From an uncultured Nitrospirales bacterium (GTDB lineage Bacteria > Nitrospirota > Nitrospiria > Nitrospirales > UBA8639), in the NCBI GenBank assembly GCA_951812745.1, contig OX638327.1, positions 1,849,914 to 1,913,913 on the forward strand: a stretch of DNA of 64,000 nucleotides. The letters are read 5' to 3'. Positions within the stretch are counted from its first letter, which is position 1; each line of letters opens with the position of its first letter. Both the position numbers and the translations under genes were made by a program. The notes under the pieces were generated by a model that was not told the DNA's origin, ran no database searches, and was given only the letters and a program-made list of their open reading frames with translations. Below are positions 1 to 64,000 of this stretch, in pieces.

Positions 1-263
1 TCGATCTTCTCGAAGAGTGGTGCGGCCAGGGCATAGGTTGTGACGTGGCTTGGAATCGAGAAAGGCACGGGCGTCCCGGCGCGGTGGAGGAGTTCGAGAC
101 CCTGCGCGGGGTGCTGCACCAGGGTTTCCCGAACGACCTTTTTCCCCGGGACGAGGCATTGCCGGAACCGTTCAATCCCGCGAGCCTCCTGCAACGCCAC
201 CCATCGCTTCACGTGGGCATTCTGCGCGCTACTGATGGATCGAGTCGTTGAAGGCGACGTCAT
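1..263 (-). pseudogene. TrmH/SpoU-type RNA 2'-O-methyltransferase, N-terminal part, frameshifted and cut by window edge
   Basis: Read leftward from an ATG at 263, the product begins with an SISSAQNAHVKRW segment and a CLVPGEK segment, typical of the substrate-binding N-terminus of SpoU/TrmH rRNA or tRNA ribose methyltransferases. At the five-base T run (139-143, A run on the coding strand) the frame changes: removing one base continues the family pattern as VVRETLVQHPAQGLELL and then YALAAPLFEKI up to the window edge. So one extra base breaks the frame. It may be a real mutation or a homopolymer sequencing error. The catalytic SAM-binding domain would lie outside the window. No clear ribosome binding site precedes the ATG. 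Confidence 0.55.
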
Positions 264-486
264 TGAGGGAGGGTGCTCTGTGCCTGCCGATGCCCGGGCA
301 AGCGATGTCGGGTCTCTTCTCTTTTGAGACACCACCGTAAAGAAACAGCAAGAAACTTCTCAACTGCTTATGAACCGGTTGTGATCATGCCTGGGGCGAA
401 CCGTGCCATTGATGGACGGGTCTATCGTCAAGTATCATGGCCCCCGATTGAGAGCGAGATGCGGACCCATCTATGGGAGAGAACAC

Positions 487-1056
487 ATGAAACACATCGC
501 GGGGATTTGCAGTCTTTGCCTCCTGCTTGCGGCTTGGCCGGCCAATGGCGCGGACTGTGACAACTGGAACACCAAGGAGTTTTTCGAGACCGCCACGCCG
601 AAGGCCGTGACCGGTTGCCTGCAAGCCGGGGCCGACCCCAAGGCGCCAGATGAGGCAGTCGGCGGCACCCCCCTGCATTGGGCGGCCCGGTTCAACGAAA
701 ATCCCGCTGTCATCACCGCGTTGCTGGACGAGGGCGCCGACCCCAAGGCGCGGGATGAATTCTTCGACGCGCCTCCCCTGCATCAGGCAGCCGGGCACAA
801 TCACAATCCTGCTGTCATCACCACGCTGCTGAACGCCGGGGCCAACCCGAACGCGCGGGACAAATCCGGCGCGACCCCCCTGCATTGGGCGGCCGGGTTC
901 AACCAACATCCCGCCGTCATCACGGTACTCCTGGATGCGGGCGCCGACACGGCGGCACAGGATGAGAAGGGCCATGTCCCCTCGGACTACGCCGAGAAAA
1001 ACGAGGCGCTCCAGGGCTCCGACGTCTATTGGCGGCTGAAGGCCGGGCGGTTTTGA
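487..1056 (+). CDS. Secreted ankyrin-repeat protein
   Basis: About 189 residues. I start at the ATG at 487 because a GGGAGA lies 6 bases upstream and the product then opens with a clean signal peptide (MKHIAGICSLCLLLAAW, ending near ANGA). Longer in-frame starts would bury the signal. The mature part holds about four ankyrin units (TPLHWAARFNENPAVITALL-type, spaced about 36 residues), each with the TPLH and GAxPxARD consensus. Ankyrin repeats mediate protein-protein contacts; the partner is unknown and the likely location is the periplasm. A paralogue without a signal peptide is encoded at 15138-15743, and both share the opening WNTxxFFxxATPKAVTxCLQAGAD. Confidence 0.8.
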   Translation: MKHIAGICSLCLLLAAWPANGADCDNWNTKEFFETATPKAVTGCLQAGADPKAPDEAVGGTPLHWAARFNENPAVITALLDEGADPKARDEFFDAPPLHQAAGHNHNPAVITTLLNAGANPNARDKSGATPLHWAAGFNQHPAVITVLLDAGADTAAQDEKGHVPSDYAEKNEALQGSDVYWRLKAGRF

Positions 1057-1064
1057 GCCTGCCT

Positions 1065-2183
1065 TTAAAATGAAGAGAAGGACTTCCCTTTCCCGCGGAG
1101 TCGCAGGTCAGGGGTGTGGATCACGACTTCCCAATCCTCACGATTTCGGTCGGTCACGTGCCCGAGGCGGTAGGCTTGTTTCCCGGACTTTGTGACCAAG
1201 TCAAGCGTCCGGTCGGCTTGGCTGTCCGGGACCACCAGACAGAAGCCGATTCCCATGTTGAACACCTCGAACATTTCCGAGTCGGCGATGCCGCCCAGTT
1301 GTTGAAGGAGGGAGAAGATCGGAGGCGGCGAGGGAAACGTCTCGATCACAAACGTGACCTTGGATGGGACGCGGCTGAGGTTCAGAAACCCGTCGCCGGT
1401 AATGTGCGCCAGGGCCTTGACGTCGATGTCCTGTTCCGGGTCGAGGAGCGGCAGGACTTCCTGCGTGTAGATATGCGTCGGTTGGAGTAATGCTTCACCC
1501 AGGGACCGGCCGAGTTCGGGGAAGGTTTTTTCATACAAGGACACGTCGGTTCCAATCGCCTTTCGTGCCAGGGTGAGCCCGTTGCTGTGCACCCCGTTGC
1601 TTTCAATGCCGATGATCACGTCGCCCGGGCAAACACGGTCCCCTACGACGATCCTGTCCAAATCCACGATCCCGATGGCCGACCCCGCCAAATCGAAGCC
1701 TTCGCCGTCCTTGCCCGCTTCACTCTTGATGACGTCCTTGACTTGCGCGATTTCCCCGCCGGGGATGGAGATGCCGGCACGCAGGGCTCCCTCGGTCAAC
1801 CCCTTTGCCAGTTCTCCCAGGCAGCCCGGATCGAGCGTTTGCACCGCGATGTAGTCCACCATGGCCAGGGGGGTCGCTCCGACGCAGAGCAGATCATTGA
1901 CGTTCATGGCGATGCAATCGATACCGATGGTGTCGTATTTTCCCATGCGCTGGGCAATCAGGACCTTGGACCCGACGCCGTCCGTGGTCATGGCGATGCC
2001 CTTGTTGTTGCCGATCTCGATCACGTTGGCGAACAACCCGAAGTCCAGACGGACGCTGCCGGTTTGTCCCTTGGGGACGTTCCACGTCTGCCTGAACTGT
2101 TCGGTAATATCGGCCAGGGATTGCACGACCTGGTCGGTATCAACCCCGGATCCTTGATACGTCATGCCGGGTGAACGGCTCAC
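1065..2183 (-). CDS. purM: Phosphoribosylformylglycinamidine cyclo-ligase (AIR synthetase)
   Basis: Converts FGAM to aminoimidazole ribotide with ATP, the fifth step of purine synthesis, in the cytosol. The product starts TYQGSGVDTD, carries the AMVDYIAVQTLDP and PGGEIAQ stretches that line the ATP site, and has the HITGDGFLNLSRV motif, all typical of PurM. Length (366-372 residues) is slightly above the usual 340-350. Two starts are possible: GTG at 2183 or ATG at 2165; the ATG gives the usual MTY N-terminus and I favour it, although neither has a strong ribosome binding site. It converges tail to tail with the ankyrin gene, 8 bases apart. No other pur gene is in the window. Confidence 0.95.
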   Translation of the reverse strand: MSRSPGMTYQGSGVDTDQVVQSLADITEQFRQTWNVPKGQTGSVRLDFGLFANVIEIGNNKGIAMTTDGVGSKVLIAQRMGKYDTIGIDCIAMNVNDLLCVGATPLAMVDYIAVQTLDPGCLGELAKGLTEGALRAGISIPGGEIAQVKDVIKSEAGKDGEGFDLAGSAIGIVDLDRIVVGDRVCPGDVIIGIESNGVHSNGLTLARKAIGTDVSLYEKTFPELGRSLGEALLQPTHIYTQEVLPLLDPEQDIDVKALAHITGDGFLNLSRVPSKVTFVIETFPSPPPIFSLLQQLGGIADSEMFEVFNMGIGFCLVVPDSQADRTLDLVTKSGKQAYRLGHVTDRNREDWEVVIHTPDLRLRGKGKSFSSF

Positions 2184-2242
2184 TTTACAGGCTTTCTCTC
2201 GGCTATCGGCACGAAGCTTTTCAATGGTGTGATCGCTCCCTT

Positions 2243-2650
2243 TTAGCTCGGACTACCCTGCAACAGCGCGACTCCGTCAAGCTGTGCGGCCTTCAGATCG
2301 AAGCTGTAGAGAGGGCGAGCCCCTGACCGTTCGGCAGCAGCCAGGATCATCAGGTCTGAAAAACCCGCACTGCCCGGCCGGTAGCGGAACGCCGCACGGG
2401 CCACGTCGTCCGCTGCCTCGATGACGAGATGTTCCGTCGCCACCAGTTGTTCCAGCACGGTGGCAATCCGGTCGCGGGTATAGCCATAGGCCCGTTCCAG
2501 CACCCAAGCGAGTTCGACAATGACCTCACGACAGATGAAACCGGGACGTTCGGCCGTGAGCGACTCCAGTAGCGACCGGGCGGCCTCCGCCTGCTGTGCT
2601 TCATCCCGCACCAGGTAGCGGACGAGAACGTTGGTATCGAGTGCGATCAC
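2243..2650 (-). CDS. vapC: VapC-type PIN-domain toxin (ribonuclease)
   Basis: 135 residues, normal for VapC. PIN-domain acidic residues are visible: D5 in MIALDTN, E in the EVIVELAWVLE helix (about 43), and D in GFSDLMILAAAE (about 100). PIN toxins cleave tRNA or rRNA with Mg2+. The start overlaps the stop of the upstream AbrB-type antitoxin by four bases (ATGA), the usual arrangement for a translationally coupled antitoxin-toxin pair. Family assignment is firm; the RNA target cannot be read from sequence. Confidence 0.9.
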   Translation of the reverse strand: MIALDTNVLVRYLVRDEAQQAEAARSLLESLTAERPGFICREVIVELAWVLERAYGYTRDRIATVLEQLVATEHLVIEAADDVARAAFRYRPGSAGFSDLMILAAAERSGARPLYSFDLKAAQLDGVALLQGSPS

Positions 2651-2907
2651 CCCTCACACGCCCCGTCGGCTATGGCCTGCTCCATGTCCTCCAAGGTGAC
2701 GACCAAATCATGCTGCAGCAAGCCGAATAGACGGCTGATCGGACGTACGGGCAAAATCCGCACCTCTCCTTCGAAAATCACGTAGCGCACCCGGTCTCCG
2801 ACCTGCACCCCAAGCACTTCCCGCACAGGCTTAGGCAGCGTCGTCTGTCCTTTTTTGGTAATCGCTGACTCGATCATGGCGAAACCTTGATTTACCTTAC
2901 TTTCCAT
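2647..2907 (-). CDS. vapB: AbrB/SpoVT-type antitoxin (VapB)
   Basis: 86 residues with the swapped-hairpin AbrB DNA-binding fold near the N-terminus (SAITKKGQTTLPKPVREVLGV, then GDRVRYVI) and a C-terminal tail likely to wrap the PIN toxin. The ATG at 2907 has TAAGG about 8 bases upstream; an internal ATG at 2877 would fit the domain start equally well. It precedes and overlaps vapC, so it probably binds its own promoter and represses the pair. Confidence 0.85.
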   Translation of the reverse strand: MESKVNQGFAMIESAITKKGQTTLPKPVREVLGVQVGDRVRYVIFEGEVRILPVRPISRLFGLLQHDLVVTLEDMEQAIADGACEG

Positions 2908-2984
2908 TAGTTTGCCTTACAAAATTGAATTCGTCAAGGATTATTGGGGTTGAAACGTTGACTCCCCCAGCCTATACTTTTTAT

Positions 2985-3103
2985 CAGCGAGGGAAGCAAA
3001 TGGGGTCACCGCTGAAACAGCGACTTTGTTTCCGGGTAAGCGCAGTGACATGAGGCATTGCCCTTCGAGTGGGGAAACACGCTCGAAGGGCAGTTTTGTT
3101 TTC
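2985..3103 (+). other. Structured intergenic element with terminator-like hairpin
   Basis: This non-coding stretch between vapB and tRNA-Gln can fold on the + strand. GTCAC and GTGAC can pair around a small GCTG-AAA-CAGC hairpin. A perfect 11-bp stem follows (3059-3069 with 3082-3092) and then a T-rich run (GTTTTGTTTT, 3093-3102), which looks like a rho-independent terminator. No + strand gene lies upstream, so it could be a small RNA, a leader for the short ORF at 3131, or a terminator for an unseen transcript. I do not recognise a known riboswitch class. Confidence 0.35.
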
Positions 3104-3130
3104 ATGGGGCTACCCGAAAGGAGGACTGCC

Positions 3131-3190
3131 ATGATGAGAGACCACCTGGATCACCCAAAAGCTGGGGCAGACGAGTTTCCTCAACTGTAA
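3131..3190 (+). CDS. Possible 19-residue leader peptide
   Basis: An ATG at 3131 opens a 19-codon ORF (MMRDHLDHPKAGADEFPQL) preceded at good spacing by a very strong ribosome binding site (AAAGGAGG, 4 bases of spacer shifted to about 6). It follows the structured element ending at 3103. Nothing in the peptide identifies a function, and no + strand gene follows closely because the next feature is tRNA-Gln on the other strand. The strong binding site is the only evidence for translation. Confidence 0.25.
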   Translation: MMRDHLDHPKAGADEFPQL

Positions 3191-3261
3191 TGGGAAATCG
3201 AAAGACGCGGCGAAGCGTAGCAGTATTATTGGAACAAAGTAACGAAACCGGGCAAAGATAA

Positions 3262-3335
3262 TGGCTGGGGGACCAGGAATCGAACCTGGGTTCACAGATC
3301 CAAAATCTGTTGTCTTGCCCCTAGACGATCCCCCA
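3262..3335 (-). tRNA. tRNA-Gln (anticodon TTG)
   Basis: The reverse strand folds as a full cloverleaf. The 7-bp acceptor pairs TGGGGGA with TCCCCCA, the anticodon stem ACAGA/TCTGT encloses the loop TTTTGGA with anticodon TTG, and the T arm carries GGTTCGATTCC. The discriminator is G and CCA is encoded at 3262-3264. Confidence 0.95.
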
Positions 3336-3399
3336 GCCGGGGAATCTCACCTTACCCACCCATCTTCATTCAGTCAAGGCCGTTGATGAATGCGGGCCG

Positions 3400-4059
3400 C
3401 TAATACACGCGGCCGGACACGAGCCAATGCCGGTCGTCGGGCACGTCGATCAACAGGCGGCTTAAATTCATTTCCGCCATCTGGGCCGCGATTTCGTCTT
3501 CGGTGAAGGCGCTCAATAAGGAATGATAAAAATCATGGCGTAGTTGTTCGGGCTCGTCAGCCGCGTAGTGTTCGACCAGGGCCTGAGCCTCCTCCGGTGT
3601 GTCGGGTCGCAACAAATCCATGATGAGTACCGGAGCCCCCGGCTTGGCCAAGGTTTTCACTGCATACCAAAACTGAAACGCGTTGGGCACATGATGCACC
3701 AGGCTATTGGAGATCACGGCATCCGCCGGGCTATCCAACTGCAGATCCTGGAACCGTCCGCAGATGAGTTTGATCCGGTCCTCAAGCCCTGCCTGGCGCA
3801 CGGCTTCCTTTGCCAAATGCAGCATGGGGCCGGACGCATCGACTGCGGTGACTTGAAGCGCGGGACGACTCCGCAGAAGCCGAATTGGAATATCCGCCGG
3901 GCCACAGCCCAAATCCAACACGGTTTCCTCCCGAACCTCGGGGAACAATGCCAAAAATTGATCGACGAACCCCTGATTTTCTTCCGCGAAATCGGCGTTC
4001 GCATACACCCGGGCCTGCTCGTCCCCATCCATGACCTCCGGTTCAAGAATCCGTTCCAT
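3400..4059 (-). CDS. Class I SAM-dependent methyltransferase
   Basis: About 219 residues from the ATG at 4059, chosen because GGAAA lies about 9 bases upstream and the longer ORF has no support. The SAM-binding motif I is VLDLGCGPADIPIRLL, motif II acidic end is VTAVDASGPML, and motif IV/post I is DAVISNSLVHHVP, as in Methyltransf_25/31-type enzymes. The C-terminus is an antiparallel extension of the Rossmann fold (WLVSGRVY). The substrate is unknown. It is divergent from apaH with a 158-bp shared upstream region. Confidence 0.8.
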   Translation of the reverse strand: MERILEPEVMDGDEQARVYANADFAEENQGFVDQFLALFPEVREETVLDLGCGPADIPIRLLRSRPALQVTAVDASGPMLHLAKEAVRQAGLEDRIKLICGRFQDLQLDSPADAVISNSLVHHVPNAFQFWYAVKTLAKPGAPVLIMDLLRPDTPEEAQALVEHYAADEPEQLRHDFYHSLLSAFTEDEIAAQMAEMNLSRLLIDVPDDRHWLVSGRVY

Positions 4060-4217
4060 GTCTGCGTTTCCTTTCCACGGCCCTCTGTCCCTCAACACCG
4101 GTCGCGTGATCGTACCTAGCCCTACCAGTGGGATTCAAGGTGGAGTATAAATTCCGCTTGCACCATTCCCGGGTTCTGGCTAAGGTCTGATGAATGCTGC
4201 TCCTGTAGGGAACCCGT

Positions 4218-5018
4218 ATGGCCACGTACGCAATAGGCGATATTCAGGGGTGCCTGACTCCCCTCCAAAAACTGTTGGATCGCATTCGATTCGATCCGTC
4301 CGCTGATCGGCTGTGGTTTGTCGGCGATTTAGTCAACCGCGGCCCCCATTCGTTGGAAGTGCTGCGCTTCATCAAAGATCTCGAAAGCCGTTGCGTGGTC
4401 GTGCTCGGCAACCATGATTTGCATGTATTGGCGGTCCATTGCGGAGTCGCGCGGCTCCGGAAACAGGATACGATTCAGCCGGTCCTGGAGGCGCCTGATG
4501 CCAAGGAATTGCTGGACTGGCTGCGCCGTCAATCCATGCTCCATCGTGAAGGTGAGTATCTGCTTGTCCACGCCGGCATTCTTCCCCAATGGTCCGTCGA
4601 ACAAGCAGTAGGATTGGCCGCGGAAGTGGAGGAGGCCCTCGCATCCGAGGAATATCACACGCTCTTACCGTTCATTTACCGCAGTGAGGAGACCCGTTGG
4701 TCCGACACCATGCCGTCCCCGGCCCGCCTTGGTGTGATCACCAACGTCATGACCAGAATGCGGATGTGTTCACCGGATGGCCTCATCGACCTTTCGTTCA
4801 AAGGTCCGCCCGAACAGGCCCCTGCCGGCCTCTCCCCATGGTTTCACCTGCCCCCTCGCATCCCACGAACCGAAACGGTGATTTGCGGGCATTGGTCGGC
4901 CTTAGGGGTGTGCCTGGACGAAGGGGTGATCGCGTTGGACGGAGGGTGCGTCTGGGGAAACGAGTTGGCCTGTCTTCGATTGGAAGACAAGAAACTGTAC
5001 ACGATCGCGTGTTGCTGA
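4218..5018 (+). CDS. apaH: Symmetrical bis(5'-nucleosyl)-tetraphosphatase
   Basis: Hydrolyses diadenosine tetraphosphate to two ADP and in other bacteria also removes NpnN RNA caps. Metallophosphatase motifs are all present: GDIQG (7-11), GDLVNRGP (36-43), GNHD (64-67) and VHAGILP, plus a late GHWSALG. Length of 266 residues matches the family. The stop overlaps the start of the sensor kinase by one base (TGATG), so the two are probably co-translated, an unusual partner for apaH. Confidence 0.95.
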   Translation: MATYAIGDIQGCLTPLQKLLDRIRFDPSADRLWFVGDLVNRGPHSLEVLRFIKDLESRCVVVLGNHDLHVLAVHCGVARLRKQDTIQPVLEAPDAKELLDWLRRQSMLHREGEYLLVHAGILPQWSVEQAVGLAAEVEEALASEEYHTLLPFIYRSEETRWSDTMPSPARLGVITNVMTRMRMCSPDGLIDLSFKGPPEQAPAGLSPWFHLPPRIPRTETVICGHWSALGVCLDEGVIALDGGCVWGNELACLRLEDKKLYTIACC

Positions 5019-6853
5019 TGCTTCCCATGGCTGCGCTCGAATTTCCAGCAGAACCCGCGTCCGGCGACCGAGAAAATGGCTTGATCGAGCTCCTTTCGAA
5101 AGAGCATTCCATCCTTGAAAGACCTTTCATGCTTTTCCGCCCGTTCGGGGTTGCCCCGAACGGGGAAAAAATTCGCGACGTGAGCGGGATGACGATCAAA
5201 GCGAACGTCGAGTATTTGGAAGAAGTCGTCAGCGAGAAAAACGGGGACGCCGCCGGGCGTCACGCCGTTGACCGCCTCTGCGATTCCCTGAATGCCCGGA
5301 TCGGCGATCCCTCGTATCACGTCACCCCCGAATTTCTACACAATATCTGGCACAGTTATTCCTATGAATTCACGTGTTACCTCGGTGAGTTCTGCATCCT
5401 GATCTCCGGGGATCCCGACTTTCAATTCGAAATGGGTAAACACAAATTCATTTCTCCCGTCATTCAAACCCTGGGCCGCCCATTTTCCGTTGCGCAAATC
5501 TTCAAAATGTTTCCGCACTTCGGGGAAAAATTTACCAAAGGATCCATCCATCATAGCGTGTCGTTCGTGACCAACGGCTCAGCCGTTCTTCGCATGAAAT
5601 TTACCGACCACGTCTATGAGCAATTCGGCCCCTACCGCAAACGGTGCGCCTACATCGTCTGCCAAACCGCCAAGGCCGGCATCCTCGCCGTGCCCCAAAA
5701 GGTTCACCAACTGGGCTTTGCCAGTGTCCGCGACCTCCAATGCATTGCGGACGGAGACGAGTCCTGTGAATGGGAATTCCATTGGCCCGCCCAGCCGCTC
5801 TCTGAAACCCGTGGCTGGGCTGTGACCGGGACCGCAGCAGGCGTGAGCTTCCTGGCCTTTTTCTACATCCGGTGGGTACACCCGGAGCTTTCCTGGCCAG
5901 AGACCGCTGTCTGGACGATCATCTCGGGCATGGCTTCCTGGTTCGTCGGTCAGGGGTATCGTCTCAAGAAGAAGGTGAAAGAGCAGGAAACCTTGCTCAA
6001 GGAACAAGTGGCTTCCGTGGATGCCCGCCATGAAGAGCTTCGTGAAGCCTATCTCGAGCAGGAACGAACGGTCGTGGAACTCCGTACGCTGAACGTGGAT
6101 CTGGAAAACCGGGTACGGGAACGAACCCAATCACTTGATGCCGCCAATCAAAAGTTACGTGAACTGGATCAACGCAAATCCGCCTTCGTCTCCATGACAT
6201 CGCACGAAATACGCACACCCCTCACCTCCATGAAGGGGTTCGTGGAAAACATGCTGGCCGGAGTGACCGGAGATTTACGAGAGCGACAGGTCCTGTATCT
6301 CACGCGGGTCAAGTATAACATCGAACGGTTGACGCGAACGCTGAACGACCTGCTGGACCTGTCCCGGATCGAAGCCGGCCACGTGGAATTACGATTGGCT
6401 GACGTGTCGCTGGCCGAAGTGATTGCGGAAGCTCTTGATAGTCTACGCCCACAGGCAGAGGCGAAATCCCTCGCGCTGGAGACCGAGCCCCCTTCGCAGC
6501 TTCCTCCGGTCCGTGGAGACCGTGACAAGATTCTTCAGATTTTGACGAACCTCATTCACAACGCCATCAAATTTACGCCGTCATCCGGACGCATCGCGAT
6601 CTCGCTCACGCCGATGGAAGACTCCGCGATCCAGGTGTGCATCGCCGACACGGGATGCGGCATCGCTTCCGAAGAAGTACCACATGTGTTCGATCGCTTT
6701 TATCGGAGCGACAGTGGGCAGACGGAGTCGCGGGGAGCCGGGTTGGGATTGGCGATTACGAAAAGTCTGGTGGATCTGCATCGAGGACGGATCTGGGTGG
6801 AAAGCACCGTGGGCAGCGGGAGCCGATTCTATTTTACGCTCCCCACCCGTTGA
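5018..6853 (+). CDS. Membrane-bound sensor histidine kinase with V4R-like N-terminal sensor domain
   Basis: About 611 residues from the ATG that overlaps the apaH stop (an ATG at 5027 is an alternative). Residues about 30-257 form a soluble sensor-like region. Its end (FASVRDLQCIADGDESCEWEF) resembles the tail of V4R/haem-NO-type small-molecule domains; that link is tentative. Two hydrophobic helices follow (about 266-288 and 294-313), then a coiled coil (315-385), a HisKA domain with the phospho-acceptor in SMTSHEIRTPL (H396), and an HATPase domain with N box NAIKF, ADTGCGI and GAGLGLAI. It converges on the NtrC-type regulator just downstream, which is its likely partner though phosphotransfer is inferred. 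Confidence 0.85.
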   Translation: MLPMAALEFPAEPASGDRENGLIELLSKEHSILERPFMLFRPFGVAPNGEKIRDVSGMTIKANVEYLEEVVSEKNGDAAGRHAVDRLCDSLNARIGDPSYHVTPEFLHNIWHSYSYEFTCYLGEFCILISGDPDFQFEMGKHKFISPVIQTLGRPFSVAQIFKMFPHFGEKFTKGSIHHSVSFVTNGSAVLRMKFTDHVYEQFGPYRKRCAYIVCQTAKAGILAVPQKVHQLGFASVRDLQCIADGDESCEWEFHWPAQPLSETRGWAVTGTAAGVSFLAFFYIRWVHPELSWPETAVWTIISGMASWFVGQGYRLKKKVKEQETLLKEQVASVDARHEELREAYLEQERTVVELRTLNVDLENRVRERTQSLDAANQKLRELDQRKSAFVSMTSHEIRTPLTSMKGFVENMLAGVTGDLRERQVLYLTRVKYNIERLTRTLNDLLDLSRIEAGHVELRLADVSLAEVIAEALDSLRPQAEAKSLALETEPPSQLPPVRGDRDKILQILTNLIHNAIKFTPSSGRIAISLTPMEDSAIQVCIADTGCGIASEEVPHVFDRFYRSDSGQTESRGAGLGLAITKSLVDLHRGRIWVESTVGSGSRFYFTLPTR

Positions 6854-6867
6854 ATCGGGAAGCGCCC

Positions 6868-8268
6868 TTACTTCTCGTCCTTTCGGTCTTCCGCCTGTTT
6901 TTGTTTGAGAACGCGCGCGAGGTAGGAGCGCTGGAGCCCCAGCGCTTCCGCGGCTTTGGTCTGGTTGCCATGGGTGCGTTTCAGCGCCTGCTCGATCAGA
7001 AAGTGCCGGTAGCGTTCCATGGCCTGATGGTAGGGCAGAGCGTTCGCCTCCCGGACTTGCGGCTCTTCATAAACTTTGGGCTCTTCTTCGTCATCATGTG
7101 GGAGGCGTAAATGCTCGGGGCCAATCTCGCGGCCGCCAGCCAAGACCACGGCCCGGGCCACGGCATTCTCCAATTCCCGTACGTTGCCCGGCCACGGATA
7201 CGCTTGCATGGTCTGGAGAGCGGATGCCGTCAGGTGCATGCCGGGCTTTCCCATTTCCTTCGTGTAGCGTTGAAGAAAGAGTTCGGCCAAATGAGAGATT
7301 TCATCGGGTCGCTCACGTAACGGGGGGATGGACACGCTAATCACGTTCAACCGATGAAACAGATCTTCACGGAACGCGCCTTTTTTCACGGCCGTTGAGA
7401 GATCGCGATTCGTCGCGGCAATCACCCGGATGTTGACCCGAACGACGCGCGTCCCACCCACCCGATGAAATTCCCGGTCCTGCAGGAGGCGCAACAATTT
7501 GGCTTGCAGGTCCGGGGCCATGTCCCCGATCTCGTCCAGGAAGAGGGTGCCTTCATCGGCCATCTCGACTTTTCCTTTTTGTTGCGTCGTCGCTCCCGTG
7601 AAGGCGCCTTTTTCATGGCCGAACAATTCGTTTTCGAGCAAGGTCTCGGTTAAGGCCACACAATTAATCACCACAAAGGGCTTATCGACCCGCTTGCTCC
7701 ATTGATGGATGGACCTGGCAAAGAGTTCCTTGCCCGTGCCGCTCTCTCCCAGCAGCAGCACGGTGGCCTCAGATTCAGCTACCCGTTTGGTCAACTCAAT
7801 CAATGCCACCATGGCCGGCGTATCCGCCACGATGGTGCCGTACCGGGATTCGACTTCCTCGCGCAACACGGCGACGTGCCGTTTCAGGCCCTCGCGTTCC
7901 AGGGTCTTTTGCATCACCAAGGTCAGGTGATCCATATCCAGGGGTTTCGTGAGAAAATCCGCGGCTCCATACTTCATGGCTTCCACGGCTACCTGAATCG
8001 TCCCATGAGCCGTCATCACGATGATCGGGGGGCGATGCGCCAGGATCGCCTGCTCTTGCCGGGCTAATTGTTCCAGGACTTCCAGGCCCGTCATCCGGGG
8101 CATTTGCAAATCGAGCAACACGAGTCCGGGTTCCTCGGACTCCAGGAGTTCAAGGGCGCGTTGCCCGTCACCGGCGGCCAGCGTGGTATAGCCCAACGCC
8201 TCCAAGCGATCCGTCAACATCAACACGATGTCGGGATCATCATCGACCACGAGAACTTTTTTCTGCAT
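6868..8268 (-). CDS. NtrC-family sigma-54-dependent response regulator
   Basis: 466 residues from the ATG at 8268, where the receiver domain begins (MQKKVLVVDDDPDIV). Receiver 1-120 has phospho-acceptor D53 in LVLLDLQMP. The AAA+ domain (about 140-380) has Walker A GESGTGKE, the sigma-54 contact loop GAFTGA and arginine-finger region. A Fis-type HTH is at the C-terminus (GNQTKAAEALGLQRSYLARVL). GAFTGA shows it activates sigma-54 promoters. A perfect 20-bp palindrome lies 12 bases upstream of the start. It is tail to tail with the sensor kinase, 14 bases apart. Confidence 0.93.
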   Translation of the reverse strand: MQKKVLVVDDDPDIVLMLTDRLEALGYTTLAAGDGQRALELLESEEPGLVLLDLQMPRMTGLEVLEQLARQEQAILAHRPPIIVMTAHGTIQVAVEAMKYGAADFLTKPLDMDHLTLVMQKTLEREGLKRHVAVLREEVESRYGTIVADTPAMVALIELTKRVAESEATVLLLGESGTGKELFARSIHQWSKRVDKPFVVINCVALTETLLENELFGHEKGAFTGATTQQKGKVEMADEGTLFLDEIGDMAPDLQAKLLRLLQDREFHRVGGTRVVRVNIRVIAATNRDLSTAVKKGAFREDLFHRLNVISVSIPPLRERPDEISHLAELFLQRYTKEMGKPGMHLTASALQTMQAYPWPGNVRELENAVARAVVLAGGREIGPEHLRLPHDDEEEPKVYEEPQVREANALPYHQAMERYRHFLIEQALKRTHGNQTKAAEALGLQRSYLARVLKQKQAEDRKDEK

Positions 8269-8280
8269 GGGTACCCGGGG

Positions 8281-8300
8281 GGAACAACGATCGTTGTTCC
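8281..8300. promoter_or_regulatory. Perfect 20-bp palindrome upstream of the response regulator
   Basis: GGAACAACGATCGTTGTTCC equals its own reverse complement and ends 12 bases before the regulator's start codon, a position suited to an operator or a leader hairpin. The 12-base core CAACGATCGTTG recurs at 49598-49609 next to a vapC gene. It could be a binding site for a dimeric regulator or a short repeat unit; only the symmetry is observed. Confidence 0.4.
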
Positions 8301-8441
8301 TGATAAGAACACCTATGAGGAAACGACCGGAAGCGATTCTAGGCCTAGCCTCCGCAAATCTCAATGGATTTTATAACGATCGGTTCATAACGATGGCCGT
8401 CGCACGATCTGTTCCCCTCTTTGTAAGGACGGGGCAGCCCC

Positions 8442-8525
8442 GTAGGTCGGGTTAGCCGAAGGCGTAACCCGACAACTTCGCCGTTTGATGCTTTAGTCGG
8501 ATTACGCTGCGCTAATCCGACCTAC
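8442..8525. repeat. Intergenic palindromic repeat (two hairpins, GTAGGTCGG ends)
   Basis: Two nested palindromes (GTCGGGTTAGCC...GGCGTAACCCGAC and GTCGGATTACGCTGCGCTAATCCGAC) are bounded by GTAGGTCGG and CCGACCTAC, so the whole unit is itself an inverted repeat. Units of this kind (GTAGG..GGGTTAGCG..CGTAACCC) are scattered between genes in many bacteria and are not coding. It lies between the response regulator and the CARF gene. Confidence 0.6.
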
Positions 8526-8600
8526 CCTGACTCGGCAGGCAGTCACGATCCTTTTCCGACGCTTGGAGTTTGCCGGGGGCGATGCTATAGTCTCGCCGTC

Positions 8601-9860
8601 ATGAGCGGGGAATATCGGACCAAAGCGTTACTCATCGCGGTTTCTATGGATCCTGTTCCCGTGCAAGCATGCATCAACCGGCTCGTCCCGGAGTTTCTCT
8701 GTTTCGTGGTCTCCGAATCCCGGAAAGCCTCTATCGAAGCCGACATTCAGCCGGCCATCACCACCATGCCACAGCGATGGGATTGGATTCTCGCGGAAGA
8801 GTCCGAAAGTTTTACGGCGGTTCATCAAACGCTCACCAAAAGCCTTCCCGACATATTGAAAACCTGGGGCCTGCAACCCGGAGAACTCGTCGTGGACTTC
8901 AGCCGGGCCACGCCGGCCATGGCCGCAGCCATGGCGCTCGCCAGCCGGGCGTGGACGTCGCAAGTCGTCGGCTTGACCACACCGGAGAGCAACACGGGGA
9001 AACGTGACGTGGTGACGTTCGGAGACCGGACCTTCGCCTGGCAAGAAGGGAATCCCTGGAACGAAGAAGCCGTGCCAGCGAGGCAGGAAGCAGCCCTGTT
9101 ATTCAATCAAGGGGCGTTTTCCCCGGCGGCCAAACGGTTTCGTCGCATTGAATCGCTGGTCGGGGGAAGCCTCAAACCGCTGTATCACGCCCTGGCGAAT
9201 TTGGCCGACGGCTATGCCGCCTGGGAAGGGTTCAAGTACCGGGACGCCTGGGACAAACTCAAAACCGCGCTCAAGGCCTTGGAATTGGCCTCGGTCTGGG
9301 GCGGGCCGCCCGGCATGTCCTCGTTACTGACCGGGGTCAAACAAAACCTGAAGTTTTTGGAAAGCATCGTCATGAACCCCGACGACGTCAAACTCCCCGT
9401 GGCGCATGATTTGCTTGCCCATGCCAAGCGACGCGGGGAACGTGACCAGCAAATCGACTCGGCCCTCCAACTGTTGCTTCGAGCCCTGGAAGCCTATGCC
9501 CAGTACCACTTGTGGAAGCAGTATCGCATCAAAAGCTGGGACGTGCAGGTCGAACAATTACCGCAGGATCTACAGGAACCCTGTCGTACCTGCTATATCG
9601 ACGACGTGGACGGCAAGTTTCATCTCCCGCTTCAAGCCCAATTTCGCGCCTTGGCCGGGCTGGGGCATCCCATGGGGCAGACCTTCGTGAACGAGTGGAC
9701 CAAGATCAAAACCTTGTGGGATGCGGCGCATCAGAGCGTCCTGGGTCACGGATTTCAAACCACGAAAGCCGACCGCTTTCATCAGTTCTATGCCGCGGCC
9801 GTCAAACTGACCAACGTCACCGAACCCAACCTGCCGGCCTTCCCGAAGATGACGCTGTAA
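8601..9860 (+). CDS. TIGR02710-family CRISPR-associated CARF-domain protein
   Basis: 419 residues. The N-terminal Rossmann-like part (KALLIAVSMDPVPVQACI, then 97-110 DFSRATPAMAAAM) matches the CARF layout; the usual DxTGGTK loop is replaced by DFSRATPAM, so ligand binding may differ. The C-terminal half (about 265-305, HDLLAHAKRRGERDQQ then LLLRALEAYAQYHL) is the signature of the Cas02710/TIGR02710 helical effector region. CARF proteins sense cyclic oligoadenylates made by Cas10 in type III CRISPR, but no cas gene or array is in this window, so it stands alone. It is followed by ybgC after 5 bases, perhaps transcribed together. Family call fairly sure; function here inferred. Confidence 0.75.
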   Translation: MSGEYRTKALLIAVSMDPVPVQACINRLVPEFLCFVVSESRKASIEADIQPAITTMPQRWDWILAEESESFTAVHQTLTKSLPDILKTWGLQPGELVVDFSRATPAMAAAMALASRAWTSQVVGLTTPESNTGKRDVVTFGDRTFAWQEGNPWNEEAVPARQEAALLFNQGAFSPAAKRFRRIESLVGGSLKPLYHALANLADGYAAWEGFKYRDAWDKLKTALKALELASVWGGPPGMSSLLTGVKQNLKFLESIVMNPDDVKLPVAHDLLAHAKRRGERDQQIDSALQLLLRALEAYAQYHLWKQYRIKSWDVQVEQLPQDLQEPCRTCYIDDVDGKFHLPLQAQFRALAGLGHPMGQTFVNEWTKIKTLWDAAHQSVLGHGFQTTKADRFHQFYAAAVKLTNVTEPNLPAFPKMTL

Positions 9861-9865
9861 CTCCA

Positions 9866-10246
9866 GTGGACGTCAAAATCTATTATGAGGACACTGACTG
9901 CGGCGGCGTGGTGTACTACGCCAACTATCTCAAATATTTTGAACGGGCGAGGACCGAATACTTGCTCGCACAGGGCATCTCGGTCGCGGAGCTTCAGCAG
10001 CAAGGCATCTACTTTTTAGTCACCCATGCGGAAGTCTTTTACCGCTCAGCGGCGCATTACGGAGAGACCCTCCACGTCGAAACGGTCGCCTCGGCATCAC
10101 GAAAAACCGCGGTCACCTTCTCTCACACGATCCGAGAAGCAACCAGCCAACGCCTGATCGTCGAAGGATCGGCCACCCTCGTCACAATCGACGCCAAGGG
10201 AAAAGTCATCAAAAGACCGCCTCAGTTGCAGGCGATGTTTCAGTAG
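9866..10246 (+). CDS. ybgC: YbgC-type acyl-CoA thioesterase (hotdog fold)
   Basis: 126 residues from the GTG at 9866, five bases after the CARF gene stop; the ORF is open much further upstream but that part only mirrors the CARF gene. YEDTDCGGVVYYANYLKYFERARTEYL is the hallmark active-site segment, with the catalytic Asp in the DTDCGGVVYY loop. YbgC enzymes hydrolyse short or acyl-ACP-linked thioesters and are normally linked to tol-pal, which is not seen here. No strong ribosome binding site is visible, suggesting coupling to the gene before. Confidence 0.9.
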   Translation: MDVKIYYEDTDCGGVVYYANYLKYFERARTEYLLAQGISVAELQQQGIYFLVTHAEVFYRSAAHYGETLHVETVASASRKTAVTFSHTIREATSQRLIVEGSATLVTIDAKGKVIKRPPQLQAMFQ

Positions 10247-10281
10247 CGTGCGCCTGAACGGCAGAGGGAACACCGACGATT

Positions 10282-10429
10282 TAGGGAACCGCTGATTTAT
10301 GGTGATAGCGGGATGCAGGGCAAGGCGTCCCGCAGCGAGACCCGAGACATATCAAGTAGATAGTCGAGGGTTGAGCGAGGACACAACGCCGCCATGCGCC
10401 CGATAGTGCCGTAAAGCAGAGGTTCCTTA
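10282..10429. repeat. MITE-like element with 31-bp imperfect terminal inverted repeats
   Basis: The left end (10282-10312, TAGGGAACCGCTGATTTATG) and the reverse complement of the right end (10399-10429, TAAGGAACCTCTGCTTTACG) match at about 23 of 31 positions. The 148-bp unit has no convincing ORF. Its right edge touches the stop of the zinc-ribbon gene. Size and symmetry suit a non-autonomous mobile element or a large palindromic repeat; no target duplication is evident. Confidence 0.5.
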
Positions 10430-10780
10430 GGGCTTGTCCCGAAACAACCAGGCTAAGTACATGCCGCCAATAGCGATCGTCACCAGTTCCACGGTCTGGA
10501 GGATGCGACTCACGACGGCCTCGGACTCCGGGGGCGACAGGATAAAATGCATGCCCAGGTAGGCAGGGGGAGAGCCGGGCGGCGACTCCCACGGCGGAAA
10601 CAGCACGGCCAGCACCAACAGTCCCGCCATACCGTACAGAATCCGAAGATTGAGGATCTCCTTGGATCGAGCCTCAGTCTGCGACTCCTGAACAAACCGC
10701 TTCCCGCAACCGGTGCAAAAGCGGGCATCCGAAGGCAACTCATGCCCGCAAGCCTGACATGTCTTATGACCATTCATCAT
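10427..10780 (-). CDS. Zinc-ribbon membrane protein of unknown function
   Basis: 117 residues. The N-terminus is a zinc ribbon with two CxxC pairs (CQACGHELPSDARFCTGCGK), followed by two hydrophobic helices (about 48-63 YGMAGLLVLAVLF and 93-110 VELVTIAIGGMYLAWLF). Such small ribbon-plus-membrane proteins are common and unassigned. It lies between two mobile-looking segments; its own stop sits at the edge of the MITE-like repeat. Confidence 0.6.
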   Translation of the reverse strand: MMNGHKTCQACGHELPSDARFCTGCGKRFVQESQTEARSKEILNLRILYGMAGLLVLAVLFPPWESPPGSPPAYLGMHFILSPPESEAVVSRILQTVELVTIAIGGMYLAWLFRDKP

Positions 10781-10965
10781 GTCAGATTATAACCATGGAA
10801 AGAGAAATTACCAGCAGGGAAAAGCGAGAGCCCATGCCAGACGGGATTCGTACCTGTCAGAAAACGGTTTCAAAAGAGATGCTGGCAAGGTAAGATTGGG
10901 AGATGATCGTGAAGTAACCTAGCTAATATCCAGAGAAGCACGACAGAAGATGTTGTGTTTTTAAT

Positions 10966-11175
10966 GTGAAGACCTGCGCCCATGATCTGCACCGTGACGG
11001 TGGGAGGAAACTCGCCATTAACCTCAAGGCAGAAATGGACGCAAACTTGATCGAAGCCTATCGTGGTACAGTCTTCCTTCCCTTCAAATCGGGTAAGAAC
11101 AAGCGCATCGCAGTCTAAATCATCGACGACCGCGGCATCGAAAGCCTGAAGGTGTGGAGGTGGAGTGATGGCTAG
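10966..11175 (+). pseudogene. Remnant: C-terminal end of a DNA methyltransferase (type III-like Mod)
   Basis: Reading from 10966 the frame gives KLAINLKAEMDANLIEAYRG, then TVFLPFKSGKNKRIAV, a TAA at 11116-11118, and then IIDDRGIESLKV. The pattern (AIxLKAExD...PFxxGKxxRIAVKVIDDRGIESLKV) is the familiar tail of adenine-specific methylases or related enzymes in type III-like restriction loci. The in-frame stop and absence of the catalytic domain upstream show decay. The remnant runs into the ietA start. Assignment rests on recall of the motif and is moderate. Confidence 0.45.
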
Positions 11176-12157
11176 GGCGGATTTACTTATAAGCTTAATA
11201 AAATCTATCAGTAAAGGGGATCAACTCGCTGTTCGCCGGGCTATAGACGGTATCATCAGTGATGAACGTGAGAATAAACACCATCTCCTTGCTGACCGCC
11301 TCGCTTCTATTGTACGCGAAAATGGTGAACCAACGCGCCGGCCAGGTCGAATCCTGAACGATGGCATCGAGCATCTGCTTTATCACCGTATGCCCGAGCG
11401 ACGGCTGCCCGAGATTATTCTAAGCCAAAAAAATCGGGCGGTGATTGAGGAGTTAGTTGAGGAGCATCACAGGGCCGATCTGCTGAAGAGCTATGGTTTG
11501 ATCCCACGCAATCGGCTCATGTTCATTGGTCCACCAGGCAACGGGAAAACGACCTTGGCGGAGGCTTTGGCCAATGAGCTGATGGTGCCGTTCCTCATCG
11601 TTCGTTACGAAGGTTTAATTGGCAGCTTTCTTGGAGAAACGGCTTCCCGTTTACAGAAAATCTTTGATTTTGCCTGTCAGCAGAAATGCGTTCTGTTCTT
11701 TGATGAATTCGACGTTGTCGGCAAGGAGCGGGGCGATACGCATGAAACTGGCGAAATTAAGCGGGTTGTCAGCTCCCTGCTATTGCAAATCGATGCGCTA
11801 CCCAGTTACTCGGTTGTCGTGGTCGCCAGCAACCACGCTCAACTTTTGGATTCTGCCGTGTGGCGTCGGTTCCAGATTCGTATTGAATTGCCCCGTCCAA
11901 CCCAAGCCCAACTCATCGGGTTTCTTCAGAACTATGAAGAAGAAAGATCGCTCAAATTTGGCCTGCACGCAAGGACCATTGTCAAAAGAGTCAGCTTCGA
12001 CTCTTTTTCAGCACTGGAGGATTTTTGTCGTGACGTCTATCGCCGGGCTGTCCTCGACAGGCAACAGGATAACGCCAGGAAAATAACCGAGTGTAAAATC
12101 CTCCAGTGGCGCGATCAGTTAAAGATAACCAAAGCGACCTCTAGACACGATGCCTGA
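11168..12157 (+). CDS. ietA: IetA-like AAA+ ATPase, defence system subunit
   Basis: 329 residues. ATG at 11168 follows a GGAGG at 8-12 bases; GTG at 11165 is also in frame. One AAA+ module: Walker A GPPGNGKTT (about 122-130), Walker B VLFFDEFD (176-183), sensor 1 VVVASNH (218-224) and arginine residues in WRRFQ. The gene overlaps the subtilase gene by 8 bases. AAA+ ATPase plus S8 subtilase in tandem is the composition of IetAS, an experimentally described anti-phage system. The ATPase probably remodels or gates the protease; mechanism is inferred. Confidence 0.85.
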   Translation: MARADLLISLIKSISKGDQLAVRRAIDGIISDERENKHHLLADRLASIVRENGEPTRRPGRILNDGIEHLLYHRMPERRLPEIILSQKNRAVIEELVEEHHRADLLKSYGLIPRNRLMFIGPPGNGKTTLAEALANELMVPFLIVRYEGLIGSFLGETASRLQKIFDFACQQKCVLFFDEFDVVGKERGDTHETGEIKRVVSSLLLQIDALPSYSVVVVASNHAQLLDSAVWRRFQIRIELPRPTQAQLIGFLQNYEEERSLKFGLHARTIVKRVSFDSFSALEDFCRDVYRRAVLDRQQDNARKITECKILQWRDQLKITKATSRHDA

Positions 12158-14678
12158 ACGGCCACTTCTCTTTTTTCCCAAACCGGAACCGGTGTCCAAG
12201 CCAAAAGGCCACGGCGGGGGCTCGCAAATGCCTGCCCCGACAGACAGAATTGGACAAGTCGAGAGAATAGAGCAGCAGTTTGCTCAAATCCAAGGGGCTT
12301 TCGTATCGGATGAACCAGGAGATGTGGAGAGGGTCCTCGTTATGGAGACTTCCAGCCGAATTGACGGACTGCAAAATGCCGTAAATAAAATTCCCGGGTT
12401 GGAATGGCTGGCGGAAATGGATGTGGATGATATTGAACTACACGATCTTTATGATGAGAAAACAGGCAAGAAGATCAAAGGAGGACGTTTTTATATTTTG
12501 TCCAGTAACAAACAAGCAACGGATAGACTACTTGGTCTCTGGCAACGCCGCGAAACACTTAAGGACGGGGTTGGAAAGTTCAAAGAAGTTTTCCGGTACC
12601 TTATCACTCTGCGGCGATGGGATAGAAGGGACCGGCTGAGGGATACAGGTATTTTGGACGCTTGGAAAGAAGAATATCAGATCAAGAAAGGAACCGATTC
12701 ACACGTGCACTTTGAAATCGAGTTGCATTACTCTAAAGACGCAGCTAAACGAAATAGACGCCTGAACGAAATCCAAATAAAGGTGGAAAACACGGGTGGT
12801 AATGTAGGTAAGTCAATTTGTATCGAAGATATAGCCTTTCATGCGTTGAAAGCCAGCTTGCCTATTGGCAGCATAGAAAACGTGCTTGAGCACAACTGGG
12901 ATGCGGTTAAACCAACTGATGAATTTCCTCCTATTTTTGATAGTGAAGCCGTTAGGTACTTTCGACCCATTGGGCAACAAATTGATGCCGAAGGAGAACT
13001 ACCAGAGCATCCGTCCAACATAACTTTAGTACCCGTTGAAGACAAGCCACCGGTACTGGCGCTCCTGGACGGCGCTCCCATGTTGAGACACACTTGCCTC
13101 GATAATCGCATCAATTTCTACGACCCGGAAGAATATCAACGGGATTACGAACCTTCCCAGCAAAAGCACGGCACCGCTATGGCGTCTTTGATATGCCATG
13201 GCGACCTCAGTCTATCTCAAACCGAGATCATATCCCTGACACGTCGTATCTATGTCCGTCCGATTATGAAGCCTAATCCTGTAAATGGTGATGAACAGAT
13301 ACCTCCCGAACGTTTTCAAGAAGACATCATCGAAAGAGCAGTCAGAGAAATTTTCGAAGGAGACGCTCCTGCAGCACCGGGTGTACGTGTGATTAATCTT
13401 TCACTTGGGAATATCCAGCAACAGTATCTAAATCAAATGTCTCCTTGGGCGCGGCTACTAGATTGGCTGTCTTTCAAACACAAAGTCCTGTTCATCGTAA
13501 GCGCCGGCAACTATCTTGCTTCCATTCGCCTGGCCGATTCTGATGCCGGGCCGTTTGATGGGGATAAGGAAAATCGCAGGCAAGACCTTCTAAAGGGGAT
13601 AGATCAAAATCAGCGCAATCATCGTTTGCTTTCTCCTGCCGAATCCATGAACGCGCTGACGGTTGGGGCACTACAAGGCGATTCTTCCGGTACACTACGT
13701 AGTTCTAGGCGCGGTTTTGACCCGATTGAAGATATGAACCTCCCATCTCCATACAGCCGCGTTGGGTCGGGTTACCGCAATGCAATTAAACCTGAGATTT
13801 ATGTCCAGGGTGGCAGGCTTTTGTACGATAAAGACCCGATTAAAGATAATCTTCTCCACCCCGTCATCAGTAATGATCCTCCCGGTGTCCAAGCGGCCTG
13901 TCCGGGGACCAGACCCGAAATACTTGCGAATACTTCCCATCAGGCTGGTACCAGTATTGCGGCGGCAATTGTAAGTCATGGAGCCGGTCATATATTTGAA
14001 ATGCTTGAGGAATTGAGAGAGGAACACGCCGACATCTTGTCTGCCGATTACGATGCGGTGCTGCTAAAGACGTTGCTGGTTCATAGTGCTTCACGAGGTG
14101 AGAACGGTAAAGCCTATGAGCACTTGAAGAGTCCGACAAATAGCATGAAATTCAAACGATACCTTTCCAAGTATATTGGGTATGGGAATATTAACATTGG
14201 AAAAGTGCTGGAATGTACGCGGACAAGGGCTACGGCCATTGGTTGTGGAAGCATAAGTGAGAGACAAAGGCACCGCTTTATTTTCCCTCTACCGGCGGGC
14301 ATTTCTGTTCAAGATTATCTGCGATTAACAGTCACTCTTGCGTGGTTTTCTCCGATCAACTCTTTCCATATCGGCTTGCGTCGCGCAAAGCTGTTTTTCG
14401 ATGGGAATGTCCTGAAAGGAGATCAAGGACACCAACGGCAAGAGACGGACTGGCAGCAAGTACGTAAGGGAACTGTTCAGCATGAGATTTTTGAATTGAA
14501 CAAGAACCGACTGTCGGAAGACAACCTGGAGCTTTTTGTTGAGTGCGCGGCCGATGCTGGCACCCTTGATGATGAGATTCCGTACGGTCTGGCAGTTACT
14601 TTGGAGGTTGCCGAGCAAGAAAGCATCGATCTATACCAAATAATCAAGCTAGGAATCAGGCAACCGGTTAGGGTATAG
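12150..14678 (+). CDS. ietS: IetS-like subtilisin-family serine protease, defence system subunit
   Basis: 842 residues. The catalytic triad can be placed: D307 (LALLDGAP), H340 (QQKHGTAMASL), S602 (HQAGTSIAAA), with the oxyanion Asn454 in VSAGN. About 300 residues before the protease domain have no recognised domain and no signal peptide, so it is cytoplasmic, unlike secreted subtilases. About 200 residues follow the Ser motif. It overlaps ietA and is probably co-translated. The base composition looks more AT-rich than neighbouring housekeeping genes (many AAA, GAA, ATT codons), consistent with transfer. Confidence 0.88.
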   Translation: MPERPLLFFPKPEPVSKPKGHGGGSQMPAPTDRIGQVERIEQQFAQIQGAFVSDEPGDVERVLVMETSSRIDGLQNAVNKIPGLEWLAEMDVDDIELHDLYDEKTGKKIKGGRFYILSSNKQATDRLLGLWQRRETLKDGVGKFKEVFRYLITLRRWDRRDRLRDTGILDAWKEEYQIKKGTDSHVHFEIELHYSKDAAKRNRRLNEIQIKVENTGGNVGKSICIEDIAFHALKASLPIGSIENVLEHNWDAVKPTDEFPPIFDSEAVRYFRPIGQQIDAEGELPEHPSNITLVPVEDKPPVLALLDGAPMLRHTCLDNRINFYDPEEYQRDYEPSQQKHGTAMASLICHGDLSLSQTEIISLTRRIYVRPIMKPNPVNGDEQIPPERFQEDIIERAVREIFEGDAPAAPGVRVINLSLGNIQQQYLNQMSPWARLLDWLSFKHKVLFIVSAGNYLASIRLADSDAGPFDGDKENRRQDLLKGIDQNQRNHRLLSPAESMNALTVGALQGDSSGTLRSSRRGFDPIEDMNLPSPYSRVGSGYRNAIKPEIYVQGGRLLYDKDPIKDNLLHPVISNDPPGVQAACPGTRPEILANTSHQAGTSIAAAIVSHGAGHIFEMLEELREEHADILSADYDAVLLKTLLVHSASRGENGKAYEHLKSPTNSMKFKRYLSKYIGYGNINIGKVLECTRTRATAIGCGSISERQRHRFIFPLPAGISVQDYLRLTVTLAWFSPINSFHIGLRRAKLFFDGNVLKGDQGHQRQETDWQQVRKGTVQHEIFELNKNRLSEDNLELFVECAADAGTLDDEIPYGLAVTLEVAEQESIDLYQIIKLGIRQPVRV

Positions 14679-14701
14679 AGAGAGTAGTGTTTTAGACCAA
14701 C

Positions 14702-14863
14702 ATGGACCGCTTAATCATCAACTCGTCCTACGAGGAAGCGGCAAGATATTGGAACGGCTATAGCCAATGCCGGATCTTTCCTGACACATGCCCAATACTC
14801 CCCACAGACCACCGCATCCGGGCCGCTCGATCAGGCGGGATTGCCTCGAAGCACTCGGACTGA
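14702..14863 (+). pseudogene. Remnant: N-terminal start of a type III-like restriction/helicase (Res) gene
   Basis: The first codons give MDRLIINSSYEEAARYW, closely resembling the conserved opening (LIINSPYEEPxxYW) of Res-type DEAD/DEAH restriction subunits. After about 20 codons similarity ends and the frame runs into the leader of the higA gene. It starts 23 bases after the ietS stop. Together with the methylase tail at 10966 it suggests that the IetAS pair sits inside a destroyed methylase-restriction locus. Short, so moderate confidence. Confidence 0.4.
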
Positions 14864-15093
14864 CGGTGACTGACGGCGCAAAGATACTGGGGATTACCAG
14901 ACACATGCTGTCGAGGATCCTAAATGGCCAAGCCGGGATTTCACCGGAAATGGCCGTGCGACTGAAAAAAGCGTTTGGCGGTACCGCACAGAGTTGGCTC
15001 GCACTTCAGCAGGCGCATGATCTCGCACAGGTACAAAGAGGGAAAATCAAAGTGCGCCCGGCGTCTTCGATACTGGAAGAAGCGAGAGGATAG
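14788..15093 (+). CDS. higA: HigA-family XRE antitoxin, orphan
   Basis: 101 residues with a XRE helix-turn-helix ([21 protein letters not shown], about 27-47) and the HigA pattern [18 protein letters not shown] and [15 protein letters not shown]. HigA normally lies just after the HigB toxin and represses the operon. Here no HigB-like ORF precedes it; the upstream space holds a restriction-gene remnant. So the antitoxin is orphaned, or the toxin is unusual and not recognised. Confidence 0.85.
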
Positions 15094-15137
15094 GAGAAAA
15101 CGTCTTCTGGCAGATCCACGATCCGTTCCATACTACC

Positions 15138-15743
15138 TCACGATCTGGCTTTCAGCCGCTCATAGACATCTGAGGCCTTGAGTGCTTTGTTCTCCTTTGC
15201 AAAATTCCCAGGGATTTTACTGTCTTTGGTACGCGCGCTTGGGTCAGCCCCAGCGTCCAACAAGGCGGTGATGACTGCAGAGTTTTGACTGTACTGAACT
15301 GCTAAATGCAGTGGGGTGCGGTTCTGCCTATCGCGCGCGTTCGGCGCGTTCGGGTCAGCCCCGGCATTCAACAGGACATTGATGACATCGGGGTTTCTAT
15401 TATACCTAGCCGCACAATGCAGGGGAGGAGTGTAGCGGTTGTCGGCATTTGGACTGGCTCCGGCGTTCAGCAAGGCGGTGATGACGGCGGGATTTTCATT
15501 TTTCATGGCAGCAATATGCAGAGGCGTAGCACTGTGTTTGTCACGCGCGTTCGGGTCCGCCCCGGCGTTCAGCAAGGCATTGATGACGGCAGGATCCTCG
15601 CTGTGCCTCGCGGCCAGATGGAGGGGAGTCGAGTATTCTCTTTCGTCCCGCGCATTCAAATCGGCCCCGGCCTGAAGGCAATCTGTCACGGCTTTCGGCG
15701 TGGCTGATTTAAAAAACCCCACGGTATTCCACTTGCCATGCAT
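15138..15743 (-). CDS. Ankyrin-repeat protein lacking a signal peptide
   Basis: 201 residues with about five ankyrin units (TPLHLAARHSEDPAVINALLN-like) followed by a short helical end (VYERLKARS). It is a paralogue of the secreted protein at 487-1056 (shared WNTxxFFxxATPKAVTxCLQAGAD start and VYxRLKA end), but it begins where the other protein's mature part begins. The in-frame sequence before the ATG shows no signal peptide. It may be a cytoplasmic version or a copy that lost its 5' end. Confidence 0.75.
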   Translation of the reverse strand: MHGKWNTVGFFKSATPKAVTDCLQAGADLNARDEREYSTPLHLAARHSEDPAVINALLNAGADPNARDKHSATPLHIAAMKNENPAVITALLNAGASPNADNRYTPPLHCAARYNRNPDVINVLLNAGADPNAPNARDRQNRTPLHLAVQYSQNSAVITALLDAGADPSARTKDSKIPGNFAKENKALKASDVYERLKARS

Positions 15744-15823
15744 CTTTCTCTGCCGTAAAGGAGCAAGTCTTGTTACACACTCCCGATCGGGTTTATTCTA
15801 CTTCACAATAGACGGTCCGTCTA

Positions 15824-15972
15824 GAATTGACAGTCTTGAAAGGCCGTTCCTATAGTCCCGCACCCATTTCCACCTTGCAAGAACGAAAGTGATGACAGCT
15901 TCTCTCCCTGCCATTCAGACTGCGCGGTCATCGGAGCAGGGGCTTGGGGCACCACGCTTGCTCGCGACTCGG
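15824..15972 (+). pseudogene. Decayed duplicate of the gpsA promoter and 5' end
   Basis: This segment matches 16469-16618 almost base for base: the TTGACA/TATAGT promoter (15827-15832, 15851-15856, 18-bp spacer), the leader, the ATG (15892, MTASLPAIQTA versus MTTSLPDIHTA) and the GGGGCACCACGCT stretch. A one-base deletion after codon 11 shifts the frame, and similarity stops near 15972. It is a partial duplication, not a gene. Confidence 0.85.
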
Positions 15973-15988
15973 CATTCGGTCATATTGG

Positions 15989-16318
15989 TCATGCCAGTAA
16001 CCAATCCTCAATCGGCATGGACAAGAAGGTTTCCACGGTGAGTCCGTCGCCGCCCACGAGGAGTTTTCTGGTCGGTCGAAAGGCTTGGGCAAACGCGGTC
16101 ATTCCCGGCAGGGCGTGACGTGCGTGTCCGCCCTTCACTTCGATCGCCACGATGCGCTTGCCCGCCCGCACGACGAAATCCACCTCGCGGTTGCGGTCCC
16201 GCCAATAGAAGACCTGACACGCTCCGCCAGCCGATGCGTTGACCAAGTGGGCACCCACGGCGGATTCCACCAGTCTTCCCCAGAACTCGCGGTTTGCGCG
16301 CGCTTCGGCCAGGGTCAT
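15989..16318 (-). pseudogene. C-terminal DUF4143 domain fragment of an ATP-binding (AAA) protein
   Basis: Encodes LAEARANREFWGRLVESAVGAHL, then VFYWRDRNREVDFVVR and IVAIEVKGG, the nuclease-like C-terminal DUF4143 domain of widespread AAA proteins. The AAA domain that should come first is missing, and only about seven more homologous codons (NLSAQSG) can be read upstream before a stop. It lies between the gpsA fragment and intact gpsA, so it was probably trapped or inserted there. A short protein could still be made. Confidence 0.7.
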
Positions 16319-16471
16319 CCCGGACTGGGCGGATAAATTCCGTTTTACTCATTATGGTGAGTAATTTTACTCAATTATGCTCGTAAAATGAAAATTCTTC
16401 GGAGAGGACGTGGTCGACGTAAGCGGGTATGATGCAGACGATGGATGGTTCTTGATTCGTTCTCTCAGGAA

Positions 16472-16501
16472 TTGACAGTCCTGAAAGACCGTTCCTATAA
16501 T
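16472..16501 (+). promoter_or_regulatory. Sigma-70 promoter of gpsA
   Basis: Perfect consensus boxes: TTGACA at 16472-16477 and TATAAT at 16496-16501 with an 18-bp spacer. Transcription would start about 28 bases before the ATG at 16537. The duplicated copy at 15827-15856 retains TTGACA and has TATAGT. Confidence 0.8.
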
Positions 16502-16536
16502 CCCGCACCCGTTTCCACCTTGCACGAACGAACGTT

Positions 16537-17586
16537 ATGACGACTTCTCTCCCTGACATTCACACTGCGTCGGTTATTGGAGCTGGTGCCTGGGGCACCA
16601 CGCTCGCCCGCCATTTGGTGAACCAGGGACTTACGGTCAAGCTCTGGGCCTACGAGGACGAGGTGGTCGGGAGCATCAATCTCAAAGGGGAAAATTCCCT
16701 GTTTTTGCCGGGCGTCACTCTTCCCGAGGCGATCTCGGCCACACACTCTCTCCAGGACGCGGTTACCGGCAACGGCTTGATCGTGTTGGCCGTGCCTTCT
16801 CATGCCATGCGACCCGTGGTGCGGCAACTGACACCTTCCCTTTCCGAGCCTCTTCCGATTGTCGTGGCGTCAAAAGGGATTGAAGAGGAGTCGCATCAAT
16901 TGATGTCCCAGGTACTCAACGATCTACTGCCGCCCGGTTGGACGGAGAGCATCACCGTCCTCACGGGGCCCAGCTTTGCCGCTGAAGTGAGTCAGGACAA
17001 ACCCACGACCGTTCTATTGGCCGGTCAGAATGCCGCGCTCACGGCTCATCTGCAAATGGTGTTCATGTCCGCATCCTTCCGGGTGTACACCGGAACGGAT
17101 GTTATCGGGGCGCAATTGGGAGGGGCACTCAAAAATGTCATGGCCATTGCGGCCGGCGTTGTGGATGGCCTGGACTTGGGGCTGAATGCCCGGGCCGCGC
17201 TGATCACCCGGGGATTGGCCGAGGTGATTCGACTGGGCGTCGCGCTCGGAGCCGACGTGCATACATTCTACGGCCTTTCAGGCTTGGGGGATCTGGTGCT
17301 GACCTGCACGGGCGCCTTGAGTCGCAATCATACCGTGGGACTGCAATTGGGCCGTGGCCGGCGGTTGGAGGATATTCTGAACGAAACGGTGACGGTGGCC
17401 GAAGGCGTTCGGACCACCAAGGCCGCCATGGCATTGGCTCGCCGGGTTCAGGTGGAAATGCCGATTGTTCAAGGCGTCCACGCGATGTTGTTCGAAGGCA
17501 AAGCGCCCAAGCGAATCGTCGCTGATCTGATGGCACGATCAGCCAAAGAAGAAACCCCTTTCGCGAGTTCCGGCCACTCCGGCTGA
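16537..17586 (+). CDS. gpsA: Glycerol-3-phosphate dehydrogenase [NAD(P)+]
   Basis: Reduces dihydroxyacetone phosphate to sn-glycerol-3-phosphate for phospholipid synthesis. NAD-binding motif VIGAGAWGTTLARHL is at residues 10-24, the catalytic lysine region is GGALKNVMAIAAGVVDG, and GLSGLGDLVLTC follows. 349 residues is normal. No ribosome binding site is obvious upstream of ATG 16537, but a consensus promoter is. larB follows after 13 bases. Confidence 0.97.
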   Translation: MTTSLPDIHTASVIGAGAWGTTLARHLVNQGLTVKLWAYEDEVVGSINLKGENSLFLPGVTLPEAISATHSLQDAVTGNGLIVLAVPSHAMRPVVRQLTPSLSEPLPIVVASKGIEEESHQLMSQVLNDLLPPGWTESITVLTGPSFAAEVSQDKPTTVLLAGQNAALTAHLQMVFMSASFRVYTGTDVIGAQLGGALKNVMAIAAGVVDGLDLGLNARAALITRGLAEVIRLGVALGADVHTFYGLSGLGDLVLTCTGALSRNHTVGLQLGRGRRLEDILNETVTVAEGVRTTKAAMALARRVQVEMPIVQGVHAMLFEGKAPKRIVADLMARSAKEETPFASSGHSG

Positions 17587-17599
17587 CCTTTTCACCACC

Positions 17600-18358
17600 A
17601 TGAACCCGTCGATTCTCGAATCCCTCTTGAAGTCGGTTCAAACCGGATCCACGTCGATTGCGAACGCGCTTGAACAACTGCGCACCCTTCCCTACGAAGA
17701 CCTGGGATTTGCCAAGCTGGATCACCATCGCACGTTGCGTCACGGCTCGCCGGAGGTGATTCTCTGCGAAGGGAAGACCGAGAAGCAGATCGTCACCCTG
17801 ACCCGGGGCTTGCTCAAACACAAACAGCCGGTGCTTGCGACACGCGCCGATCCTTCCGTCGCGCGTGCGCTCAAACGAGTGAGCCGGAAGGCCGTGTATC
17901 ATCAATCGGCGCGAGTCGTGGTAATTCAGCCGTCCGCGCCCAACCCCCTGCAAGGCGACATCGTGATCGTGACCGCCGGCACCGCGGATATCCCGGTTGC
18001 GGAAGAAGCCAAGGTGACCGCCATGACGATGGGGAGCGCCGTCGAGACGATTTTCGACGTGGGGGTGGCCGGGGTCCACCGGCTGTTCGATCAGGTTGAT
18101 CGTCTCCAACGCGCGCGCGTGGTGATTGTCGTGGCTGGCATGGATGGCGTCCTGCCCAGCGTGGTGGGCGGTCTGGTGCAGACCCCGCTCATAGCCGTAC
18201 CCACCAGCAGGGGCTACGGCGCGCACTTCGGGGGGCTTGCCCCTTTACTCACGATGTTGAATACGTGTTCCGGGGGAATCGGTGTGGTGAATATCGACAA
18301 CGGATTCGGCGCCGGACATTTGGCGCATCGAATCAACGCCCTGGTCGATCGGCCGTAA
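17600..18358 (+). CDS. larB: Nickel-pincer cofactor biosynthesis protein LarB
   Basis: LarB carboxylates nicotinic acid adenine dinucleotide at pyridinium C5 and hydrolyses it, the first step to the nickel-pincer nucleotide used by LarA racemases. The C-terminal half is PurE-like (VVIVVAGMDGVLPSVVGGLV, PLIAVPTSRGYG), and the N-terminal FAKLDHHRTLRHGSPEVILCEGKT is diagnostic. 252 residues is normal. larC lies downstream, separated by one opposite-strand gene; larE and larA are not in the window. Confidence 0.93.
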   Translation: MNPSILESLLKSVQTGSTSIANALEQLRTLPYEDLGFAKLDHHRTLRHGSPEVILCEGKTEKQIVTLTRGLLKHKQPVLATRADPSVARALKRVSRKAVYHQSARVVVIQPSAPNPLQGDIVIVTAGTADIPVAEEAKVTAMTMGSAVETIFDVGVAGVHRLFDQVDRLQRARVVIVVAGMDGVLPSVVGGLVQTPLIAVPTSRGYGAHFGGLAPLLTMLNTCSGGIGVVNIDNGFGAGHLAHRINALVDRP

Positions 18359-18516
18359 TCGCCGTTGATTCACGGCACAACTTTTTCAGCATCTCCGCCA
18401 TTTTCAGATTGATCTTCCGCACGTGGATTTTTACCGTCCTCTTGCAAAAGATCGGAACCCGTTTCATCCGAAACGAATGGCGCGTGTTCCAAATGCGGGC
18501 GTTACTTGTCGAGGGC

Positions 18517-19011
18517 TCAAGGGGAAGATACGTCGAGCGTGCCTCTTGCAAACGGCGAGACGATCTTGACCTTGGTAAATCCTTCCTCACGGGCCATCAA
18601 TTTGGCCCGGACTTCATAGGAATACGTGCCTTGACGCACGTGTTGCCGGGTCTGGTCTTTCCCGTCCCAGAGCAGGGTGGTCTTCATGCGAGGCTTGCCG
18701 TCCTCGATGTTCACCCGGTCCAGGGGTTGCCGGTTCACCAGGAATCGAATGGAGCGCCGCGTAGGCACACTGATGAGGGAAGAGATTTCGAGCACATCGA
18801 ACCGATCCACGTTCTTGGGCAACTCCACGGTCACCGCGATGGTCATGGGCCCATCCCCCGGAGCAAAGGGCACGGGTGAGGTCGTGACGTCCACGATTTT
18901 GAGTGGAGGCTGATAAGGCCGCTTTTTCCGTTTGGCGTCGAGGGCCGCGGGCGCCAGCGCAAACGCCAGAAGCGTCGCCAGGACGATGAAGGTCAGACGA
19001 GAGGTGATCAT
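18517..19011 (-). CDS. Exported protein of unknown function
   Basis: 164 residues from the ATG at 19011, which opens a signal peptide (MITSRLTFIVLATLLAFALAPAALDA). The longer ORF upstream reads low-complexity DNA (ATTGCTGATTTTT-like repeats). The mature part is basic at first (KRKKRPYQPP), then a beta-rich domain that looks like an Ig-fold or extracellular domain (TIAVTVELPKNVDRFDVLEISS...GTYSYEVRAKL). Similar unassigned proteins exist. It is wedged between larB and larC on the opposite strand. Confidence 0.65.
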   Translation of the reverse strand: MITSRLTFIVLATLLAFALAPAALDAKRKKRPYQPPLKIVDVTTSPVPFAPGDGPMTIAVTVELPKNVDRFDVLEISSLISVPTRRSIRFLVNRQPLDRVNIEDGKPRMKTTLLWDGKDQTRQHVRQGTYSYEVRAKLMAREEGFTKVKIVSPFARGTLDVSSP

Positions 19012-19171
19012 TGGAATTTTGGATTGCTGATTTTTGATTGGGGCTTGCTGATCGCGGAGTGTGAATTGACAATCCACAATCCAGAATCCACAATCCGCCA
19101 AGTGTTTACATACCGTGACGCGGGTATCGCGTCAAGCGTCTTTTAACCCGAACGTGGCATGAAGGATCGCC

Positions 19172-20368
19172 ATGCATCTTCACTTTGACTGTTTTTCCGG
19201 CATCAGCGGGGACATGACGTTGGGGGCCCTCGTGGACGTCGGGCTTTCGCCGAGAGCCCTTCGACAAGGCCTCAAGGCGCTTCCGCTTTCCGGATACCGT
19301 CTCAAAGTCTCGAAAGTCCACCGCGGACCGATCCACGCGACGAAAGTGGACGTCGTCATCCCCCGGGTCGCGGAAAAACGGCGTTCCTGGCCACAAATCC
19401 GACGGCTTCTGACTGCGAGCCGTCTGCCGCCCAACGTCAAAAAACAGGCGCTGACAGTCTTCGAACGCCTGGCCACGGCAGAAGGAACCGTGCATGGCCA
19501 GGATCCCGCCACTGTCTCGTTTCATGAAGTCGGGGCGATCGATGCCCTAGTCGATATTGTGGGCGGGCTGCTCGGATGTCATGAACTGGGGGTGAAGACC
19601 TTCAGTGCGACCCCCGTCAACGTCGGGTCGGGAACGATCGACAGTGCCCATGGCCTTCTGCCGGTTCCCGGACCCGCGGTGGCCGAATTGGCGAAAGGCC
19701 ACCCCATTTATTCCCAAGGCCCTGCCATGGAATTGACCACTCCGACCGGCATGGCCTTGCTCACCACCCTGAGTCAAACCTTTGCCCCGCTTCCGCTCGT
19801 GGTGCCCGGCGCGGTCGGGTACGGAGCAGGCACGGCCGATCCGCCCGACTGGCCGAACGTGTTGCGCGTGTTTCTTGGCACTCCTGACCTTACACCTTCC
19901 TCTGGGGGAGAGGGCGTTGAGGCGGACCAGGTCATCCAGTTGGAAACCAACATCGACGACATGAACCCTCAACTGTACGAAGCAGTCATGGAACGCCTGT
20001 TCGAGCACGGCGCCCTCGACGTCAGCTTGACCCCGACCATCATGAAGCGCAACCGGCCGGGGATCATTCTCACGGTCCTGGCCCACCCCGAGCACGCCGG
20101 AATACTGACGCAACTGCTCTTTCGTGAAACGACGACCCTCGGCGTGCGGAGCCAACCCATTAACCGGACCACGCTGTCCCGTTCAATGCAAACGATCCGC
20201 CTGCCGCAAGGCCGTGTCCGGGTAAAAACCGTTCGCGCGGGCAAGACCGTCAAATACCGGCCCGAATTTCAAGACTGCCAGGCCATCGCAAAAAAAACCG
20301 GGATCCCTGTTCAAGAGGTCATCGAACAGGTGATGCAATCGGTCCGGGACAGGGGCCGCCGTTCGTAA
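19172..20368 (+). CDS. larC: Nickel-pincer cofactor biosynthesis protein LarC (nickel insertion)
   Basis: Inserts nickel into the pincer nucleotide using CTP. Diagnostic start MHLHFDCFSGISGDMTLGALVDVGL, then SFHEVGAIDALVDIVG and the C-terminal ETNIDDMNPQLYEAVMERLF domain. In some lactobacilli larC is split by a programmed frameshift; here it is one 398-residue frame. A ribosome binding site (GAAGGA) precedes ATG 19172. pdxA follows after 3 bases. Confidence 0.95.
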   Translation: MHLHFDCFSGISGDMTLGALVDVGLSPRALRQGLKALPLSGYRLKVSKVHRGPIHATKVDVVIPRVAEKRRSWPQIRRLLTASRLPPNVKKQALTVFERLATAEGTVHGQDPATVSFHEVGAIDALVDIVGGLLGCHELGVKTFSATPVNVGSGTIDSAHGLLPVPGPAVAELAKGHPIYSQGPAMELTTPTGMALLTTLSQTFAPLPLVVPGAVGYGAGTADPPDWPNVLRVFLGTPDLTPSSGGEGVEADQVIQLETNIDDMNPQLYEAVMERLFEHGALDVSLTPTIMKRNRPGIILTVLAHPEHAGILTQLLFRETTTLGVRSQPINRTTLSRSMQTIRLPQGRVRVKTVRAGKTVKYRPEFQDCQAIAKKTGIPVQEVIEQVMQSVRDRGRRS

Positions 20369-20371
20369 CTC

Positions 20372-21412
20372 ATGCCGAATCGTCCGACACGACAACGACC
20401 CTTGCTTGCCGTGACCATGGGTGACGCGGCCGGGATCGGACCCGAGGTGATCGTCAAGGCCCTGGCGTCTCCCGTTGTGTGGCGCGCGTGTCGTCCCATC
20501 GTGATCGGATCGGTACCGGTGCTCCAACGGGAAACCCGTCGCCTGTCCTCTTCCCTCACGGTGACCCCCTTGCAGGGCGATCACGGATGGGGGCCGGTCA
20601 TACGCAGGGGCCGAATCCCGGTTTTTGATCCTCTGAAAACTCCGTTGGGCCGCGTCCGCGCAGGCCAACCCGCCAAGGGCCCCGGAGCGGCTTCGGTCGA
20701 GTTCATCAAGACGGCTGTGCAGTGGGCGGAGAGCGGCTGTGTCTCGGGAATGGTCACGGCTCCCATCAATAAAGAAGCGCTTCACCTTGCCGGGTATCAC
20801 TACCCCGGGCATACGGAACTGCTGGCCGACCTGACGGGCACGAAACAGGTCGGGATGATGTTACTGGGCGGGCCCTTGAAAATTCTGTTCGTGACGACGC
20901 ATCTCGCGCTCAGGGACGTTCCCGACGCCTTGACGACCCCACGCGTGTTTCAGGCCATTCGACTCGCGCATCGCGCCATGAAAGACCATTTCAGGATCCC
21001 GACGCCCCGGATCGGCGTGGCGGCCCTCAATCCTCACGCGGGCGAGCACGGGTTGTTCGGCAATGAAGAGAGGGACTGCATTGCGCCGGCCGTTCGTCTT
21101 GCCAGGCGAGCCCGCATTCAAGCTTCAGCCCCTCTTCCGGCCGATACGCTGTTCGGCGCCGCGGTCCGCGGCGCGTATCACGTCGTGGTGGCCATGTATC
21201 ACGATCAGGGACTGATCCCTCTCAAAACCGTGGCGTTCGGACGTTGCGTCAACCTCACGGTCGGGTTGCCGATCATTCGCACCTCCGTTGATCACGGCAC
21301 GGCCTATGACATCGTCGGAAAAGGCACGGCCGATCCCCAAAGCCTTGTGGAAGCCATCAAGCTGGCGAGTCAATTGAGCGCTACAAGGGGACGGGTGCGG
21401 AAAATTTCTTAA
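20372..21412 (+). CDS. pdxA: 4-hydroxythreonine-4-phosphate dehydrogenase
   Basis: NAD-dependent oxidation in the DXP-dependent vitamin B6 route, giving 3-amino-1-hydroxyacetone phosphate. MGDAAGIGPEVIVKAL is at the N-terminus, and metal-binding His residues appear in YPGHTELLADL, MYHDQGLIPLK and RTSVDHGTAYDI. 346 residues fits. Spacing of 3 bases to larC indicates an operon. Confidence 0.97.
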   Translation: MPNRPTRQRPLLAVTMGDAAGIGPEVIVKALASPVVWRACRPIVIGSVPVLQRETRRLSSSLTVTPLQGDHGWGPVIRRGRIPVFDPLKTPLGRVRAGQPAKGPGAASVEFIKTAVQWAESGCVSGMVTAPINKEALHLAGYHYPGHTELLADLTGTKQVGMMLLGGPLKILFVTTHLALRDVPDALTTPRVFQAIRLAHRAMKDHFRIPTPRIGVAALNPHAGEHGLFGNEERDCIAPAVRLARRARIQASAPLPADTLFGAAVRGAYHVVVAMYHDQGLIPLKTVAFGRCVNLTVGLPIIRTSVDHGTAYDIVGKGTADPQSLVEAIKLASQLSATRGRVRKIS

Positions 21413-21461
21413 TCTCGGCGGTTCTCACCCTCACCAACACTGCTGAAATGGAGGAAGGAGT

Positions 21462-21677
21462 ATGGCACGTGAATATAGAGTCGAGGTTGTGGTTGAAGGC
21501 GTAATCGGGAGCCTGCTGTTTGGGGCCAGCAAACTCCCGGTTGAAATGATGGAAGAACGGATGAACGAACTCGGCCGGCAGGGATGGGAGATGACCTTTA
21601 TGGTGATTGAAAAGAAACGGCTTTTCCTGTTTTGGGAACGCGAAGCAGCCGTGATCACGTTTTCCCGTCCTCTATGA
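21462..21677 (+). CDS. DUF4177-type small protein
   Basis: 71 residues with a GGAAGGAG ribosome binding site 7 bases upstream. The pattern (YRVEVVVEGVIG ... MEERMNELGRQGWEMTFMVIEKKRLFLFWER) is that of small DUF4177 proteins, in which a short beta hairpin precedes a helix and a WE(L/M) strand. No function is known. It lies between pdxA and rsmB, 12 bases before the latter. Confidence 0.7.
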   Translation: MAREYRVEVVVEGVIGSLLFGASKLPVEMMEERMNELGRQGWEMTFMVIEKKRLFLFWEREAAVITFSRPL

Positions 21678-21689
21678 TACTGTGGGAAG

Positions 21690-23066
21690 GTGAAGCGTAT
21701 TCGGCACGCGGTGCCAGGCCGGCTGCTGGCCCTCCAAACCCTCCTGGCCGTCGAACGGCAAAACTGCTTTGCCGACGATGCGTTTGCCAAGTCCGCCACG
21801 CACGCGAACCTGTCGCACGAAGACCAGGCCCTGGCGTTTGAACTCGTGTACGGGGTGCTCCGCCACCGGGCCTCGCTGGATTGGCAATTGAACGCCGTCG
21901 CGAGTCGTCCCGTTCACCGGTTGCCGAAGGTCGTGGCTGCCATCCTGCGACTCGGCGCCTATCAGATGCGCTATTTGGATCGCATCCCGGTTTCCGCCGC
22001 GGTGAACGAATCGGTCAAACTCGCCAAAGGAGTCAAGGGCCGGGACTGGAGTGGCGTGGTAAACGGTATTCTTCGGAATTTGAACCGGACGGAAGTCGAA
22101 TGGCCGGATATGGATCTCGATCCGGTGAACGGTCTGTCCGTCACGTATTCTTGCCCGAACTGGTTGACGCAACGCTGGCTCGACAGATGGGGTCTCGAGG
22201 AAGCGGAAGCGATGTGCCGGCACACCCTCACCATCCCACCCCTGACGTTGCGAACCAACACGCTCCACTGTTCTCGCGAGCAACTCGAAGCCAGGCTTGG
22301 TGAAGAAGGGTATACGGTGTCCCGGACGGCGGTCAGCCCCCAGGGACTCATTCTGGAGAAATGTGGGTCGTTACAGGCCTTGCCCGTGTTACAGGAGGGC
22401 TGGTGTTACGTAGAGGATGAGGCCGCCCAATTGGTTTCCCTGCTGTTGGACGTCAAGCCCGGACAGCGTGTCCTGGACGCGTGCGCAGCTCCCGGAGGGA
22501 AGTGTTCACATCTCGCGGCGTTGATGCAGAACCAGGGGGAAATCGTGGCCACCGATCCGGAACCCCGGCGCCTGAAACGCCTGGAATCGAATCTGCAGAC
22601 ACTGGGCATCACGTGTGTGCAAACGGCCGAGATCTCTGAGGAGATCTCCTTTGCCTCGCCGGCGTTTCACGATACCTGGGGCCGGACGGGGTTTGATCGC
22701 ATCCTGGTGGATGCGCCCTGCTCGGGCTTAGGGGTGCTCCGTCGCCATCCCGAAGCGAAATGGCAGAAGACTGCCTCGCAACTCGATCGGCACGCTGAAC
22801 GTCAATCAGGCATCCTGGAACAGGTGGCTCCTTACTTGAGACCGGGCGGAGTCTTGGTCTATAGTGCGTGCTCAACGGAGCCTGAGGAAACCACACAGGT
22901 CGTTTCTCGTTTTTGCCAGGACCACCCGGAATTTTGCCATGAATCGTCGGCAGGTTGGCTTCCTCCACATGCGCATTCCCTGACGAACCCGGACGGCGAT
23001 TTCCTCACGTCCGGTTTCCATTACAATATGGATGGGTTTTTTGCCGCACGACTTCGACGAACGTAG
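21690..23066 (+). CDS. rsmB: 16S rRNA (cytosine(967)-C(5))-methyltransferase
   Basis: GTG start at 21690 with GGGAAG just upstream; 458 residues. N-terminal NusB-like RNA-binding domain (about 1-150), then a class I methyltransferase domain with DACAAPGGKCSHLA (SAM motif), the catalytic Cys motifs DAPCSGLGVLRRHPE and YSACSTEPEE. The two active cysteines are present. It is followed by rpe after 3 bases. Confidence 0.95.
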   Translation: MKRIRHAVPGRLLALQTLLAVERQNCFADDAFAKSATHANLSHEDQALAFELVYGVLRHRASLDWQLNAVASRPVHRLPKVVAAILRLGAYQMRYLDRIPVSAAVNESVKLAKGVKGRDWSGVVNGILRNLNRTEVEWPDMDLDPVNGLSVTYSCPNWLTQRWLDRWGLEEAEAMCRHTLTIPPLTLRTNTLHCSREQLEARLGEEGYTVSRTAVSPQGLILEKCGSLQALPVLQEGWCYVEDEAAQLVSLLLDVKPGQRVLDACAAPGGKCSHLAALMQNQGEIVATDPEPRRLKRLESNLQTLGITCVQTAEISEEISFASPAFHDTWGRTGFDRILVDAPCSGLGVLRRHPEAKWQKTASQLDRHAERQSGILEQVAPYLRPGGVLVYSACSTEPEETTQVVSRFCQDHPEFCHESSAGWLPPHAHSLTNPDGDFLTSGFHYNMDGFFAARLRRT

Positions 23067-23069
23067 AAG

Positions 23070-23750
23070 ATGAGTCCCGCAACCATACACATTGCTCCTT
23101 CGATTCTCTCCGCCGACTTCGCGCACCTGGCCGATGAAATCGCCTCGGTGGAAGCCGCGGGGGCCGACCTTCTGCACGTGGACGTGATGGACGGACATTT
23201 CGTGCCGAACCTGACGATCGGCCCTCCCATTGTCGAGTCGCTGCGAAAAGTGACCGCCCTGCCCCTCGACGTCCATCTGATGGTGACGAATCCGGATACC
23301 TGCATTCCCGACTTTGCCCAAGCCGGCGCCAACTATCTCACGGTGCATACGGAAACCTGTCCCCATTTACACCGTACCATTCAATGTATCAAAGAGCTTG
23401 GGGTCAAGGCCGGGGTCACGCTCAACCCGTCGACTTCCTTGAGCGCCCTCGAAGAAGTCGTCGCGGACGTTGACCTGGTGCTGATCATGTCGGTCAATCC
23501 GGGGTTTGGAGGACAAGCCTTTATCCCTGCCTGTCTTGATAAGATCCGGCGTGCCAGGCAGCTCATCGACCGGACCGGCAGCCACGCCCTACTGGAAGTG
23601 GACGGCGGCATCAAAGTCGAGAACGCCGGGGACGTGCTCAAAGCCGGGGCCGACGTTTTGGTCGCGGGGTCGGCGATTTTTCGAAGCCCGAATTATGCCG
23701 ACACGATTGCCGCGTTCCGCACCGTTGCCCGCGAACTCCAACCGCGCTAA
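23070..23750 (+). CDS. rpe: Ribulose-phosphate 3-epimerase
   Basis: Interconverts ribulose-5-P and xylulose-5-P in the pentose phosphate and Calvin pathways. 226 residues. IAPSILSADFAHLADEI, LHVDVMDGHFVPNLTIGP, DVHLMV and MSVNPGFGGQAF are all family signatures, with metal-binding His/Asp in place. Close spacing to rsmB and pheS suggests one transcript. Confidence 0.97.
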   Translation: MSPATIHIAPSILSADFAHLADEIASVEAAGADLLHVDVMDGHFVPNLTIGPPIVESLRKVTALPLDVHLMVTNPDTCIPDFAQAGANYLTVHTETCPHLHRTIQCIKELGVKAGVTLNPSTSLSALEEVVADVDLVLIMSVNPGFGGQAFIPACLDKIRRARQLIDRTGSHALLEVDGGIKVENAGDVLKAGADVLVAGSAIFRSPNYADTIAAFRTVARELQPR

Positions 23751-23754
23751 GTCC

Positions 23755-25317
23755 ATGCAGACCTCGGCTGTGTATGACAGTTTGCATCCTCTCGAAATCA
23801 ACCTGCTGGCGGCTTTCAGCCAATCCGCGGACAAGCCGGTCTCTGATTCGTCCTTACAGGAAATCTCCCGATTAGAGCCGTCCCAAGTCAGCATGGCCCT
23901 GGGGTGGCTTCAAGCAAAAGAGCTGGTCCGCATCCATTCCGAAGTCACCACCGCCTGGGTGGGGTTAACGGAGGTCGGGCATCGCTACCTGGAAATCGGC
24001 TCTCCCCCTGAGTGGATCGTGAAAACGTGCCGGCAAGGGGCCGAGGAGGGGCGATCGTTCACCGTGAAAGATTTACAGGGCCTGAACACGTTCCCTCCCG
24101 CGGAACTCAGTCGAGCCTTTGGTCTGCTCAAAAAAGAGGGGGCCATCGCCTTGGGAGCCGGCGGCCGCATTGAAGCCACCGAGACGCCGAGTCCCACTGT
24201 TGAGAAACTGCAAACGCTCTTGAACCAGGTGAAAGAGAGCCCACAGGAACTTCTCTCGTTTTCGCCGGACCAACAAGCCCTTTTACGCCAGTACGCGGTG
24301 AAACGGGGAAGCGCCCAGGAGCCGTTTCGTATCGATGACCGGGTTCAACGCGAGTACACCCCGACCAAAACCGGAAAGGCGGTGGCGAAACGCTGTCATG
24401 CCGGGGCCGTGGAAGAAGTCTCCCAACTGACGCCCGATATGCTCAAGGACGGCTCATGGCGCAGCAAGCGTTTCCGGAAATACACCATTTCCCTGAGACC
24501 CCCTCGGGTCGCTCCCGGACGGCGGCATCCCTACAGAGAATTTCTCGACCTGGTCAAACACAAATTGGTCGCCATGGGATTTCAGGAAATGCGAGGCCCC
24601 CTGGTCGAGACCGAATTTTGGGACATGGATGCCCTGTATATGCCCCAATTCCATCCGGCGCGGGCCATCCACGACGTCTACTTTGTGAAAACTCCGACCC
24701 ATGCGGAGACGATCGCCGAACCGTTTCTCTCTCAAGTGGCAGCCACCCATGAGCACGGCGGGCCGACCGGCTCAAGCGGGTGGGGTTATCGCTATGACAA
24801 GGAACGGGCGCGTCGCTTGATCCTGCGAAGCCAGGGCACGGCCGTTTCGGCCCGAACCCTGGCGTCGAATCCCCTGGTACCCGGCAAATATTTTTCCATG
24901 GCCCGGTGTTTTCGCTATGACCAGGTGGACGCGACGCATGCCACGGATTTCTTTCAGATCGAAGGAATCGTGTTGGGCGACGATATCAATTTTCGAACGC
25001 TGCTGGGTCTGCTTACCATCTTTGCCAAAGAAATGGCGCAGGCTCAGGAAAGCAAGTTTTTCCCGGCCTATTTTCCTTTCACGGAACCGTCCGTGGAACT
25101 GCACGTCCGTCATCCGAAACTCGGCTGGATGGAATTGGGGGGCGCCGGCTTGTTCCGGCCTGAGGTCACCCAACCCCTGGGAGTCACGGTGCCGGTGATT
25201 GCATGGGGTTTGGGTCTGGATCGAATGGCCATGGTGGCCTTGGGCATTCACGATATTCGCGAACTCTTTTCCGTCGACCTTGAAAAAGTTCGCACCTTGC
25301 GCGGGCGGTTTGCATAA
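23755..25317 (+). CDS. pheS: Phenylalanyl-tRNA synthetase alpha subunit, archaeal/eukaryotic type
   Basis: 520 residues from the ATG at 23755; the open frame before it only overlaps rpe. The N-terminus is a tandem winged-helix region (about 10-170) that resembles archaeal and eukaryotic PheRS alpha, not the coiled coil of bacterial PheS (usually about 330-350 residues). The class II core from about 250 includes YREFLDLVKHKLVAMGFQEM, ARCFRYDQVDATHATDFFQIEG and the motif-3 GLGLDRMAMVALGI. It is directly followed by pheT with no gap. Bacteria normally have a different type, so this pair was probably acquired from an archaeon or a lineage that did so. Confidence 0.93.
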   Translation: MQTSAVYDSLHPLEINLLAAFSQSADKPVSDSSLQEISRLEPSQVSMALGWLQAKELVRIHSEVTTAWVGLTEVGHRYLEIGSPPEWIVKTCRQGAEEGRSFTVKDLQGLNTFPPAELSRAFGLLKKEGAIALGAGGRIEATETPSPTVEKLQTLLNQVKESPQELLSFSPDQQALLRQYAVKRGSAQEPFRIDDRVQREYTPTKTGKAVAKRCHAGAVEEVSQLTPDMLKDGSWRSKRFRKYTISLRPPRVAPGRRHPYREFLDLVKHKLVAMGFQEMRGPLVETEFWDMDALYMPQFHPARAIHDVYFVKTPTHAETIAEPFLSQVAATHEHGGPTGSSGWGYRYDKERARRLILRSQGTAVSARTLASNPLVPGKYFSMARCFRYDQVDATHATDFFQIEGIVLGDDINFRTLLGLLTIFAKEMAQAQESKFFPAYFPFTEPSVELHVRHPKLGWMELGGAGLFRPEVTQPLGVTVPVIAWGLGLDRMAMVALGIHDIRELFSVDLEKVRTLRGRFA

Positions 25318-27012
25318 ATGCCGACGATTTCCTTTTTTCAGAAAGATTTTGAACGGCTTCTCGGGCGAACGGCTCCGCTTGAGCAACTGGAGTCGTGGTT
25401 GCCGTTGGTCAAAGGGGAATTAAAAGATTATACCCAGGCCACCGGCGAAATCCGGCTGGAACTTCAGGACAGCAACCGGCCGGATCTGTGGAGCGTGGAA
25501 GGGATTGCGCGGCAGATTCGGATCAAGTTGCAAGGGTCGCCGCTGGCCTATCCTTTCCTTCAAACCAAGACCAAACCCAAACGGAGCATTCTGGTGGCCG
25601 AGGGACTCGAACGGGTGCGACCGTACGTGGCGGCCTGTACGGCCACGGGATATACCGTCACCGAGGAAAGCCTGACGCAACTCATTCAGGCACAGGAGAA
25701 GCTGGCCGATCTGTACGGCCATAAACGAAAAACCGTATCGGTGGGACTGTATCGACTTTCCCGGATCCGGTTCCCCGTGACCTATGGTTTGGTGAAACCC
25801 ACTGAAGCCCGATTCACGCCTCTCGGACTTTCCGAAAAACTGACCCTTCAGGAGATCCTGACGGTTCATCCCAAAGGCATCGAGTACGGCTCCATTCTCG
25901 TTGATCAGCCCCTGCTGCCTTTACTGTGGGATACGGAAGGCCAGATTTTATCCTTTCCCCCCATCATCAACAGCCAAGACATCGGGCAGGTCCACGCCGG
26001 TGATTCAGACCTGTTGGTCGAAGTCACGGGCACGGATATGCGAATGGTTCTCCTGACACTGAACATTTTTGCCACGAATCTGGCCGACCGCGGAGCTGTC
26101 ATCGACCCGATCGACATTCAGTATCCGTATGACACGGAGTGGGGAAAGTCGCTCAGAACTCCCTGCGACATCAGCGACGTGCAGAAAATTCCCCTGAAAG
26201 CCATTGACTCCGCCCTCGGACTCCCCTTCGACGCCGAACTCGTGCAACAGACCTTGCGGGCCTATGGGTATGAAGTCAAAGCGAGCCGCCATATACTCGC
26301 GGTGCGGTTACCGCACTATCGAAGCGATCTCATGCATCCGGTGGACGTGGCGGAAGACGTGGCGATCAGTCGCGGGTACGACTCGTTTGTTCCGCTGATG
26401 CCGGCCCAGTTTACCGTGGGCTCGTTATCGGCTCTGGAAATGATGTCCGATTACATCCGCGATCACATGATCGGGCAGGGGTTCCAGGAAATCTTTTCCA
26501 ATATTCTGCTGTCCCGTGAAGAGCTTGTCGATCGGATGGGACTGCCTGCCGCCGACCAGGTCGTGGAAGTGGACAACGTCATGTCACAGAGCTTCTCCTG
26601 TCTCCGATCCTGGATCCTGCCTTCGCTGTTGCGCGTGGAGACGGCCTCGCCCCGCGCGTTCTACCCCCACCGGCTTTTTGAAATCGGTGAAGTCGCGATC
26701 CCCGATTCGACCCATGAACTCGGGTCACGGACCATGGTTCAACTGGGAGTCGTCATTGCCCATCCCCATGCAAACTTTTCCGAAGTGCACACCTGCCTGG
26801 ACATGCTGATGTTTTATCTGGTGAAGGACTATGAACTCGAGCCCCTGAGTCACGAATCCTTCCTGGACGGCCGAGCGGGCACCATCCTCTCCCAGGGACA
26901 ATCCGTCGGGCTGATCGGCGAACTCCACCCCGAAGTCCTGGAGAACTGGGGCATCTCCGTCCCCATCTCGGTATTCGAGCTCGACATGGACTGGCTGTGC
27001 GCCGAGAGTTAG
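25318..27012 (+). CDS. pheT: Phenylalanyl-tRNA synthetase beta subunit, archaeal/eukaryotic type
   Basis: 564 residues, close to the archaeal PheT length (about 550) and far below the bacterial 790-800: the tRNA-binding EMAP-like N-terminus and the anticodon-binding C-terminus of bacterial PheT are absent. The B3/B4 editing region is around 100-260 (TVSVGLYRLSRIRFPVTYG, FPPIINSQDIGQV), then B5 and the catalytic-like core (DVAEDVAISRGYDSFVPLMP, MGLPAADQVVEVDNVMSQSFSCLR). ATG abuts the pheS stop. Confidence 0.93.
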   Translation: MPTISFFQKDFERLLGRTAPLEQLESWLPLVKGELKDYTQATGEIRLELQDSNRPDLWSVEGIARQIRIKLQGSPLAYPFLQTKTKPKRSILVAEGLERVRPYVAACTATGYTVTEESLTQLIQAQEKLADLYGHKRKTVSVGLYRLSRIRFPVTYGLVKPTEARFTPLGLSEKLTLQEILTVHPKGIEYGSILVDQPLLPLLWDTEGQILSFPPIINSQDIGQVHAGDSDLLVEVTGTDMRMVLLTLNIFATNLADRGAVIDPIDIQYPYDTEWGKSLRTPCDISDVQKIPLKAIDSALGLPFDAELVQQTLRAYGYEVKASRHILAVRLPHYRSDLMHPVDVAEDVAISRGYDSFVPLMPAQFTVGSLSALEMMSDYIRDHMIGQGFQEIFSNILLSREELVDRMGLPAADQVVEVDNVMSQSFSCLRSWILPSLLRVETASPRAFYPHRLFEIGEVAIPDSTHELGSRTMVQLGVVIAHPHANFSEVHTCLDMLMFYLVKDYELEPLSHESFLDGRAGTILSQGQSVGLIGELHPEVLENWGISVPISVFELDMDWLCAES

Positions 27013-27077
27013 TGACCGGAAAAGTCGAAATCAACAAAGAAATGCTGACGCTACGTACACTGTCGATACGCTTCGAC

Positions 27078-27121
27078 TTGAAGTGTTTTACAACAGGGCT
27101 ATATAATTATAGTTATATAGC
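27078..27121 (+). promoter_or_regulatory. Promoter with overlapping palindromic operator of the AbrB/Doc module
   Basis: TTGAAG (27078-27083) and TATAAT (27102-27107) are separated by 18 bp. The inverted repeat GCTATATAA/TTATATAGC (27098-27106 and 27113-27121, 6-bp spacer) overlaps the -10 box, ideal for autorepression by the antitoxin encoded 12 bases further on. Confidence 0.65.
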
Positions 27122-27133
27122 TGGGAGGTTGAC

Positions 27134-27361
27134 ATGCTTTCCTTCAAAATTACGACGGTCGGGGCGTCTTCCGGGGTGATCCTCACCAAAGAGGCTATGG
27201 CCAAACTCAAGGTGAAGAAGGGTGACACGCTCTATTTGACCGAGGCGCCGGATGGCGGATACCGGCTCACGCCCTATGATCCCGATTTTGCGCGTCAGTT
27301 CGCGCTGGCCGAAGACATTATGCATGACGACCGGGAGGTACTGCGAGCGCTGGCCAAGTGA
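27134..27361 (+). CDS. AbrB-family antitoxin of a Doc-type toxin
   Basis: 75 residues with a GGGAGG ribosome binding site 4-9 bases upstream. N-terminal AbrB-type DNA-binding hairpins (ITTVGASSGVILTKEAMAKLKV, KKGDTLYLTEA) and a C-terminal tail (FALAEDIMHDDREVLRAL) suited to neutralise Doc. The stop overlaps the toxin GTG start. It likely binds the palindrome at 27098-27121. Confidence 0.88.
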   Translation: MLSFKITTVGASSGVILTKEAMAKLKVKKGDTLYLTEAPDGGYRLTPYDPDFARQFALAEDIMHDDREVLRALAK

Positions 27362-27789
27362 GCACTGAAGATTCGAGTCCATGGCGTTGGGTTGAACCGA
27401 GTGTCGTGTTTGCGATCCATGACCGCCAACTCGCCGAGCATGGCGGGGCCGAAGGCATTCGCGATTCGGGGGCGATTGAATCGGCTCTGGCTCATCCGGT
27501 AAACCTCGCGAGCTACAGCGACCCAGATGCGGCTGATCTTGCCGCAGCCTATGCCTACGGCCTCGTGAAGAACCATGGCTTCATCGACGGCAACAAGCGT
27601 ACCGCCTGGGTTGTCGCTCGCCTGTTCCTGGCCGATAATGGTCAACGGCTCACCTTCGACCCCTTGGATGCGATTCAGATCATGGAAGGTGTCGCCAGCG
27701 GTCGGATCAACGAAACCACGCTCGCCGAGTGGTTCCGCCGGCGTCTGGAGCGTCGAGTGCGACGTGAGAAACTCCGCAATGTTTTATGA
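27358..27789 (+). CDS. doc: Doc/Fic-type toxin
   Basis: 143 residues from GTG 27358, overlapping the antitoxin stop. The Fic core motif reads HGFIDGNKR, matching HxFxDGNKR with the catalytic histidine; Doc kinases usually have HxFxxANKR, so the Gly in place of Ala makes it look slightly more Fic-like. Doc inactivates EF-Tu by phosphorylation and Fic proteins adenylylate targets; which applies here is not decided. The 3' end has a decayed copy at 29704-29811. Confidence 0.9.
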   Translation: MSTEDSSPWRWVEPSVVFAIHDRQLAEHGGAEGIRDSGAIESALAHPVNLASYSDPDAADLAAAYAYGLVKNHGFIDGNKRTAWVVARLFLADNGQRLTFDPLDAIQIMEGVASGRINETTLAEWFRRRLERRVRREKLRNVL

Positions 27790-27978
27790 CCCGGCGCCTG
27801 AGAATACCGCGCCATCATACTGGCCTAGCCAGAACAATTTACGAAAAACTTTTTTGCCGACCCGCCGTGGGCCGCATTTTTACTCGATGTCTTCGGCTAG
27901 CGGGAACTGCTGGGTGTTCCCTTTTTGGATTGAAATACCGGCACCTCTCGACTACTCTGTTTCAGGAGAGTAGCGCCC

Positions 27979-29100
27979 ATGAGTTACACTATCGAACGAG
28001 ATGGGCATGGGAGAAAGGACGTGTCAGTGAACGACGCACGTGAAATAGACAGTTCACGACCCATGAGCCAAACACGGCTTCTGTGTTGGATCCGGTGGAC
28101 AACCGGAGCGCTGCTACTCCTAAATATCGCCATACCGATCATAGCGTCAGCGCAGGAGCGGCAGCTGCAGTTCGTGACGACGGTATGGCCGCCGTTCACC
28201 AACGAGCCAGGACAGCCGCGATTCGCCCTCGATCTGGTCGGAGAGGCTCTCGAACGCGTGGGGGTCACCGCTGAAACGGTCATCGTGGACGAGGCCAGGC
28301 TGACGCCCTCACTGCTGAGCGGCGAGTTCGATGGAAGCGCGGCTCTCTGGAGGGGGGGGAAGGAGCGCGAACGCGTGCTGATTTACTCACAGCCGTATCT
28401 CGAGAACCGGTTGATCCTCGTCGGGCGGCAGGGCAGCGACGTGTCCGCGACCTCGCTTGCCGATCTCGCCGGCAAGCGGATCGCCGTGGTCGCCGGGTAC
28501 GAATATGGCAAGGTCGTCGAGACGACGGACGGGCCAATCTATGTTGGCTCGGACAGCGAAGAGGACAGCGTCGCAAGACTCCTCAACGGTGAGGTGGACT
28601 ACACGCTGATAGACGACCTGGTGATCCAGTACCTCATCAGCAACCACGGAGAAGAAGCTCGAACGCGGCTGGCGTTCGGCTCGGCGCCGCTGCTCACACG
28701 CTCGCTTCACCTCGCCGTCCGCCGGTCGCTTCCGGACGCTAAGTTAATTATCTCGCGGTTCAACGCCGAACTGCGCGGCATGATCACCGACGGCAGCTAC
28801 CATCGCCTGCTCCGCCTCGACTGGATTCGAGCGGACATCGACGGCGACGGTCGCAGGGAGTACGTGCCTCACGTCGATCGAATCGGCCCACATCCGCCGG
28901 AGCGTTCCTACGAACTCTTCACGCCAGCTAGTCCGACCACGGGGCCCGGCACGACTCGGCGCTTCTACTTCGATGGCAACATCTACGAAGGCTGGTCCGC
29001 CGTGCCCGCCCAGCACAAGGCCCTGGACTTCACCATACCCGAACCGCTACCCGAACCGCCGGGTCGACACACGATCCCAATCTTCACCTTCAAGTTTTAG
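27979..29100 (+). CDS. Periplasmic solute-binding protein family 3 (amino-acid ABC type), orphan
   Basis: 373 residues as the longest form. The signal peptide is MSQTRLLCWIRWTTGALL... beginning at 28063, but the best-spaced ribosome binding site (AAAGGA) precedes GTG 28027, so a start near 28027 is likely and 27979 is the upper bound. The bilobal binding domain spans about 60-280 (TTVWPPFTNEPGQPRFALDLVGEALERVGV, LADLAGKRIAVVAGYEYG, EEDSVARLLNGEVDYTLID). A C-terminal extension has a DIDGDGRREYV calcium-loop-like motif. No permease or ATPase gene is adjacent, and it sits between the two doc copies, so it may be a sensor or passenger. Confidence 0.7.
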   Translation: MSYTIERDGHGRKDVSVNDAREIDSSRPMSQTRLLCWIRWTTGALLLLNIAIPIIASAQERQLQFVTTVWPPFTNEPGQPRFALDLVGEALERVGVTAETVIVDEARLTPSLLSGEFDGSAALWRGGKERERVLIYSQPYLENRLILVGRQGSDVSATSLADLAGKRIAVVAGYEYGKVVETTDGPIYVGSDSEEDSVARLLNGEVDYTLIDDLVIQYLISNHGEEARTRLAFGSAPLLTRSLHLAVRRSLPDAKLIISRFNAELRGMITDGSYHRLLRLDWIRADIDGDGRREYVPHVDRIGPHPPERSYELFTPASPTTGPGTTRRFYFDGNIYEGWSAVPAQHKALDFTIPEPLPEPPGRHTIPIFTFKF

Positions 29101-29302
29101 CGGGAGCGAGTCCACTGCACTCGTATCACGTGATCCCGTAGAGGATGTGCCCAGGTCGCCGTCATGAGGCGACGGCTGGCGGGAGCATCCGGGGCGTGGA
29201 CGCCGTTAGCGGTTGCTGAATTGGCCGGTGCCGGGATACCCGTATCGTGCGGCGCGACTCGGTCGGCAAGCAGGCCGAATCGCTAAGGCCTGAACGCTGG
29301 CG

Positions 29303-29641
29303 TTACCGCGGCGGGTTGTTAGCGAAGTCGCCGGCGCGGAATATCGATATCTTCTCCAGGTCGATGTGCCGGCGCATCGCCGCAAGGAGGTCGTCGGGGG
29401 TCAGCGTCGCCGAATCGACGGTCTGAGCGTCGACTTTCACGAGCTGGTCACCACTCGAACCCGCGGCCTGGAGCGGCCTCTCGACAGGATCGAAAATATT
29501 TCCCTGACGAGTTCGGAAGACCACCCGGAATTGCCGGAAGAGCAGTGATTCCTGACCACCAATCACCGGGTGCCTTCGGGCGGACCCTTCATGGTCTACA
29601 GGACGTATCTGAACGGCTGGTGACGGCGCAAACGGAAGCAC
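29303..29641 (-). CDS. Possible hypothetical protein or gene fragment
   Basis: 112 codons on the reverse strand in a 780-bp region otherwise without genes. The last 50 residues (SGDQLVKVDAQTVDSATLTPDDLLAAMRR) look protein-like, but the first half is low quality and I recognise no domain. It could be the tail of a lost gene. Rest of 29101-29878 shows nothing else apart from the doc fragment. Confidence 0.25.
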   Translation of the reverse strand: MLPFAPSPAVQIRPVDHEGSARRHPVIGGQESLLFRQFRVVFRTRQGNIFDPVERPLQAAGSSGDQLVKVDAQTVDSATLTPDDLLAAMRRHIDLEKISIFRAGDFANNPPR

Positions 29642-29703
29642 GCCCTTGTTTTCAGAAGTCGAACTATCAAGGCTGATGGTTAACCGGTCGAGCGTCGGTA
29701 CGC

Positions 29704-29811
29704 TTCGACCCCTTGGATGCGATTCAGATCATGGAAGGTGTCGCCGGCGGTCGGATCAACGAGGCCACGCTCGCCGAGTGGTTCCGCCGGCATCTGGAGA
29801 CTACGTTGTGA
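29704..29811 (+). pseudogene. Remnant of a second doc gene (3' end)
   Basis: The segment repeats the end of doc (27654-27756) at near identity: FDPLDAIQIMEGVAGGRINEATLAEWFRRHLE followed by TTL and a stop. Everything upstream of codon 100 is missing. The sequence just before (TACGCTTCGAC) also occurs upstream of the intact module's promoter at 27067-27077, so a deletion between short CTTCGAC repeats of a second toxin-antitoxin copy is a plausible origin. Confidence 0.8.
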
Positions 29812-29878
29812 CAGGATCGAGACGGATGACAAGGAAGCGACCGGCTGTCCTCATCACCGCTATGAGATTGTGACGGGT

Positions 29879-30232
29879 TTAGGCCGCGGCTTTGGCCATG
29901 TCCGTCAGGGATTTGAATCCGGCCGGATCGTGAATGGCCATCTCCGACAACATCTTCCGATTCAGGGCCACGTTGGCTTTGGTCAACTCATGGATAAACC
30001 GGCTGTACGATAACCCGTGCGCTTTGACCGCTGCCGAGATCCTGGCAATCCACAGTCGCCGAAAATCTCTTTTGCGATGCCGCCGGCCGATGTACGCGTA
30101 GACCTGGCCTTTATCGACTGATTCCGTTGCCGTCCGAAATAGTTTGCTTCTGCCCCCATACTGCCCCTTGGCTAATTTCAGCCGCTTTTTTCTACGGCGA
30201 CGGGTTTGGGGGCCTCCTTTGACACGTGGCAT
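29879..30232 (-). CDS. rplT: 50S ribosomal protein L20
   Basis: 117 residues, start PRVKGGPQTRRRRKKRLKLAKGQYGGRSKLF, the conserved basic L20 N-terminus that binds 23S rRNA and in some bacteria regulates the operon. Last gene of thrS-infC-rpmI-rplT read leftward. In many bacteria pheST follows; here it does not. Confidence 0.97.
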   Translation of the reverse strand: MPRVKGGPQTRRRRKKRLKLAKGQYGGRSKLFRTATESVDKGQVYAYIGRRHRKRDFRRLWIARISAAVKAHGLSYSRFIHELTKANVALNRKMLSEMAIHDPAGFKSLTDMAKAAA

Positions 30233-30365
30233 GACTTAGAACTCCTTCGTTATATTGAACTTGTCTTCCTCTCCGAGGAATTGCCTGGCACCCGCGTTGC
30301 GCCACCCTGCCCCGGAGCATTCACGTCTTGTCCGACCAAACACCAAGGTGCGGGGGCGCCAAAAA

Positions 30366-30569
30366 TCAGGAATACGGTAAGAGCCTGGCCAGCGAGGACT
30401 GATCCGGTTTCGCCACCACCACCGTATCGTTCAGACGACTCTTCCGTTTGGCGTTTTTCGTCGTCAGGATATGGCGCAATCCCGCCTTCCGCCTGAGAAA
30501 TTTTCCGGTTCCCGTACGCTTGAACCGTTTGGCTGCTCCCGAATGACTTTTTAACTTCATACGTGCCAT
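30366..30569 (-). CDS. rpmI: 50S ribosomal protein L35
   Basis: 67 residues: MKLKSHSGAAKRFKRTGTGKFLRRKAG then HILTTKNAKRKSRL, standard L35. It starts 12 bases after the infC stop and is 133 bases before rplT. Confidence 0.97.
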   Translation of the reverse strand: MARMKLKSHSGAAKRFKRTGTGKFLRRKAGLRHILTTKNAKRKSRLNDTVVVAKPDQSSLARLLPYS

Positions 30570-30581
30570 ATGCTCATCCCC

Positions 30582-31103
30582 TTAATTCTTGGGCGACACA
30601 ATCATATACAGATTGCGCCCTTCCATCCTCGGCTCCATTTCGATTGTGGCCGTCTCCTTGAGCTCTTCCCGAACCTTTTCCATAGCCGACCGACCCAGAC
30701 TTTGGTTGGCCATTTCCCGGCCTCGAAACATGACCGTCACTTTGGTTTTGTTCCCTCCCGCCAAAAACTCCAGGATCTGGCGAACCTTGGTTTCGAGGTC
30801 ATGTTTATCCGTTCGCGGACGAAATTTAATTTCCTTTACCTGGGTCGACTTTTGATGCTGACGCGTTTTATGTTCTTTCTTGCTCTGTTCGTACTTGAAT
30901 TTCCCAAAATCCATAATCCGGCACACCGGCGGCGTGCTGGTGGCAGCGACTTCCACCAAATCAAACCCGCCCTCATGAGCCAGTTTGAGCGCCTCGGACG
31001 TCTTGAGGATCCCCAGTTGTTCACCTTCTGATCCAATCACCCGGACTTCGGGCACCCGAATCAAGTGGTTCACACGATGCTTGGCAGTGACCGTTCTACC
31101 CAT
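30582..31103 (-). CDS. infC: Translation initiation factor IF-3
   Basis: 173 residues. IF-3 N-domain (VNHLIRVPEVRVIGSEGEQLGILKTSEAL, DLVEVAATSTPPVCRIMDFGKFKYEQ), lysine-rich linker and C-domain (EIKFRPRTDKHDLETKVRQILEFL). The gene uses ATG, not the AUU start that regulates infC in E. coli; the ATG shares one base with the thrS stop. Confidence 0.96.
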   Translation of the reverse strand: MGRTVTAKHRVNHLIRVPEVRVIGSEGEQLGILKTSEALKLAHEGGFDLVEVAATSTPPVCRIMDFGKFKYEQSKKEHKTRQHQKSTQVKEIKFRPRTDKHDLETKVRQILEFLAGGNKTKVTVMFRGREMANQSLGRSAMEKVREELKETATIEMEPRMEGRNLYMIVSPKN

Positions 31104-33067
31104 CAGTGAACTGACACACTGGTCTCTGGTTCTGTTGGCATATCTTGTCGAATCAGATCAAGCACCTCGGTGATGGACAACGTCCCAACGTCGGTCCCGC
31201 TGCGTTTTCGCACGGAGACCGATTGGGCCTCCCGTTCCCGATCCCCCACGACGAGCATGTAGGGAATCTTGGCTTTTTCGGCTTCGCGGATTTTGAGGCC
31301 TACCTTTTCTTTTCGCAAGTCTATCGAGGCGCGCAGCCCGGCGTTCGCCAAGCGGTCCCGGACGTGTGACGCATACTCCGCCTGTTTGTCCGTAATGGGC
31401 AGCACGATGGCCTGGACGGGGGCGAGCCACGTCGGAAACGCCCCGGCATAATGTTCTATCAGAATGCCGAAAAACCGTTCGATGGAGCCCATCAGCGCCC
31501 GGTGTATCATGATCGGTTGGTGCGCCGCGCCATCCTCCCCGATGTAGGACAAGCCGAACCGTTCGGGATTATTGAAGTCGATTTGCACCGTCGAACATTG
31601 CCAGGCCCGCCCCAACGCGTCATGGATTTTCAGATCGATTTTCGGCCCGTAAAACACGCCCTCGCCGGGGTCAACCTCATAGGGGAACCCGCTGCTTTTC
31701 AGTGCGGCTTCGAGGGCCTCCGTGGCCTGGTCCCATTTTTCCACGGCGCCGACGGCTTTTTCCGGTCGCGTGGACAGATACAACGCGAACTCCGTAAAGC
31801 CGAAACGCCGGAGAACAAACATCGTGAAATCGAGGACCTTTTTGACTTCGGATTCGATCTGGTCCGGACGGCAGAAGATATGCGCGTCATCCTGTGTGAA
31901 GCCCCGGACCCGCATGAGGCCATGCAGCACCCCTGACCGCTCGTAGCGATAGACCGTTCCCAATTCACCATAGCGAATGGGAAGCTCCCGGTAGCTGCGC
32001 AAGTGGGACTTGTACACCATGATGTGGAACGGGCAATTCATCGGCTTTAACTGGTACTCACCCGCCTCGACGGCCATGGGCGCGAACATGTTTTCCTTGT
32101 AATAGTCCACGTGCCCGCTGGTTTTCCACAACTCCAGCCTAGCCACGTGCGGGGAATAGACCAATTCATAGCCGTGCTGCACGTGGCTGTCGCGCCAAAA
32201 ATTCTCGATCAACAACCGAACCAGCGCCCCCTTGGGATGCCACAGGATCAACCCCGGCCCCGTGTCTTCGGGACTGCTGAAGAGATCCAGTTCTTTGCCG
32301 AGTTTGCGATGATCGCGGCGTTTGATTTCTTCCAGCTTCTGGAGATGGGCGTCCAATTCCGCCTGGGTCGGGAACGAGGTCCCGTAAATGCGCTGCAGCA
32401 TGGGATTGCGTTCATCCCCCCGCCAATACGCGCCGGCGGCGTTCAACACCTTGAAGGCTTTCACCTGACCGGTCGCGCCCACGTGCGGCCCCCGGCACAA
32501 GTCGATGAAATTGCCCTGCTTGTAGAGCGAGACGGCTTCATCCTCGATCTGTTCGATGATTTCGACCTTGAAGGCTTCCCCTTTCTCCCGAAACAGGTTG
32601 ATCGCGTCTTCCTTCGACATCTCCAGGCGCTGCACGGGATAATTTTCTCGTATAATCTCGTGTGCCCGTGCCTCTATTTTTTCGAGATCCTCGGGCGTGA
32701 ACGGCCGTTCAAAGGAAAAGTCGTAATAGAAGCCTTCGTGAATGGCCGGGCCTATCGTGAGATTGGCCGAAGGAAACACGTCTTTCACGGCCTGGGCCAT
32801 AATATGAGTGCTGCTGTGCCGATAAATTTCCTTCCCGTCATCCGACGCAAAGGTCACGGGCTCCAGCGTCGCGCTCTTGGTCAGGGGGGCACTCAAGTCA
32901 CCGGGTTGCCCGTCAATCCTCACGGCGAACACCTCCGGCGGTAGAAGCCCCGTCATCTCCGTCAACGCCTCGCGCGCCGTGACCCCGGACCGAAAGGTTT
33001 TCGTGCCGGTCCCCGGCAACGAGATTTCGATGCGTTCGCCCTGGGCTTCTTCAAGAGAAACTGACAT
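31103..33067 (-). CDS. thrS: Threonyl-tRNA synthetase
   Basis: About 654 residues from ATG 33067 (an ATG at 33088 is also possible). TGS domain at the N-terminus (IEISLPGTGTKTFRSGVTAREAL), editing domain (HSSTHIMAQAVKDVFP, FIDLCRGPHV), then class II core with the EGFYYDF, MNCPFHIMVYK, RYGELGTVYRYERSG and motif-3 VQIDFNNPERFGLSY stretches, and an anticodon-binding C-terminus. Heads the operon with infC-rpmI-rplT. No T-box leader is seen; tRNA-Val lies 50-70 bases upstream on the same strand. Confidence 0.97.
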   Translation of the reverse strand: MSVSLEEAQGERIEISLPGTGTKTFRSGVTAREALTEMTGLLPPEVFAVRIDGQPGDLSAPLTKSATLEPVTFASDDGKEIYRHSSTHIMAQAVKDVFPSANLTIGPAIHEGFYYDFSFERPFTPEDLEKIEARAHEIIRENYPVQRLEMSKEDAINLFREKGEAFKVEIIEQIEDEAVSLYKQGNFIDLCRGPHVGATGQVKAFKVLNAAGAYWRGDERNPMLQRIYGTSFPTQAELDAHLQKLEEIKRRDHRKLGKELDLFSSPEDTGPGLILWHPKGALVRLLIENFWRDSHVQHGYELVYSPHVARLELWKTSGHVDYYKENMFAPMAVEAGEYQLKPMNCPFHIMVYKSHLRSYRELPIRYGELGTVYRYERSGVLHGLMRVRGFTQDDAHIFCRPDQIESEVKKVLDFTMFVLRRFGFTEFALYLSTRPEKAVGAVEKWDQATEALEAALKSSGFPYEVDPGEGVFYGPKIDLKIHDALGRAWQCSTVQIDFNNPERFGLSYIGEDGAAHQPIMIHRALMGSIERFFGILIEHYAGAFPTWLAPVQAIVLPITDKQAEYASHVRDRLANAGLRASIDLRKEKVGLKIREAEKAKIPYMLVVGDREREAQSVSVRKRSGTDVGTLSITEVLDLIRQDMPTEPETSVSVH

Positions 33068-33137
33068 GCTTCTGCAATCTCCCACCATCTACCTGCTACA
33101 AACGGCCTTCATCCTGCCCTCTCGCGGAAGGAGAGGG

Positions 33138-33212
33138 TGGTAGGCGCGGGCGGTATTGAACCGCCGACCTCTACCGTGTCAAGGTAGCGCTCTCCCCCTG
33201 AGCTACGCGCCT
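33138..33212 (-). tRNA. tRNA-Val (anticodon GAC)
   Basis: The reverse strand gives acceptor AGGCGCG pairing CGCGCCT, discriminator A and an encoded CCA (33138-33140), D arm GCTC/GAGC, anticodon stem CTACC/GGTAG with loop TTGACAC (anticodon GAC), and T arm GGCGG-TTCAATA-CCGCC. It is on the same strand as, and just upstream of, thrS. Confidence 0.95.
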
Positions 33213-33386
33213 ATCACAAACGAAATATGCTAGAGGAGCGCCTCTCATCCTGTCAAGAAATTCAGGATTGTCTAATCTCCTGCGGTGCGCCGAGGCATTG
33301 TTTGACATTCTTACGAACACTGGATGCCGTTTTTTGAATACACCCTGTCTTTCACGCAATTCCAACACCTGCGTATCAGAACGACC

Positions 33387-33968
33387 ATGACGAAAGCGTA
33401 CGACCCGCTCGATTATGACAACCTGGCTCGCAGTGTAGTAACCGCCCTTTTTGAATCGGCCTCTACCGCTCTCCCGCCTACCGAGAAATTTTCTGGTTCC
33501 GGCGTGTATGCACTCTATTACACGGGTTCTCTTCCTTTCTATTCGCACATCTCTTCATCGGATTTGCATACACCGATCTATGTCGGCAAAGCCGTACCGA
33601 CCGGCACGAGAAAAGGCGGCCGCCAAGTAGATTCCGAATCGAGTGCCGAGCTCTATCGACGCTTGCACGAGCACGCCAAATCCATCGACCAAGCCGAGAA
33701 TCTCGACCTGGTCGAGTTTCAGGCTCGCTATCTTGTGGTGGAGGAGGTATGGATCACGTTAGCGGAACGATTTCTCATCGATCATTTCCGACCGGTGTGG
33801 AACACCGTGATTGATGGCTTCGGCAATCACCCTCCCGGCAGCGGCCGCCGTGATATGCGACGTCCCCGCTGGGATATCGTCCATCCGGGACGTCCCTGGG
33901 CGGCGAAACTCAAGACCGCGGAAACGGCAGAGGAAGTCGTTCGACTTATTGGTACACAGGCGGGCTAA
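33387..33968 (+). CDS. Eco29kI-like type II restriction endonuclease, GIY-YIG fold
   Basis: 193 residues from ATG 33387 (MTKAYDPLDYDNLARSVVTALF, the usual opening of the Eco29kI family). GIY-YIG motifs: GVY (39-41) and YVG (65-67), then the RRLHEHAKSI segment with basic and His residues, the catalytic Glu in LAERFLID (about E127) and Asn in WNTVIDGF (about N139). Eco29kI itself cuts CCGCGG; the site here is not shown. Its modification partner is encoded on the opposite strand, with convergent stops one base apart. Confidence 0.9.
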   Translation: MTKAYDPLDYDNLARSVVTALFESASTALPPTEKFSGSGVYALYYTGSLPFYSHISSSDLHTPIYVGKAVPTGTRKGGRQVDSESSAELYRRLHEHAKSIDQAENLDLVEFQARYLVVEEVWITLAERFLIDHFRPVWNTVIDGFGNHPPGSGRRDMRRPRWDIVHPGRPWAAKLKTAETAEEVVRLIGTQAG

Positions 33969-33969
33969 T

Positions 33970-35535
33970 TCAAGGCGCTCGAAGCTCAACCGCGGTTTCG
34001 TATAATCGTGTTCGCTGGGTCACTGTCCCGTTCCTGACCGAGGAATTCACGATGCTGTTGCCCGTGCGCTTCTTGCGCACTTCATGTAGGGCAACGATCT
34101 CAAAACCCTCTTGTTCTGCAATCTCGGCAAACAGCTTGTCCGTCTGAAACTCTAGGCCTTGCAGAATATTGTTACCGATGACAACGACGACCTTCCCTCC
34201 GGGCCTCATACGGGTTCGCGTGAGAGCGCAAAAGAGCTGACAATCATTAAAGTAGGTCGCGGCGTAGTTCGCCCACCCGCGCCCGCCATAGGTACCTTTC
34301 TCCGCGTGACGCGCCCTGAGGTCTTGGAGTTGTTCGCCTAAATGGGGCAGGTGTGGCCGTAACGCAATCTCCGGTCCGGACCGAACCGTCTGCCAAAATT
34401 GACCGAAGCTCTTGTGTTCAATGGTCTTCAGATCGGATGTCGTGTGCACCATCCCGAGCCAGAACAGATGCGGCCTCGTGTTGCGAACATAATGGTAGTT
34501 GTTGAGATACGGAGGCGAGGTGATGAGCACGTCGATACTGTTCGGTCTGACCCGCTGGGCATGGTCCAAATACGACAGGGGATACACCGTTGCTTGCGGC
34601 ATCCGCTTGTGTTTTCTCATCCACCCTTGGAACGTGACGATATCCTCGTGCATTTCGCGCAGCTTGCGCTTCACAATGCTGAACACGTCGGCATGGTCGA
34701 TGTTGGGCTTTCCGGCACCAGCCCGTGTCCCAAGACTCGGCTCGTACGAGTAGTTCGAGAAACTCACCATGACGGCTCCGAAAGCCACCTGAAACAAGTC
34801 CGTGACCCAATCCGTCGTTTCTTGCGCAATAAAATCCTGACACGCCAAAACTTGCCGCTCCACCTTCGGACTGAAAAACGGGACACGGCTTGAAAACCCT
34901 TGGGGAGGAAGAGACATAGCCCTTTCGTCAAGCGACAGTTTTTCCTCGCCATATTCTTCGAATCGGTCGAGCGTCGCTGCCAGTATGTCTGCATCGTAGT
35001 GAGCAGCTTGGGCCTTTGTCTTACAGGCCAACGCCGCGTACGGATTGATCTCAAATCCGGTCGCATCGCATTCATACTTGAGGGCTTCGATCAACGTCGT
35101 GCCGACGCCGGCAAACGGATCCAAAACCCGCAACCTGTGGCGCTCACGTCTCACGCCTTCGAGCACCCCGGCGACAAACGATCCGGAAAATCCAGCGATC
35201 CAAGGAGTCCAGCGATGCAGGGTCCGCTCGTGATTCTCGGAAAAAGCCGTATCGCGAAAGTCCGAGATCGGTAGTGCGTATTGCACGAACGCTTCGGCGG
35301 TGGCCGGTTGCTCGTGGCCGGTAGTTTCTATCAGTCTATTGTCATCACGAACGCCTTTTCCAACCAGCCAATCTTCGAGTGCACTACGCAAAAAGCGCCA
35401 CTCCCTCCCGACCTTCTGTGATGGAATGCGTCTGGTCCGAGCCATCTCCCCAAGCGTCTTTTCACTGACGCGAATAAATGCCGCCGCCTCGGATCGAGTA
35501 AGGATCTCAGATGTTCCTGTATCTTCCTGTATCAT
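33970..35535 (-). CDS. DNA amino-methyltransferase with N-terminal excisionase-type HTH (restriction-modification partner)
   Basis: 521 residues. Residues 10-58 (LTRSEAAAFIRVSEKTLGEMARTRR, VGREWRFLRSALEDWL) form an excisionase/MerR-type HTH fused to a methyltransferase. SAM motif DPFAGVGTTLIEAL is at 139-152 and catalytic TSPPY at 339-343, which marks N4-cytosine or N6-adenine methylation (beta-type order is not resolved). Eco29kI itself has a C5 methyltransferase, so this pairing differs. SD AAGGA precedes ATG 35535. The fused HTH could bind the promoter at 35568-35595 and autoregulate. Confidence 0.9.
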   Translation of the reverse strand: MIQEDTGTSEILTRSEAAAFIRVSEKTLGEMARTRRIPSQKVGREWRFLRSALEDWLVGKGVRDDNRLIETTGHEQPATAEAFVQYALPISDFRDTAFSENHERTLHRWTPWIAGFSGSFVAGVLEGVRRERHRLRVLDPFAGVGTTLIEALKYECDATGFEINPYAALACKTKAQAAHYDADILAATLDRFEEYGEEKLSLDERAMSLPPQGFSSRVPFFSPKVERQVLACQDFIAQETTDWVTDLFQVAFGAVMVSFSNYSYEPSLGTRAGAGKPNIDHADVFSIVKRKLREMHEDIVTFQGWMRKHKRMPQATVYPLSYLDHAQRVRPNSIDVLITSPPYLNNYHYVRNTRPHLFWLGMVHTTSDLKTIEHKSFGQFWQTVRSGPEIALRPHLPHLGEQLQDLRARHAEKGTYGGRGWANYAATYFNDCQLFCALTRTRMRPGGKVVVVIGNNILQGLEFQTDKLFAEIAEQEGFEIVALHEVRKKRTGNSIVNSSVRNGTVTQRTRLYETAVELRAP

Positions 35536-35567
35536 CCCTTAAATTCCTTTTACTTTCCAGAAACGCA

Positions 35568-35595
35568 ACTCTAGCACAGGATCGAGGATTGTCAA
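35568..35595 (-). promoter_or_regulatory. Sigma-70-like promoter of the methyltransferase gene
   Basis: On the reverse strand TTGACA (35595-35590) and TAGAGT (35573-35568) are 16 bp apart, placing the transcript start about 26 bases before the ATG. The short leader is a natural place for autoregulation by the enzyme's own HTH domain. Confidence 0.5.
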
Positions 35596-35680
35596 GTGGA
35601 TAGATCGAATTGGTACTGTCGACGGCAGGGAGTTGCGCACGGACACGGCGCCCTCCGGGCATCTGCCTAAGCAAAGATGG

Positions 35681-36271
35681 TCAGGAGGACTCACCGTGTT
35701 GGCGGGAACGACGGGTCACGGGGATGTGGTATTCGACGATTTTCTTTCGCAGGGTGTTTCGATTCATGCCCAGAAGCCGCGCGGCTTGAACCTGATTCCC
35801 GTTCGTCTCACGAAGAGCATGTCTGATCAATGGCCGTTCCACCGCCTGGATGAGGGTCACGTGCAAACCCCTAGCCGAACTTGCCTTCATGGCCCGGACA
35901 AACTCCCCGAACTTCAACTCCACGTAGTCTTCGAGATTCAAATCCGGGAACTCCTGCAAGCCGCGCTTAGTTTCCCTTCCATCACCCTTGCCGAGGAGCC
36001 ATTTCATGGTATCCAAAGCCGCCGGCACGGAAGATGGCCCTGAGATGATCAGCGTTTTTGACACGTCGATGACGTGCGGCAAATCCCTGAGTGCCTCCCA
36101 CGACGTCTTTTCGGAAAGCACCAACCCGTGGATGGGTGCTTTTTGCGCCTCTTGTTTGACCTGCTGAAGATTCTCCACCACCACCACGCGAACGCCAGCC
36201 TTATCCTGCAGGCGCTGCAAAGCCCCCGCCGCCGGGTCGCCTACCACGACGATATGCTTCGCTTGCGACAC
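35681..36271 (-). CDS. Fis-type HTH regulator with degenerate receiver-like N-terminus
   Basis: 196 residues, GTG start at 36271 with AAGGATAAGGA upstream. The C-terminus is a Fis HTH (GNQVQAARLLGMNRNTLRKKI). The N-terminal 110 residues look like a degenerate receiver fold (HIVVVGDPAAGALQRLQDKAGVRVVVVE), lacking an obvious phosphoaccessible Asp and with no AAA+ domain. Targets unknown; next gene is the transporter 40 bases downstream. Confidence 0.75.
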   Translation of the reverse strand: MSQAKHIVVVGDPAAGALQRLQDKAGVRVVVVENLQQVKQEAQKAPIHGLVLSEKTSWEALRDLPHVIDVSKTLIISGPSSVPAALDTMKWLLGKGDGRETKRGLQEFPDLNLEDYVELKFGEFVRAMKASSARGLHVTLIQAVERPLIRHALRETNGNQVQAARLLGMNRNTLRKKIVEYHIPVTRRSRQHGESS

Positions 36272-36311
36272 AGTCCTTATCCTTCGAAACCGTCGCGTAC
36301 CGGTTTATCTG

Positions 36312-37793
36312 TCATGCGAACCCCATCAACGGACACAGGAGCCGAAGGGTCAGCCATACGAGGACGGCCCCGATGATATTCAAGAACACCCCGGCTCTCA
36401 GCATGTTCGGAAGAGGGATGAATCCCGTGCCGTAGACGATGGCATTCGGCGCGGTCGCGACCGGCATCATAAACGCGAGGCTCGCCCCCAGACAAATCCC
36501 CAGCGTCGGTGGAACGGGAGAAACCCCAGCCGCGGTGGCGATGGAAATCACCACGGGAACGAGCATGCTCGTCGACGCGGTATTCGAGACAATCTCCGTG
36601 ATCACCAGCGCCGTACCGATGGCAACGGCCGTCAGGGTCCACAACGTATTACTCCCGAAGAGCGCAACCAGACTTTCTCCGATGATCTCGGCCAGGTGCG
36701 TTTGCACCATCAGATGGCCGAACGTCAAGCCGCCGCCGAACAACAGGATCGTGCCCCAATTAATGTTCGCGGCCTGGGTCCACTTCAATGTAAATTCGCC
36801 GGCCTTGAAATTAACGGGCAACACAAACAGCAGCCCCGCCGCAAAAATCGGAACCATTTCCTTGGGAAGACGGGCATTGATGAACGTCACCAGATCGGAA
36901 TCCCGTCCCAACACGATCCCCAATACCCCCGGTCCGATCCAACACGCGATAGCCAGGAGCAACGCGAAACAGGTATTCCTTTGGCCGCGCGTCCAGCCTT
37001 CCTGTTGCCGGCGAAGGTTCTGCAGGTGATCGCCCAGATCCGGGAACGTCTTGGGCAGCGGATGCAGCCAAAAGAGAATCGCGGCAATGCCCAACCAGAG
37101 CACGACGGCCAGCGGCAGCCCGATGGCCATCCAATCGAAAAATGCGATGTCAATGCCGGCTTGTTGGGACAGCAACCCCACGCCAATGATATTCGGCGGC
37201 GTGCCGATCATCGTCGCAATCCCCCCGGCCGCCGAGCCATAGGCCAATAACAGAAGCACGCCGGGCTCATGGGACCCGGACTCTTCCCTCGACCCACGAA
37301 TGGTCGAGAGCAGGCCAAGCGCAATCGGCACCATAATGGCCACGGAAGCGGTGTTGCTGATCCACATGGACAGGAAGGCGGTGGCCAATCCCATGGCCCC
37401 GAACATCAAGACCGGCCTGGCCATAATCGTCTTACGGGACAACAGCCAGACGGCAAACCGCCGGTCCAGCCCGTGCACCACAAAGGCCTCGGCCAAAAAG
37501 AAGCTGCCGATAAAGAGAAAGATGATCGGGTGGGCGAACGTCGCCAGCACTTCCCTGGCCGACCCCAACCCCATGGCAATACACAGGGCCGCACCGACCA
37601 GTGCGGTCACGGCCAAGGGAATGGCTTCCGTGGCCCAACTGACCACGACCCATACCAAAATGGCCGAGAGGATATGGGCCGAGGCAGGCAGACTGGAAAA
37701 CGGGTTGAGATACACCAGGAGCGCCAGCCCGGGCGCCGCATACAGGCCGACTCGTTGCCTCATTCCCCAAGCATGCCGGTTTGCGGTTTTCAT
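36312..37793 (-). CDS. DASS/SLC13-family sodium:dicarboxylate or anion symporter
   Basis: About 493 residues from ATG 37793 (a TTG start at 37823 would add ten). Multi-pass inner-membrane protein with the DASS signatures: IAMGLGSAREVLATFAHPIIFLFIGSFFLAEAFV, SNTASVAIMVPIALG, and SNTASTSMLVPVVISI near the end. The two SNT(A/T) motifs bind sodium and substrate in family members. Substrate (dicarboxylate, sulfate or other) is not determined. It follows the Fis-type regulator and may be regulated by it. Confidence 0.9.
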   Translation of the reverse strand: MKTANRHAWGMRQRVGLYAAPGLALLVYLNPFSSLPASAHILSAILVWVVVSWATEAIPLAVTALVGAALCIAMGLGSAREVLATFAHPIIFLFIGSFFLAEAFVVHGLDRRFAVWLLSRKTIMARPVLMFGAMGLATAFLSMWISNTASVAIMVPIALGLLSTIRGSREESGSHEPGVLLLLAYGSAAGGIATMIGTPPNIIGVGLLSQQAGIDIAFFDWMAIGLPLAVVLWLGIAAILFWLHPLPKTFPDLGDHLQNLRRQQEGWTRGQRNTCFALLLAIACWIGPGVLGIVLGRDSDLVTFINARLPKEMVPIFAAGLLFVLPVNFKAGEFTLKWTQAANINWGTILLFGGGLTFGHLMVQTHLAEIIGESLVALFGSNTLWTLTAVAIGTALVITEIVSNTASTSMLVPVVISIATAAGVSPVPPTLGICLGASLAFMMPVATAPNAIVYGTGFIPLPNMLRAGVFLNIIGAVLVWLTLRLLCPLMGFA

Positions 37794-38011
37794 GCCGATA
37801 CGACTGCCGATCCGACTCCGCAACCCTGTTGGAGGACGAACCCGGACGTGGTTGATGTGACTGGTCTAAAGAGTTCTCGTGAGTATGAGCCTTGCCTGAT
37901 GGAAATGACGGAAGCGCACTGTACCATAGCAAGTTTAGGAAAACCATTTCGGTACATTGTAGGAATAATGGCAAAAAAGTGTTGGGGGAAAGACGCGAGC
38001 GGGGAATGCGT

Positions 38012-38419
38012 TTATGGGACGACTTCAAAGCGCATTTGCCGGAAATGGGAGTCCAGCGTCAATGCCCGACGAATCCGTAACTCTCGCATCACGACGAAAC
38101 TGCAACAATCGGTAAAGGAGAAGTCCTTGTCCCGATAGCGGAAGAAGAGCGCTCGCGCGCGATCTCTTCGCGGTTCGTCAATGGACTCGATCCGTAGTCG
38201 AGCCGAGCCGTCGATTTGCAACCACCACGCTTCAGCAGCATCGAGCCCGAGGCGGAACCGGATCGTGGTCAGCGTTTCGTCGATCACATAGTCCGTTGTC
38301 GTCAGCATGCCGCCGGCCGATAACCATTCATCCCGAGCTTCCCGCACGGCCGACCCCGTCCTGTCGCTGCTATCCGCAACCGCGACCCATGCGGCCGTAT
38401 CGACGAACATGTGCCTCAC
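38012..38419 (-). CDS. PIN-domain toxin
   Basis: 135 residues; acidic residues in MFVDTAAWVAVAD (D6), YVIDETLTTIRFRLG (E about 50) and FSFTDCCSFVVM (D about 106) fit the PIN nuclease site, with the FTDCxSFVVMRE variety common in this subgroup. The start overlaps the stop of the Phd-type antitoxin by four bases. Target RNA unknown. Confidence 0.88.
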   Translation of the reverse strand: MRHMFVDTAAWVAVADSSDRTGSAVREARDEWLSAGGMLTTTDYVIDETLTTIRFRLGLDAAEAWWLQIDGSARLRIESIDEPRRDRARALFFRYRDKDFSFTDCCSFVVMRELRIRRALTLDSHFRQMRFEVVP

Positions 38420-38661
38420 CGGTACAGCACCTCGTCATGCCGCACAGCAGCGTCCCCCGATTCGGATGCACCAACAGCCGGGGCCTGATACAGCGTATCC
38501 GATTCCAGCGGGATGCTGTTGAGCGGAGGACTGTCAACCGGTACTATGTCAAAAGCCGGGCGACTTCTATACAGAACGGTAAACCGTTTCCCATGCCGCA
38601 CTTTTTCGACGACATCATGCAACCGCTCTCGAAGTTGTTTCGCACTGATCATCTCAGGCAT
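38416..38661 (-). CDS. Phd/YefM-type antitoxin
   Basis: 81 residues, AGGAGGT 4-8 bases before ATG 38661. Phd-fold DNA-binding part MISAKQLRERLHDVVEKVRHGKRFTVLYRSRPAFDIVPV, then an acidic, flexible tail for toxin binding. Antitoxin-toxin order and four-base overlap are typical. Confidence 0.85.
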   Translation of the reverse strand: MPEMISAKQLRERLHDVVEKVRHGKRFTVLYRSRPAFDIVPVDSPPLNSIPLESDTLYQAPAVGASESGDAAVRHDEVLYR

Positions 38662-38990
38662 CAGGGCACCTCCTGAAGTTTAACTCAAAGTAATCTTTTT
38701 TTGATGTCAGGTCAAGCATCCAAGCTGTGGGGAGCACATCCCGCGCTATTTGGCAGCGGGTCGGGAACGACGAGCCCGGACGGGATTGGGCGTAAAGAAG
38801 GACGAACTCGGTGGGCCTACAACGCCGTATGGGGATTATCGGTGTAACGCTTCGCAATCGAGCGAGCCGCCGGCAGAGCCGTTCGCTAAACGGCAGTGGA
38901 ACACGCTTCGAGTCGGCCACTTTCCCACCGCCACTGCAGCGGGTATAATTTCACCAATTCAAACTCATCTTCATGGAAGGAGTCAGGAGC

Positions 38991-39881
38991 ATGAAACGTA
39001 TTCTGGGTATTGTTCTGGTGACTATCTTGTTCTCCGGGGCTGTTTTTGCTGAAACCTTACCCCCACATACCGCCAAGATAGGTGAGGGGGTGTATAGCTT
39101 CGGAAATCCGGCGAATGCCTATTTTTCGATGTTTGTGGTGACGAACGAGGGGGTCATCGCGATTGAATCGGTGAATACGAACCATGCGACGGATATGGTC
39201 AAAACCATCAAGGCGGTCACGGATCAGCCGATTCGGTATCTCTTCCACAGCCACAATCACTGGGATCATTCGAGCGGCGGGCAAGTGTTTCACGATGCCG
39301 GGGCGACCGTGATGGCCCACGAGGAAGCCTATCGATGGATGAAGGCGAACCCGGGTCCGGACATGATGGTTCCGGACGAAAGTTGGGCGGGCAACCGACA
39401 AGACATCACCTTGGGGGGCACCGTCTTGGAATTGCATTATCTGGGCATGAATCATGGCCTAGGCATGACCGTCTTTCTTCTTCCCAAAGAAAAAATAGCC
39501 TATATTGCCGACCTGGTCGATCCGAACGCGGTCTTGTTCAATATTGTGCCGGACTTCAACGTCAAAGAATGGGAGCGATCCCTCAAAGAAATCGAGCAAA
39601 TGGATTTCGACAAGGCGCTCTATGCGCACAGCGGGAAAGCGCAACCGTTATTGGGGGGCACCAAGCAGGAGGTGAGAGAGTATATCCAATTCGTTCAGGA
39701 CATCCGTGGCGCCATTTACGCGGAATTTGAGAAAGGGACGAACTGGATGATGATCCCGAAGGCCGTGAAGCTTCCTCAATATAAGGATTGGTGGATGTAT
39801 GAGGAATGGTTGCCCATGAACGTGTGGCGCATTCTTTTGGACGACTCGATGGGGCCGTTTCCCTGGAGACCAAACCCGTAG
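38991..39881 (+). CDS. Periplasmic metallo-beta-lactamase-fold hydrolase
   Basis: 296 residues from ATG 38991, chosen because AAGGAG/AGGAG lies upstream and the product opens with a signal peptide (MKRILGIVLVTILFSGAVFA). The metal site reads HSHNHWDHSSG, with later ligands in LGMNHGLGM, YIADLVDP and LYAHSGKAQ. Similar to quinohaemoprotein-linked or lactonase-type SBP-like MBL proteins; substrate unknown. Region 38662-38990 before it holds the antitoxin's upstream region and no other gene. Confidence 0.9.
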   Translation: MKRILGIVLVTILFSGAVFAETLPPHTAKIGEGVYSFGNPANAYFSMFVVTNEGVIAIESVNTNHATDMVKTIKAVTDQPIRYLFHSHNHWDHSSGGQVFHDAGATVMAHEEAYRWMKANPGPDMMVPDESWAGNRQDITLGGTVLELHYLGMNHGLGMTVFLLPKEKIAYIADLVDPNAVLFNIVPDFNVKEWERSLKEIEQMDFDKALYAHSGKAQPLLGGTKQEVREYIQFVQDIRGAIYAEFEKGTNWMMIPKAVKLPQYKDWWMYEEWLPMNVWRILLDDSMGPFPWRPNP

Positions 39882-39885
39882 ACGT

Positions 39886-39935
39886 TCTCCCCCTCACCCC
39901 AACCCTCTCCCTCCAGGGGAGAGGGTGTGGGGGGT
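39886..39935. repeat. GC-rich palindromic intergenic repeat
   Basis: Contains CCCTCTCCCTCCAGGGGAGAGGG-type hairpin flanked by CCCCCTCACCCC/GTGTGGGGGG. Similar GGAGAGGG units occur at 33116-33137, 51030-51115 and 63741-63782. No T-run, so a repeat rather than a clean terminator. Confidence 0.45.
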
Positions 39936-39964
39936 AACGACCCGTCATCGCAAGCACTTTCTGC

Positions 39965-42900
39965 ATGAACAATCCGTTCCAACAATCCTGCGACCGGATG
40001 CTGACGCCCCTGTTTGAGGCCTTGACCTCGCCGGGGGCCCAGCCCCTGGTCCTTGGGCCACATGGCCCCAGCCTCGCGTTCATCCTGAGCCTGTTGAGGA
40101 CGACGGGTGACGAGGCGTCGCCGAGCGAGCGAGCGTTTCAAGGAGTCATTCCCCACAACTGGCTCATCCTGGCGCCGACCCAGGAAGAGGCGGAATCGTT
40201 ATGCCAGGACGTGGCGTTTTTCTTTGACTTCTTCACCCTTCCCGCCGAGTCGCTGGCGTATTTCCCGGACCGGGGCCAAGCCCCATATGAAGCTGATTCT
40301 CCATCCATCGATCTCATGACGCAACGGATGCGGACCTTGTTTCATCTTCAAACCCATCGCCCCACGGTGGTCGTCACGACCCCGCAGGCCGCCTTACAGC
40401 ACCTGGTCCCTCAGTCCGTGTTCGCACAAGCGTGTTTAACCATCAAAGTGGGCAGCGTCATCGAGCGGGAATCGTTGCTTCGCCATTTGCTGCGGACCGG
40501 CTATCGGCGCGTGTCCGTGGTGGACATCCCCGGAGAATTCAGTGTTCGCGGCGGCATCGTGGATATCTTTTCCACCGGTGCGACCGAGCCCTACCGGATC
40601 GAGTTTTTGGGCGATACCGTCGAGTCCACCCGCCGGTTCGATCCGAACACGCAGGAATCCACCGAATCCGTTCTCTCCGCGGTTCTCCTTCCTGCCCGGG
40701 AATACCTGCTTCCGCCCGACGAAGCCGACTCTTCGCTTGCCGAAATCGCACCGGATGCCGAATGGCGATTGCCGGACATCTACCCGTCCATGGCCACCCT
40801 GCTGGATTACTTCCCGGGGTCGCCGTTCGTGGTCATGGATCGTCCCGTCACCCTGGCCCAGCACGCGCGGGAGTGGGAAGAACGGCTGCACGCGGCATGG
40901 GAGGAACACGACGCGACGGGCACCGCGGCCCCGTATCCCGATCCCTCCCAACAGTCCCTTGGCTGGGATGAACTCCTGCCGTTCCTTTCCGATGGGCCAT
41001 CTCTGGCTTTCGACGTGGTCGCGCCCGCTGAAGGCTCCTGGAACCCGGTCATCGACCTTCCGCTCCAATCCGCCAAGAGCGTGGGGCTGGGGCTGCGCAG
41101 GACGTCCTTTATCGATACCCTGGCGATCCTGGAACGGCTTCGTTGCGACGGGCCGGTCGTGGTCGTGGTTCGATCTTCCGGACAAGTCGGGCGCTTGTCC
41201 GGGTTGTTTGCCGAGCACCACGCCCCCGTGACCGGACAAAACCCCTTCCCTGAATCGTTTCATCCGCGAACACCGTTTTATATTTTGCAAGGGTTCCTTT
41301 CGTCGGGGTTCGTGGTGCCGTCGTTTCCTTTCGCGGTGGTCACCGAAGAAGATCTGTTCGCCAAGATTGCCCGGCATCGTCCCCAACCCAAGAGCAAGAC
41401 CGCGACCTTCCTGTCCTCGCTGGACGATTTGAACGCCGGGGATTACGTGGTTCACGTGCAACACGGGATCAGCCGGTACAAGGGACTTCGGCGCTTGTCC
41501 GTACAAGGCTTTGAAAGCGACTATCTCATTCTGGAATTTGCCGGACGGGACACCCTCTACGTGCCTCTCGACCGGTTGAACCAAGTCCAAAAATACCGGG
41601 GCAGCGATCACCTGAGGCCGACCCTCGATAAATTAGGGGGCGCCGCGTGGGCCAGGACCAAGGCGCGCGTCAAGAAAGCCATTGAAGACATGACGGACGA
41701 ACTCGTCGAGTTGTACGCCGACCGGGAAGTCGTCACGCGCCAACCGTACCAGGAGGACGGCTCCCTGTCCCATGAATTCGATGCGGCGTTCGATTATGAC
41801 GAAACTCCTGACCAACTCAAAGCCATCGAAGACATTCAACGGGACCTCCGGCTGCCCAAACCCATGGACCGGTTGGTGTGCGGGGACGTCGGGTATGGGA
41901 AAACCGAGGTGGCCATGCGGGCGGCGTTCCAGGCCGTCCAGGATAACCGGCAGGTGGCGGTGCTGGTGCCCACTACCCTCCTGGCGCAACAACATGCGGA
42001 AACGTTTACGCGCCGTTTCGCGCCGTTTCCCATCCACGTGGGGACGCTCTCGCGGTTTCAAAATCCCAAGGAGGTCAAAGCGTTGTTGTCCGACCTCACA
42101 TCCGGCGTCGTGGATATCGTCATCGGCACCCACCGGCTCCTTCATAAAAATGTGCAGTTTAAAAACCTGGGTCTGGTCGTCATCGACGAAGAGCAATGGT
42201 TCGGTGTTCGTCATAAAGAACGACTGAAACAACTTCGCACACAAGTCGACGTGTTGACGCTCACGGCCACCCCTATCCCGCGCACGCTGCAAATGGCCTT
42301 TTCCGGGGTCCGGGACCTGTCGGTCATCGACACGCCCCCACCCGGGCGTCTGGCCATCCGCACCCAGGTCGTCCGGTTCAATCCCAACCTGATCCGGGAC
42401 GCGATCCACCGGGAGCTAGCGAGACAGGGACAGGTGTTTTACGTGCATAACCGGGTCGAAACCATCGAGCGGACGGCCGGCTGGCTCCAGGAACTCGTGC
42501 CCGAAGCCCGTCTGGTCATGGCCCATGGGCAAATGAACGAACACGTGCTCGAAGGCGTCATGTTGAAGTTCTTTCATGGCGAGGCGGATATCCTGCTCTC
42601 GACCTCGATTATTCAATCGGGGTTGGACGTGCCGCGCGCCAATACCATCCTCGTGGACCGGGCCGATCTGTTCGGCCTGGCTCAACTCTATCAACTGCGG
42701 GGACGAGTCGGTCGCGCCGGGGAGCAGGCCTACGCGTATTTCTTTTTCCCTAACGAAGAGATCCTGGGCACCGATGCCCAACGGCGGCTCCTGGCCATCC
42801 AGGAATTTGCGGACCTGGGTTCAGGGTTTCGCATTGCCGCCGCCGACCTGGAAATTCGAGGCGCCGGCAACCTCCTCGGCAAACAACAATCCGGTAACAT

Positions 42901-43453
42901 TGCCGCGGTGGGATTCGATCTGTATATGCAGATGGTGGAAGAAGCCGTGCAACAGCGGAAGGGTGAGCCCGTGGAAGAAGAGATCGAGCCGACGTTGCAC
43001 GTGCCCGTGTCGGCCTTTATCCCCGACGACTACGTCGAGGACGGTCATCAACGCTTGTCCTTGTATAAACGGCTCTCGGCCAGTCAGAAGGTCGGCGATC
43101 TCGCGCTGCTGCATGAGGAAACGCAGGACCGGTATGGGACGCCGCCCGAACCCGTGGAGCAGTTGTTTGAAGTCATGCAAATTCGCCTGCTCGCCAAGAA
43201 GCTGAAAGTGGAGTCGCTGGAAGCCGCGAACGGCACCGTGACCGTGACCTTTGCGCCCAACGCGACGATTGCACAAGGGAGCCTGGATTGGCTCATGCAC
43301 TATTCGGAAGGCCGGCTCCAATTCCTCTCACCGGTTTCCTTTGCCATCGACACGGACCTGGACGATTGGCCGACCGTAGTGTCCGTTCTGACGACGATGT
43401 TGAACGGCCTGTTGGATTCTTCACCGGAAACCATGACCCCCTCGCTCTTATGA
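39965..43453 (+). CDS. mfd: Transcription-repair coupling factor
   Basis: 1162 residues, normal for Mfd, which removes RNA polymerase stalled at lesions and recruits UvrA. UvrB-homology module (about 30-330), RNAP-interacting domain (about 490-555, LNAGDYVVHVQHGISRYKGLRR), RecG-like translocase with Walker A GDVGYGKTEVAMRA, DEEQ box, motif VI QLRGRVGRAGEQAYAYFF, and a TRCF C-domain. The DEEQRFGV motif reads DEEQWFGV. It overlaps the next gene by four bases. Confidence 0.97.
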   Translation: MNNPFQQSCDRMLTPLFEALTSPGAQPLVLGPHGPSLAFILSLLRTTGDEASPSERAFQGVIPHNWLILAPTQEEAESLCQDVAFFFDFFTLPAESLAYFPDRGQAPYEADSPSIDLMTQRMRTLFHLQTHRPTVVVTTPQAALQHLVPQSVFAQACLTIKVGSVIERESLLRHLLRTGYRRVSVVDIPGEFSVRGGIVDIFSTGATEPYRIEFLGDTVESTRRFDPNTQESTESVLSAVLLPAREYLLPPDEADSSLAEIAPDAEWRLPDIYPSMATLLDYFPGSPFVVMDRPVTLAQHAREWEERLHAAWEEHDATGTAAPYPDPSQQSLGWDELLPFLSDGPSLAFDVVAPAEGSWNPVIDLPLQSAKSVGLGLRRTSFIDTLAILERLRCDGPVVVVVRSSGQVGRLSGLFAEHHAPVTGQNPFPESFHPRTPFYILQGFLSSGFVVPSFPFAVVTEEDLFAKIARHRPQPKSKTATFLSSLDDLNAGDYVVHVQHGISRYKGLRRLSVQGFESDYLILEFAGRDTLYVPLDRLNQVQKYRGSDHLRPTLDKLGGAAWARTKARVKKAIEDMTDELVELYADREVVTRQPYQEDGSLSHEFDAAFDYDETPDQLKAIEDIQRDLRLPKPMDRLVCGDVGYGKTEVAMRAAFQAVQDNRQVAVLVPTTLLAQQHAETFTRRFAPFPIHVGTLSRFQNPKEVKALLSDLTSGVVDIVIGTHRLLHKNVQFKNLGLVVIDEEQWFGVRHKERLKQLRTQVDVLTLTATPIPRTLQMAFSGVRDLSVIDTPPPGRLAIRTQVVRFNPNLIRDAIHRELARQGQVFYVHNRVETIERTAGWLQELVPEARLVMAHGQMNEHVLEGVMLKFFHGEADILLSTSIIQSGLDVPRANTILVDRADLFGLAQLYQLRGRVGRAGEQAYAYFFFPNEEILGTDAQRRLLAIQEFADLGSGFRIAAADLEIRGAGNLLGKQQSGNIAAVGFDLYMQMVEEAVQQRKGEPVEEEIEPTLHVPVSAFIPDDYVEDGHQRLSLYKRLSASQKVGDLALLHEETQDRYGTPPEPVEQLFEVMQIRLLAKKLKVESLEAANGTVTVTFAPNATIAQGSLDWLMHYSEGRLQFLSPVSFAIDTDLDDWPTVVSVLTTMLNGLLDSSPETMTPSLL

Positions 43454-44487
43454 CGCACCTTCTTCGCCAGCACCGTTCTTCAACCCACTCTTGCCGGCGC
43501 TCGCGGGCCCGGCGCGCGTTCGGGACGACCGCCATGGCGCCAATCGCCCTGTGCGTGGCCGCGTTGCTTGCCCCGGTCGCGCCCGCCCAAACCCCGATCC
43601 AGGATGCCGGGGGCAAGCCGCTTGCGGATGGGATCGCCGCCATCGTCAATACAGAGATCATCACGGTTTCCGAAGTCCAAACGGAAATGGGGGATGAAAT
43701 CTTTCGCTTGAAAGCCCGATATGAAGGAGACGAACTCACGGAGCATCTGTCTCAGAAACGATATGAAATCCTGAACCGGATGATCGAACACAAGCTCCAA
43801 CTCCAGGAAGCCAAGGCGAAGCAAATTACGGTCGGCGACGAAGAATTGGAACAAGTGTGGGAACAAGTGCGCAGAAACCCCGCCGGGTTCCCGTCCGCGG
43901 CCATTCAATCAAAGGCCGTCCTTCGCGAGGAATTGATGGTACGCCGCGTCAGGGATATGGAAACCCGGCGAGGCCTCTTCGTCTCTCCCGAAGAAATTCG
44001 CGCCTACTATAAAGAGCAGCAACCGCTATTTACGTCTCCCCATGCACACCACATCCGACAAATTCTCCTCTTACCGAAGCTGGGAGAAACGACGGAGACG
44101 CTGAAAGCTCGGGCTGAGGTGCTCGTGAGTCAACTCAACGAGGGCCGGACCTTTGAGCAATTGGCCGAGCTCTTTTCCGATGGGTCCGAAAGCGTCCTGG
44201 GAGGCGACCTGGGATTCGTGACGAAAAATGAATTATTGCCGCCTTTGCGCGACGCCTTGCACAAGATCTCTCCTGGGGAGGTCACTCCGTTGATTGAAAC
44301 GGAAATCGGGATTCATATCCTCCGGCTCGAGGAGAGCCGGCCCGGAGTCACGCAGCCGTTTGAAAAAGTGAAAGACGCGATTGCGAACCGGTTGTATCAA
44401 GAGAAACTCCAGGAATCCCAAGCCAAATGGATGTCGTCGTTAAAAAATAAGGCCTACATCGAAATCCATTTTTTACTTTCCTCCTAG
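43450..44487 (+). CDS. SurA-like periplasmic peptidyl-prolyl isomerase/chaperone
   Basis: 345 residues from the ATG overlapping the mfd stop (ATGA). Long basic N-region and signal segment (AMAPIALCVAALLAPVAPAQ), SurA N-domain (DGIAAIVNTEIITVSEVQTEM, RMIEHKLQLQEAKAKQI), then one parvulin PPIC domain (about 220-315, HIRQILLLPKL, EGRTFEQLAELFSDG, GGDLGFV). Coupling to mfd is unusual biologically but typical here by position. Family SurA versus PrsA not resolved. Confidence 0.9.
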   Translation: MTHLLRQHRSSTHSCRRSRARRAFGTTAMAPIALCVAALLAPVAPAQTPIQDAGGKPLADGIAAIVNTEIITVSEVQTEMGDEIFRLKARYEGDELTEHLSQKRYEILNRMIEHKLQLQEAKAKQITVGDEELEQVWEQVRRNPAGFPSAAIQSKAVLREELMVRRVRDMETRRGLFVSPEEIRAYYKEQQPLFTSPHAHHIRQILLLPKLGETTETLKARAEVLVSQLNEGRTFEQLAELFSDGSESVLGGDLGFVTKNELLPPLRDALHKISPGEVTPLIETEIGIHILRLEESRPGVTQPFEKVKDAIANRLYQEKLQESQAKWMSSLKNKAYIEIHFLLSS

Positions 44488-45119
44488 CCGGAATCGTTCC
44501 ACGATTCATAACGCGCTCTCAATGCGTTCCACAGTTCCTGGCGGCCTTCGCTCGTCTTGGAGGAATACCCCACCACCTCTTCAAGTTCCACCCCCAGGGT
44601 TTGACACACCTGCAACAAGGCCGGCCGACGCCGGCCACGAGACAGTTTGTCGATCTTCGTCACCACGACGATGGGTCGATGCCCGAGATGGGTGAGCCAT
44701 TCCAGCGTGGTCACGTCATGCGCTTCGAGCCCTCGCGCATCGACCAATTGGACCACGGCGCAGAGTTGAGCCCGTTGCGACAAATAGCGCTCGATCATCG
44801 GGCCCCATTGTTCACGAACCGACCGGGCGGCTTTGGCATAGCCGTAGCCGGGCAAATCCACGAAAAAAACCGCGGGCACCACCTTGTCGCTGGTGAGCAC
44901 GCGAAAGAAATTGAGCGTCTGCGTCTTTCCCGGGGTCGTACTGACCTTGGCGATGGCCTTGCGATTCAACAACGAATTAATCGCCGACGATTTGCCCACA
45001 TTGGAGCGCCCCACGAAGGCTACCTCGGGAAGGCGCTCACCTGGATAGTGCGCCGGCTTCATGCAACTCTTCACAAAATCCGCTGACAGAATCTTCACGC
45101 TCAGACTCACGACGACCAC
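44484..45119 (-). CDS. engB: Ribosome-biogenesis GTPase EngB/YsxC
   Basis: 211 residues. G1 GRSNVGKSSAINSLL, T loop KVSTTPGKTQTLNFF, G3 DLPGYGYA, G4 TKIDK, G5 SSKTSEGR. Needed for 50S assembly. Converges with the SurA-like gene (stops overlap by 4) and is followed by smpB in the opposite order, 7 bases apart. Confidence 0.97.
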   Translation of the reverse strand: MVVVSLSVKILSADFVKSCMKPAHYPGERLPEVAFVGRSNVGKSSAINSLLNRKAIAKVSTTPGKTQTLNFFRVLTSDKVVPAVFFVDLPGYGYAKAARSVREQWGPMIERYLSQRAQLCAVVQLVDARGLEAHDVTTLEWLTHLGHRPIVVVTKIDKLSRGRRRPALLQVCQTLGVELEEVVGYSSKTSEGRQELWNALRARYESWNDSG

Positions 45120-45126
45120 GCAGGCG

Positions 45127-45603
45127 TCACGGTTTCCCGGACGCCCGCTTCATGGCTCGTTCCATTTCACGACCGGCTTCACGTTGTTTCACGGTTTCCC
45201 GCCGGTCATAGTGCTTTTTCCCGCGCGCCAGCCCCAATTCGACTTTCACCACCCCGCGTTGATTAAAATACATGCGGAGCGGCACCAATGTCAGACCCTT
45301 TTGCTGAACTTTACCGGTTAACGTCCGGATTTCTTTTTTGTGCAACAACAGCCCGCGGGGCCGCAAGGGTTCATGATTCATGATATTCCCGTGACTGTAT
45401 TCGCCGATATGACAGTTATGCAGGATCGCCTTCCCCTCGGCCACCGTGGCATAGGCTTCGCGCAGGTTGACCCGGCCTTCCCGGAGCGATTTCACTTCGG
45501 TGCCTTGCAGGATCAGGCCCGCTTCGATCTTTTCCTCAATCGCGTAGTCGTGAAACGCCTTGCGATTGCTCCCGATCAGCTTTGTTGTCGTATCTTGAGA
45601 CAT
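45127..45603 (-). CDS. smpB: SsrA-binding protein
   Basis: 158 residues. KLIGSNRKAFHDYAIEEKIEAGLILQGTEVKSLREG and the basic C-tail (KKHYDRRETVKQREAGREMERAMKR) are SmpB signatures. Works with tmRNA in trans-translation; no ssrA gene is in the window. Confidence 0.97.
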   Translation of the reverse strand: MSQDTTTKLIGSNRKAFHDYAIEEKIEAGLILQGTEVKSLREGRVNLREAYATVAEGKAILHNCHIGEYSHGNIMNHEPLRPRGLLLHKKEIRTLTGKVQQKGLTLVPLRMYFNQRGVVKVELGLARGKKHYDRRETVKQREAGREMERAMKRASGKP

Positions 45604-45702
45604 GAGGATATACCGGCTGCCTTGAAAAAGAGGATGACAACGCTTGGCGTCATCCCCGGCATCAATTGACCCTACGCTTCTCCAAGCCTAGAATACCATT
45701 CC

Positions 45703-46167
45703 ATGCCCGCCTTTTCCTCCTCCCGATCGATCATCAAGGAGATTTCCCAAAGCCATGGGTTTGCGGTGCGCCTGTGCGAGTATCGTCTTCAACAACAGTG
45801 GAAAGCGCTTGTGGGCGAGGTCGTGGCTTCCCATACCTGGCCCGTCCGGGTCAAGTTTCGAAAGCTGTACGTGGCCGTGGACAATTCCGTGTGGCTGCAC
45901 CAGCTCCGTTATCTCAAGGCCACGTTACTGGAGAATATTCAGGCGCAGATGGAAGAACTCCATTTAGAGGACATTATTTTCCGGATCGGCGAAATACCGG
46001 AGCCCCGCGAGGATGACGCCGACGGGGATATCGAGCAGACTGCCATTTCTCCCGCTTTGAAGAAGACTGCCGGTGAATATACTCAATCCGTAACAGACGA
46101 CGAATTGCGGGATTCCCTCACCAGAGTCATTGCCCGGGCGCTTTCGCCGACGCAACCTTCCAAATAG
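45703..46167 (+). CDS. DUF721/DciA-like protein
   Basis: 154 residues. IIKEISQSHGFAVRLCEYRLQQQWKALVGEVVASHTWPVRVKFRKLYVAVDNSVWLHQLRYLK is the DUF721 pattern (W..hvG..ha.h..P..hk...L.V...sSvWa.eL). DciA loads the replicative helicase in many bacteria. Given the nearby origin this role is reasonable but not proven. Confidence 0.8.
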   Translation: MPAFSSSRSIIKEISQSHGFAVRLCEYRLQQQWKALVGEVVASHTWPVRVKFRKLYVAVDNSVWLHQLRYLKATLLENIQAQMEELHLEDIIFRIGEIPEPREDDADGDIEQTAISPALKKTAGEYTQSVTDDELRDSLTRVIARALSPTQPSK

Positions 46168-46224
46168 CTTCCTATGGAAGAATGTAGAGAATTTTCAAGA
46201 ATCGTCAAATTACAAAGTGGCCTT

Positions 46225-46983
46225 ATGCGACACATGCGAACCGTCTTTTGCGGTTTGATTGTACTGGTGCTGGTAGGCGTCGGGCCAGTCGTGGACGCTG
46301 CCGATACGCCTCTTAATGCCACAAGCCCAGCGTGGAGTGAGCCAAGAAAACTCTGCTTGCAGATGCCCGGGAGTAGCATGTGTGAAGCGATGATCGATGC
46401 CTTGAGTGGGGAAGGGAACCCAATCTCTCTCCCCAGCTCCGGCGATACTCTGACGGATGCCATAGACGAAGCCTTGGTCGAAACCGGCGCCCGTGCTCTG
46501 ATCATTGCCAACGACCGGGACCGTGATGGAGCGAGCTACAAAGCCGCCTATCTCTCCTGCGTATCCCCTCACTCCAAGGTCGAGAGACACGTCTGCGATG
46601 GGAAAATGGCCAAGATTAATGCCCGCATCAAAGCTCGAGCCAAGGCAACGATAGGTGACAAGCAACGGTTCCGTCATTGCAAGGAAATCTTGGCCCCGGT
46701 GGATGATCCCGAGGAAATCGTCACGTGTTTGGAAAAGCTGGCTGCGATTGTGGCGGCATGTGGACCGAAGAAACCATGCGTCACGGACAATTTTAGCGCC
46801 TATTCCGCGTTGCTGGTCTACACGGCGAAACCGGCCGACGCGGACAGCGACGGGGCGTTTGTCTCTCGATGCCAAGAACAATACCAAAATCTAAGCGGCT
46901 TGGGGTATCGTGAAATCTGGTCGTGCGTGCAGGGCCACCTTGGCTTGCTCGATGCGGCGCCGGACCGAACCGATGGGAACTGA
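46225..46983 (+). CDS. Exported cysteine-rich protein of unknown function
   Basis: About 252 residues from ATG 46225, which starts a signal peptide (MRHMRTVFCGLIVLVLVGVGPVVDA). The mature protein has 10 cysteines in spaced pairs (CLQMPGSSMC, SCVSPHSKVERHVC, ACGPKKPC), suggesting disulfides or a haem/metal site, but no CXXCH haem motif. I recognise no family. The open frame begins at 46174 but that part has no ribosome binding site and is likely noncoding. Confidence 0.6.
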   Translation: MRHMRTVFCGLIVLVLVGVGPVVDAADTPLNATSPAWSEPRKLCLQMPGSSMCEAMIDALSGEGNPISLPSSGDTLTDAIDEALVETGARALIIANDRDRDGASYKAAYLSCVSPHSKVERHVCDGKMAKINARIKARAKATIGDKQRFRHCKEILAPVDDPEEIVTCLEKLAAIVAACGPKKPCVTDNFSAYSALLVYTAKPADADSDGAFVSRCQEQYQNLSGLGYREIWSCVQGHLGLLDAAPDRTDGN

Positions 46984-47314
46984 GGATGTTTTGGAGATAG
47001 GCACCAGGGCCTTCTGTAGACTGGACAAAGTCAGGCTGCAACGTTCAAAACCCGACCAAACGTACGTGAAATCGTCATTTTGGATGTTGGGGAGAATCTT
47101 TTCTGGGATATGGAGCTTTAGGCCAATCATATTCTTGGCCATGATCTTTGAAAATTTTCAGGAATTTGGGAACAAGGTCTTCAAGGATTTCCATGGCTGG
47201 GCGAAGTGAGTTTTTATTCAAGCTCTTCATACAGAGGCAGACACTTGTCAACCAGATAGGGGTAGATCATCCTACGAAGTAGGAACAGGTGTCTCAACCT
47301 TGTGAGAACACATC

Positions 47315-47569
47315 ATGGGAATGGTTAAAAAGAGCATATCCGTCACGGACCAGCAGGCCGGTTGGATCAAGGCGCAGATTGAAACCGGAAACTACGGTAA
47401 TGAAAGCGAAGTATTTCGCGACCTGATTCGCGACCGTATCAGTCGCGACACTGAAATCACGGCTATCCGTACCGCGCTCATCGACGGCGAACAAAGCGGC
47501 GTCAGTCATAAGACCGTTGGGGAAATTTGGGAAGAAGCGCAACAACGCCATAGATCCCAAAATGCCTAA
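47315..47569 (+). CDS. parD: ParD-family antitoxin
   Basis: 84 residues with a ribbon-helix-helix N-terminus (VKKSISVTDQQAGWIKAQIETGNYGNESEVFRDLIRDRI) and a C-tail. It overlaps the parE start by 8 bases. The region 46984-47314 before it holds no gene I can support. Confidence 0.88.
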   Translation: MGMVKKSISVTDQQAGWIKAQIETGNYGNESEVFRDLIRDRISRDTEITAIRTALIDGEQSGVSHKTVGEIWEEAQQRHRSQNA

Positions 47570-47848
47570 GTATCGGCTGACTCAAAAAGCTGAACATGAC
47601 CTGCTGAACATCGCACGTATGGCATTGAACAATTCGGGGTTGAACAATCCCGCCGGTATTACAACAAGCTCACACAGCGTTTTGGCGAACTGGCAGAACA
47701 GCCGGCGCTTTACCCCCTGGTGGAGCATATCCGCAAAGGATACAGACGTAGCGTATGCGGTGTTCATTCGATTTACTACAGGATTGATCAAGACGGTGTA
47801 GAAATCGTACGAGTGTTAAGCAGACAAGACCTCACCAAGGCGTTTTAG
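47562..47848 (+). pseudogene. parE: ParE toxin, frameshifted
   Basis: From ATG 47562 the product is MPKYRLTQKAEHDLLNIAR; after about codon 18 the frame breaks. In the next frame it continues as YGIEQFGVEQSRRYYNKLTQRFGELAEQPALYPLVEHI...CGVHSIYYRIDQDGVEIVRVLSRQDLTKAF with TAG at 47846-47848, an intact RelE/ParE end. One missing base near 47617 explains it. If real, the toxin is dead while the antitoxin is intact; a sequencing error would make the pair normal. Confidence 0.75.
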
Positions 47849-47923
47849 AACAACGTACTACCATGAAAAGGGAATTCTCCAGGTGAGGGGCTCCGACTGC
47901 CTAGCTCAGCGCCAGAGAGAGAA

Positions 47924-48352
47924 ATGAGTACCGAGCTTTATCTGGTCTCGTGTGTGAAGACGAAAGGTCCGGGGCCAGCACCGGCGAAAGACCTTTACGC
48001 GTCCGCCTGGTTCCGAAAGGCGAGGGCCTATGTAGAGAAGAAGGCCCGCCCGTGGCGCATTTTGTCCGCGCAATACGGCTTGGTTCACCCGGAACGGGTG
48101 ATCCGGCCCTACGAACAGACTCTCAAAACCATGCCTGTCGCGGACCGGCGCGCGTGGGCTGAGACGGTTCTTGCAGAGCTTGGGCCGTCCCTTGCCGGCG
48201 TTGATACCGTCGTCTTTTTGGCCGGCCAAGTCTATCGCGAATTTCTGTTACCTGCGTTGCTTGATCGGGGCTTGACCGTATGCGTCCCGATGGCCGGCTT
48301 GAGCCAAGGCAGGCAATTGTCGTGGCTCGGCGGCGCACACTCTGATGACTGA
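47924..48352 (+). CDS. DUF6884-like protein, first gene of a two-gene unit
   Basis: 142 residues. LYLVSCVKTKGPGPAPAKDLYASAWFRKARAYVEKK then WRILSAQYGLVHPERVIRPYEQTL and a hydrophobic VVFLAGQVYREFL strand; an SCxKxK loop and a SAxYGLVxPxxxIxPYxxTL motif. This resembles the uncharacterised DUF6884-type Rossmann-like family; a nucleotide-binding role is suggested by the Gly/Lys-rich start but unproven. GAGAGAGA precedes the ATG. Overlaps the next gene by 8 bases, so the pair is translationally linked. Confidence 0.7.
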   Translation: MSTELYLVSCVKTKGPGPAPAKDLYASAWFRKARAYVEKKARPWRILSAQYGLVHPERVIRPYEQTLKTMPVADRRAWAETVLAELGPSLAGVDTVVFLAGQVYREFLLPALLDRGLTVCVPMAGLSQGRQLSWLGGAHSDD

Positions 48353-49064
48353 CCGCCTCACCGATACGGAGCGCTTTTACGAGCTTCTCGACGATCTGGA
48401 ACTCCGTCTCGGCGGCGCTCGCGTTTTGGCGGACTGCAACGGCAGGATGAATTGGCCAGAACGTGGGGTGTATTTTTTTCACGAACCCGGCGAAGTGCGG
48501 GCCGGTGCAAGAGGCGGCCGCCGGGTCGCACGCGTGGGAACCCATGCGCTTACGGCGAAGTCCCGAAGCACGCTGTGGCGCCGGTTAGCGCAGCATCGCG
48601 GCACGGCCCGCACCGGTGGCGGGAACCATCGGGGGTCGATTTTCCGCCTGCTCATCGGCGTCGCACTGACGCGTTGCGACCATCTTGCCGTGCCGACGTC
48701 CTGGGGCAAGGGTAATGATCCCGGCGCAGCCGGACGGCAACTCGGCATGAGCCGTGCCGACGTTAAGCGGGCCGAGGCCGAACTTGAGGCGCGCGTCAGT
48801 CGCTATATCGGGACCATGCCGTTCCTGTGGCTGAATGTAGCCGACGTCCCCGGACCCGAAAGCGAGCGTGGCGTTATCGAACGCAACGCCATCGCCCTTC
48901 TGAGCGTCCACCATGACCAAACAACCAACTGGCTTGGGCTCTACAGTGACCGGAACCGCGTGCGTCGCTCCGGCCTCTGGAACAACAAGCATGTCGGTGA
49001 GAGCTGGGACCCGTCCTTTCTCGATCTGATGGAAGAATGGATCGAGAAAACCGAACCGGCATAG
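48345..49064 (+). CDS. GIY-YIG-like nuclease partner of the DUF6884-like gene
   Basis: 239 residues. A divergent GIY-YIG core: GVYFFHEPGE (41-50, GVY), ARVGTHAL (62-69, VG in place of YIG), TLWRRLAQHRG (76-86 with basic residues and H84), IERNAIALL (177-185, Glu and Asn) and a late TNWLGLYSDRNRVRRSGLWNNKHVGESWDP segment. YIG Tyr is replaced, so activity is uncertain. Function inferred to be nuclease. Next to toxin-antitoxin loci, so a defence or mobile role is reasonable. Confidence 0.65.
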   Translation: MTDRLTDTERFYELLDDLELRLGGARVLADCNGRMNWPERGVYFFHEPGEVRAGARGGRRVARVGTHALTAKSRSTLWRRLAQHRGTARTGGGNHRGSIFRLLIGVALTRCDHLAVPTSWGKGNDPGAAGRQLGMSRADVKRAEAELEARVSRYIGTMPFLWLNVADVPGPESERGVIERNAIALLSVHHDQTTNWLGLYSDRNRVRRSGLWNNKHVGESWDPSFLDLMEEWIEKTEPA

Positions 49065-49099
49065 GGCGTGGGACACTGTTTTGCCGCCGATGCGATTCC

Positions 49100-49262
49100 T
49101 CAATGTGGCATCAGAACCGAAATGACGTGACGGGTGTTTTTTCGATAGATGCGAAAATCCTGATCCAGGGTTAGAACTTTACTTTGGACATGTTGTTCCG
49201 CCATCCGAACCAAACAGGCATCCGCCAGGGACATGGGAACATCCCCATAGCGCTTGATCAGC
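49100..49262 (-). pseudogene. Truncated VapC PIN toxin (C-terminal third only)
   Basis: On the reverse strand the frame reads LIKRYGDVPMSLADACLVRMAEQHVQSKVLTLDQDFRIYRK then NTRHVISVLMPH and stop. These are the last conserved PIN motifs (MSLADACLV, LTLDQDFRIY). The first about 80 residues, including the first acidic residue, are gone; the fragment joins the 3' end of the upstream antitoxin directly. Confidence 0.75.
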
Positions 49263-49502
49263 CTACCGGCCAAAGCCTTTTAGATGGATTTTGTTGACTG
49301 AGAGGTCTCTTGGCCCGGCCACGGCCCCTGCCAGATCATGGGCTAACTCAAACGCCGATCCTTTTGAGGAGTTGTTGCCTTTTTCAAAGTAGACGTTAAG
49401 CGCCTCCCGGACGACTTCCGACCGGGTCGTTTTTCGTCGTTTGGACATGCATAAGACTTTGGCATAGAGCGCTTCATCGAGTCTAAGCGTTAAGATTTTC
49501 AT
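49263..49502 (-). CDS. Ribbon-helix-helix (CopG-type) antitoxin, orphan
   Basis: 79 residues: MKILTLRLDEALYAKVLCMSKRRKTTRSEVVREALNVYF is an RHH domain, and the C-terminus DLSVNKIHLKGFGR is the typical end of antitoxins for PIN toxins. Its toxin partner is the truncated fragment just downstream, so the antitoxin now stands alone. Confidence 0.8.
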   Translation of the reverse strand: MKILTLRLDEALYAKVLCMSKRRKTTRSEVVREALNVYFEKGNNSSKGSAFELAHDLAGAVAGPRDLSVNKIHLKGFGR

Positions 49503-49593
49503 GTTTTCGCCTTTTAATAAGACTTGACTATTCCATGTGGCTCAGTTTTCTTGTATCAGAAATGGGGCTAGGCCAGCAGCCGGTCTGATGGAG

Positions 49594-49614
49594 GGACCAA
49601 CGATCGTTGGTTCC
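49594..49614. promoter_or_regulatory. Near-perfect palindrome at the end of vapC
   Basis: GGACCAACGATCGTTGGTTCC shares the 12-base core CAACGATCGTTG with the palindrome at 8281-8300. It abuts the vapC stop on the reverse strand, so it could act as a hairpin terminator without T-run, a repeat unit or an operator. Confidence 0.35.
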
Positions 49615-50039
49615 TACGTGGGCAGATCCTCAACCCATAGCATTCGATTTCCATAACGGCTCGCTGCCAACGAGGCACACAATTTCCGGTCTGCGGTCAC
49701 GACCTGCCCATCAATGGCTTCAGCCAGGGCCAGATACAGACAATCGTATAAACTTCGCTTGGTCTCAAGGGCAAGAGCAAACGCAGGGTTTATCAATCGT
49801 TCATTCGAATGTTTTTGTAAAGGAACCCGTTGCAGTTCCTTCAGAATCGCTTCTGCTTCTTCCGGAGCCAGTTCATCCCGGCGGATTTTCTTGGAGAGGA
49901 CATTACCCAGTTCCAAATGAAAAAACGCCGGCACGTGAAGCGAAGCCTTCAAAAACGGCAACCGGCCGGCCGCTTCAGAATGAATTTCAGGAAGAAACCA
50001 CTTGATTCCAACGCTCGCATCCACCACGTATCGGGTCAC
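49614..50039 (-). CDS. VapC/FitB-type PIN toxin
   Basis: 141 residues. PIN motifs YVVDASVGIKWF (D7), FFHLELGNVLSKK (E about 44), SLYDCLYLALAEA (D about 99) and VVTADRKLC. Overlaps the antitoxin stop by four bases. RNA target unknown. Confidence 0.9.
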   Translation of the reverse strand: MTRYVVDASVGIKWFLPEIHSEAAGRLPFLKASLHVPAFFHLELGNVLSKKIRRDELAPEEAEAILKELQRVPLQKHSNERLINPAFALALETKRSLYDCLYLALAEAIDGQVVTADRKLCASLAASRYGNRMLWVEDLPT

Positions 50040-50269
50040 CGGTCCCTCTCCTCTCGAATGAGGGCCGTACTGTCACTGAACGCTCTGCCTGCTCGTTCGA
50101 GGGTTTTTTTCAACTTGGCAATCCGTTTCCATGCGACTTCATAGTCGGGGACCGCTTCTTCCAGAATGGTTTTCACTTCCGATTGCAATGACCGGCCATG
50201 TTCTTTGGCCCGCTTCTTCAATCGCTCTACCAGTTTGTCATCCAGTTGCCGAACGAGAACCTGTGCCAT
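50036..50269 (-). CDS. FitA/RHH-type antitoxin
   Basis: 77 residues from ATG 50269 (an ATG at 50296 gives a longer form; the RHH domain begins AQVLVRQLDDKLVERLKKRAKEHGRSLQSEVKTILEEAV). Arc-type ribbon-helix-helix at the N-terminus and toxin-binding tail. GAGAGGG lies just upstream, a good ribosome binding site. Forms a pair with the PIN toxin downstream. Confidence 0.85.
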   Translation of the reverse strand: MAQVLVRQLDDKLVERLKKRAKEHGRSLQSEVKTILEEAVPDYEVAWKRIAKLKKTLERAGRAFSDSTALIREERDR

Positions 50270-50461
50270 GTTTCCCTCTCCAATCTGTTGGATCATGTCT
50301 CATGTGATAGCAAAATGATAGCATGACGTCCAAGAAGGGGCAAGTAGAGGCTGGTTCCTCGCTTTCGTGGAGATGATACAGCAAGGAAGGGAGGTATGAG
50401 ATTCCGCAGCTACGAAGACGCTTGATCCCCGATCGGGTCGGGGATGACGGAAGGGGAAAGT

Positions 50462-51025
50462 CTAGGACGGGACCAGGTCGTCAAACAGGATCTGAATGTT
50501 CTGGAATTTCCCGGGTTTTGCCGTTTGAGGAATGGGGCCGAGCCAGCCCTTGGTGTTGCCTTGGCTATAGATGAATCCTCCCCGGGCCGATCGTTCGAAC
50601 TCCCGGCGAAACGCTTCTTCTTCAACGGCAACCCCATTCCGCGCTTCAGCGGGGACACGCGTTGCCAGGTACCGTTGCAGCGTAGCCGGTTCGGTCCACT
50701 TGGGATCGGAAAACACGTACAGGACGACTTCCCGATAGAGCGTGGCCGGATCGTCCGGGAACGTGGGGCGTACTTTCATGGATCGGAAATCATGATGGGT
50801 TTCGCCGACCGTTCGGAACCGGCGGATGAGGGTTTCGATATCCGGATCGCTCGTCCACGCCGGCACGTGCACGGCGACCACCGTGCCTTCCTGGCTTCCA
50901 ATGCTGAATGGCGGGATGGTCCGATCGGGTCGGGACAGGAACATGCCCCCCGCAATCAGCGTGAAGCCTCCCAGTAACACGGTCAGCCCTATTCTAACGA
51001 CGGGATCGAATGGCTTTTTGGGCAT
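50462..51025 (-). CDS. Membrane-anchored protein of unknown function
   Basis: 187 residues with one N-terminal transmembrane helix (VVRIGLTVLLGGFTLIAGGMFL) and a periplasmic domain. No known motif. It precedes the gyrA end region; gap to gyrA holds repeats only. Confidence 0.6.
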   Translation of the reverse strand: MPKKPFDPVVRIGLTVLLGGFTLIAGGMFLSRPDRTIPPFSIGSQEGTVVAVHVPAWTSDPDIETLIRRFRTVGETHHDFRSMKVRPTFPDDPATLYREVVLYVFSDPKWTEPATLQRYLATRVPAEARNGVAVEEEAFRREFERSARGGFIYSQGNTKGWLGPIPQTAKPGKFQNIQILFDDLVPS

Positions 51026-51029
51026 GGGA

Positions 51030-51145
51030 ACGACAAAGGACCCGCCCCCTCACTCCGGCCCCCGGATCAAGTCCGGCGCAAGCCTCTCTTTGTGGGGAAG
51101 GGGAGAAATAAAAAGACACTGGATTCCCGTTTGCACGGGAATGAC
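51030..51145. repeat. GC-rich palindromic repeats in the gyrA 3' region
   Basis: Contains CCCCGGATCAAGTCCGGCGC and the hairpin ATTCCCGTTTGCACGGGAAT (51123-51142). The first resembles 63741-63760 (CCCCGGATCGAGTCCGGGGC). A further hairpin ATCCCCGATCGGGTCGGGGAT lies at 50425-50445. No coding sense. Confidence 0.5.
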
Positions 51146-51156
51146 AGAGAGGGAAA

Positions 51157-53652
51157 TCATGCGACCCCGTTCGTCGCCGCCGCATGGCCGGTCCCGTTGC
51201 CGCCATCACTCTCCTCGTCGCCGGCACTCTCGGCGAGTTTCGCCACGTCCACGACCCGGTCGGTGTCTTCCATGTCGATGAGCCGGACCCCTTGAGCATT
51301 GCGGCCGATGTCACGGAGATTCTCGACTTTGGTCCTGAGGATCTTTCCTTCGGACGTCATGATCATGATTTCGTCGGATTCCTTCACCTGATGAAAGGAC
51401 ACAGCCGATCCGTTTCGCTCGTTGACGATGATGCTGATCACCCCGCGCCCCGCCCGGCCTTTGGTCCGGTACTCGGTGGCCACTGTTCGTTTCCCGAACC
51501 CCCGTTCGGTCACGGTGAGAATCGAGGCTTCGACGTTGGGCTGGATAATGACCATCCCGATCACGTGATTGGTTTCGTCCAAGCGAATGCCCCGGACCCC
51601 TCGAGCGGTCCGGCCCACGGGCCGGACGTCCCGTTCCCGAAACCGGATGACCAGCCCTTCCCTGGTGCCCAGCATGATTTCGCTTCGGCCGTCCGTGATC
51701 TCAACCCCGATGAGCTTGTCGCCTTCCTCCAAGGTCAGGGCGATGATCCCGCCCTGCCGCGGGTTACCGTAGGCGGATAATTTGGTCTTCTTGATATAGC
51801 CCCTGCGGGTCGCCATCACGACGTACAAGTCGTCGTGGAATTCCCGCACCGGGAGCGTGGTGGTCACCCGTTCGTCAGGACCCAAGGCCAGGAGGTTGAC
51901 CATCGCCTTGCCTTTGCTGGTCCGGCCGGCTTCGGGCAGTTCATGCAGTTTGAGCCAATACACTTTTCCCGCATTGGTAAAGAACAGGATGAAATCATGC
52001 GTCGAGGCCGTAAAAATCTTTTCGACGAAATCTTCTTCCTTGACCCCCATGCCGATCTTGCCTTTTCCCCCGCGACGCTGCGCCCGGTATTCGGACACGG
52101 GATGGCGTTTGATATAGCCTTCATGGGAAATGCTGACCGCCATTTCTTCATCCGCGATCAAATCTTCAATGTTGATCTCCGCTTCTTGCGGAACGATTTG
52201 TGTCCGGCGCTCATCCTGATAGGCGTCTTTCAGTTCGATCAGCTCGTCCTTGATAACCTGTTTGACCAGGTCATCCGAACCCAGGATGGCCTGGAGCGAT
52301 GCGATCCTGGCTTTGAGTTCTTCATACTCATGCGAGAGTTTCTGCTGTTCGAGTTGCGTCAACCGTTGGAGCCGCATGTCCAGGATGGCTTGTGCCTGGA
52401 TCTCCGACAGCGGGAATTGCTGCGTGAGGCCGGTCCTGGCTTCGTCGGGGGACGCCGCTCCCCGGATCAACGCAATGACTGCATCCAGATTCGCCAGCGC
52501 GACGTTCAGGCCTTCGACGATATGCGCGCGTTCTTCGGCTTTCCGTAACTCGTAGGCGGTGCGCCGGATGACCACTTCGCGGCGATGCTCAAGAAAGGCA
52601 GCCAGGATCCGTTTGAGGGTCAAAATCTCCGGCCGGTTGTTCACGAGCGCGAGCATGTTGACCCCGAACGTATTTTGGAGCTGCGTATGCTTGTACAACT
52701 GGTTCAGGATGACGGGCGGGAGTTCGCCTTTTTTGAGTTCGATCACGACCCGGATGCCGTCCCGGTCCGACTCGTCCCGGATATCGGAAATGCCTTCCAG
52801 GCGTTTCTCCTGCACCAACTCGGCAATCTTTTCGAGCAGCTTGGCTTTGTTCACCTGGTACGGAAGTTCGGTGACGATGATGATCGCCCGATCCCGCTTC
52901 TCATCCGTTTCCACGTGCGTTTTTGCGCGGACGGTCAACAGCCCCCGCCCGTGTTCATAAGCGTCCCTGATGCCTTGGGTTCCATAGATGAATCCGGCCG
53001 TGGGAAAATCCGGACCCGGGATCATGTCCATCAATTCCGGCAGCGTCGCGGCCGGGTTCTCGAGGACGTAGAGTAACGCGGTGACGACTTCGCCGAGATT
53101 GTGCGTGGGAATGTTGGTGGCGTAGCCGACGGCGATCCCGCCGGCGCCGTTCAGCAGCAGGTTGGGGAGTTTGGCCGGCAACACCAGCGGTTCGACGTCC
53201 GATTCATCGTACGTGGGGCCGAAATCGACGGTTTCCTTATCGATATCCGCCAGCATTTCGCCGGCCAGCTTCGTCAGCCGTGCTTCGGTATAGCGCATGG
53301 CTGCCGGCGGGTCGCCGTCAACCGACCCGTAATTCCCCTGGCCGTCCACCAGGGTGTAGCGCATGTTGAAGTCCTGCGCCATGCGCACCAGGGCGTCGTA
53401 AATGGCGGAATCCCCATGGGGATGATAGTTCCCCATGATTTCGCCCACGATCTTGGCCGACTTGCGGTAGGCTCTGTTGTGAGCCAACCCCATTTGGTTC
53501 ATGCCGTACAAGATGCGTCGATGCACGGGCTTCAGCCCATCACGGACGTCGGGCAAGGCTCGACCCACGATCACGCTCATGGCGTAATCCAGGTACGACA
53601 AGCGCATCTCGTCTTCGATGGCGACTTGGGTGAAGCGTTCTTCGGTGAGCAT
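51157..53652 (-). CDS. gyrA: DNA gyrase subunit A
   Basis: 831 residues from ATG 53652 (the ORF is open further upstream but [48 protein letters not shown] is the real start). Catalytic Tyr in [10 protein letters not shown]; GyrA box QRRGGKG; C-terminal beta-pinwheel repeats. Follows gyrB by 31 bases in the dnaA-dnaN-gyrB-gyrA order. Confidence 0.97.
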
Positions 53653-53683
53653 GGTGGGGTGGGAGGACCGGGTTTCCTGCTGC

Positions 53684-57375
<3,692 letters not shown>

Positions 57376-57391
57376 GAAAGGCTCCCTTCTG

Positions 57392-58756
57392 TTACGCCTT
57401 ACTGATTTCGTCTTTCAGGTTTTCCACCGTCGTCCGTAAGGAATCATCTTTCTCGACGGCTTTTTCTATCTGGCGACAGGCATGGATGATGGTGGTGTGG
57501 TCTTTTCCCCCGAACTCGCGTCCGATTTCCGGGAATGAAGAATCTGTCAGTTCTCTGCAAAGGTACATGGCAATTTGCCGCGGATGGACCACGGTTTTCG
57601 TGCGTCGCTTCGATTTCAACTCGGATACTTTGACTTGATACCGCCGGGCAACGACGTCCTGAACGTCTTCCAGGGTGATCACCTTTTTTTTGTTCCCGAA
57701 CAGATCACGAAGAACGGTTTTCACCATCTCCGTCGTAATGGCTTGGCCGGTCAGCGTGCTGTAGGCTCCGAGACGAATCAACGCACCTTCCAGTTCCCGG
57801 ATGTTGCTTTTTAACCCTTCGGCCAAAAGGTGAATCACGTCGTCTCCGAGCGCGATGCCTTCTTCCTCGGACTTTTTTCTCAGGATCGCGATGCGAGTTT
57901 CGACGTCGGGCTGTTGAAGATCGGCGATCAGACCCCACTCGAATCGTGACCGCAACCGTTCTTCCATCGAGGGCATTTCTTTGGGAAACCGGTCACTGGA
58001 TAGGACGATCTGTTTTCTCGCCTCATACAGTGCGTTAAAGGTATGGAAAAATTCTTCCTGTGTCCGCTCTTTTCCGGCGAGGAATTGAATGTCGTCGATC
58101 AGGAGCATGTCGATGTTTCGATAGCGCCTTCGAAGTTCCATCATCTTATCGTAGCGTATCGAGTTGATCACCTCATTGGTGAATTGCTCCGTCGTCAGGT
58201 ATGCAATTCGTAGATCCCCTTTTTGCATGACGAAATTTCCAATAGAATTCAGAAGGTGCGTCTTACCCAAGCCTACGCCTCCGTATATAAAGAACGGGTT
58301 GTAGGCTTGCGCGGGTGCTTCCGCAACGGCCAAGCTTGCCGCATGGGCAAACTGGTTGCTTGCTCCAACCACAAAACTCTCAAACGTATATTTCGGATTC
58401 GGCATCTGCCGATGAACTCGCGTTTGCCGGGGGGCTACCTGCGGTTTCTCCTCTGCCCCGGTAGCCACAGGAGAAGATGGTTCCCCGACAATAAACTCTA
58501 CGTCTACCTTTCCTTCTTCAAGGGGCCGAACCGTTTGCAAGGCTTCCCCTATCACCTCGCGAAAATTGCGCCCCAACCATTCACCAAAGAATTTATTCGG
58601 TACGACAATGGTCGCTTTCTTCCCATTCAGTTCCCCTAATTTTGTCGGCTGAAACCATGTCTCTATGACTTCTTCCCCCATTCGGGCCTCGATAAAGCCC
58701 AAGGCCTCTTCCCAAATACCACGTATCTTCGGTTCAGTCTTTTCGATTTTTTTCAT
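57392..58756 (-). CDS. dnaA: Chromosomal replication initiator protein DnaA
   Basis: 454 residues. Domain I at the N-terminus, AAA+ with GGVGLGKTHLL and sensor region, DnaA signature GKDHTTIIHACRQIEK. The start codon is followed upstream at once by DnaA boxes, a normal self-controlled arrangement. Confidence 0.98.
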   Translation of the reverse strand: MKKIEKTEPKIRGIWEEALGFIEARMGEEVIETWFQPTKLGELNGKKATIVVPNKFFGEWLGRNFREVIGEALQTVRPLEEGKVDVEFIVGEPSSPVATGAEEKPQVAPRQTRVHRQMPNPKYTFESFVVGASNQFAHAASLAVAEAPAQAYNPFFIYGGVGLGKTHLLNSIGNFVMQKGDLRIAYLTTEQFTNEVINSIRYDKMMELRRRYRNIDMLLIDDIQFLAGKERTQEEFFHTFNALYEARKQIVLSSDRFPKEMPSMEERLRSRFEWGLIADLQQPDVETRIAILRKKSEEEGIALGDDVIHLLAEGLKSNIRELEGALIRLGAYSTLTGQAITTEMVKTVLRDLFGNKKKVITLEDVQDVVARRYQVKVSELKSKRRTKTVVHPRQIAMYLCRELTDSSFPEIGREFGGKDHTTIIHACRQIEKAVEKDDSLRTTVENLKDEISKA

Positions 58757-59000
58757 TCTAATTATTCACAAGTTTATCAACACCTGTTGATAACCCACCT
58801 TTTCTCAAAAACATTCCTCCCTTATCCCTATTTCATCCAGATATCCAACACTTTTCTCCCACACTCTTCACAACTCTTTTACTCCTTATCCCTGTGTTTT
58901 TCCATATATTTTATGTTATTATTTATCAATAAAATCAATAAGATATAGAAAAACATCATTATTCACAGACCCTACTTCTCTTCCTACCTCTTCTCCTATC
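58757..59000. other. oriC region with DnaA boxes and AT-rich unwinding element
   Basis: DnaA-box matches: TTATTCACA at 58762-58770, TTATCAACA at 58774-58782, its inverted copy TGTTGATAA at 58785-58793, and TTATTCACA at 58959-58967. About 58900-58950 is strongly AT-rich (TATTTTATGTTATTATTTATC), a likely DNA-unwinding element. Lies directly upstream of dnaA. No ORF is present. Confidence 0.8.
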
Positions 59001-59013
59001 CTTCTTAACTAGG

Positions 59014-59265
59014 TCACGAAATAACAGTATCAGCCGCGAAAATCATATTCAGCATATCCGCATAGTGAATCGACGGATATGACAGAGAGTTCTCTTTTTC
59101 ACCAGATACAAGCGAAAAGCACGGAAATGGAAATTGTCTCTCCGGGACCGGTGTGTCTTTCAGAAGCACCCCTTGCACCGAGCAGTCGGAAAAATCGGAC
59201 GACGCGATCAGTTCCTCTATGGAAGATGCTGGTTCAAGAGACCATAGAAAGAGAACTTTTCTCAT
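59014..59265 (-). CDS. DsrE/DsrH-like small protein
   Basis: 83 residues: MRKVLFLWSLEPASSIEELIASSDFSDCSVQGVLLKD then FAADTVI. The layout (short beta strand, VQGVLL, YADMLNMIFAADTVIS) resembles DsrH/TusB-type sulfur-relay subunits, but catalytic Cys is at position 28 (DCSV) and not in the usual late place. Pairs with the next gene; 3 bases apart. Tentative. Confidence 0.45.
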   Translation of the reverse strand: MRKVLFLWSLEPASSIEELIASSDFSDCSVQGVLLKDTPVPERQFPFPCFSLVSGEKENSLSYPSIHYADMLNMIFAADTVIS

Positions 59266-59268
59266 GCC

Positions 59269-59613
59269 TTAAAACACTAACACACGATCTGCTTGGCATA
59301 GCAAGGACGTTATGCCTGATTGTGAGACTTCCTGAACGGCAAATTCCGAATCCAAACGAAAAGTCGCAGCACTGCCCTGCGGAATGACAATAGGGAGTTG
59401 TAGTTCCTGGATCACAGGAAGATGTCTTTCCAGAATTTCCGCATCAACCACATCACTCGTTTCGTCAGATATCAACATTCTCGCTTGTCCAAGAAGAACA
59501 ACCGCGACAGATGCCGTTCCAGTTGACAGACCGAGCGCAATACGAAGGCCTTCGGTGGGACGATGTGTTTCCAGAGGGTTGCTCTGAATTAACACGAGTA
59601 TGGAGAGCCTCAT
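59269..59613 (-). CDS. DsrE/DsrF-like protein
   Basis: 114 residues: MRLSILVLIQSNPLETHRPTEGLRIALGLSTGT, VAVVLLGQARMLI and LPIVIPQGS are the DsrE/TusC pattern (start strand, EGLRxAxGL, VxVVLLGxGxxLL). With the gene below it, may be a sulfur-carrier pair or a simply related relic. Located between oriC and hisS; the 213 bases before hisS hold no gene. Confidence 0.6.
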   Translation of the reverse strand: MRLSILVLIQSNPLETHRPTEGLRIALGLSTGTASVAVVLLGQARMLISDETSDVVDAEILERHLPVIQELQLPIVIPQGSAATFRLDSEFAVQEVSQSGITSLLCQADRVLVF

Positions 59614-59826
59614 AATCGAAAAGACGACAGGATTGTCGCTCTAGCACGAGCGCAATACGTCGGTTTGGTCGATTAAAACTGTGGAAGATCGCCTCAATGA
59701 AACCCTGACGATCAAGATGGAAAAACTATAAAAGACGACGATGCTCTAAATACCATTACTTATTGAAAATAAAAGAAAAAATCTTATTCCGAAGAAGAGG
59801 AAAAGTCAATTGATGTTTATACGTGT

Positions 59827-61083
59827 TTACCGGATGTGCAGGTGTGCCAAGATGGCTGAAGACGCGGTATTCAAGGGATGAAATTCCTGCTCTTTTGTGG
59901 CCATATTTCTGAGAATAATTTGATGGTTTGTCACCTCGTCGTCTCCTATGATAACGACGTATGGCGCCTCGAGCCGATCTGCGGAGCGAAGGAGGGTCTT
60001 CAAGGTAGACGCATTGTAATCCGTATCGGCTTTCACCTGCATTGAGCGAAGAGAATCCAAAAGAGATAACCCAGCCGGCTTTCCTTTTTCCCCGAACGCT
60101 GCTATAAACACCCACGGTGTCGGTGTCGGCAGGATTGCTTCGGGAAGGGCAATAATAACCCGGTCGAGGCCGATGGCGAACCCCACCGCCGGAGTGGGAA
60201 CTCCCCCCAGGGTTTCAAACAGACCATTGTATCGTCCCCCGGCGCCGATCGCATTTTGAGCCCCGAGTGCGGAGCATGAGACCTCGAAGGTCGTCATGGA
60301 ATAGTAGTCCAGCCCCCTGACGAGCCGGGGATTCATTGAATAAGGAACGGCTAATGCTTGCAACCCCTCCAACACCCGATCGAAGTGATCCCTGGAGGTC
60401 GGGGAAAGAAAATCCGTCAAGTGAGGAGCGTCGTTCATAGCTTCGCGACAGTGAGGGACCTTGCAATCCAGGGCGCGAAGAGGATTGGCCTCCAGTCGTC
60501 TCCGGCAATTTTCGCAAAGCCGGTCACTCTTTGTCTTCAGAAAGGAAACCAGATCCTTCTTGTAGGCTTGGCGGTCCGTGAGGACGCCGAGGGAATTCAA
60601 CTCCAACGAAAGACCCGGTAATTCGAGCGCTGAAAAGAATCTCCAGAGCAGCGTGATGACCTCGACGTCAGCAGAAGCTTCGGAACTCCCGACAAATTCC
60701 ACCCCGAATTGGTGAAATTGCCGCAACCGTCCGGCCTGCGGGCGCTCGTGCCGGAACATCGGCCCGATGTAATAGAGTTTTCTCGAGGGCTGGTAGGTCT
60801 TCAGCCCCCGTTCAATAAACGCGCGAACGACACCAGCGGTTCCTTCGGGACGAAGGGTTAAGGAAGTACCATCCTTGTCGGGAAAGGTATACATTTCCTT
60901 TTCGACAATATCGGTGTTGCCCCCGATACTGTGAACAAAAAGTTCCGTTTTTTCAAAAACGGGAATCCGGATTTCTTGAAAACCGAATGCATGGGCCAAC
61001 GCGTGCGCGGTTCGTTCCACCACGCTCCACTTGGGCATTTGGTCCGGGGTAATGTCCTTGATGCCTTTAATGCCTCGAATCAC
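59827..61083 (-). CDS. hisS: Histidyl-tRNA synthetase
   Basis: 418 residues. Class II motifs: IRIPVFEKTELFVHSIGGNTDIV, motif 2 LTLRPEGTAGVVRAFIE, the histidine-specific VRGLDYYSMTTFEV and GVGFAIGLDR-like motif 3 (PAVGFAIGLDRV), and an anticodon-binding C-terminus. Confidence 0.97.
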   Translation of the reverse strand: MIRGIKGIKDITPDQMPKWSVVERTAHALAHAFGFQEIRIPVFEKTELFVHSIGGNTDIVEKEMYTFPDKDGTSLTLRPEGTAGVVRAFIERGLKTYQPSRKLYYIGPMFRHERPQAGRLRQFHQFGVEFVGSSEASADVEVITLLWRFFSALELPGLSLELNSLGVLTDRQAYKKDLVSFLKTKSDRLCENCRRRLEANPLRALDCKVPHCREAMNDAPHLTDFLSPTSRDHFDRVLEGLQALAVPYSMNPRLVRGLDYYSMTTFEVSCSALGAQNAIGAGGRYNGLFETLGGVPTPAVGFAIGLDRVIIALPEAILPTPTPWVFIAAFGEKGKPAGLSLLDSLRSMQVKADTDYNASTLKTLLRSADRLEAPYVVIIGDDEVTNHQIILRNMATKEQEFHPLNTASSAILAHLHIR

Positions 61084-61270
61084 CGTGATGGTCCTTTGCC
61101 AATGAAGGGGATGATGGCCTGCCGACCTTGCGACTATAGAAGGGGGACTTCAGGGAGTCAACGGAATGAATGGTTGTGGAGAACCGTGGCGAAAAAACCT
61201 GATTTGACAGTCAAGACGAGGGAATTTACAATCATTTCTTTAATCCTGTGTCGGAAAGAGGATCTCTACT

Positions 61271-61417
61271 ATGTCCATGACGTATCGACAACCGTCGAAT
61301 CTCAAAAGAAAACGTGACCATGGGTTTCGAAAGCGAATGAGTACCAAAAGCGGGAGAAGAATACTTGCCCGCCGTCGCAGAAAAGGCCGATATCGCCTTT
61401 CCGTATCCGATGAGTGA
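61271..61417 (+). CDS. rpmH: 50S ribosomal protein L34
   Basis: 48 codons: [18 protein letters not shown] then [21 protein letters not shown], typical L34. Starts at ATG 61271 after GAGGA; ATG 61277 would also be an L34-like start (MTYRQPSN). Overlaps the rnpA start. Too short to show in a simple ORF list. Confidence 0.9.
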
Positions 61418-61799
61418 CGTTCCCTCACGGTGCCCACCGTTATTCTTGAAAAAAACAGAGGACTTCGAGCGAGTCAAAGGGGAAGGTCAGCGGATCACGA
61501 CGCGATTCTTCAACGTGGTCTCGTGCCGGTCCCCCCTCGAGGATACCCGGGTCGGCATTGTGGTGGGGCGCCGCTTGGGCAACGCGGTGGTACGGAACAG
61601 AGGGAAACGCATTTTTCGGGAATTGGTGAGACAGACGTACCAGTGTCTTTTGAAGGGCAATGACATCGTTATCTTTCCCAAACGGCCGGCGCTGACGCTC
61701 AACCATCAACACCTCTACGAAGCTTGGATAACGACACTTATCAGCCAGGGGCTTATGTGTTCTCCTAACCCCCCTGCCCCCCTTGTCAGGGGGGTGTAA
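61410..61799 (+). CDS. rnpA: Ribonuclease P protein component
   Basis: 129 residues from ATG 61410, which overlaps the rpmH stop (ATGAGTGA). The longer ORF upstream lies in rpmH. Conserved RNR-type segment [23 protein letters not shown]. Normal rpmH-rnpA coupling. Confidence 0.92.
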
Positions 61800-61804
61800 G
61801 ATAG

Positions 61805-62014
61805 ATGCGCAAAATAGCGTTGTGGCTCATCGTCGTCTACCAGAAAGTCGTGTCTCCGCATTTGGGGCCTCAGTGCCGCTTTGCACCAACCTGCTCACGC
61901 TATACCAGTGAAGCGATAACCCGTCACGGCCTGCTTCGAGGAGTGTTGTTGGGGGTCTGTCGGCTTCTGAAGTGCCATCCCTTCCATCCGGGCGGAATCG
62001 ACCCAGTTCCCTGA
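61805..62014 (+). CDS. yidD: Membrane protein insertion efficiency factor YidD
   Basis: 69 residues; the [19 protein letters not shown] and [13 protein letters not shown] motifs are diagnostic. Between rnpA and yidC as in most bacteria. Confidence 0.97.
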
Positions 62015-62023
62015 TCGGCCGGT

Positions 62024-63739
62024 ATGGAAAAACGGATCCTCATCTTCCTTCTTATTTCGTTCGCCATCATTTTCAGCTTCGACTTTGTGCTGAAAGAACT
62101 GGGGCTGGTGCCCGAACTCCCACCCGTCGAGGAGGGGCAAGAGGCCTCTTTCACGGACAACGGGTCCATTCCACCAACAGGCGGCATCCAGGACGCGTCA
62201 TCCGAAGTTCGTTCTCATGGCGATGAACTGAATACAACGCCCCTCGAGACCCGCGTGGAAGAAGTGGAGACTCCGCTGTACCGGGTCGCGTTCACGAGCC
62301 GGGGCGCACAGATCCAAAGCTGGAAACTGAAGCAGTATCTGACCCAGGACGAAGACGATCCCCAACCCATCGAGTTCGTGTACCCGGAAGGACATTTTGC
62401 CGGACCGGTGGCCATGCAGGTTGAAGATCCTGCTGTCAGCGCCATACTCAACACCGGCCTGTTTGAGGTGAGCCGGGACTTTGAAAGGCTCGATGACGTC
62501 TATCCCACGGGCCATCTGACCTTTTCCTACCGGAACGAGGAACAGGGTCTCCTGGTGGAAAAGGAATTCACCTTTACCTATGACTCCTATCTGGTCGACG
62601 TGGCCATTCGCGTCGCAGGCCTGGACGATGCCGTCGGGGTGTTGTTGGGCACCAATTTCGGGATGGTGGAATGGGGGCAAGGGCTCATCGGAGCCCTGGG
62701 GCCGGCGTGGATGATTGACGGCGCGCTGGAAAAGGAAACCCCGGACCCTGAAATCCGGCGTTCCGGGGACGTTCGCTGGGCGGCCCTCCAGGACAAATAT
62801 TTTATCAGCGTCATCATTCCCCAAGGGGCCCAAGGGGTCTTTGCGAAATCGGAAGCCGACTACGTGGTGACCTCGGGCGTGGAGTTCCCGGTCGAAGCGG
62901 AGGGCAGCCGGCTGCGGTTTCAACTCTATGCCGGCCCCAAACAATTCGATCTCATGCGATCGTTGGGCCACGGCCTGGAAGATACGATCGATTTCGGCTG
63001 GTTCATTTACGGGAGTTGGAGCGTGGTGAAGGCGGTGGCCAAGCCGCTGTTCTACGTGCTTCGATTTCTGTACGAGTACACCCAGAATTACGGCGTGGCG
63101 ATTATTCTCTTAACGTGCGGCATCAAACTGTTGTTCGTGCCCCTGCAATACAAGAGCTACAAGTCCATGCAGGGCATGCAGAAAATTCAACCCAAGATCC
63201 AGGCCGTGCAGGCCAAGTTCAAAGAAGATCGGGAACGTCTCAACCGGGAGCTGATGAAGTTATACAAAGAGCACAAGGTGAATCCGGTCGGCGGGTGTTT
63301 GCCGATGGTGTTACAGATGCCCGTCTTCATCTCACTGTTTAATATTCTGTACATGACCGTGGATCTTCGGAGAGCCCCATTCGCGCTGTGGATTACGGAC
63401 TTGTCGATCCCGGACCCGTTTTACGTATTTCCGATTCTGATGGGCGCGTCGATGGTGCTCCAGCAGAAAATCATGCCCACCACCATGGATCCCACGCAAG
63501 CCAAGATGATGATGTTGCTGCCGGTGTTTCTGACGTTTCTTTTCTTGAATTTTCCCGCCGGGCTGGTGATCTATTGGTTGACCAATAACGTATTGACCAT
63601 CGGGCAGCAGGTGGTGACGGATCGCTTCTTTTTAAAAGCCCCGCCCGCCGCCCAACCGGCACCGGCCGGTGACGGTCCCTCGACAAACCCTGATAATGGA
63701 GAGCCGTCCAAAAAGAAAAAGGGGAAACCTTCACCCTGA
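62024..63739 (+). CDS. yidC: Membrane protein insertase YidC
   Basis: 571 residues; N-terminal TM (ILIFLLISFAIIFSFDFVL), a large periplasmic domain (about 60-370), then the C-terminal insertase domain of five TM segments with conserved VVKAVAKPLFYVLRFLYEYTQNYGVAIILLT and NPVGGCLPMVLQMPVFISLFN. Lys-rich tail (KKKKGKP). Gram-negative long type. Confidence 0.97.
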   Translation: MEKRILIFLLISFAIIFSFDFVLKELGLVPELPPVEEGQEASFTDNGSIPPTGGIQDASSEVRSHGDELNTTPLETRVEEVETPLYRVAFTSRGAQIQSWKLKQYLTQDEDDPQPIEFVYPEGHFAGPVAMQVEDPAVSAILNTGLFEVSRDFERLDDVYPTGHLTFSYRNEEQGLLVEKEFTFTYDSYLVDVAIRVAGLDDAVGVLLGTNFGMVEWGQGLIGALGPAWMIDGALEKETPDPEIRRSGDVRWAALQDKYFISVIIPQGAQGVFAKSEADYVVTSGVEFPVEAEGSRLRFQLYAGPKQFDLMRSLGHGLEDTIDFGWFIYGSWSVVKAVAKPLFYVLRFLYEYTQNYGVAIILLTCGIKLLFVPLQYKSYKSMQGMQKIQPKIQAVQAKFKEDRERLNRELMKLYKEHKVNPVGGCLPMVLQMPVFISLFNILYMTVDLRRAPFALWITDLSIPDPFYVFPILMGASMVLQQKIMPTTMDPTQAKMMMLLPVFLTFLFLNFPAGLVIYWLTNNVLTIGQQVVTDRFFLKAPPAAQPAPAGDGPSTNPDNGEPSKKKKGKPSP

Positions 63740-63740
63740 C

Positions 63741-63782
63741 CCCCGGATCGAGTCCGGGGCAGGCTCTCTCCCAGAGGGAGAG
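63741..63782. repeat. Paired GC-rich hairpins after yidC
   Basis: CCCCGGATCGAGTCCGGGG (63741-63759) and CTCTCCCAGAGGGAGAG (63766-63782) form two hairpins in tandem. The first resembles 51060-51079. Without a T-run it is a weak terminator at best. Confidence 0.45.
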
Positions 63783-63825
63783 CGAACTATGCACTCCAAC
63801 ACGCCAGTGAATAGCGTGTTCTCCG

Positions 63826-64000
63826 ATGGAAAACTCGGTTGACGATACCATTTGTGCGATCGCCACTCCCGTGGGAGAAGGCGGAATCGGAATCGTCCGG
63901 GTCAGCGGTGCACACGCCATTGACGTCGCCGCTCACGTCGTTCGTCCCCGCAGTCGGCAACCCCTGCAACAACTGGAAAGTCACCGCCTGTATTTGAGCG
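63826..64000 (+). CDS. mnmE: tRNA modification GTPase MnmE, partial (N-terminal)
   Basis: The frame from ATG 63826 gives DTICAIATPVGEGGIGIVRVSG, the formyl-THF-binding N-terminus of MnmE. It runs off the right edge. Expected place, next to yidC. MnmE with MnmG modifies wobble U34. Confidence 0.93.
   Translation, partial: MENSVDDTICAIATPVGEGGIGIVRVSGAHAIDVAAHVVRPRSRQPLQQLESHRLYLS

Follow-up and report, generated by a model that had tools for sequence, protein, structure and literature searches.

An archaeal-type phenylalanyl-tRNA synthetase replaces the bacterial enzyme in a Nitrospirales genome and lies close to the rplT operon

A 64,000-nucleotide stretch of an uncultured Nitrospirales genome (hereafter the window) encodes a phenylalanyl-tRNA synthetase (PheRS) of archaeal appearance, located close to an rplT gene that lacks the downstream pheST pair of its bacterial-type relatives. 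This raises the question of whether the pair has truly replaced the bacterial enzyme and, if so, when this occurred, from what source, and why the pair is found at this particular site.

Gene pair, copy number and tRNA-Phe

The pheS gene (23755..25317, plus strand) starts with an ATG at 23755 and encodes 520 amino acids, with the stop codon ending at 25317. The ATG of pheT (25318..27012, plus strand; 564 amino acids) directly abuts this stop. Both genes are intact, and as their GC content (0.58 for pheS, 0.57 for pheT) matches that of the window (0.56), there is no sign of recent arrival. PheS scores 559 bits against NF003210/PRK04172 (cut-off 350) and 272 bits against PF01409. PheT matches the archaeal model TIGR00471 (pheT_arch) over its full length with 455 bits (cut-off 283), while the match to the bacterial model TIGR00472 (pheT_bact) is only partial, at 127 bits (cut-off 403).

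PheS consists of N-terminal winged-helix modules (residues ~1–215) followed by the class II catalytic core, and PheT contains B1, B3/4 (editing), B5 and catalytic-like modules, with PF03484 and PF17759 among its domain matches. A domain search found neither the bacterial coiled coil (PF02912) in PheS nor tRNA_bind (PF01588) and FDX-ACB (PF03147) in PheT. In these respects the pair is unlike the bacterial PheRS of the infC-rpmI-rplT-pheST operon, with which it shares the reaction and the genomic neighbourhood. The bacterial-type PheT proteins of this phylum that served as controls do contain FDX-ACB, as well as a strong B3/4 match. PF03483 gives no score with the window PheT, and the Thermococcales control reaches only 28 bits. 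PheT residues 1–354 align to 2cxi (N-terminal 348 residues of an archaeal beta subunit), editing domain included, and the key B3/4 positions are invariant in an alignment of 24 sequences that includes archaea. The best match for the predicted PheS model is full-length human cytosolic PheRS alpha (3l4g chain C; 526 alignment columns, E 2e-30). The model displays three helix/strand modules ahead of residue ~215; with a mean pLDDT of 80 and a pTM of 0.51, the relative domain placement is uncertain.

The winged-helix N-terminus of alpha and the short beta subunit with editing domain are shared with archaeal and eukaryotic cytosolic PheRS (2cxi, 3l4g), and identity to the archaeal subunits is about 34–41% for beta and 37–40% for alpha. 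The window pair is an archaeal/eukaryotic-type (type 2) PheRS and not one of bacterial type. The original prediction, which relied on the long winged-helix pheS and the short pheT, is thus borne out by family scores, domains and the PheS model. Existing database models already name both proteins correctly.

The genome is a single contig of 2,346,994 bases, 100% complete by score. Only a single PF01409 match is present in this complete genome, corresponding to the window pheS, and no pheT_bact match exceeds the cut-off. The two weak TIGR00472 matches correspond to the C-terminal part of the window pheT and to a short stretch (positions 43–123) of a 649-residue frame elsewhere. Given that the complete genome contains neither a second PF01409 match nor a bacterial pheT, the archaeal-type pair is its sole PheRS, and a true replacement.

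We also considered the tRNA substrate. A bacterial tRNA-Phe pattern has exactly one match per genome in 36 of the 37 genomes scanned. The genes have a GAA anticodon and A73 and, with the Myxococcota row as called the one exception, also encode the CCA; they are alike in hosts of archaeal-type and bacterial-type PheRS. No sign of a co-transferred archaeal-type tRNA-Phe was seen among these 37 genomes. The archaeal-type PheRS therefore most likely charges the bacterial tRNA-Phe. Bacterial host and bacterial tRNA set the pair apart from PheRS of archaea and eukaryotes.

Distribution and phylogeny

The pheT_arch model detects a gene in 57 of 59 relatives, ranging from genus to order; the two relatives without a match are 64% and 71% complete. 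Across the phylum, pheT_bact is matched above cut-off in 84 of 195 genomes, and the split between types follows families (labelled f), excepting a few genomes for which no intact pheT was found. The archaeal type occurs in f1–f11 (all sampled families of the class), f12, f13, f16, f19, f20 and f36, and the bacterial type in f14, f15, f17, f18, f21–f35 and f37. Since the distribution follows families, the replacement is old, neither local nor recent, and not an event in this genome. The notion of a displacement particular to this genome must therefore be abandoned, the archaeal type being order- and class-wide. The closest named sequence is that of Nitrospira sp. bin75 (L108), with 95–97% identity, and a same-genus locus (L084) comes from OY282373.1, an uncultured Nitrospirales. 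An apparent type switch within genus g38 (G064 versus G073) was rejected, as the bacterial-type gene in G073 is no more than a fragment.

Many of the bacterial-type Nitrospirota PheT proteins (L038–L063, e.g. L061 1357–3465) begin at model position ~156, without the N-terminal tRNA_bind domain, and are 703 residues long compared to 827 in f14. This loss of an EMAP-like domain across many families of bacterial PheRS may deserve a separate look.

A pattern scan of named genomes yielded archaeal-type PheRS from Nitrospirota, Fermentibacterota, WOR-3, an Armatimonadetes MAG, Myxococcota MAGs and many archaea. Later searches added Thermococci, Thermoproteota and eight genomes of a Myxococcota-like phylum, in which 8 of 174 genomes score above the pheT_arch cut-off and 166 below. 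The archaeal-type loci L096, L140, L072, L206–L213, L064 and L141 belong to WOR-3, the Armatimonadetes MAG, the Myxococcota lineage and Fermentibacterota. Bacterial pheT is absent from all 12 further hosts checked, bacteria included (among them those of L096, L140, L072, L064 and L141). No archaeal-type pheT was found in 72,556 plasmid records.

We constructed an unrooted tree of the combined PheS and PheT sequences (82 rows, 1012 columns), comprising 37 archaea, mostly DPANN, Thermococci and Thermoproteota, and 45 bacteria; the trees cover neither spirochaetes nor eukaryotes. A single, fully supported branch splits all 37 archaea from all 45 bacteria (100* combined, 98* for beta, 90 for alpha). 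The alpha and beta trees agree in separating archaea from the bacterial members and in grouping f16 with f36, and both subunits share one history. The window pair is found in a well-supported clade of bacteria only (Nitrospirota, the Myxococcota lineage, Armatimonadota, WOR-3 and Fermentibacterota), and beyond its own phylum the pair is closest to sequences from bacteria. Among the sampled archaea there is no sister specific to the window pair or to Nitrospirota. Because the pair sits in a bacterial archaeal-type clade, the immediate donor may have been another bacterium; being unrooted, the trees do not themselves give a direction from archaea into bacteria. The original prediction held that placement with bacteria would speak against horizontal transfer. 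The pair is literally so placed, yet the bacteria of this clade likewise carry the archaeal form; hence horizontal transfer stands, while no particular archaeal donor emerges.

An alternative is that an archaeon was the direct donor to the ancestor of Nitrospirota, which later passed the pair on to other bacterial phyla. In its favour, the distribution in Nitrospirota is broader and more varied than in any other group sampled, and the Myxococcota-type and Armatimonadota sequences branch near them. However, Fermentibacterota fall outside Nitrospirota with strong support, WOR-3 does so too in the alpha tree, and a Nitrospirota-specific archaeal sister is absent from the sample. We consequently regard a direct archaeal donor as rather unlikely.

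PheRS type changes at least three times on the rpoB tree, and with rpoB the grouping of all archaeal-type Nitrospirota into one clade is rejected (p-AU 0.004); the enzyme has thus also been transferred between lineages of the phylum. The PheRS tree shows f16 as sister to f36, near f13 and f19; moving f16/f36 into the core group is rejected only marginally (p-AU 0.042). The Leptospirillum-like f20 falls outside the other Nitrospirota in the PheRS trees, possibly as a long-branch effect or through a separate acquisition, its long branch rendering the placement uncertain. Read most simply, this indicates a single old acquisition leading to f1–f13, f19 and f20, followed by one or two transfers to f16 and f36. 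Separately, the rpoB open frame in two f20 genomes (L293 and L294, from G067 and G075) spans 1724–1730 codons, exceeding that of the other families by ~400 residues, and the rpoB model match is broken between positions 221 and 254. The f20 RpoB hence looks like it bears a large insertion, judging from the open frames.

The site beside the rplT operon

In the window, pheS and pheT end a run headed by rsmB (16S rRNA methyltransferase; 21690..23066, plus strand; PF01189, PF01029) and continued by rpe (ribulose-phosphate 3-epimerase; 23070..23750, plus strand; PF00834, 292 bits), which lies 4 nt upstream of pheS. The rpe-pheS-pheT order is kept in many families, with rsmB upstream of rpe in f1, f3, f7, f10 and f12. 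Facing this run on the minus strand are rplT (29879..30232), the last gene of thrS-infC-rpmI-rplT, and the upstream part of that operon (30582..33088, with infC at 30582–31103 and thrS at 31103–33088), the order of which is kept in relatives. A bacterial-type pheST would be expected on the low-coordinate side of rplT. As the original prediction states, no pheST follows rplT, with the qualification that the archaeal-type pair is found on precisely that side, 2.9 kb away and tail-to-tail.

In bacterial-type relatives, rplT, pheS and pheT are collinear in f18, f21, f22 and f25 (for f18 and f22 as read from coordinates), and in bacterial-type f14 rplT and pheT sit on separate contigs. Among archaeal-type families, pheT is tail-to-tail with rplT in f1, f2, f3, f5, f9, f10, f13, f19 and f20. 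The common arrangement is rsmB-rpe-pheS-pheT followed by reversed rplT-rpmI-infC-thrS, the pheT-rplT gap being 3–167 bp in most such genomes and 0.7–10 kb in some. No pheST was found near rplT in f4, f12, f16 and some members of the class. The proposal that the pair lies near the ancestral site is supported, as the tail-to-tail pheT/rplT arrangement is kept in at least eight families, often with less than 200 bp in between.

The 2.9-kb gap of the window (27013..29878; PF02661, PF00497) contains genes for an AbrB-like antitoxin (27134–27358), a Fic/Doc toxin (27358–27789) and a solute-binding protein (27979–29100). A 97-nt direct repeat (27654–27750 and 29703–29799, 96%) frames the AbrB/Doc module and the solute-binding protein gene, and reveals a second, truncated doc fragment. 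The gap is limited to the window genus and nearby genera, and its content differs between genus-mates. This variation, together with gaps of only 3–167 bp in many other genomes, identifies the 2.9 kb as a later insertion. Hence, the original estimate of about 3 kb is accurate as a measurement, but the distance provides no evidence of displacement. Of the genus-mates, L126 apparently contains only a doc remnant at the gap. L363 (from G010) has ~1 kb between pheS and pheT (3367–4401) and 5.6 kb from pheT to rplT (6106–11685). With different content in each genus-mate, the position behind pheT behaves as a variable insertion site. The AbrB/Doc toxin-antitoxin pair resembles pairs on alphaproteobacterial plasmids.

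It could be argued that the closeness to rplT is a coincidence, an unrelated rearrangement having carried an rsmB-rpe-pheST block there, with independent loss of the bacterial pair from that site or elsewhere. The orientation is indeed opposite to that of the bacterial operon, rsmB-rpe travels with pheST, and the block in f12 was not found linked to rplT. In contrast, adjacency to rplT recurs in families as distant as f1 and f20, f36 is collinear, and, for a genome of 2.35 Mb, we estimate the chance of a random landing within ~3 kb of a given operon at less than 1%. Coincidence therefore appears rather unlikely.

Family f36 is informative in this respect. Its two loci (L149, L362) show thrS-infC-rpmI-rplT-pheS-pheT on a single strand with archaeal-type pheS and pheT, as found in one metagenome-assembled genome. 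In the rpoB tree, f36 is sister to bacterial-type families (99/93). As the archaeal-type pair occupies the collinear place of the bacterial-type pair in relatives, this looks like an in situ replacement behind rplT. A mis-binned or contaminant contig is not favoured, since the f36 thrS, infC and rplT branch, with modest support (83/86), with those of bacterial-type f21/f22, in agreement with rpoB. Between rplT and pheS of L362 (about 2812–2893) lies a short repeat-like stretch containing the palindromes GGACAGCCGTCTCGGCTGTCC and GACAGGCGAGACGCCCGTCC, possibly a REP/MITE-like element from its sequence. Tentatively, we propose that a bacterial-borne archaeal-type PheRS may circulate between bacterial phyla as an allele interchangeable with the bacterial enzyme, landing time and again within or next to the rplT operon through recombination in conserved flanking genes, in which case f36 would represent a direct in situ operon swap and the tail-to-tail form of Nitrospirales a second outcome. 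A pheS-pheT fusion suspected in L142 from long open frames is more likely an effect of high GC.

Replacement history and its implications

It is also conceivable that early bacteria possessed both PheRS types, later sorted by differential loss without any displacement in the phylum. The separation of the bacterial archaeal-type clade from all sampled archaea agrees with this, and a patchy distribution would fit loss as well. We nevertheless judge it improbable: both types occur together in none of the genomes examined, the Myxococcota-like phylum contains the 166 genomes without a match over the pheT_arch cut-off, and the f36 pair sits exactly at the bacterial pheST site, which suggests replacement. 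Finally, that the pair is an extra copy with a bacterial-type pheST elsewhere has next to no chance of being correct, the full-genome search envisaged by the original prediction having refuted it for this assembly: the complete, one-contig genome yields a single PF01409 match, and no bacterial pheT scores above the cut-off.

We thus consider it highly probable that the sole archaeal-type PheRS displaced its bacterial counterpart in an ancestor shared by Nitrospiria, the Leptospirillum-like lineage and their allies, by way of a bacterial pool and beside the rplT operon. The source would be an archaeal-type PheRS pool circulating among bacterial phyla, with an ultimately archaeal origin presumed. 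The incoming pair would have become fixed beside thrS-infC-rpmI-rplT, the usual place of the bacterial pair, resulting in a tail-to-tail arrangement with rplT in most lineages and a collinear position behind rplT in f36. Vertical inheritance would have followed, with at least one further transfer inside the phylum. We infer the direction of transfer, the sequence in which the events took place and the route of recombination. Judging from the family, the enzyme would be an alpha2beta2 tetramer in which the class II core of PheS activates phenylalanine and the B3/4 domain of PheT proofreads, and would charge the ordinary bacterial tRNA-Phe.

Archaeal-type PheRS has been described in spirochaetes (Borrelia, Treponema, Spirochaeta) by Woese et al. 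2000 (via PMC2939571) and Andam & Gogarten 2011 (PMC3191353). As in Nitrospirota, both archaeal-format subunits supplant the bacterial pair there as a shared derived character, other members of the phylum having the bacterial form. PMC3191353 links the spirochaete genes to Thermococcales, unlike the sampled Nitrospirota genes, which join other bacteria and not Thermococci. The rplT-operon position is not among the topics of the passages drawn on, and Nitrospira is not mentioned in Andam & Gogarten 2011 (PMC3191353). We found no account of PheRS replacement in Nitrospirota in the open-licence literature. While this kind of replacement is known from spirochaetes, the recurrent link to the rplT site, with the apparent collinear swap in f36 as one instance, goes beyond the routine.

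These observations have practical consequences. Genome phylogenies employ both pheS and pheT as universal markers (pheS is one of 24 genes in PMC3636077), yet the two are of other origin in about half of Nitrospirota, and for this reason can distort trees or seem missing in completeness checks. Furthermore, with both PheRS types, intact neighbouring genes and a possible in situ swap within one phylum, Nitrospirota offer a natural experiment well suited to studying how an essential enzyme of two subunits can be exchanged while its tRNA stays the same.
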